A stretch of 64,000 bases of DNA from Prevotella sp. (GTDB lineage Bacteria > Bacteroidota > Bacteroidia > Bacteroidales > Bacteroidaceae). The DNA is taken from contig JALFIX010000030.1 in the NCBI GenBank assembly GCA_022775105.1, forward strand, positions 1-64,000, read 5' to 3'. The position numbers and the translations under genes are program-made. A model generated the notes under the pieces. That model saw nothing but the letters and a program-made list of their open reading frames with translations. It was not told the DNA's origin and made no database searches. Below, piece after piece: positions 1 through 64,000 of the stretch (the first letter of the stretch is position 1; each line of letters starts with the position of its first letter).

Positions 1-822
1 CTCGCCGCCGTAGGTCTTCACGCTGCGCTTGTAGGCATTGTCGCCGCTGTACTCAGCCAACATCTCGGCGTTGTTGTCGATGAGCGTCTGAGTGCTCACG
101 AGCGTCTTGCTTGCCCCCTTGCGCGAGTGAACCCATGCATAAACTCCGTTGCCCTCGCCCTCCTGGTGCATGAGGAAACCGTCAGAAGAGGTATTGAATC
201 CGTGCTTGTTCACCAAGTCCCAGAGCTTCACCTCGCTCGCCTTGTCGAGCACCACGTTGGTGGCCGAGAACTGGCAGTAGGGAATACCCGTCACGGCGTT
301 CACCTTCTGCAGCACGTCGAAGAAAGCAATCTGGTCGCCGTAGTCATAATCAGCATTGTTGCTGACCACCGCCTGGGCGAACTCCTTCACGGTGGTGTTC
401 TCGTCGATCTTGAGTTCACCGAGGAAGATGTCGGTCTTTGCCATCTCGCCCTTGCCCACCACCACGATAGAGGGCAGCGAACCCTGGGTCAACAGATAGG
501 GAGCTGCGATGCAAGCGCCACCTGCCACCTCCTGTCGGGTGAGATAGATGTCGGTGAGCTTCATGTTTGCCTGCATGAACATGTTGTAGTCGCTCTTGCC
601 GACGGGTTTCGACTCGAATCCGTAGTTGATGAGGGGGCAGATGCCCTTGTACATCTGGATTACGTTTCCCCACTTGGTGCGCTGTCGCTGCTGCGCCGGG
701 GTTCGTGCATTCTTCACCGTGGTCGCCTTCTCCGAAACGACCGTCCGTCCATTTACCTGCTTGAAGGTAAGGCTACCGGCCGAACCGTTCAGCTTCTTGA
801 TAATACCATTAAGAATTGCCAT
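1..822 (-). CDS. DUF6266-like protein, 3' end outside window
   Basis: This reading frame is absent from the ORF track because it runs off the left edge; it stays open for 274 codons from the ATG at 822 down to base 1. The protein begins MAILNGIIKKLNGSAGSLTF and continues with a basic stretch containing ARTPAQQRQRTKW. This start resembles DUF6266, a Bacteroidota family of unknown function often found in accessory DNA. I see no signal peptide or catalytic motif. A good minus-strand promoter lies at 1070-1101, leaving a leader of about 240 nt. The long + strand ORF 127-840 is its antisense shadow. The coding call is firm; the family name is tentative and no function can be given. Confidence 0.75.
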   Translation of the reverse strand, partial: MAILNGIIKKLNGSAGSLTFKQVNGRTVVSEKATTVKNARTPAQQRQRTKWGNVIQMYKGICPLINYGFESKPVGKSDYNMFMQANMKLTDIYLTRQEVAGGACIAAPYLLTQGSLPSIVVVGKGEMAKTDIFLGELKIDENTTVKEFAQAVVSNNADYDYGDQIAFFDVLQKVNAVTGIPYCQFSATNVVLDKASEVKLWDLVNKHGFNTSSDGFLMHQEGEGNGVYAWVHSRKGASKTLVSTQTLIDNNAEMLAEYSGDNAYKRSVKTYGGE

Positions 823-865
823 AACTTTTCAAAGTATTAGATTAATAAATAATTTAACTGTTCTC

Positions 866-1066
866 CATTGTGTTTATCCACAGATTCTCACGGATGATAA
901 TTCTGCTTTGATTTCCACAGATTCCTTTCAATCCGCTGATTTCCACAGATTACTTTATAATCCACTGATTTTTACAGATTAAGTTGCGCACCCAAAATCT
1001 GTGTTAATCCGAATTAAATTATCTCTGTGTTAATCTGTGATCCAAGCCTCTGTGGTTCCAAACACG
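866..1066. repeat. cluster of CACAGATT / AATCTGTG repeats
   Basis: Short words such as TCCACAGATT, TTACAGATTAA and TCTGTGTTAATCTGTG recur in both orientations at least seven times across 200 bp. Several can pair, for example CACAGATTAACACAGA against TCTGTGTTAATCTGTG. It resembles the degenerate palindromic intergenic repeats common in Bacteroidota genomes. It lies inside the predicted 5' leader of the DUF6266-like gene, so it may fold in that RNA. A related CACAGAG repeat lies at 36969-37052. Confidence 0.6.
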
Positions 1067-1069
1067 ATG

Positions 1070-1101
1070 CAAAGGTACGAAATATTTTTCAAACCACCAA
1101 A
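1070..1101 (-). promoter_or_regulatory. Bacteroidota-type promoter for the DUF6266-like gene
   Basis: On the minus strand the sequence reads TTTG (1098-1101), 20 nt, then TACCTTTG (1070-1077). This matches the consensus TTTG-N19-21-TAnnTTTG exactly. Transcription would start near 1063 and give a leader of about 240 nt that includes the repeat cluster at 866-1066. Confidence 0.7.
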
Positions 1102-1229
1102 TATTTTCTCAATTATTTTCGTCTGAAATCAAAGGTTTAACATTTCCTCCGTTCGACGTTAACATTTCCCCTGTCATGTCCACAGATTATCGCATATTTC
1201 ATTCTTCACTCTTCATTTACAAACTTCCT

Positions 1230-1294
1230 CCGTTGTAAGTCCGTTGTAAGTCCGTTGTAAGTCCGTTGTAAGTCCGTTGTGAGTCCGTTCCGTT
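1230..1294. repeat. 11-bp tandem repeat, five copies
   Basis: The unit CCGTTGTAAGT occurs four times without change (1230-1273), once with one substitution (CCGTTGTGAGT, 1274-1284), and is followed by two truncated CCGTT words. The 11-bp period is close to one helical turn. No ORF covers it. Units this short with no spacers are not a CRISPR array. Confidence 0.85.
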
Positions 1295-1396
1295 ATTATG
1301 CGTAGATATGACCAGCATCGGTGTCATAGCCCTGTAGGAGGTAGGGCTCAAATGCCTGTAGATATGGCATTGCCACAGGCTCATATTCATGCCTAT

Positions 1397-1613
1397 GGTG
1401 TCAAAGTGTCAAAGTCAAAGTGTCAAACTGCAATACAGCATAAACCCCCAGACGGCATTTATAGAAATTAATAATAATATATAATATATTATATATTATT
1501 ATTATATTATATATATTATTATTTATTACTATTTTACTCTTTTCCCCTACAGTCTGTCACCTTGGCAATGTGCCAAACTGAGTTTGACACTTTGACTTTG
1601 ACACTTTGACACC
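1397..1613. repeat. 33-bp perfect inverted repeat enclosing a 36-bp perfect AT palindrome
   Basis: The left arm (1397-1429) is built from TGTCAAAG words, and the right arm (1581-1613) is its exact reverse complement. The 151 bp between the arms contain a perfect 36-bp palindrome made only of A and T (1469-1504), followed by more AT repeats. A third copy of the arm sequence lies at 6887-6917, just before the primase gene, and a shorter related word (CAGTTTGACAC) occurs near 1919. Direct TGTCAAAG words beside an AT-rich palindrome resemble an iteron-type origin or protein-binding array, but they could also be a dispersed repeat family or a termination structure. Confidence 0.8.
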
Positions 1614-1687
1614 TTGCACCGTTTCCCCCTCTCCATTGCCCCCAAATTCATTAAATTACTCTACATGGCAAAAAAATCCCGAAAACA

Positions 1688-1719
1688 TTTGGCAGAAAAG
1701 ATAATTCTTCGTACCTTTG
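1688..1719 (+). promoter_or_regulatory. promoter upstream of the two-gene unit at 2095
   Basis: TTTG (1688-1691), a 20-nt spacer and TACCTTTG (1712-1719) match the Bacteroidota consensus exactly. Transcription would start near 1726, giving a leader of about 370 nt before the ATG at 2095. That leader contains only the doubtful small ORF at 1809-1988. Confidence 0.65.
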
Positions 1720-1808
1720 CAGAAATTATCAAAAAAATGAGGCAAACTATTTGCGTCATAATCAAAAAAATGTTTTTCTTAATTGAAATTTCTCTGCCTA
1801 TGATACAC

Positions 1809-1988
1809 ATGAGGGAATTTAACGAGTTTGAGGTCAGGAATATAAAATATCTCACTCAAAAGAACATTGAATACTTCCGGCCTACGATAGTGGAGCATAC
1901 CAAGAATCCCGTAGTGTCTCAGTTTGACACATTGTTGGACAGTGGCTATTCCAAAGCGGAGGCTGGGGACTGCCCCCTGTACTCTTAA
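1809..1988 (+). CDS. possible 59-residue leader ORF
   Basis: The ORF track gives a 124-aa frame starting at 1614, but that start lies upstream of the predicted transcription start near 1726. The only internal start with a plausible transcript is the ATG at 1809, giving a 59-residue soluble peptide that begins MREFNEF. I recognise no domain. It sits in the leader of the gene at 2095 and could be a small gene, a remnant or non-coding chance. Confidence is low. Confidence 0.2.
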   Translation: MREFNEFEVRNIKYLTQKNIEYFRPTIVEHTKNPVVSQFDTLLDSGYSKAEAGDCPLYS

Positions 1989-2094
1989 TGTGGTATAGAT
2001 TAATCTTGACTCATCGGTCAAATTTTATTTTCAAAGAAAAAAAGTAGTAAAAATAAATATACTTATTGTTATAATAACTCTAACTAATATAATT

Positions 2095-3486
2095 ATGGAT
2101 ATGGAACAAAGACAGATACACGAATACCCCGGGGAGCTGCTATGGCACAAGAGAGGTCTCGATTGGTATTTGGACAACGATCCACAAAAGCTGAACAAAG
2201 AATTTTTGGACACTCTCTACGAAATAAAAGAAATTGGTTGCATTATACGAAACTTTGAGGATATTATTACGGATGCTTATCGTATCGCCGTGACCGTCGC
2301 ATTCACAGAAAAATATCAAGACACTGACATTGCCGGAATACTATGCGATAATTATCACGACGAAATGTCATTGTTGTACGGTTGTGTTATTCTTCTGTCG
2401 CAGGAGGACGGGGAAGATTATGAATATACTGTCAATAAAATTGTTGAATTACTGAGAAAAAAACAGAAGGTAAAAGGTTTGTTTGTCGGCTCCAAAGTAA
2501 CCTATAATTGGCTGGTAATCAGAATATTCAAGTTACAAAGGACAAACATGAATATTGACCTTAGCCCTGACGCAGGTGATTTGAGCAGTGAGACTCAGCT
2601 ATGGCTGATAGAAAATCTTGGACTTGATATTGATGAGCTTGAGCGTGTCATAAGTTTCTACAGAACCAAAATCGGCCAATTGGACTTCTTGCATAGCTTT
2701 GTAAAAGAATATATCAATTATGACCACGATGACTTGCAATTTTGCCTAAGCAGAAAGGGCTGGATTTTGCAATTCACAATATCAAAAGATACTTATGATT
2801 GGCTGGAAAACAGAGTAAAACAGGGTTTATATCTTGCAGATGAAAAAGATGGGCTGTTTTCGTGGTCTCTTTTAGGGGAAGACCCCCAGGCTGGGACTGG
2901 TATATACGATTGTGAGAATCAGAAGGGACAACAAGAAAATGAAAATAATATGGGGATGCTTGAGAAGGAAAACAAGAAACTTAAACAGGAAAACAAGTTG
3001 TTGAAAGAGAAGAATTCCGAATGGGAGGCGTTGTATGCCTCTGGCTTTGCTAGCTCCGCCGTGGTGGAGAGTGACGAAGGGGCAACGGTGGTCAACAGCG
3101 ATGCCGCACGTGAAAACGAGGCTTACAAGAAAGAGATAGAGGAAAAGGAGGCTCTTATCAATGACCTTTCCAATAAGCTGAAAAATAAGTCAATACCAAT
3201 GAGTTCCATTATTGACGGCTTTAGGAAATTGGCCCGATTTGATTCCAGAGAAGCTGTATCGATGGTGTTCAAGTCGTTGGGTATCATGCTGTCGAAGTGT
3301 ACTGCATGGACAAACAGCGAAGATGAAATCCTTATGATATTCGCGATGGATGACAATCCTGCTCCGGGCACGGTTAACCACATTTATAACTCAGGCGCAA
3401 ACCATTATGACCACCATCGGGAATTGACAATAAATAATGGCGATAATAAACTTTTGGAAAAAAATAAAGAGGAGACTGAATCATGA
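2095..3486 (+). CDS. unknown protein with central coiled coil and C-terminal HYDHH motif
   Basis: I do not recognise this 463-residue protein. The first 270 residues look like a soluble alpha-helical region with no signal peptide. Residues about 280-315 are a clear heptad coiled coil (LEKENKKLKQENKLLKEKN), and a second acidic helical stretch follows. The C-terminus contains HYDHHRELTIN (from about residue 437), nearly identical to HYDHHKEFTIN at the start of the next protein. Its stop overlaps the next ATG by four bases (ATGA), so the two are translationally coupled. Low G+C suggests foreign origin. The shared motif may be a contact for one common partner; that is inference. Confidence 0.8.
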   Translation: MDMEQRQIHEYPGELLWHKRGLDWYLDNDPQKLNKEFLDTLYEIKEIGCIIRNFEDIITDAYRIAVTVAFTEKYQDTDIAGILCDNYHDEMSLLYGCVILLSQEDGEDYEYTVNKIVELLRKKQKVKGLFVGSKVTYNWLVIRIFKLQRTNMNIDLSPDAGDLSSETQLWLIENLGLDIDELERVISFYRTKIGQLDFLHSFVKEYINYDHDDLQFCLSRKGWILQFTISKDTYDWLENRVKQGLYLADEKDGLFSWSLLGEDPQAGTGIYDCENQKGQQENENNMGMLEKENKKLKQENKLLKEKNSEWEALYASGFASSAVVESDEGATVVNSDAARENEAYKKEIEEKEALINDLSNKLKNKSIPMSSIIDGFRKLARFDSREAVSMVFKSLGIMLSKCTAWTNSEDEILMIFAMDDNPAPGTVNHIYNSGANHYDHHRELTINNGDNKLLEKNKEETES

Positions 3487-3962
3487 GCAATTATTACTAC
3501 AAGGATGACGCAAAACACTACGACCATCATAAGGAATTCACAATCAACCTGAAATCCGCAGATGAAGGCAAGGCGATTCTCCGTGAACTAATGAAGGACG
3601 ATGAAGAAGAGGCTGACTATGAGGAAGTTGAGGAGGAACAAAATGAGAATTTTGACTCGAAGCTGAAAAATGTGACAGACTTGATGTGGCGTGAGAATGT
3701 ATTATCCCATAAATATGACTATGCATTCATCAAGATGTACATGGACTCTACCAAAGGGGGATTTCCTATGTTTAAAACCACTCCAGACTTCTTGCAATAT
3801 CTATCGGGAATAAATTGTTTGAAAGTACCAAGCCAAAGTACTTTCAATTCATATTATGATATAGATAAAATAGTTGACGGGAGAATTCATCTGAAGTATG
3901 ACAAGGCAGAGGAAGACAGGGCCAATATGATTATCTCAAAGTTTGTAGAGCTAATGAAATAA
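3483..3962 (+). CDS. unknown acidic protein with N-terminal HYDHH motif
   Basis: This 159-residue protein is coupled to the preceding gene through an ATGA overlap. Residues 12-22 (HYDHHKEFTIN) repeat the C-terminal motif of that neighbour. A strongly acidic stretch (DDEEEADYEEVEEEQNE) follows, then a compact domain of about 100 residues ending in a helix. No catalytic motif, signal peptide or membrane segment is seen. A rho-independent terminator begins 25 bp after the stop, so the two genes form a complete transcription unit with the promoter at 1688. Function unknown. Confidence 0.8.
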   Translation: MSNYYYKDDAKHYDHHKEFTINLKSADEGKAILRELMKDDEEEADYEEVEEEQNENFDSKLKNVTDLMWRENVLSHKYDYAFIKMYMDSTKGGFPMFKTTPDFLQYLSGINCLKVPSQSTFNSYYDIDKIVDGRIHLKYDKAEEDRANMIISKFVELMK

Positions 3963-3986
3963 CCATTTTTTATTGATAGGCTATTT

Positions 3987-4019
3987 AGCACCGCTGATTA
4001 AGTTCAGTGGTGCTTTTTT
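3987..4019 (+). terminator. terminator of the two-gene unit
   Basis: AGCACCGCTGA pairs with TCAGTGGTGCT (11 bp with one G-T wobble) around a 6-nt loop and is followed by a run of six T. Confidence 0.85.
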
Positions 4020-4091
4020 GTATGCTGTCGTTTAGTTCTTCGGTTGGATTATCGGTTTGTCGGTCGGTATATCGGTTCATTCAAAATATGT

Positions 4092-4122
4092 TTTGATACA
4101 AAAAAAATGATCCCTATCTTTG
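4092..4122 (+). promoter_or_regulatory. promoter of candidate small RNA
   Basis: TTTG (4092-4095), a 19-nt spacer and TATCTTTG (4115-4122) match the Bacteroidota consensus exactly. Transcription should start about 4123-4130, at or just inside the first arm of the long hairpin. Confidence 0.7.
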
Positions 4123-4280
4123 CACCGTCAAATGGACAAAACGACATTCCCGGATGTCGTGAGTCGAGAATGATTTGACGGTGTTCTTTTGCAATCATGA
4201 TTTTCAAAATAGTTAAACTTATGTGTATGTTCAATTATCGACCTCTCCCGTCGGGAGACGCATGGGAGGTCTTTTTTTTT
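4123..4280 (+). ncRNA. candidate structured small RNA of about 155 nt
   Basis: Immediately after a consensus promoter, CACCGTCAAAT (4123-4133) pairs perfectly with ATTTGACGGTG (4173-4183), enclosing a second hairpin CGACAT/ATGTCG (4142-4147 and 4154-4159). About 55 nt of weakly structured A/T-rich sequence follow. The stretch ends with a terminator-like stem (GACCTC...GGGAGGTC, 4240-4271) and a run of eight or nine T. No convincing ORF lies inside: the ATG at 4197 opens a 35-codon frame that crosses the terminator. The gap to the next gene (4281-4407) holds only a small ATTCC-GAAA-GGAAT hairpin and a T run. I do not recognise the RNA as a known family. Confidence 0.5.
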
Positions 4281-4407
4281 GAAAAATATGGACTTGAATT
4301 ATAAAGTGATATATGGCAAGACAATGCCATGTGGGACTCTATTCCGAAAGGAATCTATCGTGTGTTTTTTTGAATAATACATAAATAATGAATAAACCAA
4401 AATAAAT

Positions 4408-4827
4408 ATGAAATTGACATTGACACGTATTGCCAAGCGGGCTGATTATACCATCGGACGGCTTGCGGATGAGAAGGGGGAGAAAATTTGTGACACGCTG
4501 GAGCCTACTTGGCGCGACTATAAGGGCGGCGAGAAGAAGGTGAAGGGACGGTCGGCGGTGCCTGAGGGCACTTACAAGGTGGTGGTGACCAGGTCGCCGA
4601 GGTTCGGGCGCTATCTGCCGCTGCTCGTGGGGGTTCCGGGGTTTGAGGGTGTCCGCATTCACTCTGGAAATACAAGCCGTGACACGGAGGGGTGCATGCT
4701 TGTAGGACAAAACTTACAGGCAGGCAAACTGCTATGGAGCCGGCTGGAGCTTGAACACCTGATGAAGCTTATCGAAAATGAGAAGGAAATAAGTTTAACA
4801 ATTAAAAACACTTGGAGCAATGATTAA
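4408..4827 (+). CDS. DUF5675 family protein
   Basis: This 139-residue protein contains SPRFGRYLPLLVGVPGF and IHSGNTSRDTEGCMLVG, the hallmark sequence of DUF5675, a compact family seen in phages and mobile elements and suspected to be a cell-wall-related or phage lysis or tail-associated domain. No signal peptide is present. It overlaps the next gene by 8 bp and starts a four-gene block with a DUF3987 protein and a primase. In Bacteroidota, small amidase-like or DUF5675 genes often accompany DUF3987 genes near polysaccharide loci, which fits the neighbourhood here. The exact activity is unknown. Confidence 0.8.
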   Translation: MKLTLTRIAKRADYTIGRLADEKGEKICDTLEPTWRDYKGGEKKVKGRSAVPEGTYKVVVTRSPRFGRYLPLLVGVPGFEGVRIHSGNTSRDTEGCMLVGQNLQAGKLLWSRLELEHLMKLIENEKEISLTIKNTWSND

Positions 4828-5146
4828 GAGATTAGAAAACATTGAACTGACGGTCATCACGAATGACTGTTATGAAGTGGCATCGCTCAAGGCGATTGCA
4901 GGTATGATAACCATCGACGAGAAGGAGAAGAAGGTGAACTTCGCCCAAGCCGCCCCTCGTCCGATGAAGTTGAGAAACATGAAACTGTATGACGGTTCTC
5001 TGCTGTCGGTGGTGAAAAAAGCTGACGGCTCGATGGTGATGCACAGCAAGGCGGTTGACCCGTCCACCGTGGATGACTTCGCCACCAAGATGCTGCAGGA
5101 GGCTATCGGAGTGCAGACGAAAATCAACGAAATCAAGAAAGGATAA
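4820..5146 (+). CDS. hypothetical protein of the primase-helicase block
   Basis: This 108-residue soluble protein has no recognised family. It overlaps the DUF5675 gene by 8 bp and ends 5 bp before the DUF3987 gene, so it is in the same operon. It looks like a small alpha/beta domain with a basic middle (APRPMKLRNMKL) and a helical C-terminus. The position suggests an accessory role for the replication-like proteins downstream, but nothing in the sequence proves it. Confidence 0.7.
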   Translation: MIKRLENIELTVITNDCYEVASLKAIAGMITIDEKEKKVNFAQAAPRPMKLRNMKLYDGSLLSVVKKADGSMVMHSKAVDPSTVDDFATKMLQEAIGVQTKINEIKKG

Positions 5147-5151
5147 TCATT

Positions 5152-6885
5152 ATGGAAATAACCAACAATGAAAGACCGATGTACGGCGCGCTTGCCTACG
5201 ACATGATTATCGACAAGTGGAACAAAACGTATTATGGAGGGAATCTGCCTAATGAGGCAGATTCCTCAACAAGGACGTATGAGCTGGCAATGGCTCTGAG
5301 AAACATCACCGGCAATGACGCCAACCTGCTGATGAAGATCATTCCGACATACGAGGGCATGAGCGACGAGATGAAGGCGCAGAAGGTCAACGCGGCGGTG
5401 AGCGCAAAGCAGACGCAGATGCCGTCGAGACTGAGAGACGTGCTGAACACCCTGTATGGTGAGAATGTCTATAACAAGGACATCAAGGAAGCCATCGAGG
5501 GCATACAGCTCGATGACGCTCTGTTATATTATAACAGGATGCCCCAAAGAGTGCTGCCGACGGGGTATAGGGAGTCGGCTAAAAAGGTGGGTAATATATG
5601 CGTGTTGCCGATGATATTGTTTGTCAGCGCGTTGGTGGGAGGGCTTGCCACAAACGTAAGGCTGAGGATTGACGGATTGTTCAACTGGCTGAATATATTG
5701 GTGTTGATAATAGGCAAGCCGGGAAGTAACAAGAGTGCATTGATTGCACTGTATCACATCTGGATGTGGCAGCTGAAGGCTGAGGATAAGCTGCTTGAGG
5801 CGAAGGAAAAGGAATATGACAGGCAGGTGAAGCTGAAAAAGAACTCGAAAGAGCAGCCTGAAAAACCTGATTTGCCCTACCGTCTGATTCCGCTCAACAA
5901 TACTCTCGCCAATGTGGCTGAGGCTCTTGGGAATTTACCCGGGGAACATGCCATATCCGTGGGCGACGAGATTGACGAGATTAACGGAAAATGGAGCGGC
6001 GGCGACAAGGTGTTGCTGTCGGTCATGTGGAGAAAGGCTTTTGATGCCGCTGAATTCCACAAGACTGCAAAATCGGCGGATGCCGCGAAATGCCACCGTG
6101 AACAGCTGAAATGGAACGTGGCAGTGACGGGCACGGAGGATTCGCTGCTCAGGCTGGTTAGCCAATATACCGACGGATTGCAGAGTCGCCTGGCTCTCGG
6201 ATGTATGCCCGACAATACTTATCTGCCTAAGGCCAATGCCGTGACGCTTAAGGAGTCGGAGGTGGACAACATCAAGAATGTGGCAAGGGTGCTGAGGGCA
6301 ATGAGGGGCGACTTAATTCTGCCTAAGTTGGACAAGGCAAGCGACGACTGGACTGAAGACATCAGGATTGAGGCCCTGAAAAACAACGACGAGGTTCTGG
6401 CCCGCTGCCGTATGCGCGACCATGTGATAGCCATGAGGATGGTGGGTTGCATCATGCTGTGTGCCGTGGCTGAGAAGCTGATAAAGAAGCATGGCGTTGA
6501 CGGGGCTGAGGAGATGCTGAAGAACGACCCTGACTTGCTGCAGAAGATGATGAGGCGCGAGCAGACTCCGGCGATGATGGAGACATACAAGGTAATCGCT
6601 GACTACATCATCGACAATGACCTTCGTTTCTTCCGCGAAAAGCTTGAAAATGCTTACAAGAAGAGTGAGGATAGAATAAATGTGGGGCTGAGGGTGATAA
6701 GAGGCAAGAACGATTCTATCTATTCGAGACTTCCGCAGGTGTTCTCGCACGCGGAATTAGTGGCTGAGGCAAGGAAAATAAAGGGTCCCGACGTGACCGA
6801 CAATGCCATCAAGCAGATAATAAAGAACTGGAAGGCTTCGGAACTGATTGTGCCTGAGGGAGATAAGTTTAAGAAACTGAGGTGA
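5152..6885 (+). CDS. DUF3987 P-loop protein, helicase-like
   Basis: This 577-residue protein carries a Walker A-like P-loop, GKPGSNKS (residues 188-195), after a hydrophobic strand, and an acidic Walker B-like GDEID (271-275). This arrangement is typical of DUF3987, a family paired with primases in phages and mobile elements and thought to act as a primase-linked helicase. The C-terminal 60 residues look like a winged-helix unit (about 515-577), which may bind DNA. The stop is followed at once by a TGTCAAAG repeat (6887-6917) and then by the CHC2 primase gene, which suggests that the two proteins work together on DNA. Helicase activity is inferred from the family, not shown. Confidence 0.85.
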   Translation: MEITNNERPMYGALAYDMIIDKWNKTYYGGNLPNEADSSTRTYELAMALRNITGNDANLLMKIIPTYEGMSDEMKAQKVNAAVSAKQTQMPSRLRDVLNTLYGENVYNKDIKEAIEGIQLDDALLYYNRMPQRVLPTGYRESAKKVGNICVLPMILFVSALVGGLATNVRLRIDGLFNWLNILVLIIGKPGSNKSALIALYHIWMWQLKAEDKLLEAKEKEYDRQVKLKKNSKEQPEKPDLPYRLIPLNNTLANVAEALGNLPGEHAISVGDEIDEINGKWSGGDKVLLSVMWRKAFDAAEFHKTAKSADAAKCHREQLKWNVAVTGTEDSLLRLVSQYTDGLQSRLALGCMPDNTYLPKANAVTLKESEVDNIKNVARVLRAMRGDLILPKLDKASDDWTEDIRIEALKNNDEVLARCRMRDHVIAMRMVGCIMLCAVAEKLIKKHGVDGAEEMLKNDPDLLQKMMRREQTPAMMETYKVIADYIIDNDLRFFREKLENAYKKSEDRINVGLRVIRGKNDSIYSRLPQVFSHAELVAEARKIKGPDVTDNAIKQIIKNWKASELIVPEGDKFKKLR

Positions 6886-6886
6886 T

Positions 6887-6917
6887 GGTGTCAAAGTGTC
6901 AAAGTCAAAGTGTCAAA
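6887..6917. repeat. third copy of the TGTCAAAG array
   Basis: The 31 bp from GGTGTCAAAG onward match the left arm of the inverted repeat at 1397-1429 exactly, in the same orientation. They fill nearly all of the gap between the DUF3987 gene and the primase gene. The position suggests a binding site or a recombination scar linking the repeat region to the primase block. Confidence 0.85.
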
Positions 6918-6922
6918 GTTAA

Positions 6923-7945
6923 ATGAAGAATGGTTTAGACGATATCAGGGCTACGCCTATTGAGGGGATGGCAAAGGAGTTGGGGATTGAGGTAGTGCGC
7001 CACATGGCGCTCTGCCCATTCCACGGGGACAGGCATCCGAGCCTGCATTTTGATGTGAAGAGAAACAGGTTTAAGTGCTTTGCTTGCGGGGCAAGCGGGG
7101 ATGTGATCGACTTGGTGATGAAATATAATAATGTGGGATTTAAGGAGGCGGTGGAGAGCCCCCTCCTAACCTCCCCTGGGGGAGGAACTAAGAATGCTTT
7201 GTGCACAGCCGCGGGCGAAACGCCCACGCTCCCAGTGGCATCCGCGAGAGGGAGTAACCAATCTCTCCCCCCAGGGGGAGACGGAGGGGGGCTGGGTGTG
7301 GGGGCTGACCTTGAATACCTCTCCACTCTCATTGCTCATCCCGTTATTAATGCCGTGGCGGCGCATTTCCTTTATGACGAGAGGAAGATTGACCCGAGGG
7401 TTGTCAGGTGGTGCGGACTGACGAGCATCGACCGGCCTATGCCTTGCTGGCGATGGGGGAAGGCGTTTTATGATGCCCCGTCGCTGCTGATTCCTTATAG
7501 GGATGTGGATGGGAGATTGTTGACGGTGCAGGGGAGGTATATGGGAAAGGAGGAAAAGCCCCGCTTCCGCTTTCCTCGCGGTTCGCACGTGGGGATGTAT
7601 AACAAGCCGGTTATCAAGAGACTCAGGGCGGGGGATGAGCTTTGGATTACCGAAGGCCCTTCGGATTGCTGGGCTATGCTGTCGGCAGGACATAAGGCGG
7701 TGGCTATCCCTTCTGCCACATCGCTCACCAAGGCTGACATCGCTTTGCTGAGGGACGGACTGCCCGAAGGCGTGTCGCTACACATGTATCCCGACAACGA
7801 CGAACCGGGGATGAGGCTCTTCGAGGGATTGAAAAGATGGTTTCCCGAGTTGCAGGGGCATGTGCTGCCCGATGACTATAAGGACTTCGGACAATGGTAT
7901 GCCGCAGTTGGATTACGGCAACCTAATCATGGTCAGGTAAGCTAA
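6923..7945 (+). CDS. CHC2 zinc-finger / Toprim primase
   Basis: The 340-residue protein has a DnaG-type CHC2 zinc finger, CPFH (31-34) and CFAC (52-55), followed by GDVIDLV, and a Toprim core with EGPSD (244-248) and DND (291-293). These are the metal and nucleotide sites of bacterial primases, so it should make RNA primers, probably with the DUF3987 protein. It is short for DnaG and lacks a helicase-binding C-terminus, as is usual for mobile-element primases. Residues about 79-130 are a Gly/Pro-rich insert encoded by a palindromic DNA repeat (7157-7293) placed between the two domains. The frame stays open through it, so the protein may still be functional with a longer linker. Confidence 0.9.
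   Translation: MKNGLDDIRATPIEGMAKELGIEVVRHMALCPFHGDRHPSLHFDVKRNRFKCFACGASGDVIDLVMKYNNVGFKEAVESPLLTSPGGGTKNALCTAAGETPTLPVASARGSNQSLPPGGDGGGLGVGADLEYLSTLIAHPVINAVAAHFLYDERKIDPRVVRWCGLTSIDRPMPCWRWGKAFYDAPSLLIPYRDVDGRLLTVQGRYMGKEEKPRFRFPRGSHVGMYNKPVIKRLRAGDELWITEGPSDCWAMLSAGHKAVAIPSATSLTKADIALLRDGLPEGVSLHMYPDNDEPGMRLFEGLKRWFPELQGHVLPDDYKDFGQWYAAVGLRQPNHGQVS
7157..7293. repeat. palindromic repeat element inside the primase gene
   Basis: The left end (AGCCCCCTCC, then CTCCCCTGGGGGAG) is an imperfect inverted copy of the right end (CTCCCCCCAGGGGGAG, then GGAGGGGGGCT). Each end can also fold by itself. The roughly 137-bp element is much richer in C and G runs than the surrounding gene. CCCCCTCC/GGGGAGG palindromes of this kind are familiar as dispersed intergenic repeats in Bacteroidota; here the element lies in frame within coding sequence. 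Confidence 0.75.
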
Positions 7946-8030
7946 AAATTGACCTGTTTCGGTTTTCCCCGATAATCGTTGACCAATGTCAAAAAATAGG
8001 CTTGTGTGCGACAACAAATCGGGAAAAAGC

Positions 8031-8061
8031 ATTGTCAGTTCAGAAAATAGTCGTAATTTTG
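8031..8061 (+). promoter_or_regulatory. promoter of the small exported protein gene
   Basis: ATTG (8031-8034), a 19-nt spacer and TAATTTTG (8054-8061) match the consensus with one change in the -33 box. The leader is about 110 nt. The -7 box is followed by CACCGTCAAA, the same word that follows the small-RNA promoter at 4123. Confidence 0.55.
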
Positions 8062-8179
8062 CACCGTCAAAAGAACAATATGACAGCGCTGTTAAGGACG
8101 ACAAGACACATTTATTAGAGATTAAAAGAAGATTGTAATTCAGGTTAAAAAGATTAAAGATTAAAGAAAGGGTAACATT

Positions 8180-8548
8180 ATGAAAAAGATGATTATGACA
8201 GTTATGGCAGTGCTTTGCATGACCACAACATTCGCAAAAGACGAGAACGCAAGCGCAACAAGCGCAATGAGCGCATTTGACATGAGCGTTAACATGAGCA
8301 AGCTCAGTGAGACTCTCAACCTCACGGCTGACCAGCGCGAGAGCGTGGCTGACGTACACCACACCTTCTGCGGCGAGATGATGGTGGCTGCCCAGGCCGG
8401 CAGCGAGGACCAGAAGGACCTCATGCGCAAGGCTGTGAACAAGGACTTGAAGTACATGCACTACATCCTCAACAAGGAGCAGTACCGCAAGTACGTGATG
8501 GTTCTCAACGCCACACTCAACAACCGTGGCTTGGACGTTACAAAGTAA
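8180..8548 (+). CDS. small exported protein with LTxxQ-like motif
   Basis: This 122-residue protein starts with a clear signal peptide (MKKMIMTVMAVLCMTTTFA) and the mature part is entirely helical. LNLTADQRESVADVH resembles the LTxxQ motif of Spy/CpxP-type periplasmic proteins, and the C-terminus repeats the pattern with LNKEQYRKYVMVLN. A periplasmic stress or chaperone-like role is possible but not shown. It has its own promoter and terminator, so it is monocistronic, and its G+C and codon choice look native compared with the accessory genes on its left. Confidence 0.75.
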   Translation: MKKMIMTVMAVLCMTTTFAKDENASATSAMSAFDMSVNMSKLSETLNLTADQRESVADVHHTFCGEMMVAAQAGSEDQKDLMRKAVNKDLKYMHYILNKEQYRKYVMVLNATLNNRGLDVTK

Positions 8549-8582
8549 CGTGATAGTATTTGGGTAATAATATTATAAATTG

Positions 8583-8621
8583 AAAGAGAGTGACGAACAT
8601 CATTGTCGTCACTCTCTTTTT
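8583..8621. terminator. strong terminator between convergent units
   Basis: AAAGAGAGTGACGA pairs perfectly (14 bp) with TCGTCACTCTCTTT and is followed by further T. It can serve the gene at 8180 and, on the other strand, the end of the long polysaccharide locus at 8642. Confidence 0.9.
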
Positions 8622-8641
8622 CTGTCTATATCAGGTCTTTG

Positions 8642-9724
8642 CTATCGGTACAATGCCTCGTATTGCCTTACGATTTCTTTCCACATGTAATGCTGCTTCG
8701 CCACTTCCAACATAGGTTCGCCTTCAAGATGGGGCATGCCGAGATAGTCAATCAGTTGCAGGTCGTTGGAATAGTAATATGCCATGTCGCAGGTGGTCTC
8801 GCGGTTGAAGACCACATCGTATGCCAGGATGGGGCGGCCGAAGAACATTGCCTCCACCAATGAGGGGTTGGTGCCGCCGCAACTGTGTCCGTGGATATAG
8901 TAGTTGCAGTTTTTCCTCAGGGTGTATAGCACGTCGAGGTCGTATATGGGGTCCAGCATCTTGATGTTGCTGAGCAGTCCGTAGCGCCACCTCAGCCTTC
9001 TTCCATACGCGCTGTAGTCCCAGTTGCCGATGAACACCAACGGCAGTCCGAACTTGGCGAATGCGTCGAGTGTGATGTGGCAGTTGTTCTCTGGTTCGAT
9101 GCGGCATATCGACAAGGCATAGTCGCGTTTCCTCAGTCCGTATTTGTATAGTATTCCCCTCTGTGTCTCGTCGGAAAGGTGGCGTATGGCATGGTCGCCG
9201 CCGTATGCGATCATGACCGATGGTTTGTGGTAAGTCTCTGTGACATAGTCCTGTATGCCCTTGTTGTCGGCGATGATAACATCCGCGAACTTCACTGCCA
9301 ACACCTCGTTGAGCTTAAGGAATTGGCGTGCGAAGAATCCCCATTTTGCGCGTGTGTGCTCGCGCCCGTCGATGTTGACTATGAGTTTCTTGGTGTAAAA
9401 CAGTCTGAAGATAGGTATGAAGATGCCACCCGACACACCGAGCAAGAGCACGGTGTCGTAGCCATTGATACAGCGCATGAGCGACAGTATGTCGTAGGGA
9501 ATACTTTGTATGCCGTTGGCATGGAGGAATGGGATGTATTTGAGTCTTGCCCCCTTGTGAGTTTTCATTTTTTTCTTATAGTCCCTGCCTGAACAGAATA
9601 CGGTGTATTCCACTTTGTGAGACTTGAACTCGCCAATGAGGTTTTCCACGAGAGTCTCAAATCCACCGTATTGTGCAGGCACTCCCTGTGTGCCAACTAT
9701 TGCTACCCTTCTTATTTTTCTCAT
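8642..9724 (-). CDS. GT4 glycosyltransferase with DUF1972 N-terminus, rhamnosyltransferase-like
   Basis: The 360-residue protein opens with VAIVGTQGVPAQYGGFETLV, the signature of DUF1972, found in WchF/Cps2T-type rhamnosyltransferases. The C-terminal GT-B domain has GGTNPSLVEAMFFGRPILAYD with the EX7E-like donor site. It is cytoplasmic with no membrane segment. It should add a sugar, by analogy rhamnose, to the growing lipid-linked unit. It is the last gene of the locus, 14 bp after the preceding gene, and the terminator at 8583 follows. Acceptor and linkage cannot be read from the sequence. Confidence 0.85.
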   Translation of the reverse strand: MRKIRRVAIVGTQGVPAQYGGFETLVENLIGEFKSHKVEYTVFCSGRDYKKKMKTHKGARLKYIPFLHANGIQSIPYDILSLMRCINGYDTVLLLGVSGGIFIPIFRLFYTKKLIVNIDGREHTRAKWGFFARQFLKLNEVLAVKFADVIIADNKGIQDYVTETYHKPSVMIAYGGDHAIRHLSDETQRGILYKYGLRKRDYALSICRIEPENNCHITLDAFAKFGLPLVFIGNWDYSAYGRRLRWRYGLLSNIKMLDPIYDLDVLYTLRKNCNYYIHGHSCGGTNPSLVEAMFFGRPILAYDVVFNRETTCDMAYYYSNDLQLIDYLGMPHLEGEPMLEVAKQHYMWKEIVRQYEALYR

Positions 9725-9738
9725 AGTTTATTTACTTA

Positions 9739-10836
9739 TTAATGTTTCTGATACAATCTAATTGTATTAGCTATCTTTTCTGTCATGATTTCTGAATCAT
9801 AGAGTTGTGCCCGTTCCAGGGCATTGTGAGTCATCCTTGTGTATGTGTCCTTGTCTGTCAGCATTTCTCTTATTCTTTTTGTTATGTTATCCATTTCGCT
9901 TACGTCAATCTTGTATCCGTTCACTCCGTCGTCCACCATTTCAGCCACTCCGCCCACCGTGGGCACTATCACCGGCAGAGCCGCACTCATGGCTTCGAGC
10001 ACAGTCATGCCGAAGGTCTCTATAACGAGGTTTTTGTCGGAGAGGTTGAGCAGCAGTGATGCCTGGTTATAGAACGGTGTCACGTCGTTTTGGCGGGGAT
10101 AGATCGTGAGGTTCTTGCCTATAGTCTTGTCAAGGCGGTTTTCGGAGATATATTCGTCGATATTCTCCTGCGAGTCGTTAAGCACGAGTGTGAATCGGTA
10201 TTCGGGTAATTTCGCCGAAAGCTCGATGAACTCCCTTGTGCCCTTGTATGCCTTCAGTGATGCAAGCATCAGTATATTCTTCTGGTTGTAAGCCCTTTCG
10301 GTGTCGGGTTTTAACTTCTCAACGAATGTCTTTGGCAGTGCATTCGGGATGACCCTCACCTTGCTGCGGTCGGCGAGCGACGATGCCTGATATTCCGACA
10401 CGCAGATAATCTCGTGAGCCAACCGCTGCATCATCCACGAAAGGGTCTTATAGAAGAAGCCTTTCACGAATGCGTTCTCGTGATAGTGATAGACAACCCT
10501 CTTGCCCATTATCCTTCCCGCCAATGCAGGACCCACGGGCAGCAAAGTGTTAATATAAAATACCACATCCCGATTGAATATCCATCTTAATGCCAAGAAG
10601 AAGGTGTATATCTGCACTGCGGCATATCTCGCCATGGTCACTACGGGATTGGTGGAGAAACGATAGAAACAGGAGTGTTTCTTGAATCCCTGCATTCCAA
10701 TCAGCCCGTCGAGCACCCCGCCGTTGGAGGTGACCAAATCCACCTTGAATCCTTTGCGCAACAAGCCTTCGAGCACCATCCGGAGAACGATGGGGCTGCC
10801 GCTAAAGTCGTTGTAGAGATGGAAACAAACGAGCAT
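9739..10836 (-). CDS. GT4 family glycosyltransferase
   Basis: This 365-residue GT-B enzyme starts MLVCFHLYNDFSGSP, containing the usual glycine-serine acceptor loop, and has EAMSAALPVIVPTVGGVAEM in the donor site with the EX7E pattern. One hydrophobic helix near residue 90 may touch the membrane. It lies between the phosphotransferase-like gene and the DUF1972 enzyme, in the same direction. The 41 bp to the upstream gene are A-rich and contain two GAAGAAT-type words. The sugar specificity is unknown. Confidence 0.85.
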   Translation of the reverse strand: MLVCFHLYNDFSGSPIVLRMVLEGLLRKGFKVDLVTSNGGVLDGLIGMQGFKKHSCFYRFSTNPVVTMARYAAVQIYTFFLALRWIFNRDVVFYINTLLPVGPALAGRIMGKRVVYHYHENAFVKGFFYKTLSWMMQRLAHEIICVSEYQASSLADRSKVRVIPNALPKTFVEKLKPDTERAYNQKNILMLASLKAYKGTREFIELSAKLPEYRFTLVLNDSQENIDEYISENRLDKTIGKNLTIYPRQNDVTPFYNQASLLLNLSDKNLVIETFGMTVLEAMSAALPVIVPTVGGVAEMVDDGVNGYKIDVSEMDNITKRIREMLTDKDTYTRMTHNALERAQLYDSEIMTEKIANTIRLYQKH

Positions 10837-10877
10837 TTTAAATGAAGAGTGAAGAATGGTTTAAATGAAGAATATTT

Positions 10878-11963
10878 TTAAATGAGAAATGAGAGGAGGT
10901 CGCTCCATATTAGCATGGATTTTGCTATGTCTCCTTCTGCCTTGCCTTGTTCGCGGAGGGTGAACCTGGCTATAATCTCAATGAGATATGCCTTGTAGTT
11001 GTCGGTGTTTATCCATTTGCCCTCGTTGCTGCCGATATATCGGATAATGTCTTGCGAGGTCCAATGACGCTCGAAGATAGCCGTCTGTGTAAAGAAATGA
11101 TACCTGTCCAACATAGGTGGATAAGTCATCTTGGCATATTCCCAGTCGAAGACAAAAAGCTCGCATTTCTCCACAAACATATTCCATGGGGTAAAGTCGG
11201 CATGATAGGCTGAGAATGTGACCTCCTTGCCTTGCCAACGGTTATATATGTCTCTTATAGCTCTCTCCACCACTGATTTGTCCACCTTGGCAGGCAACCA
11301 TTCAAGGTGCTCTCTTAATGCCTCGATGGTATGGAAATAGTCGCTATACTCAAATCTCAGTTTCTGAATAGTGGCGTTTCTCATGTCTGTAATGAATCGG
11401 GTGTGAATATCTTCCCATTCGTGAACGACCTTGGAGTCAAGGGTTTTGGCAGTGCTCTGGACAAAGAGCGTGTAGCCATCAGGAAGATTTCCGCAAAAGA
11501 GACATTCGGGGATGTTCTTTATTCCCTTGCTGTTCAGGTCTTTCAGCAGTTGCGCCTCCTTGTCGAACAGGGCGGCAATCTCTTCGTTGTCAGATATTTT
11601 GCAATATCCCAATATATGGCTTCCCTTGCTTATCTGCATTGTAATCTTCTGATGCACACTTGGAGTGCCGCAGAAGACGGCAAACTCCAGGTCGTTGGCA
11701 TTGAAAGCTTTCTCCAACGCCCTTTGCAGTTTGCGGTTCAGACGGCATCGTATGTTTTCGATATGTATTTTCCTTCTCACCAGGGAAATGCGATGGAGTA
11801 GGGGAAACCACCTTTTGAGCATTATCCCGTTTCTGCCGCTTGGCTGATATAGCTCCATGGCAGTGCGCAGGTGCCTTGCCGGCATTATCCACACCTTGCC
11901 GTCAGCATTGGCGAAACGGTAGAACCGCTGCCCTTCGTCCTTAATGAGAATCCTTTCTGTCAC
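10878..11963 (-). CDS. APH/choline-kinase-fold phosphotransferase
   Basis: The C-terminal half of this 361-residue protein has HADFTPWN (about residues 252-259), matching the catalytic HxDxxxxN loop of aminoglycoside and choline kinases, and FVFDWEYAK (about 270), matching the metal-binding DxD/DFG region. This fold transfers phosphate from ATP to small molecules or sugars. In a polysaccharide locus the likely substrate is a sugar or a glycan end, but this is inference. The N-terminal 120 residues are basic and unassigned. It is preceded by 164 bp without a gene, so it may have its own expression signal. Confidence 0.75.
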   Translation of the reverse strand: MTERILIKDEGQRFYRFANADGKVWIMPARHLRTAMELYQPSGRNGIMLKRWFPLLHRISLVRRKIHIENIRCRLNRKLQRALEKAFNANDLEFAVFCGTPSVHQKITMQISKGSHILGYCKISDNEEIAALFDKEAQLLKDLNSKGIKNIPECLFCGNLPDGYTLFVQSTAKTLDSKVVHEWEDIHTRFITDMRNATIQKLRFEYSDYFHTIEALREHLEWLPAKVDKSVVERAIRDIYNRWQGKEVTFSAYHADFTPWNMFVEKCELFVFDWEYAKMTYPPMLDRYHFFTQTAIFERHWTSQDIIRYIGSNEGKWINTDNYKAYLIEIIARFTLREQGKAEGDIAKSMLIWSDLLSFLI

Positions 11964-12127
11964 AATTGTAAGAACTCAAGTTTTGGAAGTGGATTTTGAA
12001 CCACAGAGTTTAAGAGATTAAGAGTATTTATATTATGAAAGAGATTTAATGCCAAGGCATTTGGAGTTCATAGAGGGCTGCGCATGATTTGTTTAAATAA
12101 AACCATTATACATTGGGAATTATCACT

Positions 12128-13390
12128 TCAGAATGATGAGTAAGAATTGAGAATAGCATCCCTGATTTCAATTCCGTGCCTTTCCCACGTTATCCGGCTT
12201 GCGGCAGCCTGGGCATTGATACCCATACGTTGCCGCACATCGGGATTGGTCAATCTTATCATTCCATCCTTGATACTGCTTATGACCTCCTCGCGTGATG
12301 TCCGTGGAATCATAATGGCATAGTCATCGGTGAAATATCTGGTATATCCCGTAGTGTCGATGCAAATCAACGGCAAGCCCATAGCCATGGCATCAAACGA
12401 CACCGTGACGGCTCCCTCTTTCAGGGCGGCGTTAATCACGACATCCGACTCCGCCATCCTTTTGCGGTAGTCATCCATCGACACCTTTCCGAGCATGGAT
12501 ATATGATTGTCGAGAGCTTTCGCCTTAATCAATGCCTCAAGTCTCCTTCTGTCAGAGCCTTCGCCCAATATTGTTAAGTGTATTCGGTCATTCTCTCTTA
12601 TTGCGGCTTCAGTGGCTTCAATGACCAAGTCAAATCCGCGCCAGGCATCCAGTCTTCCTACGGTAATAAACTTCGTGATGTCGCTGTCCTTTCCCACCAC
12701 CTTATTATATATATAAGGAGTGGAGTCAGCCGCCACGTCGGTAAACAGAACCGCCTTGTCAGCATATTCAGATGGGATGTATTGACGTGTGATTTCGGTC
12801 TTGCATAGAATAAGATTGGCGTTGCGGCATCTCTTGCGGAATCCCATGTTCCAATGGGTTAGTGATGCCATACGCCTGCGAATCGACTCCAAGATACGGT
12901 TCTTCGTATCGTAGCAGTGTGAAAACTCGGAGGGAATGGTTTCAAGTCCCCCGACAGGTCCCCAGATGAAGAACTGCTTTTGTCCGTACTTGCTCACCTT
13001 CCACAGCACGTTTCCATACGTCAGATGATGGAAAATCCGTATGTTGTTTTCCTTCATGGTTCGCTTGACAATACTCTCGGTGCTCAGTTGCCACAGATTA
13101 TAATAAGTGCGCACTCCTCGCAGTCCTTTCTTCCAGAACCTTGCCCACTTGGGCCAGTCGTAATACAGCCAATGAATGCCGCTGTATTCAGGATGCCGCT
13201 CAATCCACGGCTCGATATTATGCCTGTTGCTCTGGCGTGTGAGCACCCACAGCTCGAAGTACTTCGACATCTCCAACACCCAGTGCCACCCCACGCCAAT
13301 CTCGCTGCCAAGATCAGGTTCGCAGGCGTAGGCGGAGATGAAAATACGCAATCGCTCCGTTGTGGTTCCTTGTGCAGAAATAATGTTCAT
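12128..13390 (-). CDS. GT4 family glycosyltransferase
   Basis: This 420-residue GT-B enzyme has an N-terminal domain beginning LRIFISAYACEPDLGSEIGVG, a motif shared by many GT4 enzymes of Bacteroidota capsule loci, and a donor domain with TVGRLDAWRGFD and ALKEGAVTVSFDAMAMGLPL. It should transfer a nucleotide-activated sugar at the cytoplasmic face. It follows a GT2 gene with an 11-bp gap. The A-rich 164 bp downstream (11964-12127) hold only a CCACAGAG repeat remnant. Confidence 0.85.
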   Translation of the reverse strand: MNIISAQGTTTERLRIFISAYACEPDLGSEIGVGWHWVLEMSKYFELWVLTRQSNRHNIEPWIERHPEYSGIHWLYYDWPKWARFWKKGLRGVRTYYNLWQLSTESIVKRTMKENNIRIFHHLTYGNVLWKVSKYGQKQFFIWGPVGGLETIPSEFSHCYDTKNRILESIRRRMASLTHWNMGFRKRCRNANLILCKTEITRQYIPSEYADKAVLFTDVAADSTPYIYNKVVGKDSDITKFITVGRLDAWRGFDLVIEATEAAIRENDRIHLTILGEGSDRRRLEALIKAKALDNHISMLGKVSMDDYRKRMAESDVVINAALKEGAVTVSFDAMAMGLPLICIDTTGYTRYFTDDYAIMIPRTSREEVISSIKDGMIRLTNPDVRQRMGINAQAAASRITWERHGIEIRDAILNSYSSF

Positions 13391-13401
13391 TTATTGAAGA
13401 A

Positions 13402-14415
13402 TTATTTGCTCTTATATTTCCATTTACGTCGTAAGACAAGTAAAGCAGGCAGGAATAGTGAGGTGAGATTACTCAACAGGCTAAATGTTCCCGGAGCCAT
13501 TGTAGCACTTCTTGTGAAGATGTTCGCTTTCGTGCTCAATGGAGCTACGATTTCCTCAATAGCTTGCCTTTTGGCTTTTATGGAGTCATGGCAGGTCAAG
13601 TAATTCCTCAATCCCAAACCAAAAACATATTCTCCAATTCGTTGTAAATTATGTTCCAACTCCTGACTGCATGGAGAAATAGAGGACGTTGACAGTTGAT
13701 ACAACCTCATTCCACACCTGAGGGTAGAATACATGGTTTCAGGTGACTTGTAAGAAGTCATGGTGGTAGAAGTGTTGTTTTTCAGATAATGGATAAACAG
13801 AATCGGTTGATACTGTGTCCTTTGGGCTTTATGCACTAACCGATGCACCCAGTCGATATCTTCAATGCGCTCTTTTTCATCGAAGAAGAGATTGTTTTCG
13901 ACAACAAGAGACCGCAGAAATATAAACTTCCAGGGTGCCCAGGGTATAGAGTTACGCAGTATTTGTTCATCACCGGTCATCACCTCATGATGAGGGAAAT
14001 TGTGTTGTAAGGTATTGTTCACCTTTCCAGGATGCTCGTATGCACAATCAACAATCAATATATCCAACGCAACAGTCAGAAGATGTTCATATACCTTAGC
14101 TATAGAGCCTTGATGAAAATAATCGTCCTGGTCAATAAATATGATGTATTTGCCCTTAGCGATTCTTATTCCGGTATTCCTGCTTCCCCCCTGACGCTTA
14201 TTGACAGAATGTTTGACAACCCTCATGTTATTATGCTTTGCAGCCTGTTCATCCAACCATCTGCATGTATCGTCCGTACTGCAATCATCAACACATATTA
14301 CCTCATATATAGAAGGGTCGAGTGGCTGATGCCAAATACTCTCCAGGCAAATGGGCAAGTCGTGCGCCAATCCGTTATATACTGGGATAATGATAGAGAA
14401 AAAAGGGTTGCTCAT
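13402..14415 (-). CDS. GT2 family glycosyltransferase
   Basis: The 337-residue protein has the GT-A core of family 2: FFSIIIPVYNG at the start, VDDCSTDDT, and the metal-binding IFIDQDDYF near residue 95. The C-terminal 100 residues are helical and include a possible membrane-touching segment. It sits between the NTase/kinase fusion gene (6-bp gap) and a GT4 gene (11-bp gap), so it is in the same transcript. Donor and acceptor are unknown. Confidence 0.85.
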   Translation of the reverse strand: MSNPFFSIIIPVYNGLAHDLPICLESIWHQPLDPSIYEVICVDDCSTDDTCRWLDEQAAKHNNMRVVKHSVNKRQGGSRNTGIRIAKGKYIIFIDQDDYFHQGSIAKVYEHLLTVALDILIVDCAYEHPGKVNNTLQHNFPHHEVMTGDEQILRNSIPWAPWKFIFLRSLVVENNLFFDEKERIEDIDWVHRLVHKAQRTQYQPILFIHYLKNNTSTTMTSYKSPETMYSTLRCGMRLYQLSTSSISPCSQELEHNLQRIGEYVFGLGLRNYLTCHDSIKAKRQAIEEIVAPLSTKANIFTRSATMAPGTFSLLSNLTSLFLPALLVLRRKWKYKSK

Positions 14416-14421
14416 ATTTTT

Positions 14422-15711
14422 TTATACGATTCTTTTGATGTTCTTATAATGCTGATTTTCAAAGACAATTCGCAATATCTCTGTTACTGTAGCCTGCGGC
14501 GTACCATCATTCATAATTTTGTAAAACCTGGGCTTGCTGGACAAATAGTCAATCTTTCTGTTGATAGATTCTATCCCTTCCTTGTCCAATTCCTTCTTTC
14601 TGGCTAAAATTGTCTCAGTACTGGCAGTAAGCAGAATGTTGTAATCCAAAGAAGGTATAAAACATCTGCCCCACACATACAGGAATTTCACAGGAAGGTA
14701 GATACGGCTTCGGCGGCTATCACAAATGATGTCGGTGTAATAGCGGTCGAATATGACAATATTACGCTTGAATAAGAGAGACCTTATTTTAAGTAAACCG
14801 CCGAAGAAATAATCGGTGGAATAATATAACAACCTAAGGAATGAACTGATATTTCCCGTTTTTTGTCCTCTATGAGGCAAATGATAGTGATGGTCAACCG
14901 TCTTTTTTAAACCAGCAGAATGTGCAACATCGCTAAGGTTTCCATAAAGATTGGGTCTAAAGTGGAATACTCTGATATCACCAAATACGGAACTCAGTTC
15001 TTTTATCAAGCAATTGATTACTGTGGTTTTTCCTGAACCGTCAGGTCCAGAAAATCCAATCGATATGCCTTGGACAGACAGTGTGTTATATATTGAATAA
15101 TACAAATAACGGCAAATCGCAATAAAGGACAGCCAAGGGTGTGTTCTAAACAACAGAACTCTAATACTCAAAACTTTTCTTTTGCCCGATGTTCCAATTC
15201 CGATGGAATTTAGATGTTCGTCAATCTCTTTTTTATATAAACTTTCCGCTTCCTTTTTTATCTCAAAATATTTGGCTGGATATGGTACACCAAGAATGGT
15301 ATTATAGGCATATTTCGCTATATATTCCCAGTCTTTTCTCACATGATATAATAATCCGTTATATTGCTTGCTTTTCAATACTTGGTCAGCAGTAAACAGA
15401 ATCATATCACGCACATAAATAGAGAATATGAAATCAAAGGAAAGTAGAAATGTCTCTTCGTTTTTGGATGATGTAAATATGATAGAATGCATTTCTCCTC
15501 CTTTGTAATACATAAGCACCTGATAACCATGTTCATTTAAAACAGATACCAACAGCTTTCTAATCTTGAAGAAATCATCCCTCTTGATTATTATATCTAT
15601 ATCGCGACTTATTTGCTTAGGAATATTCTGATAATTCCTAAGTATCGCATAATTTGAGGAATCATTAAGCAATTCTATAATTTTTCTAAGTAGATGCTCT
15701 TCGGTATTCAT
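14422..15711 (-). CDS. nucleotidyltransferase-like / thymidylate-kinase-like P-loop fusion
   Basis: The first 150 residues resemble a nucleotidyltransferase fold: YAILRNYQNIP followed by SRDIDIII and a helical tail. The second half is a P-loop kinase of thymidylate-kinase type, with Walker A GFSGPDGSGKTTV (about 217-229), IVIFDRYYTDIICDSRR as the DR(Y) motif, and a C-terminal lid. At 429 residues it is about twice the size of a thymidylate kinase, and it lies deep in a capsule locus, so DNA precursor synthesis is unlikely. Family context suggests phosphorylation of a sugar or glycan, perhaps with the kinase-like protein at 10878. The substrate is unknown. Confidence 0.7.
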   Translation of the reverse strand: MNTEEHLLRKIIELLNDSSNYAILRNYQNIPKQISRDIDIIIKRDDFFKIRKLLVSVLNEHGYQVLMYYKGGEMHSIIFTSSKNEETFLLSFDFIFSIYVRDMILFTADQVLKSKQYNGLLYHVRKDWEYIAKYAYNTILGVPYPAKYFEIKKEAESLYKKEIDEHLNSIGIGTSGKRKVLSIRVLLFRTHPWLSFIAICRYLYYSIYNTLSVQGISIGFSGPDGSGKTTVINCLIKELSSVFGDIRVFHFRPNLYGNLSDVAHSAGLKKTVDHHYHLPHRGQKTGNISSFLRLLYYSTDYFFGGLLKIRSLLFKRNIVIFDRYYTDIICDSRRSRIYLPVKFLYVWGRCFIPSLDYNILLTASTETILARKKELDKEGIESINRKIDYLSSKPRFYKIMNDGTPQATVTEILRIVFENQHYKNIKRIV

Positions 15712-15713
15712 AT

Positions 15714-16688
15714 CTATAATTTATTAAACCAACCAGAGTTAGCAATCATTTTTTCTATTAAATAAGAAGGATGACTCCACACACATTCAAATAGAAGAGC
15801 TAACCCTTTAATCACTTTTTTTTCTTTAATGTAGAAAATACCATTTCTCAAGCAGTCTGCGGCATGGGAACTTCTTAGAAGTCGTGACAGTTCACTCCTT
15901 GATAAAGAGTTGTAGTAGTCGATAAAGGTCAGTTCTTTAATACCTTTGCGACGACGGCGAAGATTGGCCTTCACGTATTCCATCTTGATAATCATGTTGA
16001 AATGATTCGAAGATAACCCCTCTGTCTTTCTGTACTGATAAAGAACTTCTGGCAGTACCACAATACATTTGCCCTCTGTATGAAGGTCACTAAGCCGTGT
16101 CCACAGCTCCAGATCTTCACAATAATCCCTGTAACGCGGTTTCCCATCGGGATATCCAGTTAAAGCGATTCCTCCTACCCGAATAGCAGCTTCACGATCA
16201 AACATAGTTTGTATCGGTAGATAAATCCGTTTGTCTGCCTTTGCTCTTTTCAAGAACAGCTCTTTCGTAGTGTCTCCAATGAACAGGCCACCTTTCATCC
16301 TTTTGTTCTTTGCATCTATAAATTGTGACCAAGAACTGACAGCTATCAGGTCGTCATCATTCTGTAAGGTTGTATATTCTTTCTCTATAAGCTGAGGAAG
16401 AGGCATGTCGTCGGAATCAACAAAGATGATGTATTTTGTTCGGGCATGTCGTATTGCAAAATTCCTTGCGTATGCTATACCTTGGTTTTCGGCAAGCTGC
16501 ACTAACTCATATTGGCGGTCGTTCTGTTTGAAAAAGTTTTCTACACGGAAGGTCGAGTTGTCCGTGCTGCAATCATCAACAATTAGCAGGTGGAAGTCCT
16601 GCATCGTCTGTGTCATGATGCAAGCCAATGTTTCTTCTATATAATTCTCTGCATTGTACATGCAGATGGCAAGAGTTATTTCAGTCAT
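15714..16688 (-). CDS. GT2 family glycosyltransferase
   Basis: This 324-residue protein is a typical GT-A family 2 enzyme: ITLAICMYNAENYIEETL at the start, VDDCSTDNS, and IFVDSDDMP as the DxD site near residue 95. The C-terminus has a basic, helical stretch (YVKANLRRRRKGIKEL). Its start overlaps the end of the polymerase gene by 8 bp, so the two are coupled. G+C is lower than in the housekeeping genes, in keeping with horizontal spread of capsule genes. Specificity is unknown. Confidence 0.85.
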   Translation of the reverse strand: MTEITLAICMYNAENYIEETLACIMTQTMQDFHLLIVDDCSTDNSTFRVENFFKQNDRQYELVQLAENQGIAYARNFAIRHARTKYIIFVDSDDMPLPQLIEKEYTTLQNDDDLIAVSSWSQFIDAKNKRMKGGLFIGDTTKELFLKRAKADKRIYLPIQTMFDREAAIRVGGIALTGYPDGKPRYRDYCEDLELWTRLSDLHTEGKCIVVLPEVLYQYRKTEGLSSNHFNMIIKMEYVKANLRRRRKGIKELTFIDYYNSLSRSELSRLLRSSHAADCLRNGIFYIKEKKVIKGLALLFECVWSHPSYLIEKMIANSGWFNKL

Positions 16689-17859
16689 ATCTGTTTTGTT
16701 GAAAATACTTTATCCCTGTCATTATCATAAAGCAGCCCCAAATATAGTATATATTGGATATATTTGCCCCGAGCAAAACAAGAAACAATAAAGACTCAAT
16801 ACTGAGAAAACGTTTGATAACGCATGAAAAGATGAGGGCCAAAAATATAATATACGCCAGAAGCCCATATTGGTCATAGATTTTGGTGTCAGTCCTTCGC
16901 CACCAATTCTTGTCTTTTTCCATGCTTTTTTTGCCAATCCATGTTTCAAGTTGGGTTACATCTGTTTTTGTAAAGACGTTCATCACAGGAATGACTCTCG
17001 TCGCTCCGCTGCCATCGGCGGCCATTGCTTCCTCTGCACTGCCTGTTGACGCAGCTTCTGCCAATGCAACTGCACGGTCCATTTGTTTGAGTTCCAGTAT
17101 ATTTCCCAGAAAGAATAATCCAATCACCATAGGAATAATATATACAGAAGTCTTTCGGGTTATGAAATACAGACTCAGTGCTGCCAATCCGACAAATGCA
17201 GTACCACTTCCCATCATTAGCATGCACCAAAAGAAAAGGATTGTCACAATACGGTGTTCCCTGTCAAATAACTCTTTGATTGTAACAGTGTGGCCTATGG
17301 TCATTTCCAAACACCGCAAATATCCCAACATGGCAAACGTAAGAATACGTGCAGAGTGACTGGGCTCCAATGTTAAAGCTGGCAGTTTTGTGATTGAGAG
17401 AAATGGTTGGTTCTGTAGATTAAGCAGCGGCATATTGCGAAGGCCTACTAATACACATAACTGCTGCCCTATGAGCACTATGCCATAGGCAAGGATTAAG
17501 TATTTGAGGACATTAGTGAAATAGTCCAGAGTAAATGTGCCCTTGACGATAAAGCTGAAATAGGTGATGTACGTGATGAGATACATGCCAAGGAATCCCA
17601 ACGTGGAGAAGCGCATTTCCCCTTTTACTAATGAGAGAATGTAGCATACCGCCCAATATAAAGCTCCGAGGATAAAAGCCTTTGTAATGATTGGCTTCTT
17701 GGCAATGAAAATTAGCGGACATATAGCCATGAATCCAATTTTGACAGGACTGAATGGCCCTTGCTCGATGGGTACGAACATGATATTGAACAAGACAAGC
17801 ATCGTCGTAGCCAACACCTTGTCCGAAAATAATACATTTATCTTTAGTACGTTGAACAT
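16681..17859 (-). CDS. wzy: Wzy-like O-antigen/capsule polymerase
   Basis: The 392-residue protein is almost wholly hydrophobic, with about ten membrane-spanning segments and one larger loop near residues 255-320 (ALAEAASTGSAEEA...TDTKIYDQYG), the usual layout of Wzy polymerases. Wzy joins lipid-linked repeat units in the outer leaflet of the inner membrane. Sequence conservation in this family is poor, so the call rests on topology, length and the presence of Wzx in the same locus. It overlaps the next gene by 8 bp. Confidence 0.75.
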   Translation of the reverse strand: MFNVLKINVLFSDKVLATTMLVLFNIMFVPIEQGPFSPVKIGFMAICPLIFIAKKPIITKAFILGALYWAVCYILSLVKGEMRFSTLGFLGMYLITYITYFSFIVKGTFTLDYFTNVLKYLILAYGIVLIGQQLCVLVGLRNMPLLNLQNQPFLSITKLPALTLEPSHSARILTFAMLGYLRCLEMTIGHTVTIKELFDREHRIVTILFFWCMLMMGSGTAFVGLAALSLYFITRKTSVYIIPMVIGLFFLGNILELKQMDRAVALAEAASTGSAEEAMAADGSGATRVIPVMNVFTKTDVTQLETWIGKKSMEKDKNWWRRTDTKIYDQYGLLAYIIFLALIFSCVIKRFLSIESLLFLVLLGANISNIYYIWGCFMIMTGIKYFQQNRYD

Positions 17860-17876
17860 CAGGCTTTGTTTTGTTA

Positions 17877-18743
17877 TTACTTACGGAAAAAGCCTCTCAG
17901 ATAATCCGTCATGTAGTACACTGCCAAATAGCTGTTCCATCCGATTGTTTTCATAATATGGCTGCACCGGCTTTGGTAGTTGTAATGGCGTTCGAAATAA
18001 AGCCGGGAAGAAATCCACGTCCTGAAACGTTTTCTGGCATTGCCTTTGGTGCTCTTGATGTGACGGTGTACGGCTTGCAGGTCAGCTACATAATACATGT
18101 ACATACCAGCCTGCTCTACCTGTTTGGAAAGGATAGCCTCCTCACAATAGAGAAATACATTCTCGTTAAAGAAACCAATGTCCTCAATAAAGTTTATGCG
18201 CACCATCAGGCAGCAGCCGCTTACTTTTTTACATACATGCGAAGTTTTAAAATCTCCAATGAAATCGGGAGTCTCTTTTGAAGTACGGTGGAAGACTGCA
18301 TTCATCCAGTTAAAACTGCTCGTCCAGTTTTTCGGATCCGGCATCATCGGGTTCTGATGCTGCAGGTCAGGAGATGTAATATCAGTAGCAACTACTGCTA
18401 CATTCAGGCTTTTCTCCATTTCCATGACCATCCGCCTCACATAGTATTTCTGCGGAAACTCCATGTCTGGATTGGCTATCAGCGCATATTCATATCCTTT
18501 TCCCGCAGCATAGCGGAGACCTATATTATTGCCTGCATTATATCCGCGGTTTTCTTTTGCCGCGATGAAAGTGCAGCCTTGTTCTGCCGCCAGGCTCTTT
18601 GCAGCCAGGGCATCGTCCTCGCGCGAGCAGTTATCCACAATGATGATTTCGAGCGACACTCCCTCCTGACGTTTCAGGTCGGATATGCACTTGCGGCAGT
18701 CGGTACTCGAATTGTAGTTCAGAACAATTACTGCTACCTTCAT
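17877..18743 (-). CDS. GT2 family glycosyltransferase, rhamnosyltransferase-like
   Basis: I place the start at the ATG at 18743 (MKVAVIVLNYNS) and not at 18779 as in the ORF track, because the extra 12 residues are untypical and overlap the upstream ATPase gene. The 288-residue protein has VDNCSRED and IANPDMEF; NPD-type instead of DxD sites are common in GT2 rhamnosyltransferases. The C-terminus carries a short amphipathic stretch rich in aromatic residues. It precedes the polymerase gene with a 17-bp gap. Sugar specificity is inferred only from family resemblance. Confidence 0.8.
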   Translation of the reverse strand: MKVAVIVLNYNSSTDCRKCISDLKRQEGVSLEIIIVDNCSREDDALAAKSLAAEQGCTFIAAKENRGYNAGNNIGLRYAAGKGYEYALIANPDMEFPQKYYVRRMVMEMEKSLNVAVVATDITSPDLQHQNPMMPDPKNWTSSFNWMNAVFHRTSKETPDFIGDFKTSHVCKKVSGCCLMVRINFIEDIGFFNENVFLYCEEAILSKQVEQAGMYMYYVADLQAVHRHIKSTKGNARKRFRTWISSRLYFERHYNYQSRCSHIMKTIGWNSYLAVYYMTDYLRGFFRK

Positions 18744-18748
18744 ATTTT

Positions 18749-20476
18749 TTATACTTCTTCCATCCTTGTCATGTCCCAACCGCAGAACTGGATGATGATC
18801 TTGTGGAGTCTGGTGCCTTGTCTCATTGCCTCAACTCTCTCTGTCTTGGCATATTGGTTGATTTGCTCCACTGCCTCATCCCATTGTTTTGTGGCGTATT
18901 CCTCTGTGTATTTCGCCTTTGAGAGGTATTTGAGTTCAATGATATAGCTGTGCTTGGCCTTGTAGTGTGCCATGTTTGGCATGAGGAAGAGGTCGCAATA
19001 GCCATGGTTGAATTCCATTTCGGGGGCTATGAGATAGTAGCTGCAAAGACTTAGGTATGCCATAAAGAACCCTTGGATGTTTCTCTCGCCCTCGATGGAG
19101 TCGCGCACTGAGGATAGGAGCTTGTAGCGGTCGCACAGATACTGGAGGGCATCGTACCAATTGCCATGCGCTCCCATTGCTGAATACAGGCTGACTAATT
19201 CCATGGTATCTACGCTGCAAACCTCGTCGTAGTTTTCCATAAGGAAGTTGTAGTATTGCAGTCGTACGTTGTTGTTGGGTATGGCAAGGACGAGCTGGAG
19301 GTCTGATACTCCCTTGATAGTCAACATTCCGTAATAGAAAAGAAGACTGATGAACTTGTTGGGCTTGATCAGGTCAGACGCAGGGAAGGACAGTTCTATG
19401 TTGGATGTAATCTCGCCTTTTTCGGCTATCTGCTTGAGTATTCCTTTGCGGTTGCCGTCCAGTTGGTCAAGACGTATGAGCTGCTTCAGCTTGTTGTAGT
19501 CGGTCTTGGTGTTCGGGTCGAGCATAGACTCAGGTGAGGACTTGAACATCATATAGTTGCGCAGGTAGAACAGCACCATGTCGCTATTGAACACACGGTT
19601 GCCGTCTTCATGGCATTCCTTGGAGAAACAGTAGTTGTCATACCACGGTTTCATCTCCTCTATCATAGCCTCAATGTCGCAGTTTGCGGGCAAAGAACCT
19701 GCTTCCTTGTAATATGTGAACATCGCACGTACGTCCTCAGTGGAGAAGCCGAGCAGCTTGTCGAAATAGAACAGTGTTGATATGTTCCATCCGATATTGA
19801 AACCGCTGGTGAGGTCATCCAATGTCACAGGACTGACTCCCGTGAAGAAAATCCGCTCGAATGTACCCTTGAACTTCTTGAATACATCACGGTAGAAACC
19901 TTCCGCATGTGTCATCTTGTGATATACCTCCTCTCCCTTCTCGCTAAGCACGACATTGGTGAAGTTGTCATATTCATCAATGATGAGGTACATCGGGATG
20001 TGGAGTTCATTGGCTGTTGTGGTAATCTGAATCAGCTTACCTGTATAAGTATTGCATTCAAAAAATGACTTTAGGAAATAATCCGGATAGTCATCAGAAT
20101 ACTTTCTGACAAAGGCATTAAGTGTATAGCAAAGGTACTCATCGAACTTCTTCTCAAGTTCGTCGATAGTGCCTCCTATCCGCGAGAAGTCGAGGTGCAT
20201 CACTTGGTATCTGCCCATCAGTGGTGTGGGGTGCTTGCCTATCCAGAGCGAACCGAATATCTCCTCAAACTGGTCCTTTTTCGCCTTGTCGTAATAGGTG
20301 GCAAGCATACTAAGCAACAGGCTCTTGCCAAAGCGGCGAGGGCGGATGAACATAAGGTAGTTCGGTTGTTGCTCAAGCAGAGGTATATACATGGTCTTGT
20401 CAACGTAATAAAGGTTGTCACTCATTACGTACTCGAAATCCGACACCCCGTATGGCAGTCGCTTGACGTTGTTCAT
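18749..20476 (-). CDS. AAA-ATPase-like protein with PD-(D/E)XK nuclease domain
   Basis: The N-terminus (LPYGVSDFEYVMSDNLYYVD) and the P-loop region FIRPRRFGKSLLLSML identify the AAA-ATPase-like family, with the PDDEXK nuclease-like domain at the C-terminus (YCDLFLMPN...SYIIELKYL). The family is multi-copy in Bacteroidota and its role is unsettled; mobile or defence functions have been proposed. I prefer the start at 20476 (MNNVKRLPYG), preceded by AAAGGA, over 20503, giving 575 residues. It has its own consensus promoter (20512-20543) while lying among glycosyltransferases, so it looks like an insertion and not part of polysaccharide synthesis. Confidence 0.85.
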   Translation of the reverse strand: MNNVKRLPYGVSDFEYVMSDNLYYVDKTMYIPLLEQQPNYLMFIRPRRFGKSLLLSMLATYYDKAKKDQFEEIFGSLWIGKHPTPLMGRYQVMHLDFSRIGGTIDELEKKFDEYLCYTLNAFVRKYSDDYPDYFLKSFFECNTYTGKLIQITTTANELHIPMYLIIDEYDNFTNVVLSEKGEEVYHKMTHAEGFYRDVFKKFKGTFERIFFTGVSPVTLDDLTSGFNIGWNISTLFYFDKLLGFSTEDVRAMFTYYKEAGSLPANCDIEAMIEEMKPWYDNYCFSKECHEDGNRVFNSDMVLFYLRNYMMFKSSPESMLDPNTKTDYNKLKQLIRLDQLDGNRKGILKQIAEKGEITSNIELSFPASDLIKPNKFISLLFYYGMLTIKGVSDLQLVLAIPNNNVRLQYYNFLMENYDEVCSVDTMELVSLYSAMGAHGNWYDALQYLCDRYKLLSSVRDSIEGERNIQGFFMAYLSLCSYYLIAPEMEFNHGYCDLFLMPNMAHYKAKHSYIIELKYLSKAKYTEEYATKQWDEAVEQINQYAKTERVEAMRQGTRLHKIIIQFCGWDMTRMEEV

Positions 20477-20511
20477 ATCTATATCCTTTCTTATTAATCG
20501 CAATTATGCCG

Positions 20512-20543
20512 CAAAATTACGAATAAAAATCCGAATTATCAAA
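20512..20543 (-). promoter_or_regulatory. promoter of the AAA-ATPase gene
   Basis: On the minus strand TTTG (20540-20543), a 20-nt spacer and TAATTTTG (20512-20519) match the consensus exactly. Transcription starts near 20505, giving a leader of about 30 nt. Genes downstream of the ATPase could also be expressed from this promoter. Confidence 0.75.
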
Positions 20544-20572
20544 TATTTGCTGATTTTTCTTATAGATAATAC

Positions 20573-22444
20573 TTATTTGTCCTTGTATATGTTGTACCTG
20601 TGAGCCACAAATTTCCAATACAGATAACCTCTTAGTTTAACGGTCGTGTTCCTTAATCTCCACACGGATGCAAGCAGGCGATGGGGGAGGGTTAGGCGCA
20701 GGCTGCCTAAGTCATAGCCTGTTATTGTATCACCCAGGAGTGAAATCCTCATGAGTTCAATTATAGTAAGACGCTTCACAAAGGGAATATGGTCGTCAAA
20801 CTCTGTCTGTTTCGACAATGGGCGTATGTCTATGTCTATTGACGCATTGCCAATACATTTGAACGAGGCTATTGCCCAATCACGCAGTGTCTTGTCGTCA
20901 AGTTTGTTCATCGTGTTTATTTGGGCGGCAATAGTCTCGATGGCATCTTGGTTTGCCTGAGTGATTTGGGTATGGCAGAATTGCTCGTTGTTTCCAAATG
21001 CTGGTGCAATGATGCCGTTGTCTGTCCTTTGATAGGCAATGGTGGAAGGGTAGGGCGAGGCGGAGTAGTAATGTTCCAGCAATGCTGTTGTCCCTGTGGA
21101 TAGTTCCTCTGCCTGGAAATATGTAGAATACCTGCCTGCTGATGGAGGAAATACATCACGTCTGACTCCGTAATAGAAGAAATGCAAGTCCTTCGCTCCC
21201 TTACGTCTAAGGATATGATTCATCATCAGACGGGATGTTCCCAACCAGCCTACATCTACGGCAGCACATCTTTCTCCGTCGAGCAATCCCTCCTGACGGA
21301 AATATTCCACCAACAACTGTTCTTGTTCTTTGGCACGCTGTTGCAAGAGTGGAGTGAAATCGCTATGGAATATCTTATGCAGGAAATCCTCTTGTTCCTT
21401 TATGTTATTTGCTTTGGTATAGTTGAACTCTATTCCGTATTTCTCCCGCAATTCCTCACGCGATGTTCCCAAATGAAGTAGTCGCTTGTCTATAGGGTCA
21501 ATGCGGATGATGGTGTTGTGGTCGCTTGCCGCCAAATAGGCTTTTTCGTCCTCTCCGTGGAGATAGGGCAGGAGGAGCGACCTGCGGGAAACGAAGAGAT
21601 AGTGCAGTTCAAGTTCTTCAGCTTCTTTTAATAACACTTGTGCCGCCTTCATCAGGACATAACTGTCGCGAGACAGGAAGTAGAGCTTGCGAATGCCCAT
21701 CCTGCGTGCCTCACGCAACACATAAATGACGTATGGCATATAAGCAGGCACCACGAAATCGGCGGCGAAGGCAGCGAACTCGTTTCCTTCATGCTTTAGA
21801 CGGTGTTGCCGTGAGAGTTCTGCTAAAGGAGCGGAAGTCTGTGTATATGCTTTTTCCACATTATTATATAATGTATTGATGTGTATGGCACGTATGCCAT
21901 TCTTCCTTGCCATCTTGATGTCGCTTCTCATGTTGTCGCCGTAGTGAATCCATTCCGTAGGTTGCAAATCCTTTCTCACCACTTTATAAAGAATGCCAGT
22001 GTCTTTTCTTGCATTATGTTCGCATGAGACATATATATCATCATTGTCCTCATAACATCCGCAACTTTTTAATGTCTCTCTTAAGAACTTGCTGCTGAGA
22101 TACATGTCGCTGATGAAGGCGATGTGATAACCTTCGTTTCTTCGTTGCCCAATCAATTTGCATACAGATGGATTAACGATAAGAACATCTTTCTCAGCCT
22201 CCTCTTCCGCCTGCATCATCTCCTCTTTGCTTTTCTTCGCAAACGAGAGGAATGCGGAATCTATTTTTTCATATTTATCCTTCAGAGTATTCCCTTTCGT
22301 CCGCTTTCGCCATACCACAAAAGCCTCGCGCAAGTCTTTGTCCTGTGGAAATAGCCTTATAGCCAAGGCATGAAATACAGCCTCGGGTTTTCCGCAGCTG
22401 CGAAGCAGAGTGGTGTCGAATATGTCGAAGGACGCTAATTTCAT
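20573..22444 (-). CDS. HAD-superfamily protein of COG5610 type
   Basis: Residues 1-200 form a HAD hydrolase domain: ASFDIFDTTL (motif I), FISDMYLS (motif II) and HYGDNMRSDIKMA (motif IV). The remaining 400 residues contain LYFLSRDSYVLMKAA and YLFVSRRSLLLPY, seen in the COG5610 group of predicted hydrolases that occur almost only in surface polysaccharide loci. At 623 residues it has the expected length for that group. A phosphatase or glycosyl-phosphate transfer role on the glycan is plausible, but unproven. A 62-bp gap follows the GT4 gene upstream. The 3' end stops 30 bp before the ATPase promoter. Confidence 0.8.
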   Translation of the reverse strand: MKLASFDIFDTTLLRSCGKPEAVFHALAIRLFPQDKDLREAFVVWRKRTKGNTLKDKYEKIDSAFLSFAKKSKEEMMQAEEEAEKDVLIVNPSVCKLIGQRRNEGYHIAFISDMYLSSKFLRETLKSCGCYEDNDDIYVSCEHNARKDTGILYKVVRKDLQPTEWIHYGDNMRSDIKMARKNGIRAIHINTLYNNVEKAYTQTSAPLAELSRQHRLKHEGNEFAAFAADFVVPAYMPYVIYVLREARRMGIRKLYFLSRDSYVLMKAAQVLLKEAEELELHYLFVSRRSLLLPYLHGEDEKAYLAASDHNTIIRIDPIDKRLLHLGTSREELREKYGIEFNYTKANNIKEQEDFLHKIFHSDFTPLLQQRAKEQEQLLVEYFRQEGLLDGERCAAVDVGWLGTSRLMMNHILRRKGAKDLHFFYYGVRRDVFPPSAGRYSTYFQAEELSTGTTALLEHYYSASPYPSTIAYQRTDNGIIAPAFGNNEQFCHTQITQANQDAIETIAAQINTMNKLDDKTLRDWAIASFKCIGNASIDIDIRPLSKQTEFDDHIPFVKRLTIIELMRISLLGDTITGYDLGSLRLTLPHRLLASVWRLRNTTVKLRGYLYWKFVAHRYNIYKDK

Positions 22445-22506
22445 GATGATACTTGCTTTTCTACGAGTTTATATCTGAGTGACATAATTTGTAGTTTAAC
22501 TCGTTG

Positions 22507-23685
22507 TTACATCCTTTCAAAACTGTCTATCCAAATAGCGGCAATTTTTTCGACGTTGTATCTTTCAACGCTTTTGATTCCAGAGATAGACATACGGTGA
22601 CGTAACTCTGAATCATCCATAAGTTTCCTTAGTTTCTTTACATATTCTTTTTGGTCAAACGCCTTTACACAGAAACCATTCTCCCCGTCGGTAATAATAT
22701 CATCCAATGCTGCATAACTTCGATAGGCTATCGGGACACACCCATATTGCTGTGCTTCTACTAAAACCATTCCCCATCCCTCTGCGACAGATGTCATACA
22801 GATAACAGATGCTTTAGCGTAGTAATCAGAAGGATTGCAAAATCCTACTATTTCAGCATTCTGTATATTATAACGAGATATTATTTCATTCCAATACTTC
22901 CAATCTCCAGAACCCAAAATCTTCAATTGCCAATCAGGATGACTTCTGTTCATTTCCTTCCAAATAAAAAGCATTTTATCAAGTCCTTTCTCATAACCTA
23001 ATCTTCCTATCCATAACACTATTTTTTCTCTAGAAACCTCCCCATCTTTGAAAGGTATTGGTAACACAGGATTGTTTATGGCAATTAGTTTTTCTGCATC
23101 AGCATAGTCCACATATTTCACGAAACTTTCTTTAAATGAGTCTGAAAGTAAGGCGACTTTGTTAGATTTGAGATAAATTTCAGTGTATAGTTGCTTTAAT
23201 CTTAGATTCACTTCCCTTTTTGTATATATGAGATACTTAAAATAACGTATAAGATCAAGCAACCACTTTATTATATTCTTACCGTTTCTCATCTTTGCAA
23301 AGAAGAAATGAGCAAGAACCTTTTCTTCATGTTCTATGTCAAAATGTATGACAGAAATAATTTTAGCTTTGGTATCTAATGCAAAGCATAGGTTATTAAA
23401 AGACTCAATCTTAGCGTGTTGGTGTAGTATAATTTGGACTTTCCTCGTCTCGATGACGTGCTGAAAGAATGATAGGTTTTTGTCTGAGAAAACCATATCA
23501 TTATCGGGTAAAAACATGAATTCAATCCCCTCTACTTCTTTCAAACGGCAAGACGAAGGACAATAACACAAGAAGAACACATTATGACCGCGTCTCTTCC
23601 ATTCTTTAGCTAAAGTAAGAGAAACCCTTTTATCCCCAAATACATATTGAGGATTCATGTCATAGCTTGTAATCAGGATATTCAT
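22507..23685 (-). CDS. GT4 family glycosyltransferase
   Basis: This 392-residue GT-B enzyme has a C-terminal donor domain with LWIGRLGYEKGLDKML, ILGSGDWKYW, and SVAEGWGMVLVEAQQYGCVP carrying the EX7E pair. The N-terminus starts MNILITSYDMNPQYVFGDKR. It is A+T-rich compared with htpG and mrp, which suggests acquired DNA. It lies between the GT8-like gene and the HAD gene in the same direction. Donor sugar unknown. Confidence 0.85.
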   Translation of the reverse strand: MNILITSYDMNPQYVFGDKRVSLTLAKEWKRRGHNVFFLCYCPSSCRLKEVEGIEFMFLPDNDMVFSDKNLSFFQHVIETRKVQIILHQHAKIESFNNLCFALDTKAKIISVIHFDIEHEEKVLAHFFFAKMRNGKNIIKWLLDLIRYFKYLIYTKREVNLRLKQLYTEIYLKSNKVALLSDSFKESFVKYVDYADAEKLIAINNPVLPIPFKDGEVSREKIVLWIGRLGYEKGLDKMLFIWKEMNRSHPDWQLKILGSGDWKYWNEIISRYNIQNAEIVGFCNPSDYYAKASVICMTSVAEGWGMVLVEAQQYGCVPIAYRSYAALDDIITDGENGFCVKAFDQKEYVKKLRKLMDDSELRHRMSISGIKSVERYNVEKIAAIWIDSFERM

Positions 23686-23745
23686 ATGTATTTCTCTGCA
23701 TTATAAACTGGGACAATTATGGAGACTAAGTGGTTGTTCATGAAT

Positions 23746-23800
23746 CCTTAAACGTTATTTCCTGCAAAACAGATGCTTTAGCTGCTTTGTGTAATTCTTA
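23746..23800. repeat. duplicated gene 3' end, copy A
   Basis: This 55-bp segment covers the last codons and stop of the GT8-like gene and aligns without gaps to 25883-25937 at the end of wzx, with roughly 80 percent identity by eye. Read on the minus strand it encodes KNYTKQLKHLFCRK and a stop. Confidence 0.7.
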
Positions 23801-24774
23801 ATGATATATTTATAGGCGCAGAACCTTTCGTTGATTTTATAGAGCATTGTATTCGCCCTATACGAGTTGTAGATATTATAACCAACATACGAAGACAAGA
23901 AATCGAAATGAGAGCTGTCAACAATGTTTGTTTGCACATTGAACCACCTTGACTTATTGTCAAGTGTTTCTTTCACTTCATGCCCGACACCTCCATACTC
24001 CTTTATTTTTCTATAGAAACTTTCGTCATAGAATACCGACAGCTCGCTTGACAGCATCGGGAGTGAGACATTGAAAAAGTGAATAATCAAACCACCATAG
24101 AAATATTTAAGGCTATCTGCAATCTGACAGTTAAATTCCCCAGGCAATACCCTTATTATATGACCATTTTTCTTGTTTGTCATAAACAGGGCTGGCTGGT
24201 CTAACGACGAGCCTTTCTCAAAAGACGAATACTGCCAGGTTTCATACCAGTCGGCGAAAAAAGCACGCATCCGTGGTGTGTCCTTCACATAAATCACGCC
24301 GGAGTTGAAGTAAAACTCATCGTCGAATGTCATTTCGCCATAGATTGAGCAAAGCCGGTGGCAGATAAAGTCAAATCCTGACAATTCGCGAAAACGGCGA
24401 TGGCCGTCTGGCACACAGGCGATTTCAGCTTCTATATTGTCAATTCCCGCAAGGGAGCCGCCCACAACAGTGTCAGCGTCTATGAAAAGCAGGTCTCCGG
24501 CGATGAACTGTCTGAAGTTGGTCTTCAGGTAGCGTGAGCGTTGCATGGCATTGTATCCATCAGGAGTATCTACCGCCACCACCTCTGTGACAAGTTCCCT
24601 TATGCCTCCACGCTTTCCGGTAAGTGTCGCTTCAGTGCCCTTATCCACAAGCAGGATTACCTTGGCTTCGGGGTTATGCCTTCTGAGTGTGTAGATCGAC
24701 ACCCACGCCTGTTCCAGGTATATGTCCTCGTCGTTGCTTACTATGCAATATACTATCTTGGTCTTCATCGCCAT
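23755..24774 (-). CDS. GT8-like glycosyltransferase
   Basis: The 339-residue protein has a GT-A fold with LLFIDADTVV (DxD near residue 98), an N-terminus VYCIVSNDEDIYLEQAWVSIYTLRRHNP, and a later FNSGVIYVKD, the layout of family 8 enzymes and relatives. These use UDP-sugars and retain the anomeric configuration. The stop codon of the upstream GT2 abuts its ATG. Its last 14 residues are encoded by the repeat shared with the 3' end of wzx, so the C-terminus may have been exchanged by recombination. A second ATG lies at residue 3. Confidence 0.75.
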   Translation of the reverse strand: MAMKTKIVYCIVSNDEDIYLEQAWVSIYTLRRHNPEAKVILLVDKGTEATLTGKRGGIRELVTEVVAVDTPDGYNAMQRSRYLKTNFRQFIAGDLLFIDADTVVGGSLAGIDNIEAEIACVPDGHRRFRELSGFDFICHRLCSIYGEMTFDDEFYFNSGVIYVKDTPRMRAFFADWYETWQYSSFEKGSSLDQPALFMTNKKNGHIIRVLPGEFNCQIADSLKYFYGGLIIHFFNVSLPMLSSELSVFYDESFYRKIKEYGGVGHEVKETLDNKSRWFNVQTNIVDSSHFDFLSSYVGYNIYNSYRANTMLYKINERFCAYKYIIKNYTKQLKHLFCRK

Positions 24775-25593
24775 TTATCGTGAATACGACATTACGGATT
24801 TTTTTGAGAAGTATTTTTGTTTGAATTTATCAATCTTCCAAGCCATAACTCCCAATGCTTTAAACAAGAAATATGCCCACTTATGAGAACGGATGAAATA
24901 CAATTTTATAAAGACTCCCCTGTCTTCATCAGACATGTTTTTGGGGAATATCTCTGGTATTAATCTCTTTCTTTCTAAACTAAGAAGGTTTGTAGAACTT
25001 ATACCTCCGCCGTCAACGAATGATACTGGTTTGGGATAATGAGTGTATGTAGCCCCGTGATATATGACCGCCTCTATAAACCACTTCCAGTCGGACAGGA
25101 CTTTGTAATTCTCATCATACACGCCAACTGACATGAAAAGCGAACGCTTAATGAAAGATGCCTGATGAGGTATTGTCTTACAAAACAGTTCATACCAATT
25201 TAATTTTTTAGTAATATTAATTGGAACGATATGATTGCCTTCTTTTGCCAATTGTAATCCATAAATTATGTCAGTCGTGTATTGTTCTGAAAATACCTTT
25301 TTTACAATGTCCTTACAAACAAATATGTCGCCTGAATTCATGAAGTTCAGATACTCGCCTTTGGCTTTTGCAATGCCTTTGTTCATGGCATTGTAGATGC
25401 CCTTGTCAGGCTCTGAGCACCAATAGGCGAACTTGTCCTGATGCTGCTCTATGAACTCGCGGCTTCCGTCGGTGGAGCCGCCGTCTATTACGAGCCATTC
25501 GTAGTCAGTGAATGTCTGGCTGACAATGCTCTCGTATGTCTTCTTCAGCCCCTCAAGGTTGTTGAGGTTGACTGTGATGATGGATAGTTTCAT
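24775..25593 (-). CDS. GT2 family glycosyltransferase, WcaE-like
   Basis: This 272-residue enzyme starts LSIITVNLNNLEGLKKTYESI and has VIDGGSTDGS and FMNSGDIF. The DGGSTDGS form and the NSGD in place of DxD are typical of colanic-acid WcaE-type GT2 enzymes. It immediately precedes the GT8-like gene with no gap. Upstream lie the small pseudogene and the end of wzx, so the gene begins a segment bounded by the two related 55-bp repeats. Confidence 0.85.
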   Translation of the reverse strand: MKLSIITVNLNNLEGLKKTYESIVSQTFTDYEWLVIDGGSTDGSREFIEQHQDKFAYWCSEPDKGIYNAMNKGIAKAKGEYLNFMNSGDIFVCKDIVKKVFSEQYTTDIIYGLQLAKEGNHIVPINITKKLNWYELFCKTIPHQASFIKRSLFMSVGVYDENYKVLSDWKWFIEAVIYHGATYTHYPKPVSFVDGGGISSTNLLSLERKRLIPEIFPKNMSDEDRGVFIKLYFIRSHKWAYFLFKALGVMAWKIDKFKQKYFSKKSVMSYSR

Positions 25594-25609
25594 TCAATTG
25601 TCTTTAATA

Positions 25610-25764
25610 TTACCCAACGCCCATTTTTACGACCTCCTTCACGCCCGAGCCCCATCTTTCAATGTATGAGGTACTATAGAGCACATTGGCGATGAGCTTG
25701 TTTTCAATTCCAACTGGCGGTGCTCGTCTTTTCTTATCAATATATCTAATTCCTCGTATGTCAT
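25610..25764 (-). pseudogene. collapsed remnant of an AlbA/Schlafen-type ATP-binding protein
   Basis: From the ATG at 25764 the first frame reads MTYEELDILIRKDEHRQLEL, which looks like the N-terminus of AlbA_2/Schlafen-type ATP-binding proteins (the ...E..LEFK region). Close to LKTS a shift of frame gives NKLIANVLYSTSYIERWGSG and then VKEVVKMGVG and a stop at 25610. That matches the RNPLIANVFYRAGYIERWGSG region near the C-terminus of the same family. Thus the two ends survive and the several hundred residues between them are lost. A promoter matching the consensus (25791-25821) still stands upstream. Confidence 0.65.
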
Positions 25765-25790
25765 AAAATTGAATATCTCAATATCGTCGA

Positions 25791-25821
25791 CAAAATTAAA
25801 TAAAAAAATCTGTTTTTCCAA
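25791..25821 (-). promoter_or_regulatory. residual promoter of the pseudogene
   Basis: On the minus strand TTGG (25818-25821), 19 nt and TAATTTTG (25791-25798) match the consensus with one change. It may now drive the GT2 and GT8-like genes downstream. Confidence 0.5.
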
Positions 25822-25882
25822 CGATATATCAAAAATCTCTCAATTTATTTTGCCGAACATGTAGAAATACTCACTTTTCATT

Positions 25883-25937
25883 CCTTAAACGTTATTCTTT
25901 GCAAAACTAATGCCTTAGCTACCTTGTGTATTTCTTT
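25883..25937. repeat. duplicated gene 3' end, copy B
   Basis: This segment spans the end of wzx and its downstream flank. Read on the minus strand in the wzx frame it gives KKYTR, stop, LRH, stop, FCKE, stop, a degenerate version of the GT8-like C-terminus KNYTKQLKHLFCRK. The two copies flank a 2.1-kb segment with the GT8-like gene, a GT2 gene and the pseudogene. Confidence 0.7.
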
Positions 25938-27463
25938 ATCAGACATTTGTTTCTTGAATAATTCACAAACATAGTCTTCTCATCATTAGTAAAGCCAAAC
26001 ACATATACCGCCCCGACCGTGGAAATTGCACTCACTGTGCATACAGCCAACAAACGCATAAATCCGCTTGGCATCGCTAACATCACGAGTAGGGGAGGGA
26101 TTGCTGATACTGCACTCACTATTGCTGATTTTATATATACCTCGCGAATAAAACTCCTTCCGCTCATCTTAATCAGATCCTTAACGAGATAGAGCCGAAG
26201 GAACATCAGCACAAGATATACTCCGAAATATATGTAATAAGAGTATAGAGGATTGGCACCAAATCTAAAAGCTATGTATGTGAGAGGGAAGTTGCTCACC
26301 TCCACAATGCCAACTATTATCATATATCGCTTGATATTGCCAGTGGCATGTAGCGCAGTTATCAATGTGCCCGAAAACATGTTTATAGCCGTGATATATA
26401 ATGTCCATCTTACAAAAGAAACAGTGTATTCAGGAACCTCAATAAGCCATAAATTCAGAATGTACTCTGTTTCGAGACAGATGGGAATCAGAAAGAACAA
26501 GCAAAGGAAGAACGAGAACTTGGCTCCTCTGAATACTAACTTGTGCATCTCCGCCAATTCTCCGGCGGCATAACTCTTGGTTATCTGTGGAGAAAGGGCT
26601 ACCATAAAATTGGATATGAACTGACTTACGGCATTATTTACCTGGACGGCAATTCCTCTTGCCGCATTCAATGTCACTCCAAAGAATATGTTGATGAGCA
26701 GATTCACCCCACTGCCATTGAGCTGGTAGGCACCCTGCGCCAGAAAGTTCCAACCGGCGAATCCTGTCATCTGTCGCAGTAATGGCTTGTCGTAAATGAA
26801 CTGGTAATGGGCTTCCTTAAAGTTCCTGTTGCAATATAATCCGTAGATTAACCGGATTGACAGCGAGAGCAGAAACAAGAGTAAGGCATAAGTCTTTAAT
26901 TTGTCAAACGGGGAGATGTAAAGTGTATATACAATTGCGAGCTTCATCACTATCTCAAAAATGCCGATATAGGCGAATGTGGTCATTTTCTCGTGTGATA
27001 TTATGCTGGCGTTGTATGGAACACTAATAAGCCCCATTATGTATGTCGCTATGGATAGCTGATATACAAAATTGGCGGATTCCATCCTGTCTGCGGGTAT
27101 ATTGACTTCGCTGTTAAGAAACCATAGTCCTATAGTTTCTCCAATCAACAGCACCACAATCGACAGGGTGAACATCACGTTGAGCGATGTGGAGAACACT
27201 CGTTTTAGCTTCTCCGTATCGCCTTTTCCCAACTCAAAGGTCAGAAAACGGGAAATGGAGTTGGTGAGCGAGCTTGACATTATACTGAACATAGCTACAA
27301 ACCCACCAACTACATTGTAAATACCATAATTGCTTATCCCAAGCGAATCAAGAATGATTCGACTGGTAAACAGCGAAATCACCATTGAACAAAACATCCT
27401 GATGTAGAGTGCAATGGTGTTTCTTGCTATTCGCCTGTTATTCGCTTGGGTCTCTTGTGCCAT
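25919..27463 (-). CDS. wzx: Wzx-like polysaccharide flippase
   Basis: The 514-residue protein has about 12-14 membrane segments and starts NRRIARNTIALYIRMFCSMVISLFTSR, typical of Bacteroidota oligosaccharide flippases of the MOP superfamily. Wzx moves the undecaprenyl-linked repeat unit across the inner membrane for Wzy. It follows the LruC gene by 16 bp and is the first assembly gene of the locus. The reading frame stops at 25919 inside the duplicated segment, while the related copy continues for nine more codons, so this C-terminus may be slightly truncated. Confidence 0.9.
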   Translation of the reverse strand: MAQETQANNRRIARNTIALYIRMFCSMVISLFTSRIILDSLGISNYGIYNVVGGFVAMFSIMSSSLTNSISRFLTFELGKGDTEKLKRVFSTSLNVMFTLSIVVLLIGETIGLWFLNSEVNIPADRMESANFVYQLSIATYIMGLISVPYNASIISHEKMTTFAYIGIFEIVMKLAIVYTLYISPFDKLKTYALLLFLLSLSIRLIYGLYCNRNFKEAHYQFIYDKPLLRQMTGFAGWNFLAQGAYQLNGSGVNLLINIFFGVTLNAARGIAVQVNNAVSQFISNFMVALSPQITKSYAAGELAEMHKLVFRGAKFSFFLCLFFLIPICLETEYILNLWLIEVPEYTVSFVRWTLYITAINMFSGTLITALHATGNIKRYMIIVGIVEVSNFPLTYIAFRFGANPLYSYYIYFGVYLVLMFLRLYLVKDLIKMSGRSFIREVYIKSAIVSAVSAIPPLLVMLAMPSGFMRLLAVCTVSAISTVGAVYVFGFTNDEKTMFVNYSRNKCLIKKYTR

Positions 27464-27479
27464 TAATCAACATTAAATA

Positions 27480-29432
27480 CTATTCAGACAATGGAGTGAC
27501 CACCGCATCTTCTTTGGGATAGGCATACCAGTTGCCGTACTCTGAATTGTTGAAGTTCACACCCCATAGTCCGATGAGGGGATAGGCGGTGTGTATGTTT
27601 TTTCTCTCTTTGGGCCATTTCCAGTCGCCTGCCATGCATAGTGCTTGAGGCGATTTCTGGTTGTTAAGGAGGTCTGTCATCGAGAACTCACGGTCCAGTG
27701 TGCCGTCTTCGTTATATACCTTCAGTGAGAAATTCATACGTTGTGTTTCCATTGTTGCGTTTTCTGGCCAATCTATGCTGTTCAGGGTGACAGCTTTTTT
27801 TGTGGCTTTGGTCGAAGTCGTATTTACCATTGTTTTCGTATCTACACCGAACAGGTCGTGTACCTCACCGAGCAAAGTGCCGTTGTAATAAACCTCCGTC
27901 TTGCGCTTGGCACCGGTAGCCAACAATTTCACCTCTTCCGTGTGGGTTGAGGTGTTGGGAGTCACCTTCAGAACGACATCGTTGAAATCGAAGTCGTTGT
28001 CCATACCGGCATTCTCGAAAGCCAATGTCCACGACTGGAGCTGGGGTTTAGTGGGTGGGGTGATGTATTCGGGATGTTTATCAATGACATCCTTGTTCCA
28101 TTTGCTGTTTTCTGTACTTTCGGTAAAATACGGTATGTACGGCTCTCCCTTTGAATTGGAGAGGGCAAAGGTTACGTCGTTGCAGTCGTAGTCACCACCT
28201 CCAAGATCGTCATCCAGGCCCATGAATGTGAAGTTGTCATAGATAGCTATGGCACTTCGGAAGTTGTTGCTTCCTGTGTTCATGTTTGCACAAGAATAGT
28301 TGGCACTGTATTGTGGCATATTACTTTCGCTCACGCCCAGATTCTTAAGAATTGTCTTCTGGGCGGAACTTAACGCACCATTGGTTCTCAGGTAAAATCC
28401 GAATTCCATGCCTTTGGGTATGGACAGCTTGAATGTGATGCCTCGGATAGCTGTCACCCTGTCGCCATAGTATTCGTTAACATTCAGCGTGTTCCATGCG
28501 TCATCGCCCTTGCGAACCGAGTTTGCGGGTGATTGGGTCGGCTTTGCGGGGTCGTCCCTGTAATCGAAATTGGCATCGTACCATTCAGGCTTGTTATCTA
28601 ACTGGTACTGCACCTTGGCTTTCCCATTGTAATAGTCGAGTGTCAACACTTCCGCTATGTCCTGGAATACGATGTCGTTGTAAGTTTCTTTTGAATGGTA
28701 ATAATAGCCTAATGTACGCGCTCCAGTCTGTCCTGTGTGTCCGTAAAGGAAAGAGATAACAATGTCGTTGTTTGACAATAATTCTCCACCTTCAAGGAGT
28801 TTGTTGGTCTTGATCTCGTAGTCAATAAGGGTGGACAGGTTGTCTTTGGAATTCTTGGACTCCACCAAGGCTGTCTTTACATCCCCCCATCCCCACGGGC
28901 CGAAATTCAGATAACCGCAGTCTTCGAGAATGCTCTTGCCGTAGAGCGAGGAGGCGGTGGCAGCGCGTGTGCTCGCTCTTTGTGGGGCTGGAGCAGCTCC
29001 ACGTGTAGCCGACTCCGACTGGAAATTAACATCTATTACCTTGGCATTGTAGCCCGTAAGGTTTATCTGTCGGTATTGTTTGGGCGACACGCCATCGTCA
29101 TACACTAATCCGAAGCTGTTGCCGATGCCTTGGGGAACATCAAGGAACATTACGCCGCTTCCCTTAAGGTGCTTCTGGCCAAGAATGGTCACGTTTTCGT
29201 TCATTATTGTCTGGGCGGTGATGTCGGCTTCATCATCAATGGAAATGTCCAACTGTACAGTTTCGGAGGTCATCCATGTCTGTTTTGGATCCACGCTCTT
29301 CAGCGGCCATTCGCTGTTTTCACCGTTCTCACTTCCCGCCAATCCAAGGTCTTCGCTGCAGGCGGAAAAAGCCATTGCAAAGACAAATGTTATCCACAAT
29401 GCGGGATTTAGTTTTTGCATAAACGTTTTCAT
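27480..29432 (-). CDS. LruC-domain (DUF4842) lipoprotein
   Basis: The 650-residue protein has a lipoprotein signal (FAMAFSACSED, Cys near residue 26), a variable N-terminal half, and then the LruC/DUF4842 signature: GGGDYDCNDVTFAL (about 412-425) and DNDFDFNDVVLKV (about 476-488). The Asp/Asn-rich DxDxND words look like calcium-binding loops. The protein should be anchored in the outer membrane or on the surface. It is a paralogue of the next gene (29466-31349) and lies between the export genes and wzx in one operon, which suggests a role in holding or shaping the polysaccharide at the surface; this is inference. Confidence 0.85.
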   Translation of the reverse strand: MKTFMQKLNPALWITFVFAMAFSACSEDLGLAGSENGENSEWPLKSVDPKQTWMTSETVQLDISIDDEADITAQTIMNENVTILGQKHLKGSGVMFLDVPQGIGNSFGLVYDDGVSPKQYRQINLTGYNAKVIDVNFQSESATRGAAPAPQRASTRAATASSLYGKSILEDCGYLNFGPWGWGDVKTALVESKNSKDNLSTLIDYEIKTNKLLEGGELLSNNDIVISFLYGHTGQTGARTLGYYYHSKETYNDIVFQDIAEVLTLDYYNGKAKVQYQLDNKPEWYDANFDYRDDPAKPTQSPANSVRKGDDAWNTLNVNEYYGDRVTAIRGITFKLSIPKGMEFGFYLRTNGALSSAQKTILKNLGVSESNMPQYSANYSCANMNTGSNNFRSAIAIYDNFTFMGLDDDLGGGDYDCNDVTFALSNSKGEPYIPYFTESTENSKWNKDVIDKHPEYITPPTKPQLQSWTLAFENAGMDNDFDFNDVVLKVTPNTSTHTEEVKLLATGAKRKTEVYYNGTLLGEVHDLFGVDTKTMVNTTSTKATKKAVTLNSIDWPENATMETQRMNFSLKVYNEDGTLDREFSMTDLLNNQKSPQALCMAGDWKWPKERKNIHTAYPLIGLWGVNFNNSEYGNWYAYPKEDAVVTPLSE

Positions 29433-29465
29433 AATAGTATAATTTTTTAAGTTAATAAATAATCG

Positions 29466-31349
29466 TTAATAATCCACACAGTTGCTCGTTACGGGTGAGC
29501 CATACCAGCTCCAATAGTTCACTTTGGTAGCATCCTTTGCCCAAGATTGGAATATATTGTATGCTGAAAAAATGTGCTTTCCTTCCAATGGCCATTTCCA
29601 TTCGCCAGCCACGAGCAGCGCCTCTGGCATCTTGCCGGGGGTGTCCGCCAGAGTTATCATGTCAGTGCAATCCTCGCACGTTCCGCGCTGTATCTCAATG
29701 TAGAACCTTCCGGCATCTGTGGCTACATTGTAGTCCTTGGGCCATCTTACGCAGTCCACCTGAACGAAAGGAGCAGAGGCTATGAACATGTTAGTGTTGA
29801 TGATGTCGGTATGCTGACCGCCCAACAGTTCATGAATCTCTCCCAAGTTCTGGTCACCATCCGGACCGTCATAGTGTAGATACATTCGTGACGTGCTGCC
29901 TGCCGCCATTACAGTGACGCAGCAAAGCTCGTTCTTCGTGTCGGGAACAATCTTGATGACGGCATCGTTGAAGTCGAAGTCGGCATCGCGTGCCACATCC
30001 TCGTAGGCAATGGTCCAGGGCATCACTTCGTCATATTCGGCAATGGGTTGCAAATCCGGCTCTACCACTCCGGGCTTGTATATGTCCATCTTTACAGTCA
30101 CACCAAATATTACGTCGTTGCAGTCCAGGTCGCTTCCGGTAATGTCGTTTTCCATACCCATCCACATCACGTGCTCGTGGTCGTCTATGAAACTGCGGAA
30201 ATTACCGTTTTCGTAAGTCACGTTCATCCTTTCCGCCGAAAAGCTGGTGCCCATGAAGTTGTCCCGGGTGGTGTAGGGTCGCACGCCATACCTCATCAGA
30301 CGGTCATACTGGTCGGGGCGTGGGGTCACGTCCCATCTGTCATAGAATCCTACGCGCATCCCCTTGGGCACGTCAACCTTAAAGGTAATGCCTCGCAGGG
30401 CTGTTATTCCCTTGCCATATCGTTTGTAGGCAGCCACGCTGCAATAGGCATCATCGTTGGCACGCAGTCCCCATGTGGGGTTTGAACTCCATGTGTCTTT
30501 CATGTCGAAGTTGGCGTCATACCAATGATTGGCAGTCACCCCATATTTCTCCGCCGTGGTCTCATTCACTTGATACTGCACCTTTGCCAACCCGTCGATA
30601 TAGTCATAGGCCTCTGTCTCTGCTATATCTACATATTGTATGTCCTCGTATGTTCCTGGCGAGTGGTAATAGTAGCCCAGTACGTGTGGCGTAGTGGACA
30701 GGCAGCTTCCCGCCACCCAGGTGATGTGGAACGGACCGTTCGATTCCAGTTCGTAATCGACATTCAGACCGTGTTCCGTCTTTGCGTTCACGCTTTCCTG
30801 ACTCATCATGTTCATCATGCTGTGCCAGTCGTCCATTTGCTCTTGATTGAACTGGTAGTATTCGGCATCTTCATGTGCGCTCTTTCCGTAGAGTGTGGTG
30901 GGAGTGTAGTTGGTCGTAGCGCGTGTGACAGTGGCATGGAGGCTCACGTTAGCCGTCTCTTCTGTCTTGCCTGTAAGTATGATCTTTTGCGACTCATACA
31001 TGGTCTTATTTATAGCTACGAGGCATATTTTATTGCCTTTGCCTTGTGGTACAGTCAGGATTGCAGTGCCGCTTCCTTCCACTGTTGCCATGTCGTATAG
31101 CATACCGCCAAACTCCTCGGACATCGCCCACAGCGTTGTCTTGTCTTCTGCTTTCACATCTACCTTCAGCGTCACCGTGGTTTTCCACCATTGCAGTGAA
31201 CTCACGTCGCCCCCAAGGTCTCTCTTGAAGGAGGCCTCCAAGCGCTGGTATTGCGTATAGCCTTCATCAGTGGAACAGGCTGCCAACATCAGTGAGGCAG
31301 CTATCGTCCATACTGTCATTTGTCTGAAACACCTTTTTTCCATAATCAT
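29466..31349 (-). CDS. LruC-domain (DUF4842) lipoprotein, paralogue
   Basis: This 627-residue lipoprotein (IAASLMLAACSTDEG) shares the layout of its neighbour: LYGKSAHEDAEYYQF, ALRGITFKVDVPKGM, then SDLDCNDVIFGV and DADFDFNDAVIKI. The two are clearly paralogues but much diverged, most of all in the first 150 residues, as expected for surface proteins under selection. Its ATG overlaps the stop of the OmpA-like gene (ATGA). A second ATG two codons later is also possible. Surface location is predicted from the lipobox; the ligand is unknown. Confidence 0.85.
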   Translation of the reverse strand: MIMEKRCFRQMTVWTIAASLMLAACSTDEGYTQYQRLEASFKRDLGGDVSSLQWWKTTVTLKVDVKAEDKTTLWAMSEEFGGMLYDMATVEGSGTAILTVPQGKGNKICLVAINKTMYESQKIILTGKTEETANVSLHATVTRATTNYTPTTLYGKSAHEDAEYYQFNQEQMDDWHSMMNMMSQESVNAKTEHGLNVDYELESNGPFHITWVAGSCLSTTPHVLGYYYHSPGTYEDIQYVDIAETEAYDYIDGLAKVQYQVNETTAEKYGVTANHWYDANFDMKDTWSSNPTWGLRANDDAYCSVAAYKRYGKGITALRGITFKVDVPKGMRVGFYDRWDVTPRPDQYDRLMRYGVRPYTTRDNFMGTSFSAERMNVTYENGNFRSFIDDHEHVMWMGMENDITGSDLDCNDVIFGVTVKMDIYKPGVVEPDLQPIAEYDEVMPWTIAYEDVARDADFDFNDAVIKIVPDTKNELCCVTVMAAGSTSRMYLHYDGPDGDQNLGEIHELLGGQHTDIINTNMFIASAPFVQVDCVRWPKDYNVATDAGRFYIEIQRGTCEDCTDMITLADTPGKMPEALLVAGEWKWPLEGKHIFSAYNIFQSWAKDATKVNYWSWYGSPVTSNCVDY

Positions 31350-33061
31350 TCTGTTATCTTTTTTACAATCACCTTACCGTTTTCCATTTTCCATGGCTTT
31401 TTGCCTTCCATGGCATCCATCACATCTTTCAGATATTCGGCTTGTGGAGTTGAGCCTGCCTTTTTCAGGTATTTGCGGGCGTCAGTAAAACGCTTTGTCT
31501 CCACGCATCCGCAAGCTGCATTGAGGTTGGCAGTCTTGTCCTCAGGATACTGTCGGGCTGCTATCAGCAGGGCGTCAAGCCAGCCGTCGCAGCCTTCCTC
31601 GTAACTCTGCGCCACGAGATACATCTCCTCGGTGCTCAGTGCCTCGGGATGGGTGTAGATAAGGCGGCGGGCCTCTTTCACCGGATAGTGTCTCACTACA
31701 TATTCTATTATATAGTCGGTGTGGCGCAGTCCGGGATATACATGTCGCAAAAGCCAGTTGTATGGTCTGCCGCCATCTACTTTCTTTAGCATCGCCTCTT
31801 TTTCGTCGAGGTCCATTTCAAGGTCTATCACGTCGAGCAGTTCCTTGCGGCTGTCTGTCACGTATTGTGGCATAACGGGTGTCTCCACGATGCCTTCCCG
31901 TTCGTACCAAACATTTCCCTTCACCCGGCGGCTCTCGCCATTTGTTTCTATAAACGTGCGGAGGTTGTCCCAGTCCTCGGGGGTGTAGTGTGTCTGCACT
32001 ATGGATTCGGCGATGCCAAACTTCCGGCATACGTGTGACTTCAGTGCCTGGGTGCGGCCTTTGGCAAGGCGGGTGTTGTTGGAGTAGGGGCTTTCGGGCG
32101 AGGCATAGCCGTGAAGCACAACACGTTGCACCTTGAATGACTTGTCAAACAGTGCATTCTCTATTGTTTTGTTCAAACGCTGAAGCTCTTCGGGATTGCG
32201 GCGATAACGTGGGTAGATGACTGTCTCGTTGACGGGGAAGTCAAGAAACGCGCGCCCTTGGATGGTGCGGATCTTGGTGTCCTCGGGGTCAGGCAGCTTG
32301 AATGGCAGCGTGGGCACTGTGCGCAGACGGGTGTCATAGACTATAGGAGCAACGGGTGTTATGGGCAATTCCTTTCTGCCCAAAAGAGCTATGGTTACAC
32401 CTATTTTTATATTTGTGCGCATGTCGAGCGGCGAGCCTGTCTTTACGCCGTTGAAGTGGTCGTTGAATATGGTATGGCTCAGTTCCATACCCAACTTCAG
32501 CCTGTCGCTTAACTTATAGGTGATGTCAAGACCTGCCCTTGCAGCGGGCACGACCCTACTCTTGGTGGAGTATGCCACGGAATAGGACAATGGCGTTTGC
32601 ATGGGGAATCCGAAGGTATATTCCAATCCTACGCCCGCAAATGCCTTCAGGTTCAGAGCCTTGCCCCTGTGCCCTGAAGTACGCAAGGCGTCGGTGATGT
32701 CAAAGGTGGCGTCGCCAAACAGTCCCAAACTGCTCCATCCCCAAGTGTCGGGCGACTCGCACTCCTGCACGTTGCGGCTCTTGTTGTAGTTGTATCTCAA
32801 TGCTGCGCGCCATCCCCATAAGGCGTTGAACTCCTCGCCGACACCAATGAAAAGTCCGCCAGACCATGGATAGGACGAGAACTCCGACATCGGGAGATTC
32901 TCGTTGGCTGACTTGTTGATGCCGCCATAAACCTGGAGGTATAGGCTATCCCTGCCTTTGATATTGCGGTCAGCCTTGGCTGTGCCGGCATACGCAATAT
33001 GACTGTAGGCAAGCAAGGTAACACAGAGGCAGCAGCAAAGATATAAAAAATGTCGTTTCAT
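31346..33061 (-). CDS. outer-membrane beta-barrel with OmpA-like domain and helical repeats
   Basis: After a signal peptide (ending SHIAYAG) residues about 40-230 form a beta-barrel-like region with alternating aromatic strands (WGWRAALRYNYNKS, LKLGMELSHTIF). Residues about 330-360 contain VVLHGYASPESPYSNNTRLAKGRTQALKSHV, the OmpA-like peptidoglycan-binding pattern, and the last 150 residues look like TPR repeats. Similar proteins (DUF3868-like) occur with fimbrial and polysaccharide genes in Bacteroidota. It lies 3 bp after the Wzc gene and overlaps the LruC gene, so it probably forms or anchors a surface complex with the two lipoproteins. Confidence 0.75.
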   Translation of the reverse strand: MKRHFLYLCCCLCVTLLAYSHIAYAGTAKADRNIKGRDSLYLQVYGGINKSANENLPMSEFSSYPWSGGLFIGVGEEFNALWGWRAALRYNYNKSRNVQECESPDTWGWSSLGLFGDATFDITDALRTSGHRGKALNLKAFAGVGLEYTFGFPMQTPLSYSVAYSTKSRVVPAARAGLDITYKLSDRLKLGMELSHTIFNDHFNGVKTGSPLDMRTNIKIGVTIALLGRKELPITPVAPIVYDTRLRTVPTLPFKLPDPEDTKIRTIQGRAFLDFPVNETVIYPRYRRNPEELQRLNKTIENALFDKSFKVQRVVLHGYASPESPYSNNTRLAKGRTQALKSHVCRKFGIAESIVQTHYTPEDWDNLRTFIETNGESRRVKGNVWYEREGIVETPVMPQYVTDSRKELLDVIDLEMDLDEKEAMLKKVDGGRPYNWLLRHVYPGLRHTDYIIEYVVRHYPVKEARRLIYTHPEALSTEEMYLVAQSYEEGCDGWLDALLIAARQYPEDKTANLNAACGCVETKRFTDARKYLKKAGSTPQAEYLKDVMDAMEGKKPWKMENGKVIVKKITE

Positions 33062-33064
33062 AAT

Positions 33065-35170
33065 TTAGTATTTGTAATTGTAGTAATATCCGTATCTATA
33101 TCCGTAATGTCCTGCCGGTTTCACGGCGTTGAGCACGATAGACAGGTTCTTGTACTTGCCGCTCTCCACATGCGAGTCGAGCAATGCCACCTGACGGCAT
33201 TGGAACAGACCTGCCCTCACGATGTAGAGCGTGCGGTCAGCGTGATGTCCAAGGATTGAGGCATCCGCCAACGTCTCGGTCATCGGACAGTCGATGATGA
33301 TAAAGTCATAAAGTGGGCGCATTGCCTCTATCAACTGCTGCATACGTGGGCTTGACAGCAACTCGGTCGGGTTGGGAGGTGTTGTGCCCACGGGAACAAT
33401 GCTTAGCGACGGATAGTCGCCATGGCTGTAGATGACTTGGTCAATGGATTCAACCTTCTCGCCAAGGTAGTCCGCCAGTCCCATCTGCATGTTGCCGAAA
33501 GTGCGGGTGGCGGTGGCTCGGCGAATGTCGCCGTCGATGAACAACACCCGCCTATGCTTGATGGCGAGGGTGAGGGCAAGGTTCATGCTTATGAACGTCT
33601 TGCCTGAACCGGGGAACATCGAGGTGACAAGATACACGTTCTTATGCTGACGTGTGTCGGACATGAACTCAAGGTTGGAGCGAAGGATGCGGAACGCCTC
33701 GTTTATGGCATTCTGATTGTCGTGTTGTACCACCAACGGCGTCGGCTCGTATATCCTCTTCTTCCTGCTCTCAAACAATTCACGAAGTCTCTTGCGCTTC
33801 TTCTCTTCTCCATAAAATGGAATCTCACCCACAATGGGTATCTGCGTCCTGCTTTCAATATCCATCTTGCCGCGCACCGAGGTGTTGAGGCTCTCCTTGA
33901 CAAACAGTACTACCGCCGGCAAGAGCAGTCCTATGAGCAGTGCTGCCAATATGATGCTTTTCTTGTTGGGGAACGTGGGGAATGAACTGCCATGTGGCAT
34001 GTCTATTATCTGTGTCGGCACAGGTGTGTAGGTCATGCTTATCTCGTTTTCCTCCTTCTTCTGAAGCAGGTAGAGATAGAGGCTCTCCTTCACCTTCTGG
34101 TCGCGCTCCACTGCCAACAGACGCTTTGCCTGGTCGGGACTCGCCACCACCTTCTCTTTCACGTCGGCATTAAATCCCTCCATCGTGCCTATCTGTATCT
34201 GCAACGTCTTGAGATAGTTGCTCACCGTTGCTATGATGTTCTGGCGTATCTCGTCGAGCCGCTCTTCCTGGCGTATGATTATCGGGTTTTGGGTGGATGT
34301 GCCTTCGAGGCTGTTCTTCAGTTTCAGCAGCAGGGCATTGTATTGGGCAATCTGCTCGCCCGCCTCGCCGCTTTCTAATCCTGTGTGTGAGGGCAACAGC
34401 TTGTAGCGCGACTTTGAGTCCTTCAGCATGTCGAGGATATACTGTGCCATGTGCATCTGGTTGCTCAGCTTCAGTATCTCCGCTTCCGACTCGGTCTGTT
34501 GCTGCAGGTAGAGGTCGCTCACCTGTTCGAGGTTGGTTATCTGGTGGCGTGCCTTGAATGTCGAGATGCTGTCATCCACATGGCTCAGTTCCTTGTCAAT
34601 CAGTAGCAGACGGTCGTCGATGAATCTTGCTGTATTGTCTGCCATCTCCCTCTTCTCCTCAAGCCATCGCTCGTTATATACCTTTATGATTGTGTTGAGC
34701 ACTTTCTCAGCTCTCTCCGGCGACACGTCCTGGTATTTCAGGTTGATGATGGTTGACTGCTCGTCGTCGAGGCTCACGCTGAGTGCTCCCTGTAGAGACT
34801 GTGCCGCACGTTTTGCCTTGTCCCTGTCTGTTATGCTGTCGAGACGGCAGGCAACATCCGTCAGCAGAGCCAACGACTTGTATTGCCTCAGCACGTTGGG
34901 CACGTTGGTCTGCTGCTGCACAAGGGCCATGTTGTTGAAGTCGTTGCCGCTCGCCGACTGTGCCACTGTTCCGCGGCTTGTCTCCAACTTCACCATCACC
35001 GCTGCCTCGCGGGTATATACGTCGGCAGTGGTCGAGAGATAATAGGTTGCCATAAAAAGCGCAACTGCCACCGAGGCTGCAAACCATCTGTAATGGCTGC
35101 GGCATAAAATCCAGAAATCCTGAATTGACATGAAGTCTTCTATCTGTATTCTTGATTGGGTCTCACTCAT
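33065..35170 (-). CDS. wzc: Wzc-like chain-length regulator and bacterial tyrosine kinase
   Basis: The 701-residue protein has two membrane segments (near 30-50 and about 405-425) flanking a long coiled-coil periplasmic region, followed by a BY-kinase domain with Walker A PGSGKT (520-525), Walker A' FIDGD, and Walker B FIIIDCP. The C-terminal tail HYGYRYGYYYNYKY holds eight tyrosines in 14 residues, the autophosphorylation cluster. Such proteins control chain length and export in the Wzx/Wzy pathway with the Wza-like partner, encoded 9 bp upstream. No odd residues are seen at the active site. Confidence 0.95.
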   Translation of the reverse strand: MSETQSRIQIEDFMSIQDFWILCRSHYRWFAASVAVALFMATYYLSTTADVYTREAAVMVKLETSRGTVAQSASGNDFNNMALVQQQTNVPNVLRQYKSLALLTDVACRLDSITDRDKAKRAAQSLQGALSVSLDDEQSTIINLKYQDVSPERAEKVLNTIIKVYNERWLEEKREMADNTARFIDDRLLLIDKELSHVDDSISTFKARHQITNLEQVSDLYLQQQTESEAEILKLSNQMHMAQYILDMLKDSKSRYKLLPSHTGLESGEAGEQIAQYNALLLKLKNSLEGTSTQNPIIIRQEERLDEIRQNIIATVSNYLKTLQIQIGTMEGFNADVKEKVVASPDQAKRLLAVERDQKVKESLYLYLLQKKEENEISMTYTPVPTQIIDMPHGSSFPTFPNKKSIILAALLIGLLLPAVVLFVKESLNTSVRGKMDIESRTQIPIVGEIPFYGEEKKRKRLRELFESRKKRIYEPTPLVVQHDNQNAINEAFRILRSNLEFMSDTRQHKNVYLVTSMFPGSGKTFISMNLALTLAIKHRRVLFIDGDIRRATATRTFGNMQMGLADYLGEKVESIDQVIYSHGDYPSLSIVPVGTTPPNPTELLSSPRMQQLIEAMRPLYDFIIIDCPMTETLADASILGHHADRTLYIVRAGLFQCRQVALLDSHVESGKYKNLSIVLNAVKPAGHYGYRYGYYYNYKY

Positions 35171-35179
35171 TATGGTATC

Positions 35180-36022
35180 CTATTTGAAAAATGCAATTAA
35201 TGATGTAATAAACGTCGCAATAGACATCCATATATATGGGGTGTGGAACGTATTGCCCATTTCGGTGGATTCGCGTTTTTTCTTGTTGTTGGGAACTACA
35301 TACACCAAGTCGTTCTGCTGAAGGTAGTATGCCGGGGAGAGAAGTGCCTGCTGCATATTTGTCATGTCGATATAATGCACCTCGTTCACTCCGTCAACAT
35401 TCCTGTTCACCATCACTGCACGGCGGTTGCCGTTGATGGTCATGTCGCCGGCGCGCGATATTGCGTCAACTATGGTGAAGTGGTCTTTTGTTATTGGCAC
35501 GTTGCCTGGTTTGCCTACCTCGCCGAGAACGTTCACGCTGAGATTCACATACTCCACGGTGACGATAGGCTCGCTCACTAATTCGCGCTCCACGAGCCGT
35601 CCCTTGATATAGGACGCCACCTCGCCTCGCGTCATGCCTTCCACGCGTATCTTGCCAAGCAGCGGGAAGTCTATCGTGCCCTGCTCATCCACTGTGTAGG
35701 CAAGCAACATGCCATTGCCGCCAGATACGCCCCCGGCTGTGGTCTCTGGCTTCACGTCAGCTCCAAGAGCGCTGTTGCCGCTTGTCTTGGCAGTGAGAGT
35801 GAACTGCTGTTCGAGCAGTGGGTTGCTGCTGTTTACTATGATGTTAATCTTGTCTTCAGGACGAAGTCTGAATTGCTGCTCCGTCTGCAATGCCATGCCG
35901 TTGAGTGCGGCGGCATCCTGGAAATAAGCAATGTCCTTGGGTGTGGAGCATGAATAGAGCAATGCTGCCATTAGGCAGAGCATTCCGCGTCTGAAGATTT
36001 TGCTTGTTATTTCTTCTGTCAT
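35180..36022 (-). CDS. wza: Wza-like polysaccharide export lipoprotein
   Basis: I set the start at 36022 (MTEEITSKIFRRG) and not at the ORF-track start 36106, because the preceding 28 residues are histidine-rich and overlap the end of upxY. The 280-residue protein then has a proper lipoprotein signal (AALLYSCSTPKD, Cys 25), a Poly_export domain (FRLRPEDKINIIVNSSNPL) and SLBB domains (VNVLGEVGKPGNVPI). A C-terminal membrane helix (YIWMSIATFITSLIAFF) is present. It should form the outer-membrane channel for the polymer and work with Wzc. Confidence 0.92.
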   Translation of the reverse strand: MTEEITSKIFRRGMLCLMAALLYSCSTPKDIAYFQDAAALNGMALQTEQQFRLRPEDKINIIVNSSNPLLEQQFTLTAKTSGNSALGADVKPETTAGGVSGGNGMLLAYTVDEQGTIDFPLLGKIRVEGMTRGEVASYIKGRLVERELVSEPIVTVEYVNLSVNVLGEVGKPGNVPITKDHFTIVDAISRAGDMTINGNRRAVMVNRNVDGVNEVHYIDMTNMQQALLSPAYYLQQNDLVYVVPNNKKKRESTEMGNTFHTPYIWMSIATFITSLIAFFK

Positions 36023-36045
36023 TATTATTTGTCTTTTATTCTTTA

Positions 36046-36723
36046 CTAAACAGAATTGATGGGCCTGATGAATGCGGTGGGAATATATGCCGTGGCTATG
36101 AGGCACAGCCCCTCGATTTCCACAACAACTCTCTGTTCGCTTGCCACTCGCGCCACCTTGCCTTCCACGCCCTTGAAGTCTCCGTCAATCACTCGCACTG
36201 TCTCTCCGCTCTTGTATCTGCACGGTCTGTCGCCCACAACGATGGTGTGCTCGTTGTCGATACTTGTTACGAGGATGAAGTTCATCATTCTTCTGTATTC
36301 AATGGTCAGTGGAGGGTTTTTGCCGTATTCGTCGGTCTTGAAGTGGTCATAGTAATAGCTTATATAATCATTTATCTTGGCATCTTTCATCAGGGTCTCC
36401 ATAATCTCTTCAGTTGTATATACGAAGATGAAGTTTGGCAACAGAGGTTCCAATATGCGCCGCTTCTTTCCTTTGACAAGTTTCATCACGTGGTGTTTGG
36501 GATAATGGTATTCCACGGATTTGCTGTCGAATATGTCTGCGGCTTTCTGCGCCCTGCCGTATGAGGCTCTCAGTACATACCATTTCTTGTTTGGGTCTGG
36601 GGCAAACCTTACCGACACCCCATCACCTGTAATATTGGCTTTGAGGGGGGCGCTGGAGGTAAGTCCAGGGCATGGAGATTCTGTCCCGTCTCGTCGGGCG
36701 TTCACATCAGACAATGTGCCCAT
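36046..36723 (-). CDS. upxY: UpxY-family NusG-like antiterminator
   Basis: Residues about 46-150 are a NusG N-terminal domain (KKWYVLRASYGRAQKAADIF) and residues about 170-215 a KOW domain (SGETVRVIDGDFKGVEGKV). UpxY proteins are encoded first in Bacteroides capsule operons and prevent premature termination in the leader of their own operon. Here it heads the 28-kb locus, 23 bp before wza. No UpxZ-like gene is present. The first 45 residues are an unusual extension (TESPCPGLTSSAPLKANIT) whose DNA contains a CTGGA...TCCAG palindrome. The extension may be an inserted repeat, or the true start may lie further in. Confidence 0.9.
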   Translation of the reverse strand: MGTLSDVNARRDGTESPCPGLTSSAPLKANITGDGVSVRFAPDPNKKWYVLRASYGRAQKAADIFDSKSVEYHYPKHHVMKLVKGKKRRILEPLLPNFIFVYTTEEIMETLMKDAKINDYISYYYDHFKTDEYGKNPPLTIEYRRMMNFILVTSIDNEHTIVVGDRPCRYKSGETVRVIDGDFKGVEGKVARVASEQRVVVEIEGLCLIATAYIPTAFIRPINSV

Positions 36724-36842
36724 AATAGGATATTTTTAGACTACGTAAACAGGGCGTTTGTGCTGTTGTCAATAGTCTTGTTATATCAAAGTAATCTCGC
36801 CATACTATTTATAATAAGCAGGCAAGATGTAATAGTTGGGTG

Positions 36843-36879
36843 CAAAAGTACAAATAAAATATTAAAACCCCTTATCAAA
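36843..36879 (-). promoter_or_regulatory. likely promoter of the polysaccharide operon
   Basis: The minus strand has TACTTTTG (36843-36850), a good -7 box, with TTTG (36876-36879) at a spacing of 25 nt, longer than the usual 19-21; no better -33 box is present. The transcript would start near 36836, leaving a leader of about 110 nt on which UpxY could act. Confidence 0.5.
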
Positions 36880-36968
36880 ATAGAAAAAGATTACATTACC
36901 CCTCCCGATTTAACTTTGTTTAACCAGTGTTATGCGTTTAGGCAACTATTATGCTGGTAAAATTATAA

Positions 36969-37052
36969 ACACAGAGATACAGAGTCACAGAGCTTTTTTC
37001 TGTTTCTTTAAAAAACTTAGAAATTGAACTCCGTGCCTCTGTGACTCTGTGT
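36969..37052. repeat. inverted CACAGAG repeat, possible terminator of mrp
   Basis: ACAGAGTCACAGAG on the left and its reverse complement CTCTGTGACTCTGT on the right (14 bp perfect) are separated by about 45 nt. The outer ends continue with TTTTT on the right and TTTATAATTT on the minus-strand exit. It could end the htpG-mrp transcript, but it is also a common dispersed repeat type. Confidence 0.55.
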
Positions 37053-37064
37053 TTTTATTTCTGC

Positions 37065-38168
37065 TTAATTCTTCTTCACCTTGACAATCTTTGTGGGTTC
37101 CTGCTCCTTGTTGCGGCGGTTGACCACAGTGACTACCGCCTGGGCGAGGTTGATGAATGCCTGGCCGGTGGCGGTGTCGATATTACATGCTGCGGGTTCT
37201 CCTTCGTCGCCGCTCTCGCAGATGCTCTGCACGAGGGGAATCTGGGCGAGCAGCGGTGTCTGCATCTCCTCGGCAAGTCGCTTGCAGCCTTCCTTGCCAA
37301 AGATATAGTACTTGTTTTCGGGCAGTTCGGCTGGAGTGAACCATGCCATGTTCTCTACAAGACCGAGGATTGGTACATTCACCTTCTCATTGCGATACAT
37401 GTCGATACCCTTGCGGGCATCTGCCAAAGCCACGTTTTGCGGAGTACTTACGATAACGGCTCCCGTGATGGCAAGTGTCTGAAGCAGAGTGAGATGTATG
37501 TCGCTTGTGCCGGGAGGAGTGTCGAGGATGAAGTAGTCGAGTTCGCCCCAGTCGGCATCGGCTATCAATTGTTTGAGGGCATTCGAAGCCATACCGCCAC
37601 GCCACAGAGTGGCTGTCTCGGGATTTACGAAGAAACCGATACTCAGCAGTTTCACTCCGTATTTCTCGATAGGCTCGATCAGCTGTCTGCCGTCTTTCTC
37701 CACGGCATACGGGCGGGCATCCTCCACGCGGAACATCTTAGGCATCGACGGCCCGAAGATGTCGGCATCAAGCAGTCCAACCTTATATCCAAGGCGTGCG
37801 AGCGATATTGCGAGATTGGATGCAACTGTGCTCTTGCCCACGCCTCCCTTGCCTGAGCTTACGGCGATGATGTTCTTCACCTCGGGCAGAAGCTTGCCCA
37901 CTTCGGGGCGAGGTTTCGACTTGAACTCGGTGACTATCTCCACTTCCACATCTTTGGATATGTGGTAGTGGATGGCTGCCTCGGCTGCCTTCACGGTAGA
38001 TTTAAGGAACGGGTCGGTGTCGCGTGGAAACTCCAGCACCACCTTCACCTTCATTCCGTTGATACTCGGAGTGTCGGCAACCATACCGCTCTCAACGAGG
38101 TTCTTCTTTGTTCCCGCATACGTCACCGTGGCGAGTGCGTCGAGAATCAGCTTAGGGTATAATGTCAT
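37065..38168 (-). CDS. mrp: Mrp/NBP35-type iron-sulfur cluster carrier ATPase
   Basis: The 367-residue protein has an N-terminal MIP18/DUF59 domain and a P-loop domain with AVSSGKGGVGKSTVASNLA (about 101-119), LLDADIFGPSMPKMF and FILDTPPGTSD. Mrp/ApbC proteins carry Fe-S clusters to target apoproteins. The CPxC pair that usually precedes the IFG motif is replaced by MAWFTPAELPENKYYIFG, as I would expect in Bacteroidota forms. It lies 9 bp after htpG on the same strand. Confidence 0.93.
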   Translation of the reverse strand: MTLYPKLILDALATVTYAGTKKNLVESGMVADTPSINGMKVKVVLEFPRDTDPFLKSTVKAAEAAIHYHISKDVEVEIVTEFKSKPRPEVGKLLPEVKNIIAVSSGKGGVGKSTVASNLAISLARLGYKVGLLDADIFGPSMPKMFRVEDARPYAVEKDGRQLIEPIEKYGVKLLSIGFFVNPETATLWRGGMASNALKQLIADADWGELDYFILDTPPGTSDIHLTLLQTLAITGAVIVSTPQNVALADARKGIDMYRNEKVNVPILGLVENMAWFTPAELPENKYYIFGKEGCKRLAEEMQTPLLAQIPLVQSICESGDEGEPAACNIDTATGQAFINLAQAVVTVVNRRNKEQEPTKIVKVKKN

Positions 38169-38177
38169 GATTTATCT

Positions 38178-40232
38178 TCATTTAATCAGTTCTATCGAAC
38201 GTTTGAGGAACTTGTCGAGAGCTGCTCCCTTGAGCATTCCGTTCTGCAGCAGGGCGAGGTCGATGAGCTGGTGAACTATGCTGTTGTCCTTGGCATAGTT
38301 GGCAAACAACTCGCGCTTCTTGTTCTTCTCGTCCTCAATGGCCTTCTCGGTGTTCTTCACGTCGTCCTTCTCCTCTTGGGTGATTTCCTCAGGCTTCTTC
38401 TTGTCCTGCGACTGGTGGAGGGCGGCGAGACGAGCCTCCTGACCCTTAATCTCACCCTCGATGGGCTTCAGAGCCTCGGCAGTGCTGCTCTCGCAATCGT
38501 CGAGCACCTTCTTGATTAGCGGATGGTCGGAGTTGAGCACGAGGTTGTATGAGTCAGGCATCTGGGCATAGAAACTCATGCCAGCCTGCAGACGGCTCAT
38601 GTCCTTCATTCGGCGCATATATTCGCTCTGGGTGATGATTACAGGCTGTGCCTGCTCGCCCATAGGCTCAACGTCAACGTAAATCTCAGCCTTCTCCAAC
38701 TTCGGCAACTGTGTGGTGAATACAGTCGAGAGATGCTCCTTCTTGTCAGCCTCCAGACTTTCCTTCTTGGCATCCTCCTTCACGATGATGCGCTCGATGA
38801 TGTCGCTGTCAACGCGGGTGAAATGGCTCTTCTCTAACTTCTGCTCCAGCATCGATGCTGTGGGCACGTCGAGTTCACCGTCCATGAGCAGCACGCTGTA
38901 TCCCTTAGCCTTTGCAGTCTCGATATAGCTGTACTGCTCCTCCTTGTTAGTGGAATACAAATATACGAGGTTGCCGTCCTTGTCGGTTTGGTTGTCCTTG
39001 ATGAGTGTGCGGTATTCATCGAATGTAAAGTACTTGCCCTCAGTGTCTTTCATCAGAGCGAAGTCCTTGGCGCGGTCGTAGAACGATTCCTCGCTGAGCA
39101 TACCGTAGTTGATGAAAATCTTAAGGTCGTCCCATTTCTCCTCGAATCCCTTGCGGTCTTCCTTGAAGATGCTCTGCAGACGGTCGCTCACCTTCTTGGT
39201 GATATATGTGGCGATCTTCTTCACGTCGCGGTCGCTTTGCAGGTATGAACGGCTCACGTTCAGAGGGATGTCCGGTGAGTCGATTACTCCGTGGAGCAGT
39301 GTGAGGAAGTCGGGCACGATGCCTTCCACCTGGTCGGTCACGAACACCTGGTTGCAGTAGAGCTGGATCTTGTTGCGCTGCAGTTCGATGTTCGACTTTA
39401 TGCGGGGGAAGTAGAGGATACCCGTGAGGTTGAACGGATAGTCAACGTTGAGGTGAATCCAGAACAGAGGCTCGTCCTGCATGGGGTAGAGGGTGCGGTA
39501 GAACGACTTGTAGTCCTCGTCCTTCAGTGTGCTTGGAGTCTTTGTCCACAGCGGCTCCACATTATTTATAATATTGTCCTCGTCGGTCTCCACGCTCTTG
39601 CCGTCCTTCCATTCGGTCTTCTTGCCGAATGCCACCGGCACTGCCATAAACTTGCAGTACTTGTTGAGCAAGCCCTGAATAGTGTTCTTCTCAAGGAATT
39701 CCTTGCAGTCGTCGTCGATGTGCAGCACTATGTCCGTACCGCGGCTCTCTCTCTCGGCATCGTCGATTTCGTATGCCGGCGAACCGTCGCAGCTCCATTT
39801 CACTGCCTTGGCTCCTTCGCGATAGCTCTTAGTGATGATATCCACCTTCTTGCTCACCATGAATGATGAGTAGAAGCCAAGTCCGAAGTGTCCGATGATA
39901 TTGTTGGCGTTGTCCTTATATTTCTCCAAGAAGTCGTTCACGCCGGAGAATGCTATCTGGTTGATATACTTGTCGATTTCCTCCTCGGTCATACCGATAC
40001 CGCGGTCGCTGATGGTGAGTGTGCCTTCCTTCTCGTCGAGGCTAACGCGCACTGTCAGGTCGCCAAGTTCGCCTTTGAAGTCACCTCTTTCGGCGAGTGT
40101 TTTCATTTTCTGCGAAGCATCGACAGCGTTTGACACCATCTCGCGCAGGAATATCTCATGGTCAGAATACAAGAACTTTTTGATGACGGGGAAAATGTTC
40201 TCGGTTGTAACCCCGATGTTACCTTTTTGCAT
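38178..40232 (-). CDS. htpG: chaperone HtpG (Hsp90 family)
   Basis: I place the start at 40232 (MQKGNIGVTTENIFPVIKKF), the usual HtpG start, and not at 40277. The protein has 684 residues with the GHKL ATP-binding motifs REMVSNAVDA, SDRGIGMT and GHFGLGFYSSFMV, and a middle domain with NVSRSYLQSD. HtpG is a cytoplasmic ATP-dependent chaperone. The linker after residue 570 is charged (KKPEEITQEEKDDVKNTEKA). It is the first gene of the htpG-mrp operon. A palindrome at 40322-40336 may control it. Confidence 0.97.
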   Translation of the reverse strand: MQKGNIGVTTENIFPVIKKFLYSDHEIFLREMVSNAVDASQKMKTLAERGDFKGELGDLTVRVSLDEKEGTLTISDRGIGMTEEEIDKYINQIAFSGVNDFLEKYKDNANNIIGHFGLGFYSSFMVSKKVDIITKSYREGAKAVKWSCDGSPAYEIDDAERESRGTDIVLHIDDDCKEFLEKNTIQGLLNKYCKFMAVPVAFGKKTEWKDGKSVETDEDNIINNVEPLWTKTPSTLKDEDYKSFYRTLYPMQDEPLFWIHLNVDYPFNLTGILYFPRIKSNIELQRNKIQLYCNQVFVTDQVEGIVPDFLTLLHGVIDSPDIPLNVSRSYLQSDRDVKKIATYITKKVSDRLQSIFKEDRKGFEEKWDDLKIFINYGMLSEESFYDRAKDFALMKDTEGKYFTFDEYRTLIKDNQTDKDGNLVYLYSTNKEEQYSYIETAKAKGYSVLLMDGELDVPTASMLEQKLEKSHFTRVDSDIIERIIVKEDAKKESLEADKKEHLSTVFTTQLPKLEKAEIYVDVEPMGEQAQPVIITQSEYMRRMKDMSRLQAGMSFYAQMPDSYNLVLNSDHPLIKKVLDDCESSTAEALKPIEGEIKGQEARLAALHQSQDKKKPEEITQEEKDDVKNTEKAIEDEKNKKRELFANYAKDNSIVHQLIDLALLQNGMLKGAALDKFLKRSIELIK

Positions 40233-40321
40233 ATCTATTCTTTTTTTATTTATGTTTTCTGTCATTATATAAAGCAAATGTTATGCCAATAAGTCACTTC
40301 AGGCATCACATAAAGATATTT

Positions 40322-40336
40322 CTGCCATTTTGTCAG
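40322..40336. promoter_or_regulatory. imperfect palindrome upstream of htpG
   Basis: CTGCCATTTTGTCAG is an imperfect palindrome of the form CTGNCA-N3-TGNCAG, 90 bp upstream of the htpG start. No canonical TAnnTTTG promoter stands near it; the closest word is TAACATTTG. A heat-shock control element is possible but unproven. Confidence 0.35.
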
Positions 40337-40375
40337 ACAATACTCAGTTTCTATTAGTAACAACCATACAACTAT

Positions 40376-40427
40376 AAAAAAGCGACCTTATAGTTGGTTT
40401 TTAGAATATTCCCAACTGTAAGGTCGT
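40376..40427 (-). terminator. terminator of the HELLH protein gene
   Basis: On the minus strand ACGACCTTACAGTTGG pairs with CCAACTATAAGGTCGC (16 bp with wobble pairs) around a 14-nt loop and is followed by a run of T. The other strand also ends in T, so it may act in both directions. Confidence 0.9.
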
Positions 40428-40450
40428 TTTTATTCAACTAAGCAATGTTC

Positions 40451-42034
40451 TTATTTACTATTAACCACTTTCTTGCCGTTAATGATATAAACACCATTAG
40501 GAAGGGTGGAGAGAGTTGACTCACCTTGGCCTACCTTACGTCCGGAAGTAGTATAGATATCGGATGCAGACGAGGCAGGAGAGGAGGGGACTGTGGGCTG
40601 CGAGATGGCAGTCGGGATGTTGTTTAAGTCGCTTGATGTCAGGAATATCCAGCGCTGCTTCTCGGCTGTATCGGCGATGTTGAATGTAGTTGCTACGGTG
40701 ACACCGTTGGAATTGGCCTGAAGACAACGGGGAGTCCAGTTGCTCTCGGGATGAATGAGCCAGTAGCCACGGTAAACCGGACCGTTGAGAACCATCTGCA
40801 CATCCTTGCGTCCGCGCATCAGCTGGAAGTCCTCAAAAGAACCGGGAGAGGCAGTGCTTGCCATCTTGATGCCGTTGATGCCGCTCTTGGTATAACTGAT
40901 ATACTCGCCGGTGGCGGCATTCTGAATCTGATAATACTGGTTCTCGGGAGTGAAGGTGACAGTCCATGCCGCACTGTCGTTGGCAGCAACCTCCGCAGTA
41001 GTCATCTCGCGCCATGTCAAGTTGCCCTCCGGTGTGGGAATGAGATACGAACTGAGCAGACCGCGGTCTTTCGACTCGTTCTTGATGTAGTATTTCTCAT
41101 TGTTCTCGTGGGCGAAGGCATAGTAGGGACGTGAGAAACTTGATGATGTATGCTGCAAGCCGTCTTCGCCTAAAGCCTGGATAATCAGACTGTTGCCGAT
41201 ATACAGAAGTTCCTCGCCTGTGTCCTCATGCGCTCCGTTGATGCCGTAGGGCCACATGTGCTGGTAGTCGCCGTTGAGCTTTGCCGACGGACTGTTGTCG
41301 AGGAATCTCACCACCTCAGTCACCCTCTCGCCGAGCCATGCCCCTGTGCCATAGCCCTCGTTGTTATACGATGCACGCAGGTTATGACGGCTCCATTCAG
41401 TGTCAGCCCAAGGTATGACGCCAGTGCCGTGCAGCAGTTCGTGCAGGATAGTGCCGGTGCGCTGATATGAGGCATTGGCTCCCACCCTTATCCATCCGCC
41501 GTAAGAGCAGTCGGCAGTGGGCACACCATCCACAAATCCCACGCTCGTGTGGAATCCCGTGATGGAAGTGAGGTTGTTCCAATATCCCACGGCATCCTTC
41601 ACTGCATTAGTGATTCGCTCCTTCACTTCGGCAGAACCACCGTCGCGTATGTCGTAAGTGATTGTACCCTTGGGGATTGTGTAGAATTTGATGACTTCGC
41701 CGTAAGCCACTTCCCCCTCCTTGTCGATGGCATAGCCACGCATATAGTAGAGAGTTCCCGGCTTCAGTCCTTCAATACAGAAGATAAAACCGTTGTTGGT
41801 GAACTTCTTGGTAGTCTTGTTGTCATCCACAGTAGGGTCGGGCGATTCCGACCAGCAGAATCCCTTTTCGACAGATCCGGTACCCTTGACGGTCATTCTT
41901 CCGAATGCCATCGTTGCTCCTCTTGCATACCGTGTGTCAGTTTTCACGGTCAAGCTACTCGCGCCCGCCATTGTCGCGGGCATTGCCAACATTGCCGACA
42001 GGCAACAGGCCAACATTAAATTTTTCTTTTTCAT
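40451..42034 (-). CDS. secreted protein with HELLH metallopeptidase-like motif
   Basis: The 527-residue protein has a signal peptide ending near ATMAGA, an N-terminal fibronectin-like part (GFCWSESPDP, GTLYYMRGYAID), and a region with TILHELLHGTG, a zinc-peptidase HExxH motif. The third ligand of metzincins (HxxGxxH) is not seen. The C-terminal third looks like a ricin-type beta-trefoil (YYQIQNAATGEYISY, RCLQANSNGVTVA). It ends in IYTTSGRKV and LPNGVYIINGKKV, the tail typical of secreted Prevotella proteins. It starts 23 bp after the hybrid regulator gene and is probably co-transcribed with it. Confidence 0.75.
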   Translation of the reverse strand: MKKKNLMLACCLSAMLAMPATMAGASSLTVKTDTRYARGATMAFGRMTVKGTGSVEKGFCWSESPDPTVDDNKTTKKFTNNGFIFCIEGLKPGTLYYMRGYAIDKEGEVAYGEVIKFYTIPKGTITYDIRDGGSAEVKERITNAVKDAVGYWNNLTSITGFHTSVGFVDGVPTADCSYGGWIRVGANASYQRTGTILHELLHGTGVIPWADTEWSRHNLRASYNNEGYGTGAWLGERVTEVVRFLDNSPSAKLNGDYQHMWPYGINGAHEDTGEELLYIGNSLIIQALGEDGLQHTSSSFSRPYYAFAHENNEKYYIKNESKDRGLLSSYLIPTPEGNLTWREMTTAEVAANDSAAWTVTFTPENQYYQIQNAATGEYISYTKSGINGIKMASTASPGSFEDFQLMRGRKDVQMVLNGPVYRGYWLIHPESNWTPRCLQANSNGVTVATTFNIADTAEKQRWIFLTSSDLNNIPTAISQPTVPSSPASSASDIYTTSGRKVGQGESTLSTLPNGVYIINGKKVVNSK

Positions 42035-42057
42035 AGTTGTAATAAATTAATAGTTTG

Positions 42058-45000
42058 TTACTTTTCAATAAATTCCTTTACTGTCATTCCGAATTCCTTC
42101 TTGAAACATTTCGAGAAATACTTTGGCGTGTTGAATCCCACCTTCGCCGATAGTTCCACGATGGAGATTGAAGGATTCTCGCGCAGTATGCGGCAAGCCT
42201 CCTTCAGGCGGATGCTCGTGATGAACCCTGTGACGTTCTGTCCAGTGATGGCACGCAACTTGTTGTATAGCGTTGAGGATGAGATGCATAGGTCGAAGGC
42301 GAACGACTCGCGGTCGTAGTCGCCGTCCGACAGGTGTTTCTTCACACATTCCACCGCCTTTTCCACAAACGCCTGGTCGGGATTGCTGTAGTGATGTTCC
42401 TCAACCTTGAAGTCCGTCTGTTCGGCGAATTTCTTGCGTATCCTTTGGCGGTTAGCAATGATATTGCTCACGCGGATGTCGAGGTCGGTCATGCTGAACG
42501 GCTTGGTGATGTATGCGTCGGCACCGGTGACGAGTGCGTTGTTGCGGTCTTCGTCGCGGTTCTTTGCCGTCAGCATGATAATCGGCAACTGGGCATAGTT
42601 CGGGTCGTTCTTGATGGCCTTGGTCAGTTCGATGCCGTCCATCACTGGCATCATCACGTCTGAGATTACGATGTCCAGTTCCTCACGGTGTATGATATTA
42701 AGAGCCTGCTTGCCGTTCTTGGCAGTCATCACGTGGTATTTCTTGTCTAGCAGACGTTTCATGAGTGCGAGGAGTTCCTCGTTGTCCTCCACTATGAGAA
42801 TCTTGTATATATTATTGTCATCACTGTTTGGAGTGAGAGAAATGCCTGACACAGTGTCTGTTATGATGTCCTCTGCGGGTTGTCTCCTTCCCATTCCCGT
42901 GGTGTCAATCTCCTTTTGCAGAAAGGCGTCTTTCCTTATCGGAAGTGTGATGGTGAAGGTTGTGCCCTCATCCTTGCGGCTCTTGCAGTCGATTGAGCCG
43001 TGGTGAAGCTGCACGAGGTCGCGCGTCAGCGACAGTCCGATGCCAGTGCCTCCCGCCTTCATCCTGCGGTAGTCGCCGTCGTAGAATCGCTCGTAGAGTT
43101 TCTTCATCTGGCGGTGGGAGATACCAATACCGTTGTCCTCCACGGCGATCTTTATCTTCTGGTTTTCCTCTGCCACTCTCACAGTCACCTTTCCTCCCTC
43201 GTTGTTGTATTTTATGGCATTCGATATGACGTTATACATTATCTTGTCCAGTTTGTCGCTGTCAAACCATGCCTCGCTGAGGGCTTTTGTCTCGCGTGTC
43301 TCAAGTGTGAGCGTAACCTTCTTGGCTTCAGCCATCGGGCGTATGTCTTTCACTATGTTTTCGATGAATGTGAGCATATTTCCACGGCTCACCTTGAGTT
43401 TGAGCTGTCCTGCCTGTGCCTTTCTCACTTCGAGTATCTGGCGCAGCAGTCGTGTAATCTTGGTTATGTTGTTGTCTATCAGTGTATATTCGTCGTTGAA
43501 CTTGGCTTCCCTGTGCCTCATGTTATCCACAACGGCGGTGATTACCGCCAATGGTGTGAGCAGTTCGTGGGTGATATTGGTGAATACAACCGCCATCTGC
43601 AGACGGTTGCGCGTCTTCAGCAGTTCCTTGTACCACCTGATGCTGGCATAGATAGCCGCTATGCCGATTAGTATATACAGCATCCATGCCCACCATGTGA
43701 GATACCATGGCGGAAGCACTTTGATGGTGATGGAGTAGGGCAGTTCAAGCATGTCGCCGTAGTCATCGAATGCCCTCAGTCGGAACTTGTACGTTCCCGA
43801 CGGAAGGTTTTCGTATGTAGCTCGCCTTTGGTTGACGGTGAAGTGCCAATGGGTGTCATAACCTTCAAGACGGTAAGAATATCTGTTCTGGTCCTGATGG
43901 AAATAGTCGAGCAGTGCAAACTCAATTGAGAATCTGCTTATCGAGGCGGGAATTGTGATGTTGCGTGTGAATGCCGGCATCTCCTTGGACAACTGGCTGC
44001 GGGTGAGCGAGTCAAGGTAGTTGAATGGCTTGTCGTCGAAGGTCAAGTCGGTGATAGCCAATCGGTTGGTATGTCCTTTCATGGCTCTCATCTTTTCAGG
44101 TTCCACAGTGAGAATACCTTCCTTGCATCCGATGAAGAACTTGTTTTTGAATCTGAATATCTCTGAGATTGAGGCGATGCGCCTGCCTTGGGCATCCTCA
44201 TTGGAGAATGTCCTGATTTTGGGAAGAGCCTCGGGTGACTTCTCGTCAAATACGAGTTGGATGAGCGACTTGTCCGTCAGGAGCCAAATGGCTCCGAGGA
44301 TATCCTCGGAGATGGCGAACAGACTGTTCGCCATTATATGATATAAGCCATTGACCGCGACGAAGCGGTCTTCCTCTTCTTTGTAGAGGAACAGCGAGCC
44401 ACTGTTGGAAATCGCCCACAGTCTGTCGTGTGAGTCTTCCATACAATAGGATATGTCGTCAATGGCGATGTTTCCCAATATTTCCTTGTATTGCTTGTAT
44501 TTCAGTGAGTTAAGCTGCTTTACGTTTCCGTTCACACGTATGATGCCCTCGTTTTCGGTGGCAATCCAGATGTTCCCCTTGCGGTCTTGTGTGATGCCAC
44601 GTGCGTCGCAGTTTGAGAAGTTGCGTCCGTTTTCGGTCATGGTGAGCATGAATCCGTTGGCTTTCGTGTCTTGTTTGCCGTTGACTGAGGTTTTCACTCC
44701 CACGCCTTCCCTCTGTCCTACCCACACGTTGCCTTCGCGGTCGCAGAAGACGTAGTTCACGTAGTTGTCTGAGATGAATGGCGAATTACCGGTATTGAAT
44801 ACAGTTGCGTTTCCGTCTTTTATAGTCAGCACACCGCCACTGCTGCTTGCAAACCACAGGCTTCCGTCATTGTTCTGGGAAATGGCTGGCACTTGTGCTT
44901 TACATACTTCGTTGATATTCTTGCAGTTGCGCAGTTCGGGAATGTCTGTGTTATATGTTGTCACACCTGTAGCTGCATTGTACTTGGCAATGCCACAAGG

Positions 45001-46077
45001 TTTCAGTGCTATCCAGAAGTTCACGCCGTCATCAGTGTGCAGGTCAGTGATTACACTTACGGGCGTGTCGGCATTCTTAGTGTTTATCCGCAAAACGGGG
45101 ATTGGCTTCGAGTTGGTGTTGAATCTGAGTATGCCTTCGTCCACTGTTCCCGCAAAGATATGTCCGTGTCCGTCGGTGGTGATGTCTCGGCAGAACTTGT
45201 ATTGCTCATAATTAGTGAATCCCTCCTCCATCTTGTCTTGGTCGATAATGCTTATGCCGTTTCTGCTGCATGCCCAAACCGTCTTGCTCACGGGATCTTC
45301 AATCAGCTTGTATATGATATTAAACTCATTCTCCTTATTATTATAATATTGTACGCGTACATTATTTATAATATTAGGGTTCTCGATACAGGCTATTCCA
45401 TAACCCCATGTTCCCACCCACAATCTCTGCTTGCTGTCGATGAGCAGGGAGAAGGCTGAGTTCGACGGATTGATAGACGGATAGTGGTCGATGGTCTTCC
45501 TGTCTGCCTGAAGTCTCATCACTCCGTTGCACCATGTGCCGAAGTATATGTTTCCCTGTTTGTCCTCGGCGATGGACTTCACGCTGTAGTCGAAGCCTAA
45601 GTCGTAGGTATAGAAAGAGTCAGTTTTCTTGTTATATACGCTCAGTCCTCCGTCTGTGCCAATCCACACCATTCCGTCGTGGGAGGTGAAGAGTGTGTAG
45701 ATTATTCTTTGGTTGGGTTTGGGCAGACGGTAGGTCTTGAATGTGCCGTACCTTTTCGACATCTTCACCAGTCCGTCCCTTGTGCCAATCCACAAGTTGG
45801 CATCGTTGTCCTCGGTGAGTGACACGATGACATTGTTGGGGAGGATGCTTGGCGAGTATGCGTCCGACTTGAATGTGCGGTATTCATATCCATCGTATGA
45901 CATCAGTCCCGTGGCTGAGCCTATCCACAGCATGCCGCTTCGGTCAACGAACAACTTTCCTGATTCGTCGGAGTCGAAGGCATATATCTTGATAGGCGCT
46001 GCCGACCTGAATTCTATATCGGCAGCCTTGGTGATTAAAGATGCCAGAAAGATGGTAAATAATATAATAACTCTCAT
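42058..46077 (-). CDS. hybrid two-component system sensor/regulator (HTCS)
   Basis: The 1339-residue protein has a signal peptide, about 14 propeller repeats (WIGTRDGLVK, WVGTWGYGIA, WVGQREGVGV), a Y_Y_Y domain (about 700-785), a membrane helix (YLTWWAWMLYILIGIAAIYA, about 795-815), a HisKA box FTNITHELLTPLAV (His near 840) and an ATPase with DNGIGI and GTGIGLSL. A receiver domain follows with SDVMMPVMDG (Asp near 1136), and the protein ends in an AraC-type HTH (IVELSAKVGFNTPKYFSKCFKKEFG). HTCS proteins bind oligosaccharide in the periplasm and activate nearby utilization genes. It is divergent from the GH43 gene, and the tandem 21-bp repeats at 46150 and 47417 are its probable targets. Confidence 0.96.
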   Translation of the reverse strand: MRVIILFTIFLASLITKAADIEFRSAAPIKIYAFDSDESGKLFVDRSGMLWIGSATGLMSYDGYEYRTFKSDAYSPSILPNNVIVSLTEDNDANLWIGTRDGLVKMSKRYGTFKTYRLPKPNQRIIYTLFTSHDGMVWIGTDGGLSVYNKKTDSFYTYDLGFDYSVKSIAEDKQGNIYFGTWCNGVMRLQADRKTIDHYPSINPSNSAFSLLIDSKQRLWVGTWGYGIACIENPNIINNVRVQYYNNKENEFNIIYKLIEDPVSKTVWACSRNGISIIDQDKMEEGFTNYEQYKFCRDITTDGHGHIFAGTVDEGILRFNTNSKPIPVLRINTKNADTPVSVITDLHTDDGVNFWIALKPCGIAKYNAATGVTTYNTDIPELRNCKNINEVCKAQVPAISQNNDGSLWFASSSGGVLTIKDGNATVFNTGNSPFISDNYVNYVFCDREGNVWVGQREGVGVKTSVNGKQDTKANGFMLTMTENGRNFSNCDARGITQDRKGNIWIATENEGIIRVNGNVKQLNSLKYKQYKEILGNIAIDDISYCMEDSHDRLWAISNSGSLFLYKEEEDRFVAVNGLYHIMANSLFAISEDILGAIWLLTDKSLIQLVFDEKSPEALPKIRTFSNEDAQGRRIASISEIFRFKNKFFIGCKEGILTVEPEKMRAMKGHTNRLAITDLTFDDKPFNYLDSLTRSQLSKEMPAFTRNITIPASISRFSIEFALLDYFHQDQNRYSYRLEGYDTHWHFTVNQRRATYENLPSGTYKFRLRAFDDYGDMLELPYSITIKVLPPWYLTWWAWMLYILIGIAAIYASIRWYKELLKTRNRLQMAVVFTNITHELLTPLAVITAVVDNMRHREAKFNDEYTLIDNNITKITRLLRQILEVRKAQAGQLKLKVSRGNMLTFIENIVKDIRPMAEAKKVTLTLETRETKALSEAWFDSDKLDKIMYNVISNAIKYNNEGGKVTVRVAEENQKIKIAVEDNGIGISHRQMKKLYERFYDGDYRRMKAGGTGIGLSLTRDLVQLHHGSIDCKSRKDEGTTFTITLPIRKDAFLQKEIDTTGMGRRQPAEDIITDTVSGISLTPNSDDNNIYKILIVEDNEELLALMKRLLDKKYHVMTAKNGKQALNIIHREELDIVISDVMMPVMDGIELTKAIKNDPNYAQLPIIMLTAKNRDEDRNNALVTGADAYITKPFSMTDLDIRVSNIIANRQRIRKKFAEQTDFKVEEHHYSNPDQAFVEKAVECVKKHLSDGDYDRESFAFDLCISSSTLYNKLRAITGQNVTGFITSIRLKEACRILRENPSISIVELSAKVGFNTPKYFSKCFKKEFGMTVKEFIEK

Positions 46078-46108
46078 ATAGGGTTAGTGATGTGAATGAA
46101 TTTGAGTG

Positions 46109-46139
46109 CAAAGATAGTGATTTAATTTGAATTATCGAA
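46109..46139 (-). promoter_or_regulatory. promoter of the HTCS gene
   Basis: On the minus strand TATCTTTG (46109-46116) is a perfect -7 box with TTCG at 46136-46139 (19-nt spacing) in place of TTTG. The leader is about 25-30 nt. Confidence 0.6.
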
Positions 46140-46149
46140 TTTTTATTCG

Positions 46150-46191
46150 AAAATAATGAAAATTACACCTAAAATAATGGTCTTTACCCCT
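46150..46191 (+). promoter_or_regulatory. tandem 21-bp operator upstream of GH43
   Basis: Two adjacent 21-bp units both begin AAAATAATG and end in ACACCT or TACCCCT. The second unit ends 19 nt before TAATTTTG (46211-46218), so the repeat stands where the -33 box would be. The units resemble those at 47417-47456. This is the layout expected for an activator such as the divergent HTCS. Confidence 0.65.
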
Positions 46192-46256
46192 TGGTCGCAC
46201 GATTTCGTCGTAATTTTGCGCCACAATTGAAACAATAACCAAAAAATCGTGTAACA

Positions 46257-47396
46257 ATGAAAAGTGTAACTGTTATCATTATATCATTACTACTTGTGGT
46301 CTTGCCTGCTCTCTCGTCGGGCAAGACCACCATCAAGTCAGGTGAGATTTGGAAGGACAACCGCGGTGAGCATATCAATGCCCACGGCGGTGGTGTGCTG
46401 AAGCATGGCAATACCTATTATTGGTATGGCGAGCATAAGGGCGAGAAGTCGAGTGCCGCCTTTGTGGGTGTCACTTGCTATTCGTCAAAGAACCTGCGCG
46501 ACTGGCGTTATGAGGGTGTGGCCCTGAGTGTTGTGGATGAGAAAGGGCACGACCTTGAGACAGGTTGCACTCTTGAGCGTCCCAAGGTTATATATAATAA
46601 GGTGACGAAGAAGTTCGTGATGTGGTTCCACCTCGAACTTAAGGGCGAGGGATATTGGCAGGCACGCTACGGAGTGGCGGTGAGCGATTCGCCAAAAGGT
46701 CCGTTTAAGTTCATCCGCTCTGACAGGGCTAACGCCGGGCATTATCCCTTGGACTTTGACAAAGATGACATGTCAGTGCTTGACACCCTCAATGCAGACA
46801 ACTACAAGGAATGGTGGACTCCCACCTGGCGCGACGCAATCAAGAAAGGACTCTTCCTCAAGCGCGACATGAAGGCGCGGACTATAGAAGGACACAACCT
46901 GCCCGCAGGACAGATGTCGAGGGACATGACCCTCTTTGTCGATACCGACGGCAGGGCATATCATATCTTCTCATCCGAAGACAATCTGACATTGCACATA
47001 GCGGAACTCAGTGATGACTATCTCTCGCATACGGGTCGCTACATCCGTGTGGCTCCTGGAGGTCAGAACGAAGCTCCAGCAGTCTTCCGTTATGGCAACA
47101 CCTATTGGATGATAGCCAGCGGATGCACAGGTTGGGATCCCAACGAGGCGCGTATGTTCTCTGCCCCGAGTATATGGGGACCGTGGAAACAGCATCCTAA
47201 TCCATGCCGAGGCCCTAAGGCAAACATCACTTTCGGCGGGCAGTCAACCTTTGTCCTGCCCACGGATGACGGCAAGTATATCTTTATGGCAGACATCTGG
47301 CGACCCAAGCATCCGATAGATGCGCGCTATATTTGGCTGCCTATAGATTTTGATAAAGACGGAGTTCCTGTGATAAACTGGCGTGATGAGTGGTGA
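46257..47396 (+). CDS. GH43 family glycoside hydrolase
   Basis: The 379-residue protein has a signal peptide (MKSVTVIIISLLLVVLPALSSG) and a five-bladed propeller start HINAHGGGVLKHGNTYYWYG, a form seen in galactan-active GH43 enzymes such as subfamilies 24 and 34. The usual N-terminal catalytic Asp of GH43 is not obvious. A Gln in GGQSTFVLP could fill the base role, as reported for GH43_24 exo-1,3-galactanases. A beta-galactan backbone target would fit the arabinofuranosidase genes nearby. The subfamily is my inference. It is the first rightward gene, controlled by its own operator. Confidence 0.8.
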   Translation: MKSVTVIIISLLLVVLPALSSGKTTIKSGEIWKDNRGEHINAHGGGVLKHGNTYYWYGEHKGEKSSAAFVGVTCYSSKNLRDWRYEGVALSVVDEKGHDLETGCTLERPKVIYNKVTKKFVMWFHLELKGEGYWQARYGVAVSDSPKGPFKFIRSDRANAGHYPLDFDKDDMSVLDTLNADNYKEWWTPTWRDAIKKGLFLKRDMKARTIEGHNLPAGQMSRDMTLFVDTDGRAYHIFSSEDNLTLHIAELSDDYLSHTGRYIRVAPGGQNEAPAVFRYGNTYWMIASGCTGWDPNEARMFSAPSIWGPWKQHPNPCRGPKANITFGGQSTFVLPTDDGKYIFMADIWRPKHPIDARYIWLPIDFDKDGVPVINWRDEW

Positions 47397-47416
47397 AAAA
47401 GGGGGCAAAAACGTGA

Positions 47417-47456
47417 ATTTAACGATTTGTACCCTTAAAATAACGATTTGTACCCC
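47417..47456 (+). promoter_or_regulatory. tandem operator upstream of the 1179-residue protein gene
   Basis: TAACGATTTGTACCC occurs exactly twice (47420-47434 and 47441-47455) with a period of 21 bp. A degenerate -7 box GAACTTTG (47477-47484) follows 20-21 nt later. Spacing and sequence agree with the repeat before the GH43 gene, which supports one shared regulator. Confidence 0.75.
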
Positions 47457-47531
47457 TCGTTGTGCCAAGAAATCACGAACTTTGCACGGAAATAACAACT
47501 TTTAATTAACATTATTAATAACAAAAATCAA

Positions 47532-50500
47532 ATGCCTATGTATTTTGGTAAAAAATTACTTATGATGGCCGTCTTGGGCTTGTCTGCAGCAGGCGCAAGT
47601 GCGGAGATTGTTGACGGAGTACGTCAGCAACCGCTTCCCGTCAAGTCACAGTTGACTTACGACGAAGCTATGTATTTGTTCAATACAGGAGCAAAGCAAT
47701 TCTTCCTGGGAGCAAATGACTGGAGTACCCGTGCCAGTGTTGGTAATAAGGGGTATCAGGTAACCATTACTGACAATGGTGACGGTTCTGTTCTTTTTAG
47801 GGACAGAGTGGAAACTCAGAACAATGAAATCAAGTGCGTCTTCGCCGATCCTTGGGCTCCAGATGGTGAAACACTTCCCGCTGGAAATGTTTGGGTTGAT
47901 AACAGTGGCGCTCCCAACAGATTCTGGGCACTCACAAACATTGGCGATGATATCTATCGTTTCTCTGTAAGTTCAGTTAACCCTGACTGTAATGATGCAA
48001 ATACCGTGCTTGGTTTGAAGAAGAGTGATCCTACAGATACTCGTCTTTATTGGAACCTTGCTCCGGAGGATGCTATCGCTGACTGGTATTTCGTTAAAAT
48101 AGAAGACTACGAGGCTTATCTGACTGTATTCGCTAACTTTGCAGCAGCACAGAACCTCAAGGCTGTTATCGACGAGGCCAAGGCTAGCGGTATCGATGTT
48201 TCAGCTGAGGAGAAAGTATATCTTGACGAGTCTTCTTCTGTAGATACAATTAATGAGGCCATTGCTTCTGTTAAGGAGAAGATTGCAGCGGGAGAAGAAG
48301 GAAAGGTTACAGCAGATAGTCCTGTTGACAAGACCTCTCTGATTGTCAATCCAAGCTATGACAACAACAAGAATGAAGGTTGGAGTGGTGATGCTCCTGC
48401 ATTCCAGTCTTGGACTGACGCTGAGTTCTACCAGAAGAAGTTTAACACCTATCAGAACATCACAGGTGCTCCTAAGGGAGTTTATGCACTGACAGTTCAG
48501 GCGTTCTATCGTTCTGGTAGCGCAAAAGACGCATATAATAACTATAAGAACGACACTCAGTATGATGCAAAGTTGTATGCTGAGACTGGTGGCGACCGTG
48601 TAACAGCTGATATAGTCAATCCATGGTCAGAGGCTCTTGCAGAACCACTTGGTATGAATGAGTCAACTGTAGATATAGACGGTGTACCTTATTATATACC
48701 AAATAATATGCAGACCGCTGAGGAGTATTTCAAATTAGGTAAATATAATAATAAGGTGTTCTTCGCTACAGAAGATGGTGACATGACTATTGGTATGTAC
48801 AAAGATAACTCAACCTCTCCATCATCTAACTGGGTTCTCTATGACAATTGGGGTCTGACATACTATGGTAACGGTTCTGATGCTTACTCATTGTGGCTCG
48901 AAGAAGTTAAAAATGCCGCCAAGGACTATTCAAATCTTCCTGACGATGTTCTCATAACAGGTTCTGTATTAGCTTCTTACAACAACACTATTGCCGGTTT
49001 GTCATCCGCCAGCAGCAAGTCAGATGTTCTCGCAGCCATCAATACAATTAACGAGGAAGCAGCATTGGTTGATGCTAACATCGCTGCTTGGAAGGCTTAT
49101 AATGAACTCCTTGCCAAGGCTCGAATCATAGCTAATGATGGTCAAATAAGCGGTGATGACAAGGGTGCCTTAGCTGACTATATAGAATTTGAAGCTTCTG
49201 ATATTACCAGTGAATTGGCTTTCTCAACAGAGGAGATTATCGCTGAGACCGATAAACTTGCGGCTATGTATGACGCTGCCATCAAGAATGGTATATCTGA
49301 AGGTACCGACGTTACAGACAAGTATCTTGTAAACGCTGACTTTGAGACCAAGAATCTTGGTTGGACAGTAGAAAAGGCAAATGATGGTAATGTTGCATAC
49401 GGTGGTTCTCCTAATCAATGCTTTGAGGCTTGGAACAACAGTAAGTTTGATATCTATCAGGAAGTAACAGGCGCTCCTGTCGGTGTATATGAGATTTCTG
49501 TTCAGGGATTCTATCGCTACGGACGTGGCAACAATGCATACGAGGCTTATCAGAATGGAACTGCTCCTAATGACGCTGTGAACATTTATGTTAACAACAA
49601 TAATGCACACTTCAAGAGCGTATTCGACGAGCCTGTAGCCAATGGTGAGCTTTACACTGCAGAAGGTGCTTGGACAGATCCTAATTCAGAGTACTGGTAT
49701 CCAAATGATATGAAAACTGGTAGCGAGGCATTTGCAGAAGGTATGTACGTAGCCACATCGTTCGGTGTTGTTGCCAAGGCTGGTGATGTTCTCCGTATTG
49801 GTGTCAAGGGTTCTACTAACCAGCTCAATGACAGCTGGGCTATCTGGGACAACTTCAGGATGGTATTCCAGGGCACAAAGGCTGAGGTGGTTTCTCCATT
49901 GCTCTCTCAGGAAATCCTACAGCTTCAGGAGACTCTTGACCAGGGTAAGAACGTAGGTAAGTCTGTTATCACGAATGCAAATGACGTGCTTGCAGCTGCC
50001 AATTCAGCCCTCTCCGGTTCTGACGGAAAGGCAATGTTTGATGCACTTTGTAGCATTATTGATGCCAAGGCAGCATACGAGTCATCTGCTGTCCTGTTTG
50101 CAACTCTGCAAGATAAGAACGCAGACCTCTACGCTTCTTGGATGATTTCTGTCGCAACTGAGACTGTTAAGAGTGAGGCTTCCGCTCTCTATGAAGAGAT
50201 TAAATCAGGCATAGAAAACGGCACACTCAACAATGAGGATGCTGAGGCTTACCTCGCCAAGATTGAGAAGATGATTGTTCAGCTCGGTATTCCTGCTGAT
50301 GCAGCAAATGCTTCTGACAAGAATCCTGTTGAATTGACTTCTCTCATCAAGACTCCAAGCTTCGAGAAGGACGGTGCCAACTCTATCGAGGGCTGGAACG
50401 CCGATGGCTACAACTTCGGTAACGACGATACTCAGAAGTCAGCACTGCTCGTTGAGTTCTACGATAAGGCTTTCGACCTCAACCAGACTATCGTTGGTCT

Positions 50501-51071
50501 GCCTAACGGTAAGTATAAGGTGACTGTTAATGCGTTCTATCGCTATGGTAGCACAGCTGAAGATTATGCAAACTACAATTCTGGTCTTGATGGTAATGCA
50601 TACATGTACACAACTACTGGTGGTGTGACTACCGAAGTTCCTGTTGCTCTCCTTTCTTCTGGAGCTTGTGAGGATAATGGTTACACTGGCGTTGCTAACA
50701 TTGAAGGTACGGACTACTATGTTCCTAACGACATGGTTTCTGCTAATGCATACTTCACAGATCTCGGTTATTACCTCAACGAGATTACCGTTGAAGTGGT
50801 TGACAATGAACTGACTATCGGTATCAAGCTTGCTGAAGAGAATAAGGTTAAGAACAACTGGGTAATCCTCGATAACTGGACTCTCACATACTATGGCGAG
50901 AACAGCAACCCCGGTACAGGTGTTGAGGGCGTTGAGGTTGCTAATCCTGCAAAGGTTGAAATCTACAATGTCAACGGTATGAAGACCAAGGGCTTCTCTA
51001 AGGGTGTGAACATCGTAAAGATGACATCCAAGGACGGTGCCGTTAAGTTCAGCAAGGTTAACGTTAAGTAA
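47532..51071 (+). CDS. large secreted protein with three copies of a CBM-like module
   Basis: The 1179-residue protein has a signal peptide ending GASAE, an N-terminal part with FLGANDWSTRAS (beta-trefoil-like), then three modules of about 185 residues at roughly 268-452, 597-785 and 935-1125. Each starts NPSY/NADF/TPSF + GW and contains F/LNQT or YQ.(I/V)TGAP.G.Y and FYR.G...(D/N)AY. Helical segments rich in Ala separate them. A fourth copy ends the GH51-GH43 protein. The pattern suggests a carbohydrate-binding beta-sandwich. The last 50 residues (VEIYNVNGMKTKG) form the usual Prevotella secretion tail. No catalytic site is seen; it may be a surface glycan-binding protein. Confidence 0.8.
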   Translation: MPMYFGKKLLMMAVLGLSAAGASAEIVDGVRQQPLPVKSQLTYDEAMYLFNTGAKQFFLGANDWSTRASVGNKGYQVTITDNGDGSVLFRDRVETQNNEIKCVFADPWAPDGETLPAGNVWVDNSGAPNRFWALTNIGDDIYRFSVSSVNPDCNDANTVLGLKKSDPTDTRLYWNLAPEDAIADWYFVKIEDYEAYLTVFANFAAAQNLKAVIDEAKASGIDVSAEEKVYLDESSSVDTINEAIASVKEKIAAGEEGKVTADSPVDKTSLIVNPSYDNNKNEGWSGDAPAFQSWTDAEFYQKKFNTYQNITGAPKGVYALTVQAFYRSGSAKDAYNNYKNDTQYDAKLYAETGGDRVTADIVNPWSEALAEPLGMNESTVDIDGVPYYIPNNMQTAEEYFKLGKYNNKVFFATEDGDMTIGMYKDNSTSPSSNWVLYDNWGLTYYGNGSDAYSLWLEEVKNAAKDYSNLPDDVLITGSVLASYNNTIAGLSSASSKSDVLAAINTINEEAALVDANIAAWKAYNELLAKARIIANDGQISGDDKGALADYIEFEASDITSELAFSTEEIIAETDKLAAMYDAAIKNGISEGTDVTDKYLVNADFETKNLGWTVEKANDGNVAYGGSPNQCFEAWNNSKFDIYQEVTGAPVGVYEISVQGFYRYGRGNNAYEAYQNGTAPNDAVNIYVNNNNAHFKSVFDEPVANGELYTAEGAWTDPNSEYWYPNDMKTGSEAFAEGMYVATSFGVVAKAGDVLRIGVKGSTNQLNDSWAIWDNFRMVFQGTKAEVVSPLLSQEILQLQETLDQGKNVGKSVITNANDVLAAANSALSGSDGKAMFDALCSIIDAKAAYESSAVLFATLQDKNADLYASWMISVATETVKSEASALYEEIKSGIENGTLNNEDAEAYLAKIEKMIVQLGIPADAANASDKNPVELTSLIKTPSFEKDGANSIEGWNADGYNFGNDDTQKSALLVEFYDKAFDLNQTIVGLPNGKYKVTVNAFYRYGSTAEDYANYNSGLDGNAYMYTTTGGVTTEVPVALLSSGACEDNGYTGVANIEGTDYYVPNDMVSANAYFTDLGYYLNEITVEVVDNELTIGIKLAEENKVKNNWVILDNWTLTYYGENSNPGTGVEGVEVANPAKVEIYNVNGMKTKGFSKGVNIVKMTSKDGAVKFSKVNVK

Positions 51072-51096
51072 ACCCCTTTAAGAACATATCAATAAA

Positions 51097-51141
51097 GCAG
51101 GAGGCAGATTTTAGAGGTCTGCCTCCCGCTTACAATTTTTT
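51097..51141 (+). terminator. terminator or attenuator after the 1179-residue protein gene
   Basis: GCAGGAGGCAGA pairs with TCTGCCTCCCGC (12 bp, one G-T) and a T-rich tract ending in six T follows. The next gene at 51183 has no clear promoter, so partial readthrough is likely, giving high expression of the first genes and lower expression of the rest. Confidence 0.8.
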
Positions 51142-51182
51142 AATACTAATCATTACATTTCTGTTATCAATAGTCAATAACT

Positions 51183-54100
51183 ATGAAGAATATTTTTCTA
51201 ACTGCAATGTTTTTGGGCGTGACATTCTGTAGCGCACAGGCACAAGTGAAAATGACGGTCGATGCCTCAAAGCGCGGACCGGTGATTAGCCAGTATCAGT
51301 ATGGCTTGTTTTTTGAGGAGATTAATCATGCAGGCGACGGAGGTCTGTATGCAGAACTCGTGAGCAACCGCTCCTTTGAGGACGGCACCGCATCATGGAA
51401 GGCATACAACGGCGCTACCATTAGTCTTGTGACCGACGACATGCTCAACGATGCCCAGCAGCACGCATTGCAGGTTAGAATATCAGGTGCTTCGGATTCC
51501 AAACTTAAGGGAATCTCAAACACGGGCTTTTGGGGAATGAACATCCAGAAGGGTGAAACCTATACATTGTCCCTGTGGGTTAAAGGAGATAATGTGTTTT
51601 CAAAGAATATAAAGGCTCAGCTTCGTTCAGAAAATGGTACAAAGGTGCTCGGCGAGGCAACACTCGAAGGTGACGTAAGCGATTCCCAATGGAACAAGCT
51701 CACGGCAACAATCACGGCAACAGATTCCGACAAGAAAGGACAGCTACTACTGCTCACGGGCAGCAATGGCCGTCTGACGTTTGATGTCGTGTCATTGTTT
51801 CCCAAGACATGGAAGGACCGTCCCAACGGACTACGTCCCGACTTGGCTCAGCTACTGGCTGACACCAAGCCGTCGTTCCTCCGTTTCCCCGGTGGATGTT
51901 ATGTGGAGGGAGAGGGCAGCTATGGTAATGCCTTCCAGTGGAAGAAGACTATAGGAAAGATTGAGGAGCGTCCAGGACACTACAACCAGAATTGGCATTA
52001 TTGGTCGTCAGATGGTCTCGGATATGACGAGTATCTTCAGATGTGCGAGGACCTCGGAGCCGCGCCGATGTTCGTGGTTAACATTGGAGTGGGTCACGGC
52101 TTTGCGCTTTCAAAAGATTCCACAGAGATACTGATTCAGGATGTTCTCGATGCCATAGAATATGCCAACGGTGACGAGACAACAGAGTGGGGAGCCAAGC
52201 GTATAGCCAACGGACACGCGGCTCCCTATAACCTGAAATTCATTGAGATAGGAAATGAGAACTATCAGGCTGGTCTGCATTCCGACTATGCCGAGAGATA
52301 CAAGCTTTTCTATGATGCCATCAAGGCTAAGTATCCCGAGATAATCACTATAGGAAACGTGGAGGCATGGGGAACAGACAATCCCGCATGGGGCAACGAA
52401 TATCCCGTGGAGATGGTGGACGAGCATTATTATCGCAACTTCATGTGGATGCGCGACAACTACAACAAGTATGACAATTATCCCCGCACGATTCCCGTCT
52501 ATAACGGAGAATACGCCGCCAACGGCGGCAACTACGGCAGATACGGCAATATGAACAGCGCGCTTGGCGAGGCTGTATATATGCTTGGCATGGAGCGCAA
52601 CAGCGACGTGTGCCAGTTGGCGTCATTCGCGCCTATCTTCATGCATGAGCAAGACCCATGCTGGCCGTATGACATGATTCACTTCAATGCAGCTGACAAC
52701 TTCGTGACTCCTTCGTATTATGTGCAGAAACTCATGAACCTGCATCTCGGCGAGCAGAACCTCCTGTGGACTGAAAGCGACAACATCGTTAAGAGTGATG
52801 GAGCTGCAAAAGTTGGAGTAGGAACATGGGGCACTGTGGCACAGTTTGAAAATGCCACACTTACTGATGCCAATGGCAATGCCATCGCCTCAGATGACTT
52901 CAGTGGTGACATGGCGCAGTGGACTGCTGGAGAGGGTAACTGGAGCGTGACAAACGGATTCCTTAAGCAGACATCAACAGGAACAAACTGCACGGCAGTG
53001 CTGAATGTGGCAGCCAAGGGTAATTATATATATAAGGTTCGCGCGAAGAAGATCTCCGGAGATGAGGGATTCCTCATTATGTTCAACTATCAGGACAACA
53101 ACAACTACGCATGGTGGAACATCGGCGGATGGGGTAACACTCAACATGCAGTGGAGATATGCACCGACGGCCAGAAAGCAACATACGCCTCAATCAAGGG
53201 CAGTGTGGCAAGCAACCGCTGGTATGACGTGGAGATTAGGGTTGTTGACGGCAAGGTGACTTGTCTGCTCGACAATGAGGTATGCCATGAGTTTAATCTG
53301 CCCGAGGCTCCCGGAGCGCGTGGAGTATATCAGAGCGTACAGATAGACGAGACAAACGGCGAACTGATTGTCAAAGTAGTCAATCCGCATGCCGTGGCCC
53401 AGACTATCGACCTGAACACACTCAATATGAAGATTGCCAACGGAACAGTTGTTAGACTCGCTTCCGCCAACGGTACTGACGAGAACACTATGGAGCAGCC
53501 GTTCAACGTGACTCCTTCTGATGCACAGGCAGTAAGCGTCATCGACGATACTCACGCCACTCTTGAAATCCCAGCCTTCTCACTGAACATCTTCCGTCTC
53601 GGTGCCAAGGAAATAGGCAAGGAGGTGAAGACAACCTACGCCGAATACGAGAAGGAAGACGAGGGAATGGCAGGTTATCTCTTCGCCCACATGAACCGCA
53701 ACGGCGAATACACCAACTACGCCCTGAGTCAGCACGGACAGAGCTGGAACGACATACTCAACGGTGCTGAGGTGTTCGACACCAAGGCTAACACCGTTAC
53801 AGGAGGTATGCGTGACGCTTTCATCACAAGAATGCCCGACGGCAACTTCATGTTCGCAGGTACTGACATGACTTCGAGATTGGGATGGACAAGCAACCAC
53901 GTAATGGTGCTGATGCTTTCTCCCGACCTCGTTCACTGGACAAAGAACGTGAAGATTGACCTTGAGACACCAGAGAACCTTGAGGCTCTCGGAGGTATCA
54001 CCGCTGAGGAAATGACTGCCGCATGGGCTCCGCAGATTATATATGACAACGAGAGCGGAAACTTCGTGGTTTATTACAGCGTTGGATTCCCCGACCGTCA

Positions 54101-55445
54101 CCGTATCTATTATACAGTGGTGGATAAGGACTTGAATATCCTCACTCGTCCGCAACTCTACTTCGACCCCGGTTATGACATCATCGATGCCGACATCGTA
54201 TGGAACGCTGTTGACAAGCAGTATGTAATGATTTACAAGTGCGAGAAGACTTCAGGCTTCGACCGTGCCACTGCCACACACCTCATACCAAGGGCAGGGG
54301 AGACAACAGGCACATGCCAGTGGACTGTTACTCCAGACTTCCACGTGGGTGACAACAATCAGGCAGTAGAGGCACCCACACAGTGGCGACTCATAGGCAG
54401 TGACAAGTGGAAGCTCGCCTATATCAACTATTCAGGCGCAGGTTATGGATATAAGATGCGCGACATGGACGAACACGGACTCAACGTGGGCAATCCTGCC
54501 CTCATCAGCGGTTCGGTTGCCGCACAGCATGGTTGCATCCTCAAGATAACCGCAGCAGAATACAACTATCTCAAGACTTGGGAAAAGGTGAAGACTATGC
54601 TCCCCACTGTGGAAAGCTACTACAAGGCCTGCAAGGCGGAAGCCATTGGCAAGGCTCTTGAAACAGCAAACAACGCTCTCAACAACAGCACAACATTTGC
54701 CGAGAACGCCAAGGCAATGAGCGAAGCCCTCGTGGCACTCTCAGGTTGCGAGGCAATATACAAGGATTTCATCAAAGATATGGCAGACTCAGGCAAGGCT
54801 GTGGATATGTCGGCGCTGATGGTTAATCCCGACTTCAGCAAGGGAAGCGAGGGATGGACAACATCAGGAAACTTCACCCAGGCAAACGGCTATGTAGCTG
54901 AATACTGGAATACATGGTTCTCGTTCTATCAAACAGTTGAAAACTTGCCGAAGGGAGAGTATGAAGTGGGAGTGCAGAGCTTCTACAGATACGGTTCTAT
55001 AGAGAACGCCCTCAACGCAGTGGCTGACGGTACTGAGAAACTTAATGCAGTATTCTTCGCAAATGGCGAGTCTATGCCTATCATGAGTCTCTACGACGAG
55101 AGTGCAGACAGATATGGTGTAAGTCCATATACCTATCCCGACAACGTTCAGGCTGCCAATGAGGCATTCAATACCTACGGCTACTACAATCACACGCTGA
55201 AAGTGACACTCGGCGAGCCTGGTAGTATAAAAATAGGTATAGAGAACCTCAGTCCCGTAAACTCCGACTGGTGCTGCTTCGACAACTTCACGCTGAAATA
55301 CCTTGGAGATGGCACTGGTATCGACAGTGTGAAATCAGACACCAAGGGTTCTGAAAAGACATACACCCTCGGCGGTATGGAGATAAAAGGCAATGCCAAG
55401 ACCAAGGGAATAAGAATAAGAAATGGAAAGAAAGAAATTAAATAA
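51183..55445 (+). CDS. GH51 alpha-L-arabinofuranosidase fused to a GH43-like domain
   Basis: The 1420-residue protein has a signal peptide (FCSAQAQ), a GH51 start (YGLFFEEINHAGDGGLYAEL) with an inserted CBM-like domain (about 60-210), and catalytic sites IEIGNEN (acid/base near 357) and PVYNGEYAA (nucleophile near 442). A laminin/ConA-like domain (about 560-720) is inserted before the end of the GH51 sandwich. Residues about 825-1135 form a GH43-like propeller (AFITRMPDGNFMFAGTD, AAWAPQIIYD, FDPGYDIIDADIVW). A helical linker and a fourth CBM-like module (about 1210-1376) follow. It should remove arabinofuranose side chains; the activity of the second domain is unknown. Confidence 0.88.
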   Translation: MKNIFLTAMFLGVTFCSAQAQVKMTVDASKRGPVISQYQYGLFFEEINHAGDGGLYAELVSNRSFEDGTASWKAYNGATISLVTDDMLNDAQQHALQVRISGASDSKLKGISNTGFWGMNIQKGETYTLSLWVKGDNVFSKNIKAQLRSENGTKVLGEATLEGDVSDSQWNKLTATITATDSDKKGQLLLLTGSNGRLTFDVVSLFPKTWKDRPNGLRPDLAQLLADTKPSFLRFPGGCYVEGEGSYGNAFQWKKTIGKIEERPGHYNQNWHYWSSDGLGYDEYLQMCEDLGAAPMFVVNIGVGHGFALSKDSTEILIQDVLDAIEYANGDETTEWGAKRIANGHAAPYNLKFIEIGNENYQAGLHSDYAERYKLFYDAIKAKYPEIITIGNVEAWGTDNPAWGNEYPVEMVDEHYYRNFMWMRDNYNKYDNYPRTIPVYNGEYAANGGNYGRYGNMNSALGEAVYMLGMERNSDVCQLASFAPIFMHEQDPCWPYDMIHFNAADNFVTPSYYVQKLMNLHLGEQNLLWTESDNIVKSDGAAKVGVGTWGTVAQFENATLTDANGNAIASDDFSGDMAQWTAGEGNWSVTNGFLKQTSTGTNCTAVLNVAAKGNYIYKVRAKKISGDEGFLIMFNYQDNNNYAWWNIGGWGNTQHAVEICTDGQKATYASIKGSVASNRWYDVEIRVVDGKVTCLLDNEVCHEFNLPEAPGARGVYQSVQIDETNGELIVKVVNPHAVAQTIDLNTLNMKIANGTVVRLASANGTDENTMEQPFNVTPSDAQAVSVIDDTHATLEIPAFSLNIFRLGAKEIGKEVKTTYAEYEKEDEGMAGYLFAHMNRNGEYTNYALSQHGQSWNDILNGAEVFDTKANTVTGGMRDAFITRMPDGNFMFAGTDMTSRLGWTSNHVMVLMLSPDLVHWTKNVKIDLETPENLEALGGITAEEMTAAWAPQIIYDNESGNFVVYYSVGFPDRHRIYYTVVDKDLNILTRPQLYFDPGYDIIDADIVWNAVDKQYVMIYKCEKTSGFDRATATHLIPRAGETTGTCQWTVTPDFHVGDNNQAVEAPTQWRLIGSDKWKLAYINYSGAGYGYKMRDMDEHGLNVGNPALISGSVAAQHGCILKITAAEYNYLKTWEKVKTMLPTVESYYKACKAEAIGKALETANNALNNSTTFAENAKAMSEALVALSGCEAIYKDFIKDMADSGKAVDMSALMVNPDFSKGSEGWTTSGNFTQANGYVAEYWNTWFSFYQTVENLPKGEYEVGVQSFYRYGSIENALNAVADGTEKLNAVFFANGESMPIMSLYDESADRYGVSPYTYPDNVQAANEAFNTYGYYNHTLKVTLGEPGSIKIGIENLSPVNSDWCCFDNFTLKYLGDGTGIDSVKSDTKGSEKTYTLGGMEIKGNAKTKGIRIRNGKKEIK

Positions 55446-55465
55446 TAACTAAAACTTAAATTGAC

Positions 55466-58177
55466 ATGAATTGCAAACTTATCCAAAAGGGAACCTGTAG
55501 GCCCACACTTGCAATCGGTCTGATGCTGGCTACGTCAGTTGCCTTCCAGTCATGTAAGGATGACACCCTAACGGGGCAGCCTTCATGGTTGGGCAACTCC
55601 ATCTATGAGGAGTTGCAGAAAGACGGCAACTACACTGTGACTACCAGACTTATTGACGACCTGGGACTGCACGACCAGATGAGCCGTACCGGTTCTGTAA
55701 CTTTGTTTGCAGCCGACGATGCTGCATTTGATGAGTGGTTCAAGACAAACAAGTGGGGAGTGAGGTCGTATGACAAACTCACCACGGCACAGAAAAAAGA
55801 CCTGTTGAACAACTCCATGATTAACAACGCCTACCTGATAGAGCTGATGTCGAACGTAAGTGCCGACCCACCTGAGACGGGACTCGCCATGCGTCGCACC
55901 AACTCCACCAGTGTCTTCGACTCTGTCTATGTGATGAAGCACGAGGACATGAACGGCACACTGCCAGCATGGGCATGGTACAAGGAAAACAAGAAGGACA
56001 TCATCCTCTTCAAGGACGGACGCATGATGAGCAACGGTTCTACAGCCGGACTCTCTGCCCCGATGATCCATTTCCTTCCCGCCTTCATGCGTAAGCAGGC
56101 TTTCACCGACGAGGACATCACTATCCTCACCAACGGTGTTGCCACCTCTGTCAGTGACGCTTACGTGGCAGGAAGAAAGGTAGTGGAAAGAGACCTTACC
56201 TGCAAGAACGGTTATATCCAGAAGATGGACGGAGTGGTGGAGGGATTCCCCAATATGGCTGAAATCCTCCGTCAGCACTCCAACACGTCAATGTGGTCGC
56301 ATCTGATCGACCGTTTCAGTGCGCCTTACTATGACTACTACAAGACACAGGAGTACAACCGTCTCTACAACCAGAGTGTCGATTCTGTATTTACCCTGCG
56401 TTACTTCGCCGATACCCGCAAGGACGGTATGAACGCCGAGTACTATCCAGTGACAAGCGGTAACCCCGTGCCAGTAAAGGTGCCCGCAAAGCTCACCTTC
56501 GACCCGGGATGGAACCAGTATATGTATGAGAACACCAGCGGTTACGATCTCCACTATGATGCCGGTGTGATGCTCGTTCCAAGCAACGAGGCACTCGACA
56601 AGTGGTGGAACGCCGACGGAAAGGTGCTCAAGGACAAGTATGGCACATGGGACAATGTGCCCGACCTCGTATTGTCAAAACTCCTCCGCGTAAACATGCT
56701 CGGAACATTCACTGAGGCACTGCCTTCGAAGTTCTCGTCAATCGTGAACGACGCCAAGGTGTCAATGGGTGTAACAACTGCCGACGTGGATAGCTGCTTC
56801 ATGGGTTGCAACGGTGTGGTATATCTCACTAACCGCGTGTTTGCCCCAATGGAGTATTCGAGCGTTTCTTTCCCTGCCCTTATCCATCAGGACGTGATGA
56901 GCATCATCTATTGGGCTATTGACGAACTTGAGTTCACACCTTATCTTAACTCGATGGACTCATACTATAGCCTCCTGTTGCCTACCAACAACGCAATGTT
57001 GTGTTATCTCGACCCATGTTCTGTGGGCGATGCGCAGGAGTCGCTCCTTCAGTTCTATTACGACAATATCGAAAGAAAGGTGAAGGCCTACCGCTATACA
57101 TATACCAAAGGTGAGAACGGTGAGATTGTATTGGGCAATAAGGTACAGGAAAACGTGCCCGATGCTATCATCAAGAACCGTCTGAGAGACGTTGTCAACC
57201 AAATGATTATCGTTGGAAGCGTGGAGAACGACTACAGCTACTTCAAGTCGAAGAACGGTACTACCGTGAAGATTGAGAACGCGGGAAAGCGTGACCAGAT
57301 GACAGTTAAAGGTGGATGGCAGTTGGAGAACAACGCCGTGGCTAAGGTTGACTCCATCTATGACATGTCAACAACCGGTAACGGTAAGTCATACCGCATG
57401 AACGAGCAGTTCCCGATGGCAGCCACAAAGTCTGTGTATCAGATTCTCAATGAGAAGGAAGAGTACTCAGAGTTTCTCAAGTTGCTGAGCGGTTCGGAGA
57501 ACCTTCCTGCCGACGACCACCTGCTTGTGAGCACAATCACACTTAACAAGGTTAAGTACAACTGTGCCAACTCAGCCGTCAACAGTAATATCCGTCTCTT
57601 CGGTGCATATAACTATACGGTATATGTTCCCACCAACGAGTCGATTCAGAAACTCATCAACGACGGTGTGCTGCCCACATGGGAAGACTACGACGCACAG
57701 TATGAAATCTCAGAGAATGGTTCAACCGAAGAGGAGAGGGCTGCCGCCAAAGCTGCCTGCACTATGATTGCAAACCGCATCCTTGACTTCGTGAAGTATC
57801 ACATCCAGGACAACTCTGTGGCAGTGAACGGTGCTCCCGATACTGACTCAGAGGGAATGGCAATCACCAAGAACAACTACGAGTCGATGATGCTCAATGC
57901 CGAGACCAACCGATTCTACAGTCTTGAGGTGGATGTGGCAAACAAGGGACTCACAGTGAAGGACCTTGAGGGCGACACACGCAATGTAGTGAAGAAGGAC
58001 GGAATGTATAACAATATCTGCCGTGAATACTGGATTTCAGGTTCACTCTTCAACAAGTCCATCTATACCACCGCCGACGTGCTGGTACACCAGATTGACG
58101 GCCCGCTTTTCTATGCGGCAAGCCAGAAGACACCGTGGAAGCAGCAGTTAGCGAAATCTAAAGCGAGAAGGAGGTAA
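55466..58177 (+). CDS. fasciclin-domain lipoprotein
   Basis: The 903-residue protein has a lipoprotein signal (SVAFQSCKDD) and at least two or three fasciclin (FAS1) domains. The first has VTLFAADDAAFDEWF and later domains have MLVPSNEALDKWW, SLLLPTNNAMLCYL and YTVYVPTNESIQKL, the typical A(T/V/S)D(D/N).AF pattern. FAS1 domains mediate adhesion or ligand binding. It stands directly before susC (3-bp gap) and is 20 bp after the GH51 gene, so it probably acts as a surface glycan-binding lipoprotein in the utilization system in place of a SusE/F-type protein. Confidence 0.88.
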   Translation: MNCKLIQKGTCRPTLAIGLMLATSVAFQSCKDDTLTGQPSWLGNSIYEELQKDGNYTVTTRLIDDLGLHDQMSRTGSVTLFAADDAAFDEWFKTNKWGVRSYDKLTTAQKKDLLNNSMINNAYLIELMSNVSADPPETGLAMRRTNSTSVFDSVYVMKHEDMNGTLPAWAWYKENKKDIILFKDGRMMSNGSTAGLSAPMIHFLPAFMRKQAFTDEDITILTNGVATSVSDAYVAGRKVVERDLTCKNGYIQKMDGVVEGFPNMAEILRQHSNTSMWSHLIDRFSAPYYDYYKTQEYNRLYNQSVDSVFTLRYFADTRKDGMNAEYYPVTSGNPVPVKVPAKLTFDPGWNQYMYENTSGYDLHYDAGVMLVPSNEALDKWWNADGKVLKDKYGTWDNVPDLVLSKLLRVNMLGTFTEALPSKFSSIVNDAKVSMGVTTADVDSCFMGCNGVVYLTNRVFAPMEYSSVSFPALIHQDVMSIIYWAIDELEFTPYLNSMDSYYSLLLPTNNAMLCYLDPCSVGDAQESLLQFYYDNIERKVKAYRYTYTKGENGEIVLGNKVQENVPDAIIKNRLRDVVNQMIIVGSVENDYSYFKSKNGTTVKIENAGKRDQMTVKGGWQLENNAVAKVDSIYDMSTTGNGKSYRMNEQFPMAATKSVYQILNEKEEYSEFLKLLSGSENLPADDHLLVSTITLNKVKYNCANSAVNSNIRLFGAYNYTVYVPTNESIQKLINDGVLPTWEDYDAQYEISENGSTEEERAAAKAACTMIANRILDFVKYHIQDNSVAVNGAPDTDSEGMAITKNNYESMMLNAETNRFYSLEVDVANKGLTVKDLEGDTRNVVKKDGMYNNICREYWISGSLFNKSIYTTADVLVHQIDGPLFYAASQKTPWKQQLAKSKARRR

Positions 58178-58180
58178 GTT

Positions 58181-61100
58181 ATGGAGTATTACATTAAAAC
58201 AAAACAACAGATGAAGGCTATATTGCAAAAGTCTATGGGACAGTGCCGCATTATGCTGACGGTGCTTGCCCTGCTGGTATGCTCGTCAATATATGCCCAG
58301 ATTACGTCAGTCCATGGTACTGTTGCTGACGATATGGGAGGCTTGATGGGTGCTACCGTCTGTGAGATTGATGCCAACGGACGTATCATAAACTCTACGA
58401 TAACCGACTTGAACGGTAACTTCACCATGAACGTGAAGAACGCCAAGAACAAGATTCGTTTCAGTTACGTAGGTATGAAGACCCAGATACTGGCCATCAA
58501 CAAAGCTGTGTTCAACATCAAGATGTTGTCTGCAACGCAAATCAAGGAAGTGACCGTTGTGGCAAAGAAGCGTACAGGCGGTAACAACCTCGGTATTCCT
58601 GAGCGTGAGGTTTCTTACGCTGCCCAGTCTATCTCGATGAAGGAGTTCGCTGGTCTGCCCATCACCTCTGTGGATGAGGCTCTCCAGGGACGTATCGCCG
58701 GTCTTGACATTATCGGTAACTCCGGTGACCTTGGTTCTGGCTCTACTATCCGTCTGCGTGGTACGTCAGCCTTGTCTTCACTGACAAATGCCGACCCGCT
58801 TATCGTTGTCGATGGTAATATTCGCAGTGTGGATATGTCAAACTTCGACCTTGGCGGTGCCAACGACGAGAAGTTTGCCGAGTTGCTCAACATCAACCCT
58901 GAGGACATCGCCGACATCCGTGTGCTGAAGGATGCTGCCGCTACTGCCGTATATGGTAGCCAGGGTGGTAACGGTGTTATCGAGCTTACCACAAAGCGTG
59001 GTGCCATGGGTGCACCGAAGGTGTCTTACTCTCTTAAGATGACCGCCACACACCAGCCCAAGGGTTATGACCTGTTGAACGGTGACGACTATACCATGAT
59101 GTTGAAGGAGAGCTACTTCAATCCTACACAGGATGACAGCCGCAGCCAGAGCATCAAGGAAATCAACTACGACCCCAACTTCTCGGAATACGAGCAGTAT
59201 AACAACAACACCGACTGGCGCAGTGCAGTGACACAGACCGGTCTTCGCCAGAACCACTACCTGTCAATCACGGGTGGAGGTGAGAAGGCATCGTTCCGTA
59301 TCGGTGGAGGTTTCGATAACGAGACAGGTTCGGTCATCCAGCAGAAGCTGAGCCGTTTCTCAACTCGTGTGGCTCTCGACTACTATGTCAGCGAGCGTAT
59401 CAAGGTGTCAACCAACTTCGCCCTGACTTATACCAAAAACAAGCTCAACAGTGATGACCTCCTTGCCATCGCTATGAAGAAGATGCCTAACATGAGCATC
59501 TATGAGCAGGACCCTGTTACAGGACAGGACACAGACCGCTTCTACCAGATGTTGCAGACAGCATCTGACGTGTTCGACAAGAACCAGAAGTCATACGTCA
59601 ACCCGGTGGCAAGTGCTTATCTCGCCAAGAAGGAGCGTCGCACCTACGACCTCTCTCCTGAGCTTATCATCAACTACCGACTTCTCGGTATCGACGATTC
59701 GCACACACGTCTTGACTGGCGCGGTAGTGTGTATATGAGCGTGTTCAACCAGTATGACGACGCTTTCTATCCGTCAGAGCTGCGCACAGTGGATTGGCAT
59801 GACGGTGTGAACACGGCTTCTTCGGGAAGCTCTAAGAGTGTGTCTTTCAACACCAAGCAGACTCTTACCTTCATACCTCACTTCGACAACGAGGACCACT
59901 CACTCTCAATGATGGGACGTTTCGAGTTGAACTCAGGTACGTCAAGCGGACAGTCAAACGGTGCCAAGCTGTTGCCTTCAGGCGGTATCGAGAGCCCTGA
60001 CGCAGGCGGTGTGAACACCGGTCTGGCTTCATGGTATTCACAGTGGCGTTCGATGTACTTCACCTATTCTATGCACTACGCATACAAGGGAAAGTATATG
60101 TTCGACTTCTCAATGCGTGCCGATGGTACAACCAAGTTCGGACCTGGCAACCGCTGGGGGTACTTCCCCGCAGTGTCACTGCGTTGGAACATCATCGACG
60201 AGCCGTTTATGACCCCGCTCCGCGAAAAGTGGCTTTCGATGCTTTCAATCCGTCCAAGCTGGGGACGTGTGGGTAACCAGCCTAACCAGGATTACCTCTA
60301 TACCAGTAAGTATGCCTCAGGCAACAGATACCTCGACATGGCAACTATGTATCCTGTGAATATCCGCCTGACCGACCTGCGCTGGCAGATTAACTCAAGC
60401 TACAACCTCGGTATCGACATCGGTCTGTGGGACGACAAACTGACCTTCACTCTCGAAGGCTATCACTCCACAACAACCGATATGCTCTTGAGTAACTACC
60501 GCATTCCGAGCAACTCAGGATATATGACCGTTCCTTACCATAACAACGGTAAGATGAGAAACATCGGTTGGGAGTTCCACCTCAACACCCGCAACCTCAT
60601 AAAGGTGGGCAAGGTGACCATCGACGTGAACGCCAACTTCGGTAACAACCGCAACGAGATTCTCGAGATGGATGAGTATGTAATCAACTCACTCAACTCA
60701 ACCTACGCCTACGGCAATGGCGAGTGGTTGCGCCGCGTGCAGCTGAACAACCCGCTCGGTGCCATCTACGGATTCCGCAGCAAGGGTGTATATCAGTATA
60801 ACTATGAGACCTTCAAGGACATGAATGACGAGGAGCGCGCTGCATTCATCGCTGCCGGCAAGACAGCCCCCGTGGCATTCAACGCCGAGGGCAAGCTGAT
60901 TCTCGATGCCGAGGGCAATCCTCTTAGAATGCGCTATAACTACAACAATGAGGGTACAGGAAAGAACTATCCGTTCACCGGTGGTGACGCCATCTATGAG
61001 GATGTCAACCACGACGGTAATATCGACGCCCTCGATATCGTTTATCTCGGAAGTTCGCTGCCTAAGCTCACCGGTGGATTCGGATTCAACTTCATCTACA

Positions 61101-61555
61101 AGGACTGGCGACTCTCCACACAGTTCACCTATCGTGTGGGCAACAAGATTCTCAACATGGCACGTCTGAACGCCGAGTCAATGAGAGGCAATGACAACCA
61201 GAGCCAGGCAGTAAACTACCGCTGGCGCAAGGAAGGCGACGTGACCTCAATCCCACGCGCAATGTTCGGAAACACATCGAACTACAACACCCTCGTCAGC
61301 GACCGCTTCGTGGAGTCAGGTTCATATCTGCGTATGAGCTACATCCAGCTCTCATATACGTTGGGCAAGAAGATGCTCAAGCCAATAGGACTTAACCGCA
61401 TCGCCATTTATGCAAGTGCCAACAACCCGTTCATCATCACGAAATATTCGGGTGTTGACCCTGATATTACCGCCAATGGCTATGACCCGGCTATCGACTG
61501 GGCACAGACGCCTCGCTCACGTTCATATACATTAGGTATCACAGTAGATTTTTAA
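58181..61555 (+). CDS. susC: SusC/RagA-type TonB-dependent transporter
   Basis: The 1124-residue protein has a signal peptide, a carboxypeptidase-regulatory-like domain (ITSVHGTVADDMGGLMGATV), a TonB plug (DEALQGRIAGLDII, STIRLRGTSAL, PLIVVDGN) and a long beta-barrel ending in an aromatic residue (YTLGITVDF). It imports oligosaccharides across the outer membrane with SusD. The ATG at 58211 (MKAILQKSMGQ) is a more typical start than 58181 and would give 1114 residues. It lies 12 bp before susD. Confidence 0.95.
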   Translation: MEYYIKTKQQMKAILQKSMGQCRIMLTVLALLVCSSIYAQITSVHGTVADDMGGLMGATVCEIDANGRIINSTITDLNGNFTMNVKNAKNKIRFSYVGMKTQILAINKAVFNIKMLSATQIKEVTVVAKKRTGGNNLGIPEREVSYAAQSISMKEFAGLPITSVDEALQGRIAGLDIIGNSGDLGSGSTIRLRGTSALSSLTNADPLIVVDGNIRSVDMSNFDLGGANDEKFAELLNINPEDIADIRVLKDAAATAVYGSQGGNGVIELTTKRGAMGAPKVSYSLKMTATHQPKGYDLLNGDDYTMMLKESYFNPTQDDSRSQSIKEINYDPNFSEYEQYNNNTDWRSAVTQTGLRQNHYLSITGGGEKASFRIGGGFDNETGSVIQQKLSRFSTRVALDYYVSERIKVSTNFALTYTKNKLNSDDLLAIAMKKMPNMSIYEQDPVTGQDTDRFYQMLQTASDVFDKNQKSYVNPVASAYLAKKERRTYDLSPELIINYRLLGIDDSHTRLDWRGSVYMSVFNQYDDAFYPSELRTVDWHDGVNTASSGSSKSVSFNTKQTLTFIPHFDNEDHSLSMMGRFELNSGTSSGQSNGAKLLPSGGIESPDAGGVNTGLASWYSQWRSMYFTYSMHYAYKGKYMFDFSMRADGTTKFGPGNRWGYFPAVSLRWNIIDEPFMTPLREKWLSMLSIRPSWGRVGNQPNQDYLYTSKYASGNRYLDMATMYPVNIRLTDLRWQINSSYNLGIDIGLWDDKLTFTLEGYHSTTTDMLLSNYRIPSNSGYMTVPYHNNGKMRNIGWEFHLNTRNLIKVGKVTIDVNANFGNNRNEILEMDEYVINSLNSTYAYGNGEWLRRVQLNNPLGAIYGFRSKGVYQYNYETFKDMNDEERAAFIAAGKTAPVAFNAEGKLILDAEGNPLRMRYNYNNEGTGKNYPFTGGDAIYEDVNHDGNIDALDIVYLGSSLPKLTGGFGFNFIYKDWRLSTQFTYRVGNKILNMARLNAESMRGNDNQSQAVNYRWRKEGDVTSIPRAMFGNTSNYNTLVSDRFVESGSYLRMSYIQLSYTLGKKMLKPIGLNRIAIYASANNPFIITKYSGVDPDITANGYDPAIDWAQTPRSRSYTLGITVDF

Positions 61556-61567
61556 GTAACGACGTTT

Positions 61568-63289
61568 ATGAAATTCAGAAACATATTATATTCTATCGCC
61601 GGCGGTTTGGCTGCCATGACAGGCTTGTCATCGTGCAGCGACTTCCTCGTGGTAGAACCGCAGAACGAAATCATCCTCGAGAAATTCTGGAACGAGAAGG
61701 CCGACGTGGATGGTATTATTGCCGGATGCTACTCTGGTATGCAGTCGGACAATATCCTTATGAGAATGATGATATGGGGTGAGTTCAGAAGCGAGAACAT
61801 CTCACGCGGACAGAACCTCGACAAGGACGTGAACCTCGAGAATATCCTCAAGGAGAACCTCACCGCATCCAACTGGTACACCACATGGGACCAGTTCTAC
61901 AACATCATCAATAGATGCAACACCGTAATCAAGTATGCTCCCTCAGTGGCTGCCAAGGACCCGAACTTCAGCGACAGTGAGCTGAAGGCCGACATCGCCG
62001 AGGTTACGGCACTGCGCTCCCTGTGCTATTTCTATCTTATCCGCACATTCCGTGACGTACCTTATTCTACAGAGGCGTTCACCGACGACGACCAGAAGAT
62101 GGACTTGCCCGCAACAAGTTTCAACAATGTGCTCGACAGTCTTATCAACGACTTGGAGAGAGTGAAGGGCGATGCTGTTACCAAGTACCCCGCTTCTTCT
62201 GCCACAAAGAAACTCTATCAGACCGCACGCATCACCCAGCAGGCCATCTATGCCATGCTGTGCGAGATGTATCTCTGGAAGCAGGACTACAACAACTGCA
62301 TCCGCTATGCTGACCTGATTATCGAGGCAAAGAAGAAGCAGTATCAGGAGGAATACGGCAACTCATCGACAAGTGAGTTGACCCGCACCAACGGTTATCC
62401 TCTTATCTCTACTGCCTATTCTAACTCAGCCTCGATGTACGGCAATGCCTACAACCAGGTGTTCGGTGAGGGCAACAGCACTGAGAGTATCTTTGAGTTG
62501 ACATTCATGCCCGATGACAACATGCCGAGCAACGGTGCAGTGAGCCTCTGCTACGGTAACAGCAAGAACGCAGGTATCATGGGTTATGCCTCAGTGTCTT
62601 CATTTATCGGTGATGACGTGGAAACCAAGGCCTATTCGATATTCGCCAACGACTATGACGCCCGTGCATACGAGAACGTGATGGGTAGTGTAATCGCGAA
62701 ATACACCCACAGTATGACTCAGATTTCATTCTCGTCTTCCAGTCCAACCATCTTTACATCAGGATGGTACTACGAGGGCAAGGTGAAATCCAACTGGATT
62801 ATCTATCGTCTCAGCGACATTATGCTGATGAAGGCCGAGGCCCTGACTCAGCTGATGAGCAACGAGACCAACTTCACCGAGCAAGACGAGAACTACTATC
62901 AGCAGGCATTCTCTCTTGTAAATGCAGTGAACAAACGTTCGCTCTGTCAACCTCTCACAAACATGAAGGACACCCTCGACGCCTCCAAGTACAAGAGCAA
63001 GGAGCAGATCGAGTCTTTGGTGATGCTTGAGCGTCAGCGCGAACTGATGTTCGAGGGCAAGAGATGGTACGACCTCGTGCGCCGCTCGATGAGAGACGGG
63101 GAGACATCGTTCCTCAGCCGTCAGGTGCTGCAGAAGTATTCAAACAACACCTCTGCTATCCAGGACAAGTTCAGGAAGATGGACGCAATCTTCTGGCCAT
63201 ACAATGTGGATGAGCTGAAGGTGAACAAGAACCTCAAGCAGAACCCCGCATTCGGCAGTGGAGAATCCGGAAATTATGAGAAGAACTAA
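61568..63289 (+). CDS. susD: SusD/RagB-type surface glycan-binding lipoprotein
   Basis: The 573-residue protein has a lipoprotein signal (MTGLSSCSDFLVVEPQ) followed by helical TPR-like regions typical of the SusD family (ALRSLCYFYLIRTF, LYQTARITQQAIYAMLCEMYLW) and the C-terminal ERQRELMFEGKRWYDLVR signature. SusD caps the SusC barrel and binds the glycan. It is directly after susC and before the second fasciclin lipoprotein. Confidence 0.95.
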   Translation: MKFRNILYSIAGGLAAMTGLSSCSDFLVVEPQNEIILEKFWNEKADVDGIIAGCYSGMQSDNILMRMMIWGEFRSENISRGQNLDKDVNLENILKENLTASNWYTTWDQFYNIINRCNTVIKYAPSVAAKDPNFSDSELKADIAEVTALRSLCYFYLIRTFRDVPYSTEAFTDDDQKMDLPATSFNNVLDSLINDLERVKGDAVTKYPASSATKKLYQTARITQQAIYAMLCEMYLWKQDYNNCIRYADLIIEAKKKQYQEEYGNSSTSELTRTNGYPLISTAYSNSASMYGNAYNQVFGEGNSTESIFELTFMPDDNMPSNGAVSLCYGNSKNAGIMGYASVSSFIGDDVETKAYSIFANDYDARAYENVMGSVIAKYTHSMTQISFSSSSPTIFTSGWYYEGKVKSNWIIYRLSDIMLMKAEALTQLMSNETNFTEQDENYYQQAFSLVNAVNKRSLCQPLTNMKDTLDASKYKSKEQIESLVMLERQRELMFEGKRWYDLVRRSMRDGETSFLSRQVLQKYSNNTSAIQDKFRKMDAIFWPYNVDELKVNKNLKQNPAFGSGESGNYEKN

Positions 63290-63307
63290 CGTAAATGAGT
63301 ATATAAT

Positions 63308-64000
63308 ATGAAAAGAATAAAATATTTCCTTCTGTGCGCACTGTGCGCTATGAACGGCCTGCTGTTGACAGGATGCTCTGACGACCCGAGTGCCGAGAAC
63401 TTCTATACGTTCACGGGTGAGATGATGAGCGACTATATCAACAACCGACCGGAATACAGTGATTTCGCATATATCGTGGATCAGGCAGACCTGACCGACC
63501 TGCTCTCTGCATACGGACACTACACCTGCTTCCTGCCTTCGAATGAGGTGATGGCAAAATTCCTCCAGAAGAAGGGACTCAACACAGTGGAAGACCTCAC
63601 CAAGGAGCAGTGCGACACTATCGCAAGAACACACCTCGTGAACAATATGTATGCCACGCTCGACATGAACGACGGTACGCTTAACACCGCCAACCTCAAC
63701 AAGCGTTACATTCAGATTACTCATACTGTCGATGACAACCTCAACTCAGTGGTGGAGCTTAACCGTATGTCGAAGATTATCTTCGAACTCAAGGATGACT
63801 CCGTTGAGAACGGTATTGTTCATCCCATCGACATGGTGCTTGAGAACTCCAACAGCTCCATTGCCGACGTTATCAAGGACAACGACCGCATCAGCATGTT
63901 CTACGACTGTCTTGTGGCTACTGGTCTGCGTGACACCCTTATCAAGGTTAAGGACGAGAAATATGACGCCTCACAGTATGGCACATATTCTTATACATCT
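63308..64000 (+). CDS. second fasciclin-domain lipoprotein, 3' end outside window
   Basis: This frame is absent from the ORF track because it has no stop in the window. From the ATG at 63308 it stays open for 231 codons. It starts with a lipoprotein signal (MNGLLLTGCSDDPS) and contains the fasciclin pattern YTCFLPSNEVMAKFL and HPIDMVLENSNSSIADVIK. It is a relative of the protein at 55466 and completes a Fas-SusC-SusD-Fas order. The opposite-strand ORF 63140-63724 is its shadow. Confidence 0.88.
   Translation, partial: MKRIKYFLLCALCAMNGLLLTGCSDDPSAENFYTFTGEMMSDYINNRPEYSDFAYIVDQADLTDLLSAYGHYTCFLPSNEVMAKFLQKKGLNTVEDLTKEQCDTIARTHLVNNMYATLDMNDGTLNTANLNKRYIQITHTVDDNLNSVVELNRMSKIIFELKDDSVENGIVHPIDMVLENSNSSIADVIKDNDRISMFYDCLVATGLRDTLIKVKDEKYDASQYGTYSYTS

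Follow-up and report, generated by a model that had tools for sequence, protein, structure and literature searches.

A tandem 21-bp operator at two promoters of a Prevotella arabinose-polysaccharide locus and its probable recognition by the adjacent HTCS

In the window, the whole 64,000-nt stretch of Prevotella sp. DNA analysed here (assembly GCA_022775105.1, contig JALFIX010000030.1), two promoters of one locus, 1.2 kb apart, are each preceded by a pair of adjacent 21-bp repeats. This arrangement raises two questions. Which regulator recognizes these repeats, and how would its binding act on the two promoters? The features concerned are collected in Table 1.

Table 1. Positions of the operators, promoter boxes and genes of the locus, and of the kinase-less orthologues of its HTCS in other genomes.
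Feature	Position	Strand	Remarks
HTCS, 1339 aa (Reg_prop propeller sensor, Y_Y_Y, HisKA/HATPase, receiver, AraC-type HTH)	42058-46077	-	proposed binder of both operators
Tandem operator 1 (units 46150-46170 and 46171-46191)	46150-46191	+	before GH43; 36 bits (partly by construction), E 3.9e-10
-7 box TAATTTTG of the GH43 promoter	46211-46218	+	19 nt past operator 1; consensus from PMC7366714
GH43 glycoside hydrolase, 379 aa	46257-47396	+	Pfam PF04616
Tandem operator 2 (units 47416-47436 and 47437-47457)	47416-47457	+	before the 1179-aa gene and SusC/SusD operon; 57.5 bits (partly by construction), E 7.6e-17
-7 box GAACTTTG of the 1179-aa gene promoter	47477-47484	+	19 nt past operator 2
1179-aa protein	47532-51071	+	no Pfam family; opens the downstream run
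Probable rest of operon	51183-63289	+	short gaps suggest co-transcription
GH51-type arabinofuranosidase	51183-55445	+	
Fasciclin-domain protein	55466-58177	+	
SusC	58181-61555	+	
SusD	61568-63289	+	
Kinase-less HTCS orthologues	L064:16036-18909; L249:4403-7285; L250:4690-7569; L251:10102-13035; L253-L258		

The two units of operator 1, AAAATAATGAAAATTACACCT and AAAATAATGGTCTTTACCCCT, agree at 16 of 21 positions, and those of operator 2, AATTTAACGATTTGTACCCTT and AAAATAACGATTTGTACCCCT, at 18 of 21. The unit cores lie 21 bp apart in both pairs, and the upstream unit before the GH43 gene is the weakest of the four. The preliminary description had placed two adjacent 21-bp units before this gene at 46150-46191, which the sequence bears out, and had noted an exact 15-bp repeat in the second pair, which is found as TAACGATTTGTACCC at 47420-47434 and 47441-47455; the second pair itself is real as well, but it extends one base further on each side than the bounds then given for it (47417-47456). 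The core TAAYGRTYTKTACCC has exact matches only at three of the window units in the whole 3.5-Mb genome, and with at most three mismatches to the 21-bp consensus, 0.00 occurrences are expected in shuffled windows, against three observed. Searches with a single unit at two mismatches were discarded as noise (37 matches versus 54 in the control).

The operators precede polysaccharide-utilization genes linked to an HTCS, and the GH43 gene is divergent from the gene of this regulator. The HTCS is a hybrid in the full sense, with a periplasmic sensor, a histidine kinase, a receiver and an AraC-type HTH in one protein; its HisKA domain scores under the Pfam cut-off (23.0 versus 26.9), yet the H-box HELLTPL and the receiver Asp are present. 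For comparison, gel shifts show receiver-HTH fragments of the HTCSs BT4124 and BT4663 binding to the promoter of the susC gene in the respective locus, and the S/CHIP motif, which is tied to HTH inhibition, is found in most HTCS receivers as a common rather than a defining feature (PMC11253607). In contrast, the receiver of the window HTCS reads AQLP in its place, and AQLP or a close variant stands there in nearly all orthologues checked. Judging from the GH43 and GH51 genes, the locus probably acts on arabinan or arabinoxylan. Relatives of the 1179-aa protein occur in 120 of 398 genomes of the genus, the close ones opening a similar operon, and its named relatives all come from Prevotella-group bacteria.

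Both promoters have the same geometry, fixed by the distance from operator end to -7 box: the pairs had been described as ending about 19-21 nt before this box, and the measured gap is exactly 19 nt in both. When compared with the consensus of sigma-ABfr promoters (TAnnTTTG for the -7 box and TTTG for the -33 box; PMC7366714), the GH43 octamer is a full match, and that of the 1179-aa gene is a partial one, having TTTG without TA; the latter octamer is identical in position and sequence in G111, the closest relative. The -33 box TTTG is absent before the 1179-aa gene, and TTGG (46191-46194) takes its place before GH43. The earlier statement that the operator replaces the -33 box largely stands: unit 2 covers the -33 position, but the GH43 promoter retains its TTGG. 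In 24 of 62 sites, the -7 octamer is preceded by a TTG at a distance of 20 nt. The position of unit 2 over the -33 region suggests activation by replacing or assisting the contact made there. On the minus strand, TATCTTTG at 46109-46116 probably serves the HTCS gene as its -7 box; with the upstream end of operator 1 at a distance of 33 nt, autoregulation of the HTCS is possible.

The repeats were traced in 398 genomes of the same genus. The strict tandem core (at most three mismatches) gave three matches, in the window, G111 and G331, and the reversed control gave none. The match in G111 is directly before a 73% orthologue of the 1179-aa gene; this genome has the pair at both promoters, and the operator is also found at the GH43 promoters of G111, G308, G147, G132, G207, G353 and G363. 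It is therefore conserved at orthologous promoters. A matrix trained on eight units from the window and G111 was then applied, at a score of at least 16 and with spacings from 12 to 33, to a held-out set of 32 further loci, each surrounding an HTCS orthologue (555 kb in all). A spacing of 21 yielded 24 pairs, and no other spacing gave more than 4; at spacing 21 there was none in 371 kb of control loci, none in first-order simulated sequence and none in 19 loci of non-orthologous HTCSs. A promoter site is present in 20 of the 32 loci, and the other 12, G331's own HTCS locus and some contig ends included, have no promoter site above the threshold. TTTG, which was not used in the search and is expected at about 2% from base composition, lies 22-24 nt downstream in 32 of the 33 listed sites (exactly 23 nt in 29). 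Among the genes that follow the sites are GH43 genes, the 1179-aa gene and SusC genes that share no more than 22-32% identity with the window SusC, which points to the HTCS as the common factor.

Within the alignment of 42 sites (A2), unit 1 keeps CCC in 40, as do the downstream units in the window. In many relatives, unit 2 departs from symmetry: 17 of the 42 sites have approximately AAGGGGAC in its distal half in place of TTGTNCCCC (columns 33-41).

The association with the HTCS was also followed genome by genome. A pattern combining the two units with TTTGC occurs in 42 of the 398 genomes, with one match in the control; it is present in 31 of the 46 genomes with an HTCS orthologue and in 11 of the 352 without (Fisher p about 1e-25, a value that overstates independence because the genomes are related). 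Two of these 11 have sensors that are cut off where a contig ends, four carry the motif of a group of short HTCSs, three are chance-like, and two are others. Since GH43 often travels with the HTCS, linkage alone cannot tell the two apart. G331, however, carries two operators on a 35-kb contig that yielded no HTCS; the operator locus is orthologous (SusC 90%) to the HTCS-linked locus of G062, and the HTCS of G331 is on another contig. Operator and regulator are thus separated by linkage there while both persist.

A sequence model of the 42 sites includes the window sites, whose 57.5 and 36 bits are partly by construction. In the genome of the window, these sites are followed by a match of 24.6 bits at C128:27630-27684, which is partial and lies beside another HTCS, and by one of 20.7 bits on C227, and then by background. 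Neither is claimed as an added member of the regulon, which is predicted from the sequence to consist of the two local transcription units. The check proposed in the preliminary description, a search for the motif before unrelated genes, returned two good promoters and one weak, partial third candidate in this genome.

The repeats, with their spacing and promoter position, are conserved and linked with one HTCS lineage. The adjacent HTCS had been put forward as the candidate binder, and phylogenetic footprinting, the 21-bp spacing, the fixed promoter geometry and the genome-by-genome co-occurrence support this. On these sequence comparisons, both 42-bp elements are very probably the operator of the adjacent HTCS, lying over the -33 region for activation.

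Ownership by another AraC-type regulator, such as the sensor-less short HTCS on C227, has to be weighed against this assignment. The short HTCSs (G000:C227:6630-8312 and L072-L079) are about 560-615 aa long and have a kinase, a receiver and an HTH without a sensor domain. From kinase to HTH their identity is about 45-51%, and their tandem 21-bp motifs (ATNACGNATTTTNNACCT) are laid out similarly. A few of these motifs are picked up by the matrix, and the C227 site gives a weak match to the model (20.7 bits). However, the C227 protein has a distinct site of its own, and the operator tracks the long HTCS lineage across genomes, with 36-57 bits at the window sites, partly by construction as said. 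We consider such an owner improbable. Even less credit can be given to a repressor or catabolite-control site that both promoters happen to share. A repressor could also act at the -33 region, into which the operator reaches with its 3′ end, but 21-bp direct repeats suit AraC-type dimers, the two promoters resemble activated ones in having a weak -33 element or none, and the site tracks a single HTCS lineage, not sugar genes in general. Finally, two promoters 1.2 kb apart in one locus might resemble each other by chance or by recent duplication of promoter DNA. Against this stand the 0.00 expected in shuffles and the fact that relatives keep both sites, with diverged sequence and constant spacing and position, and the held-out matrix scan, the TTTG downstream of its sites and the genome-wide pattern already contradict it; this explanation is the least credible of all.

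With the adjacent HTCS as the binder, we infer the following scheme for its ligand, DNA binding and activation. The signal would be an arabinose-containing oligosaccharide, recognized by the propeller domain in the periplasm; the HTCS kinase would cause phosphorylation of the receiver, and two AraC-type DNA-binding domains would sit head-to-tail on the operator, one per 21-bp unit, on one helix face and two turns apart. At the -33 position, which lies under the downstream unit, the bound dimer may replace or assist the sigma contact, and the units activated would be GH43 and the 1179-aa/GH51/SusC/SusD operon. An arabinose-polysaccharide locus would thereby gain a precise operator and a small predicted regulon, in a group for which few HTCS sites have been described.

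This layout, in which a site is directly repeated at a distance of about 21 bp, has counterparts. In Ravcheev et al. 2013 (PMC3878776), the operators of Bacteroides HTCSs are predicted as direct repeats with an average spacing of 21 bp, read as two monomers on one DNA face two turns apart; as in the window, the operons that follow them encode SusC/SusD and hydrolases and adjoin the gene of an HTCS with an AraC-type HTH. The window operator, compared with these by design, has the unit consensus AAAATAACGATTTGTNCCCCT and belongs to the Prevotella group, and its distance to the -7 box was measured here to be constant across many genomes. It is well supported as a further example of the published HTCS operator design, here in the Prevotella group. 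The araI1-I2 site of E. coli AraC also has head-to-tail half-sites about 21 bp apart, of which the proximal one overlaps the upstream promoter element. The window operator resembles it in layout, but AraC differs in being a cytoplasmic one-component protein without membrane sensor or phosphorelay.

Arabinan loci of Bacteroides are controlled by AraR, some of them jointly with an HTCS, through sites of the AAAGTGT..CACTTT type (PMC4666351), which are palindromes, whereas the window operators are direct repeats. No such palindrome lies within 400 bp upstream of the window 1179-aa gene. Orthologues of this gene without a linked HTCS have no tandem operator, and several carry an AraR-like palindrome instead; palindromes of this kind (AAAGTGTNAAAANNNCACTTT) are found upstream of the orthologue in L115, L117, L118, L119 and L124-L126, and G213 has both the AraR-like palindrome and the HTCS site. 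The palindromes before the relatives' operon and the two site types in G213 suggest regulatory rewiring.

A different kind of change is seen in the regulator itself. In ten genomes, the HTCS orthologue is complete at 950-977 aa without kinase or receiver, and an eleventh is truncated. These proteins consist of the propeller sensor, a membrane helix and the same HTH (64-68% identical), and they form one clade nested within the full HTCSs (support 97/94), so that the loss of kinase and receiver is derived. Their loci have the same operator at the same distance from the -7 box (25 sites, some from near-identical genomes). It is thus likely that one operator type serves two signalling designs, a full phosphorelay HTCS in most relatives and, in this derived clade, a sensor joined through the membrane directly to the HTH. 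If so, the periplasmic sensor could drive tandem binding without phosphorylation, and these relatives would offer a natural comparison for what the phosphorelay adds to HTCS control. Given that AQLP or a variant replaces S/CHIP in nearly all kinase-bearing members checked, the receiver may have become dispensable through loss of the S/CHIP contact. A literature search did not find HTCS relatives without kinase and receiver described, which does not prove that no description exists.

Two other deviating frames were met among the orthologues. The HTCS of G363 is split into a 711-aa sensor frame (L218:5831-7966) and a 592-aa kinase-receiver-HTH frame (8071-9849), which is either real or an assembly error, and a 5959-residue open frame beside the HTCS of G024 was dismissed as an artefact of masked sequence. 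Most promoters of the kinase-less group (L249, L250, L252, L254 and L256-L258) have a palindrome, TTGATWTAAATCAA, directly past unit 2 in the -33 region. FNR/CRP-type regulators have the consensus TTGAT-N4-ATCAA, which this palindrome resembles.
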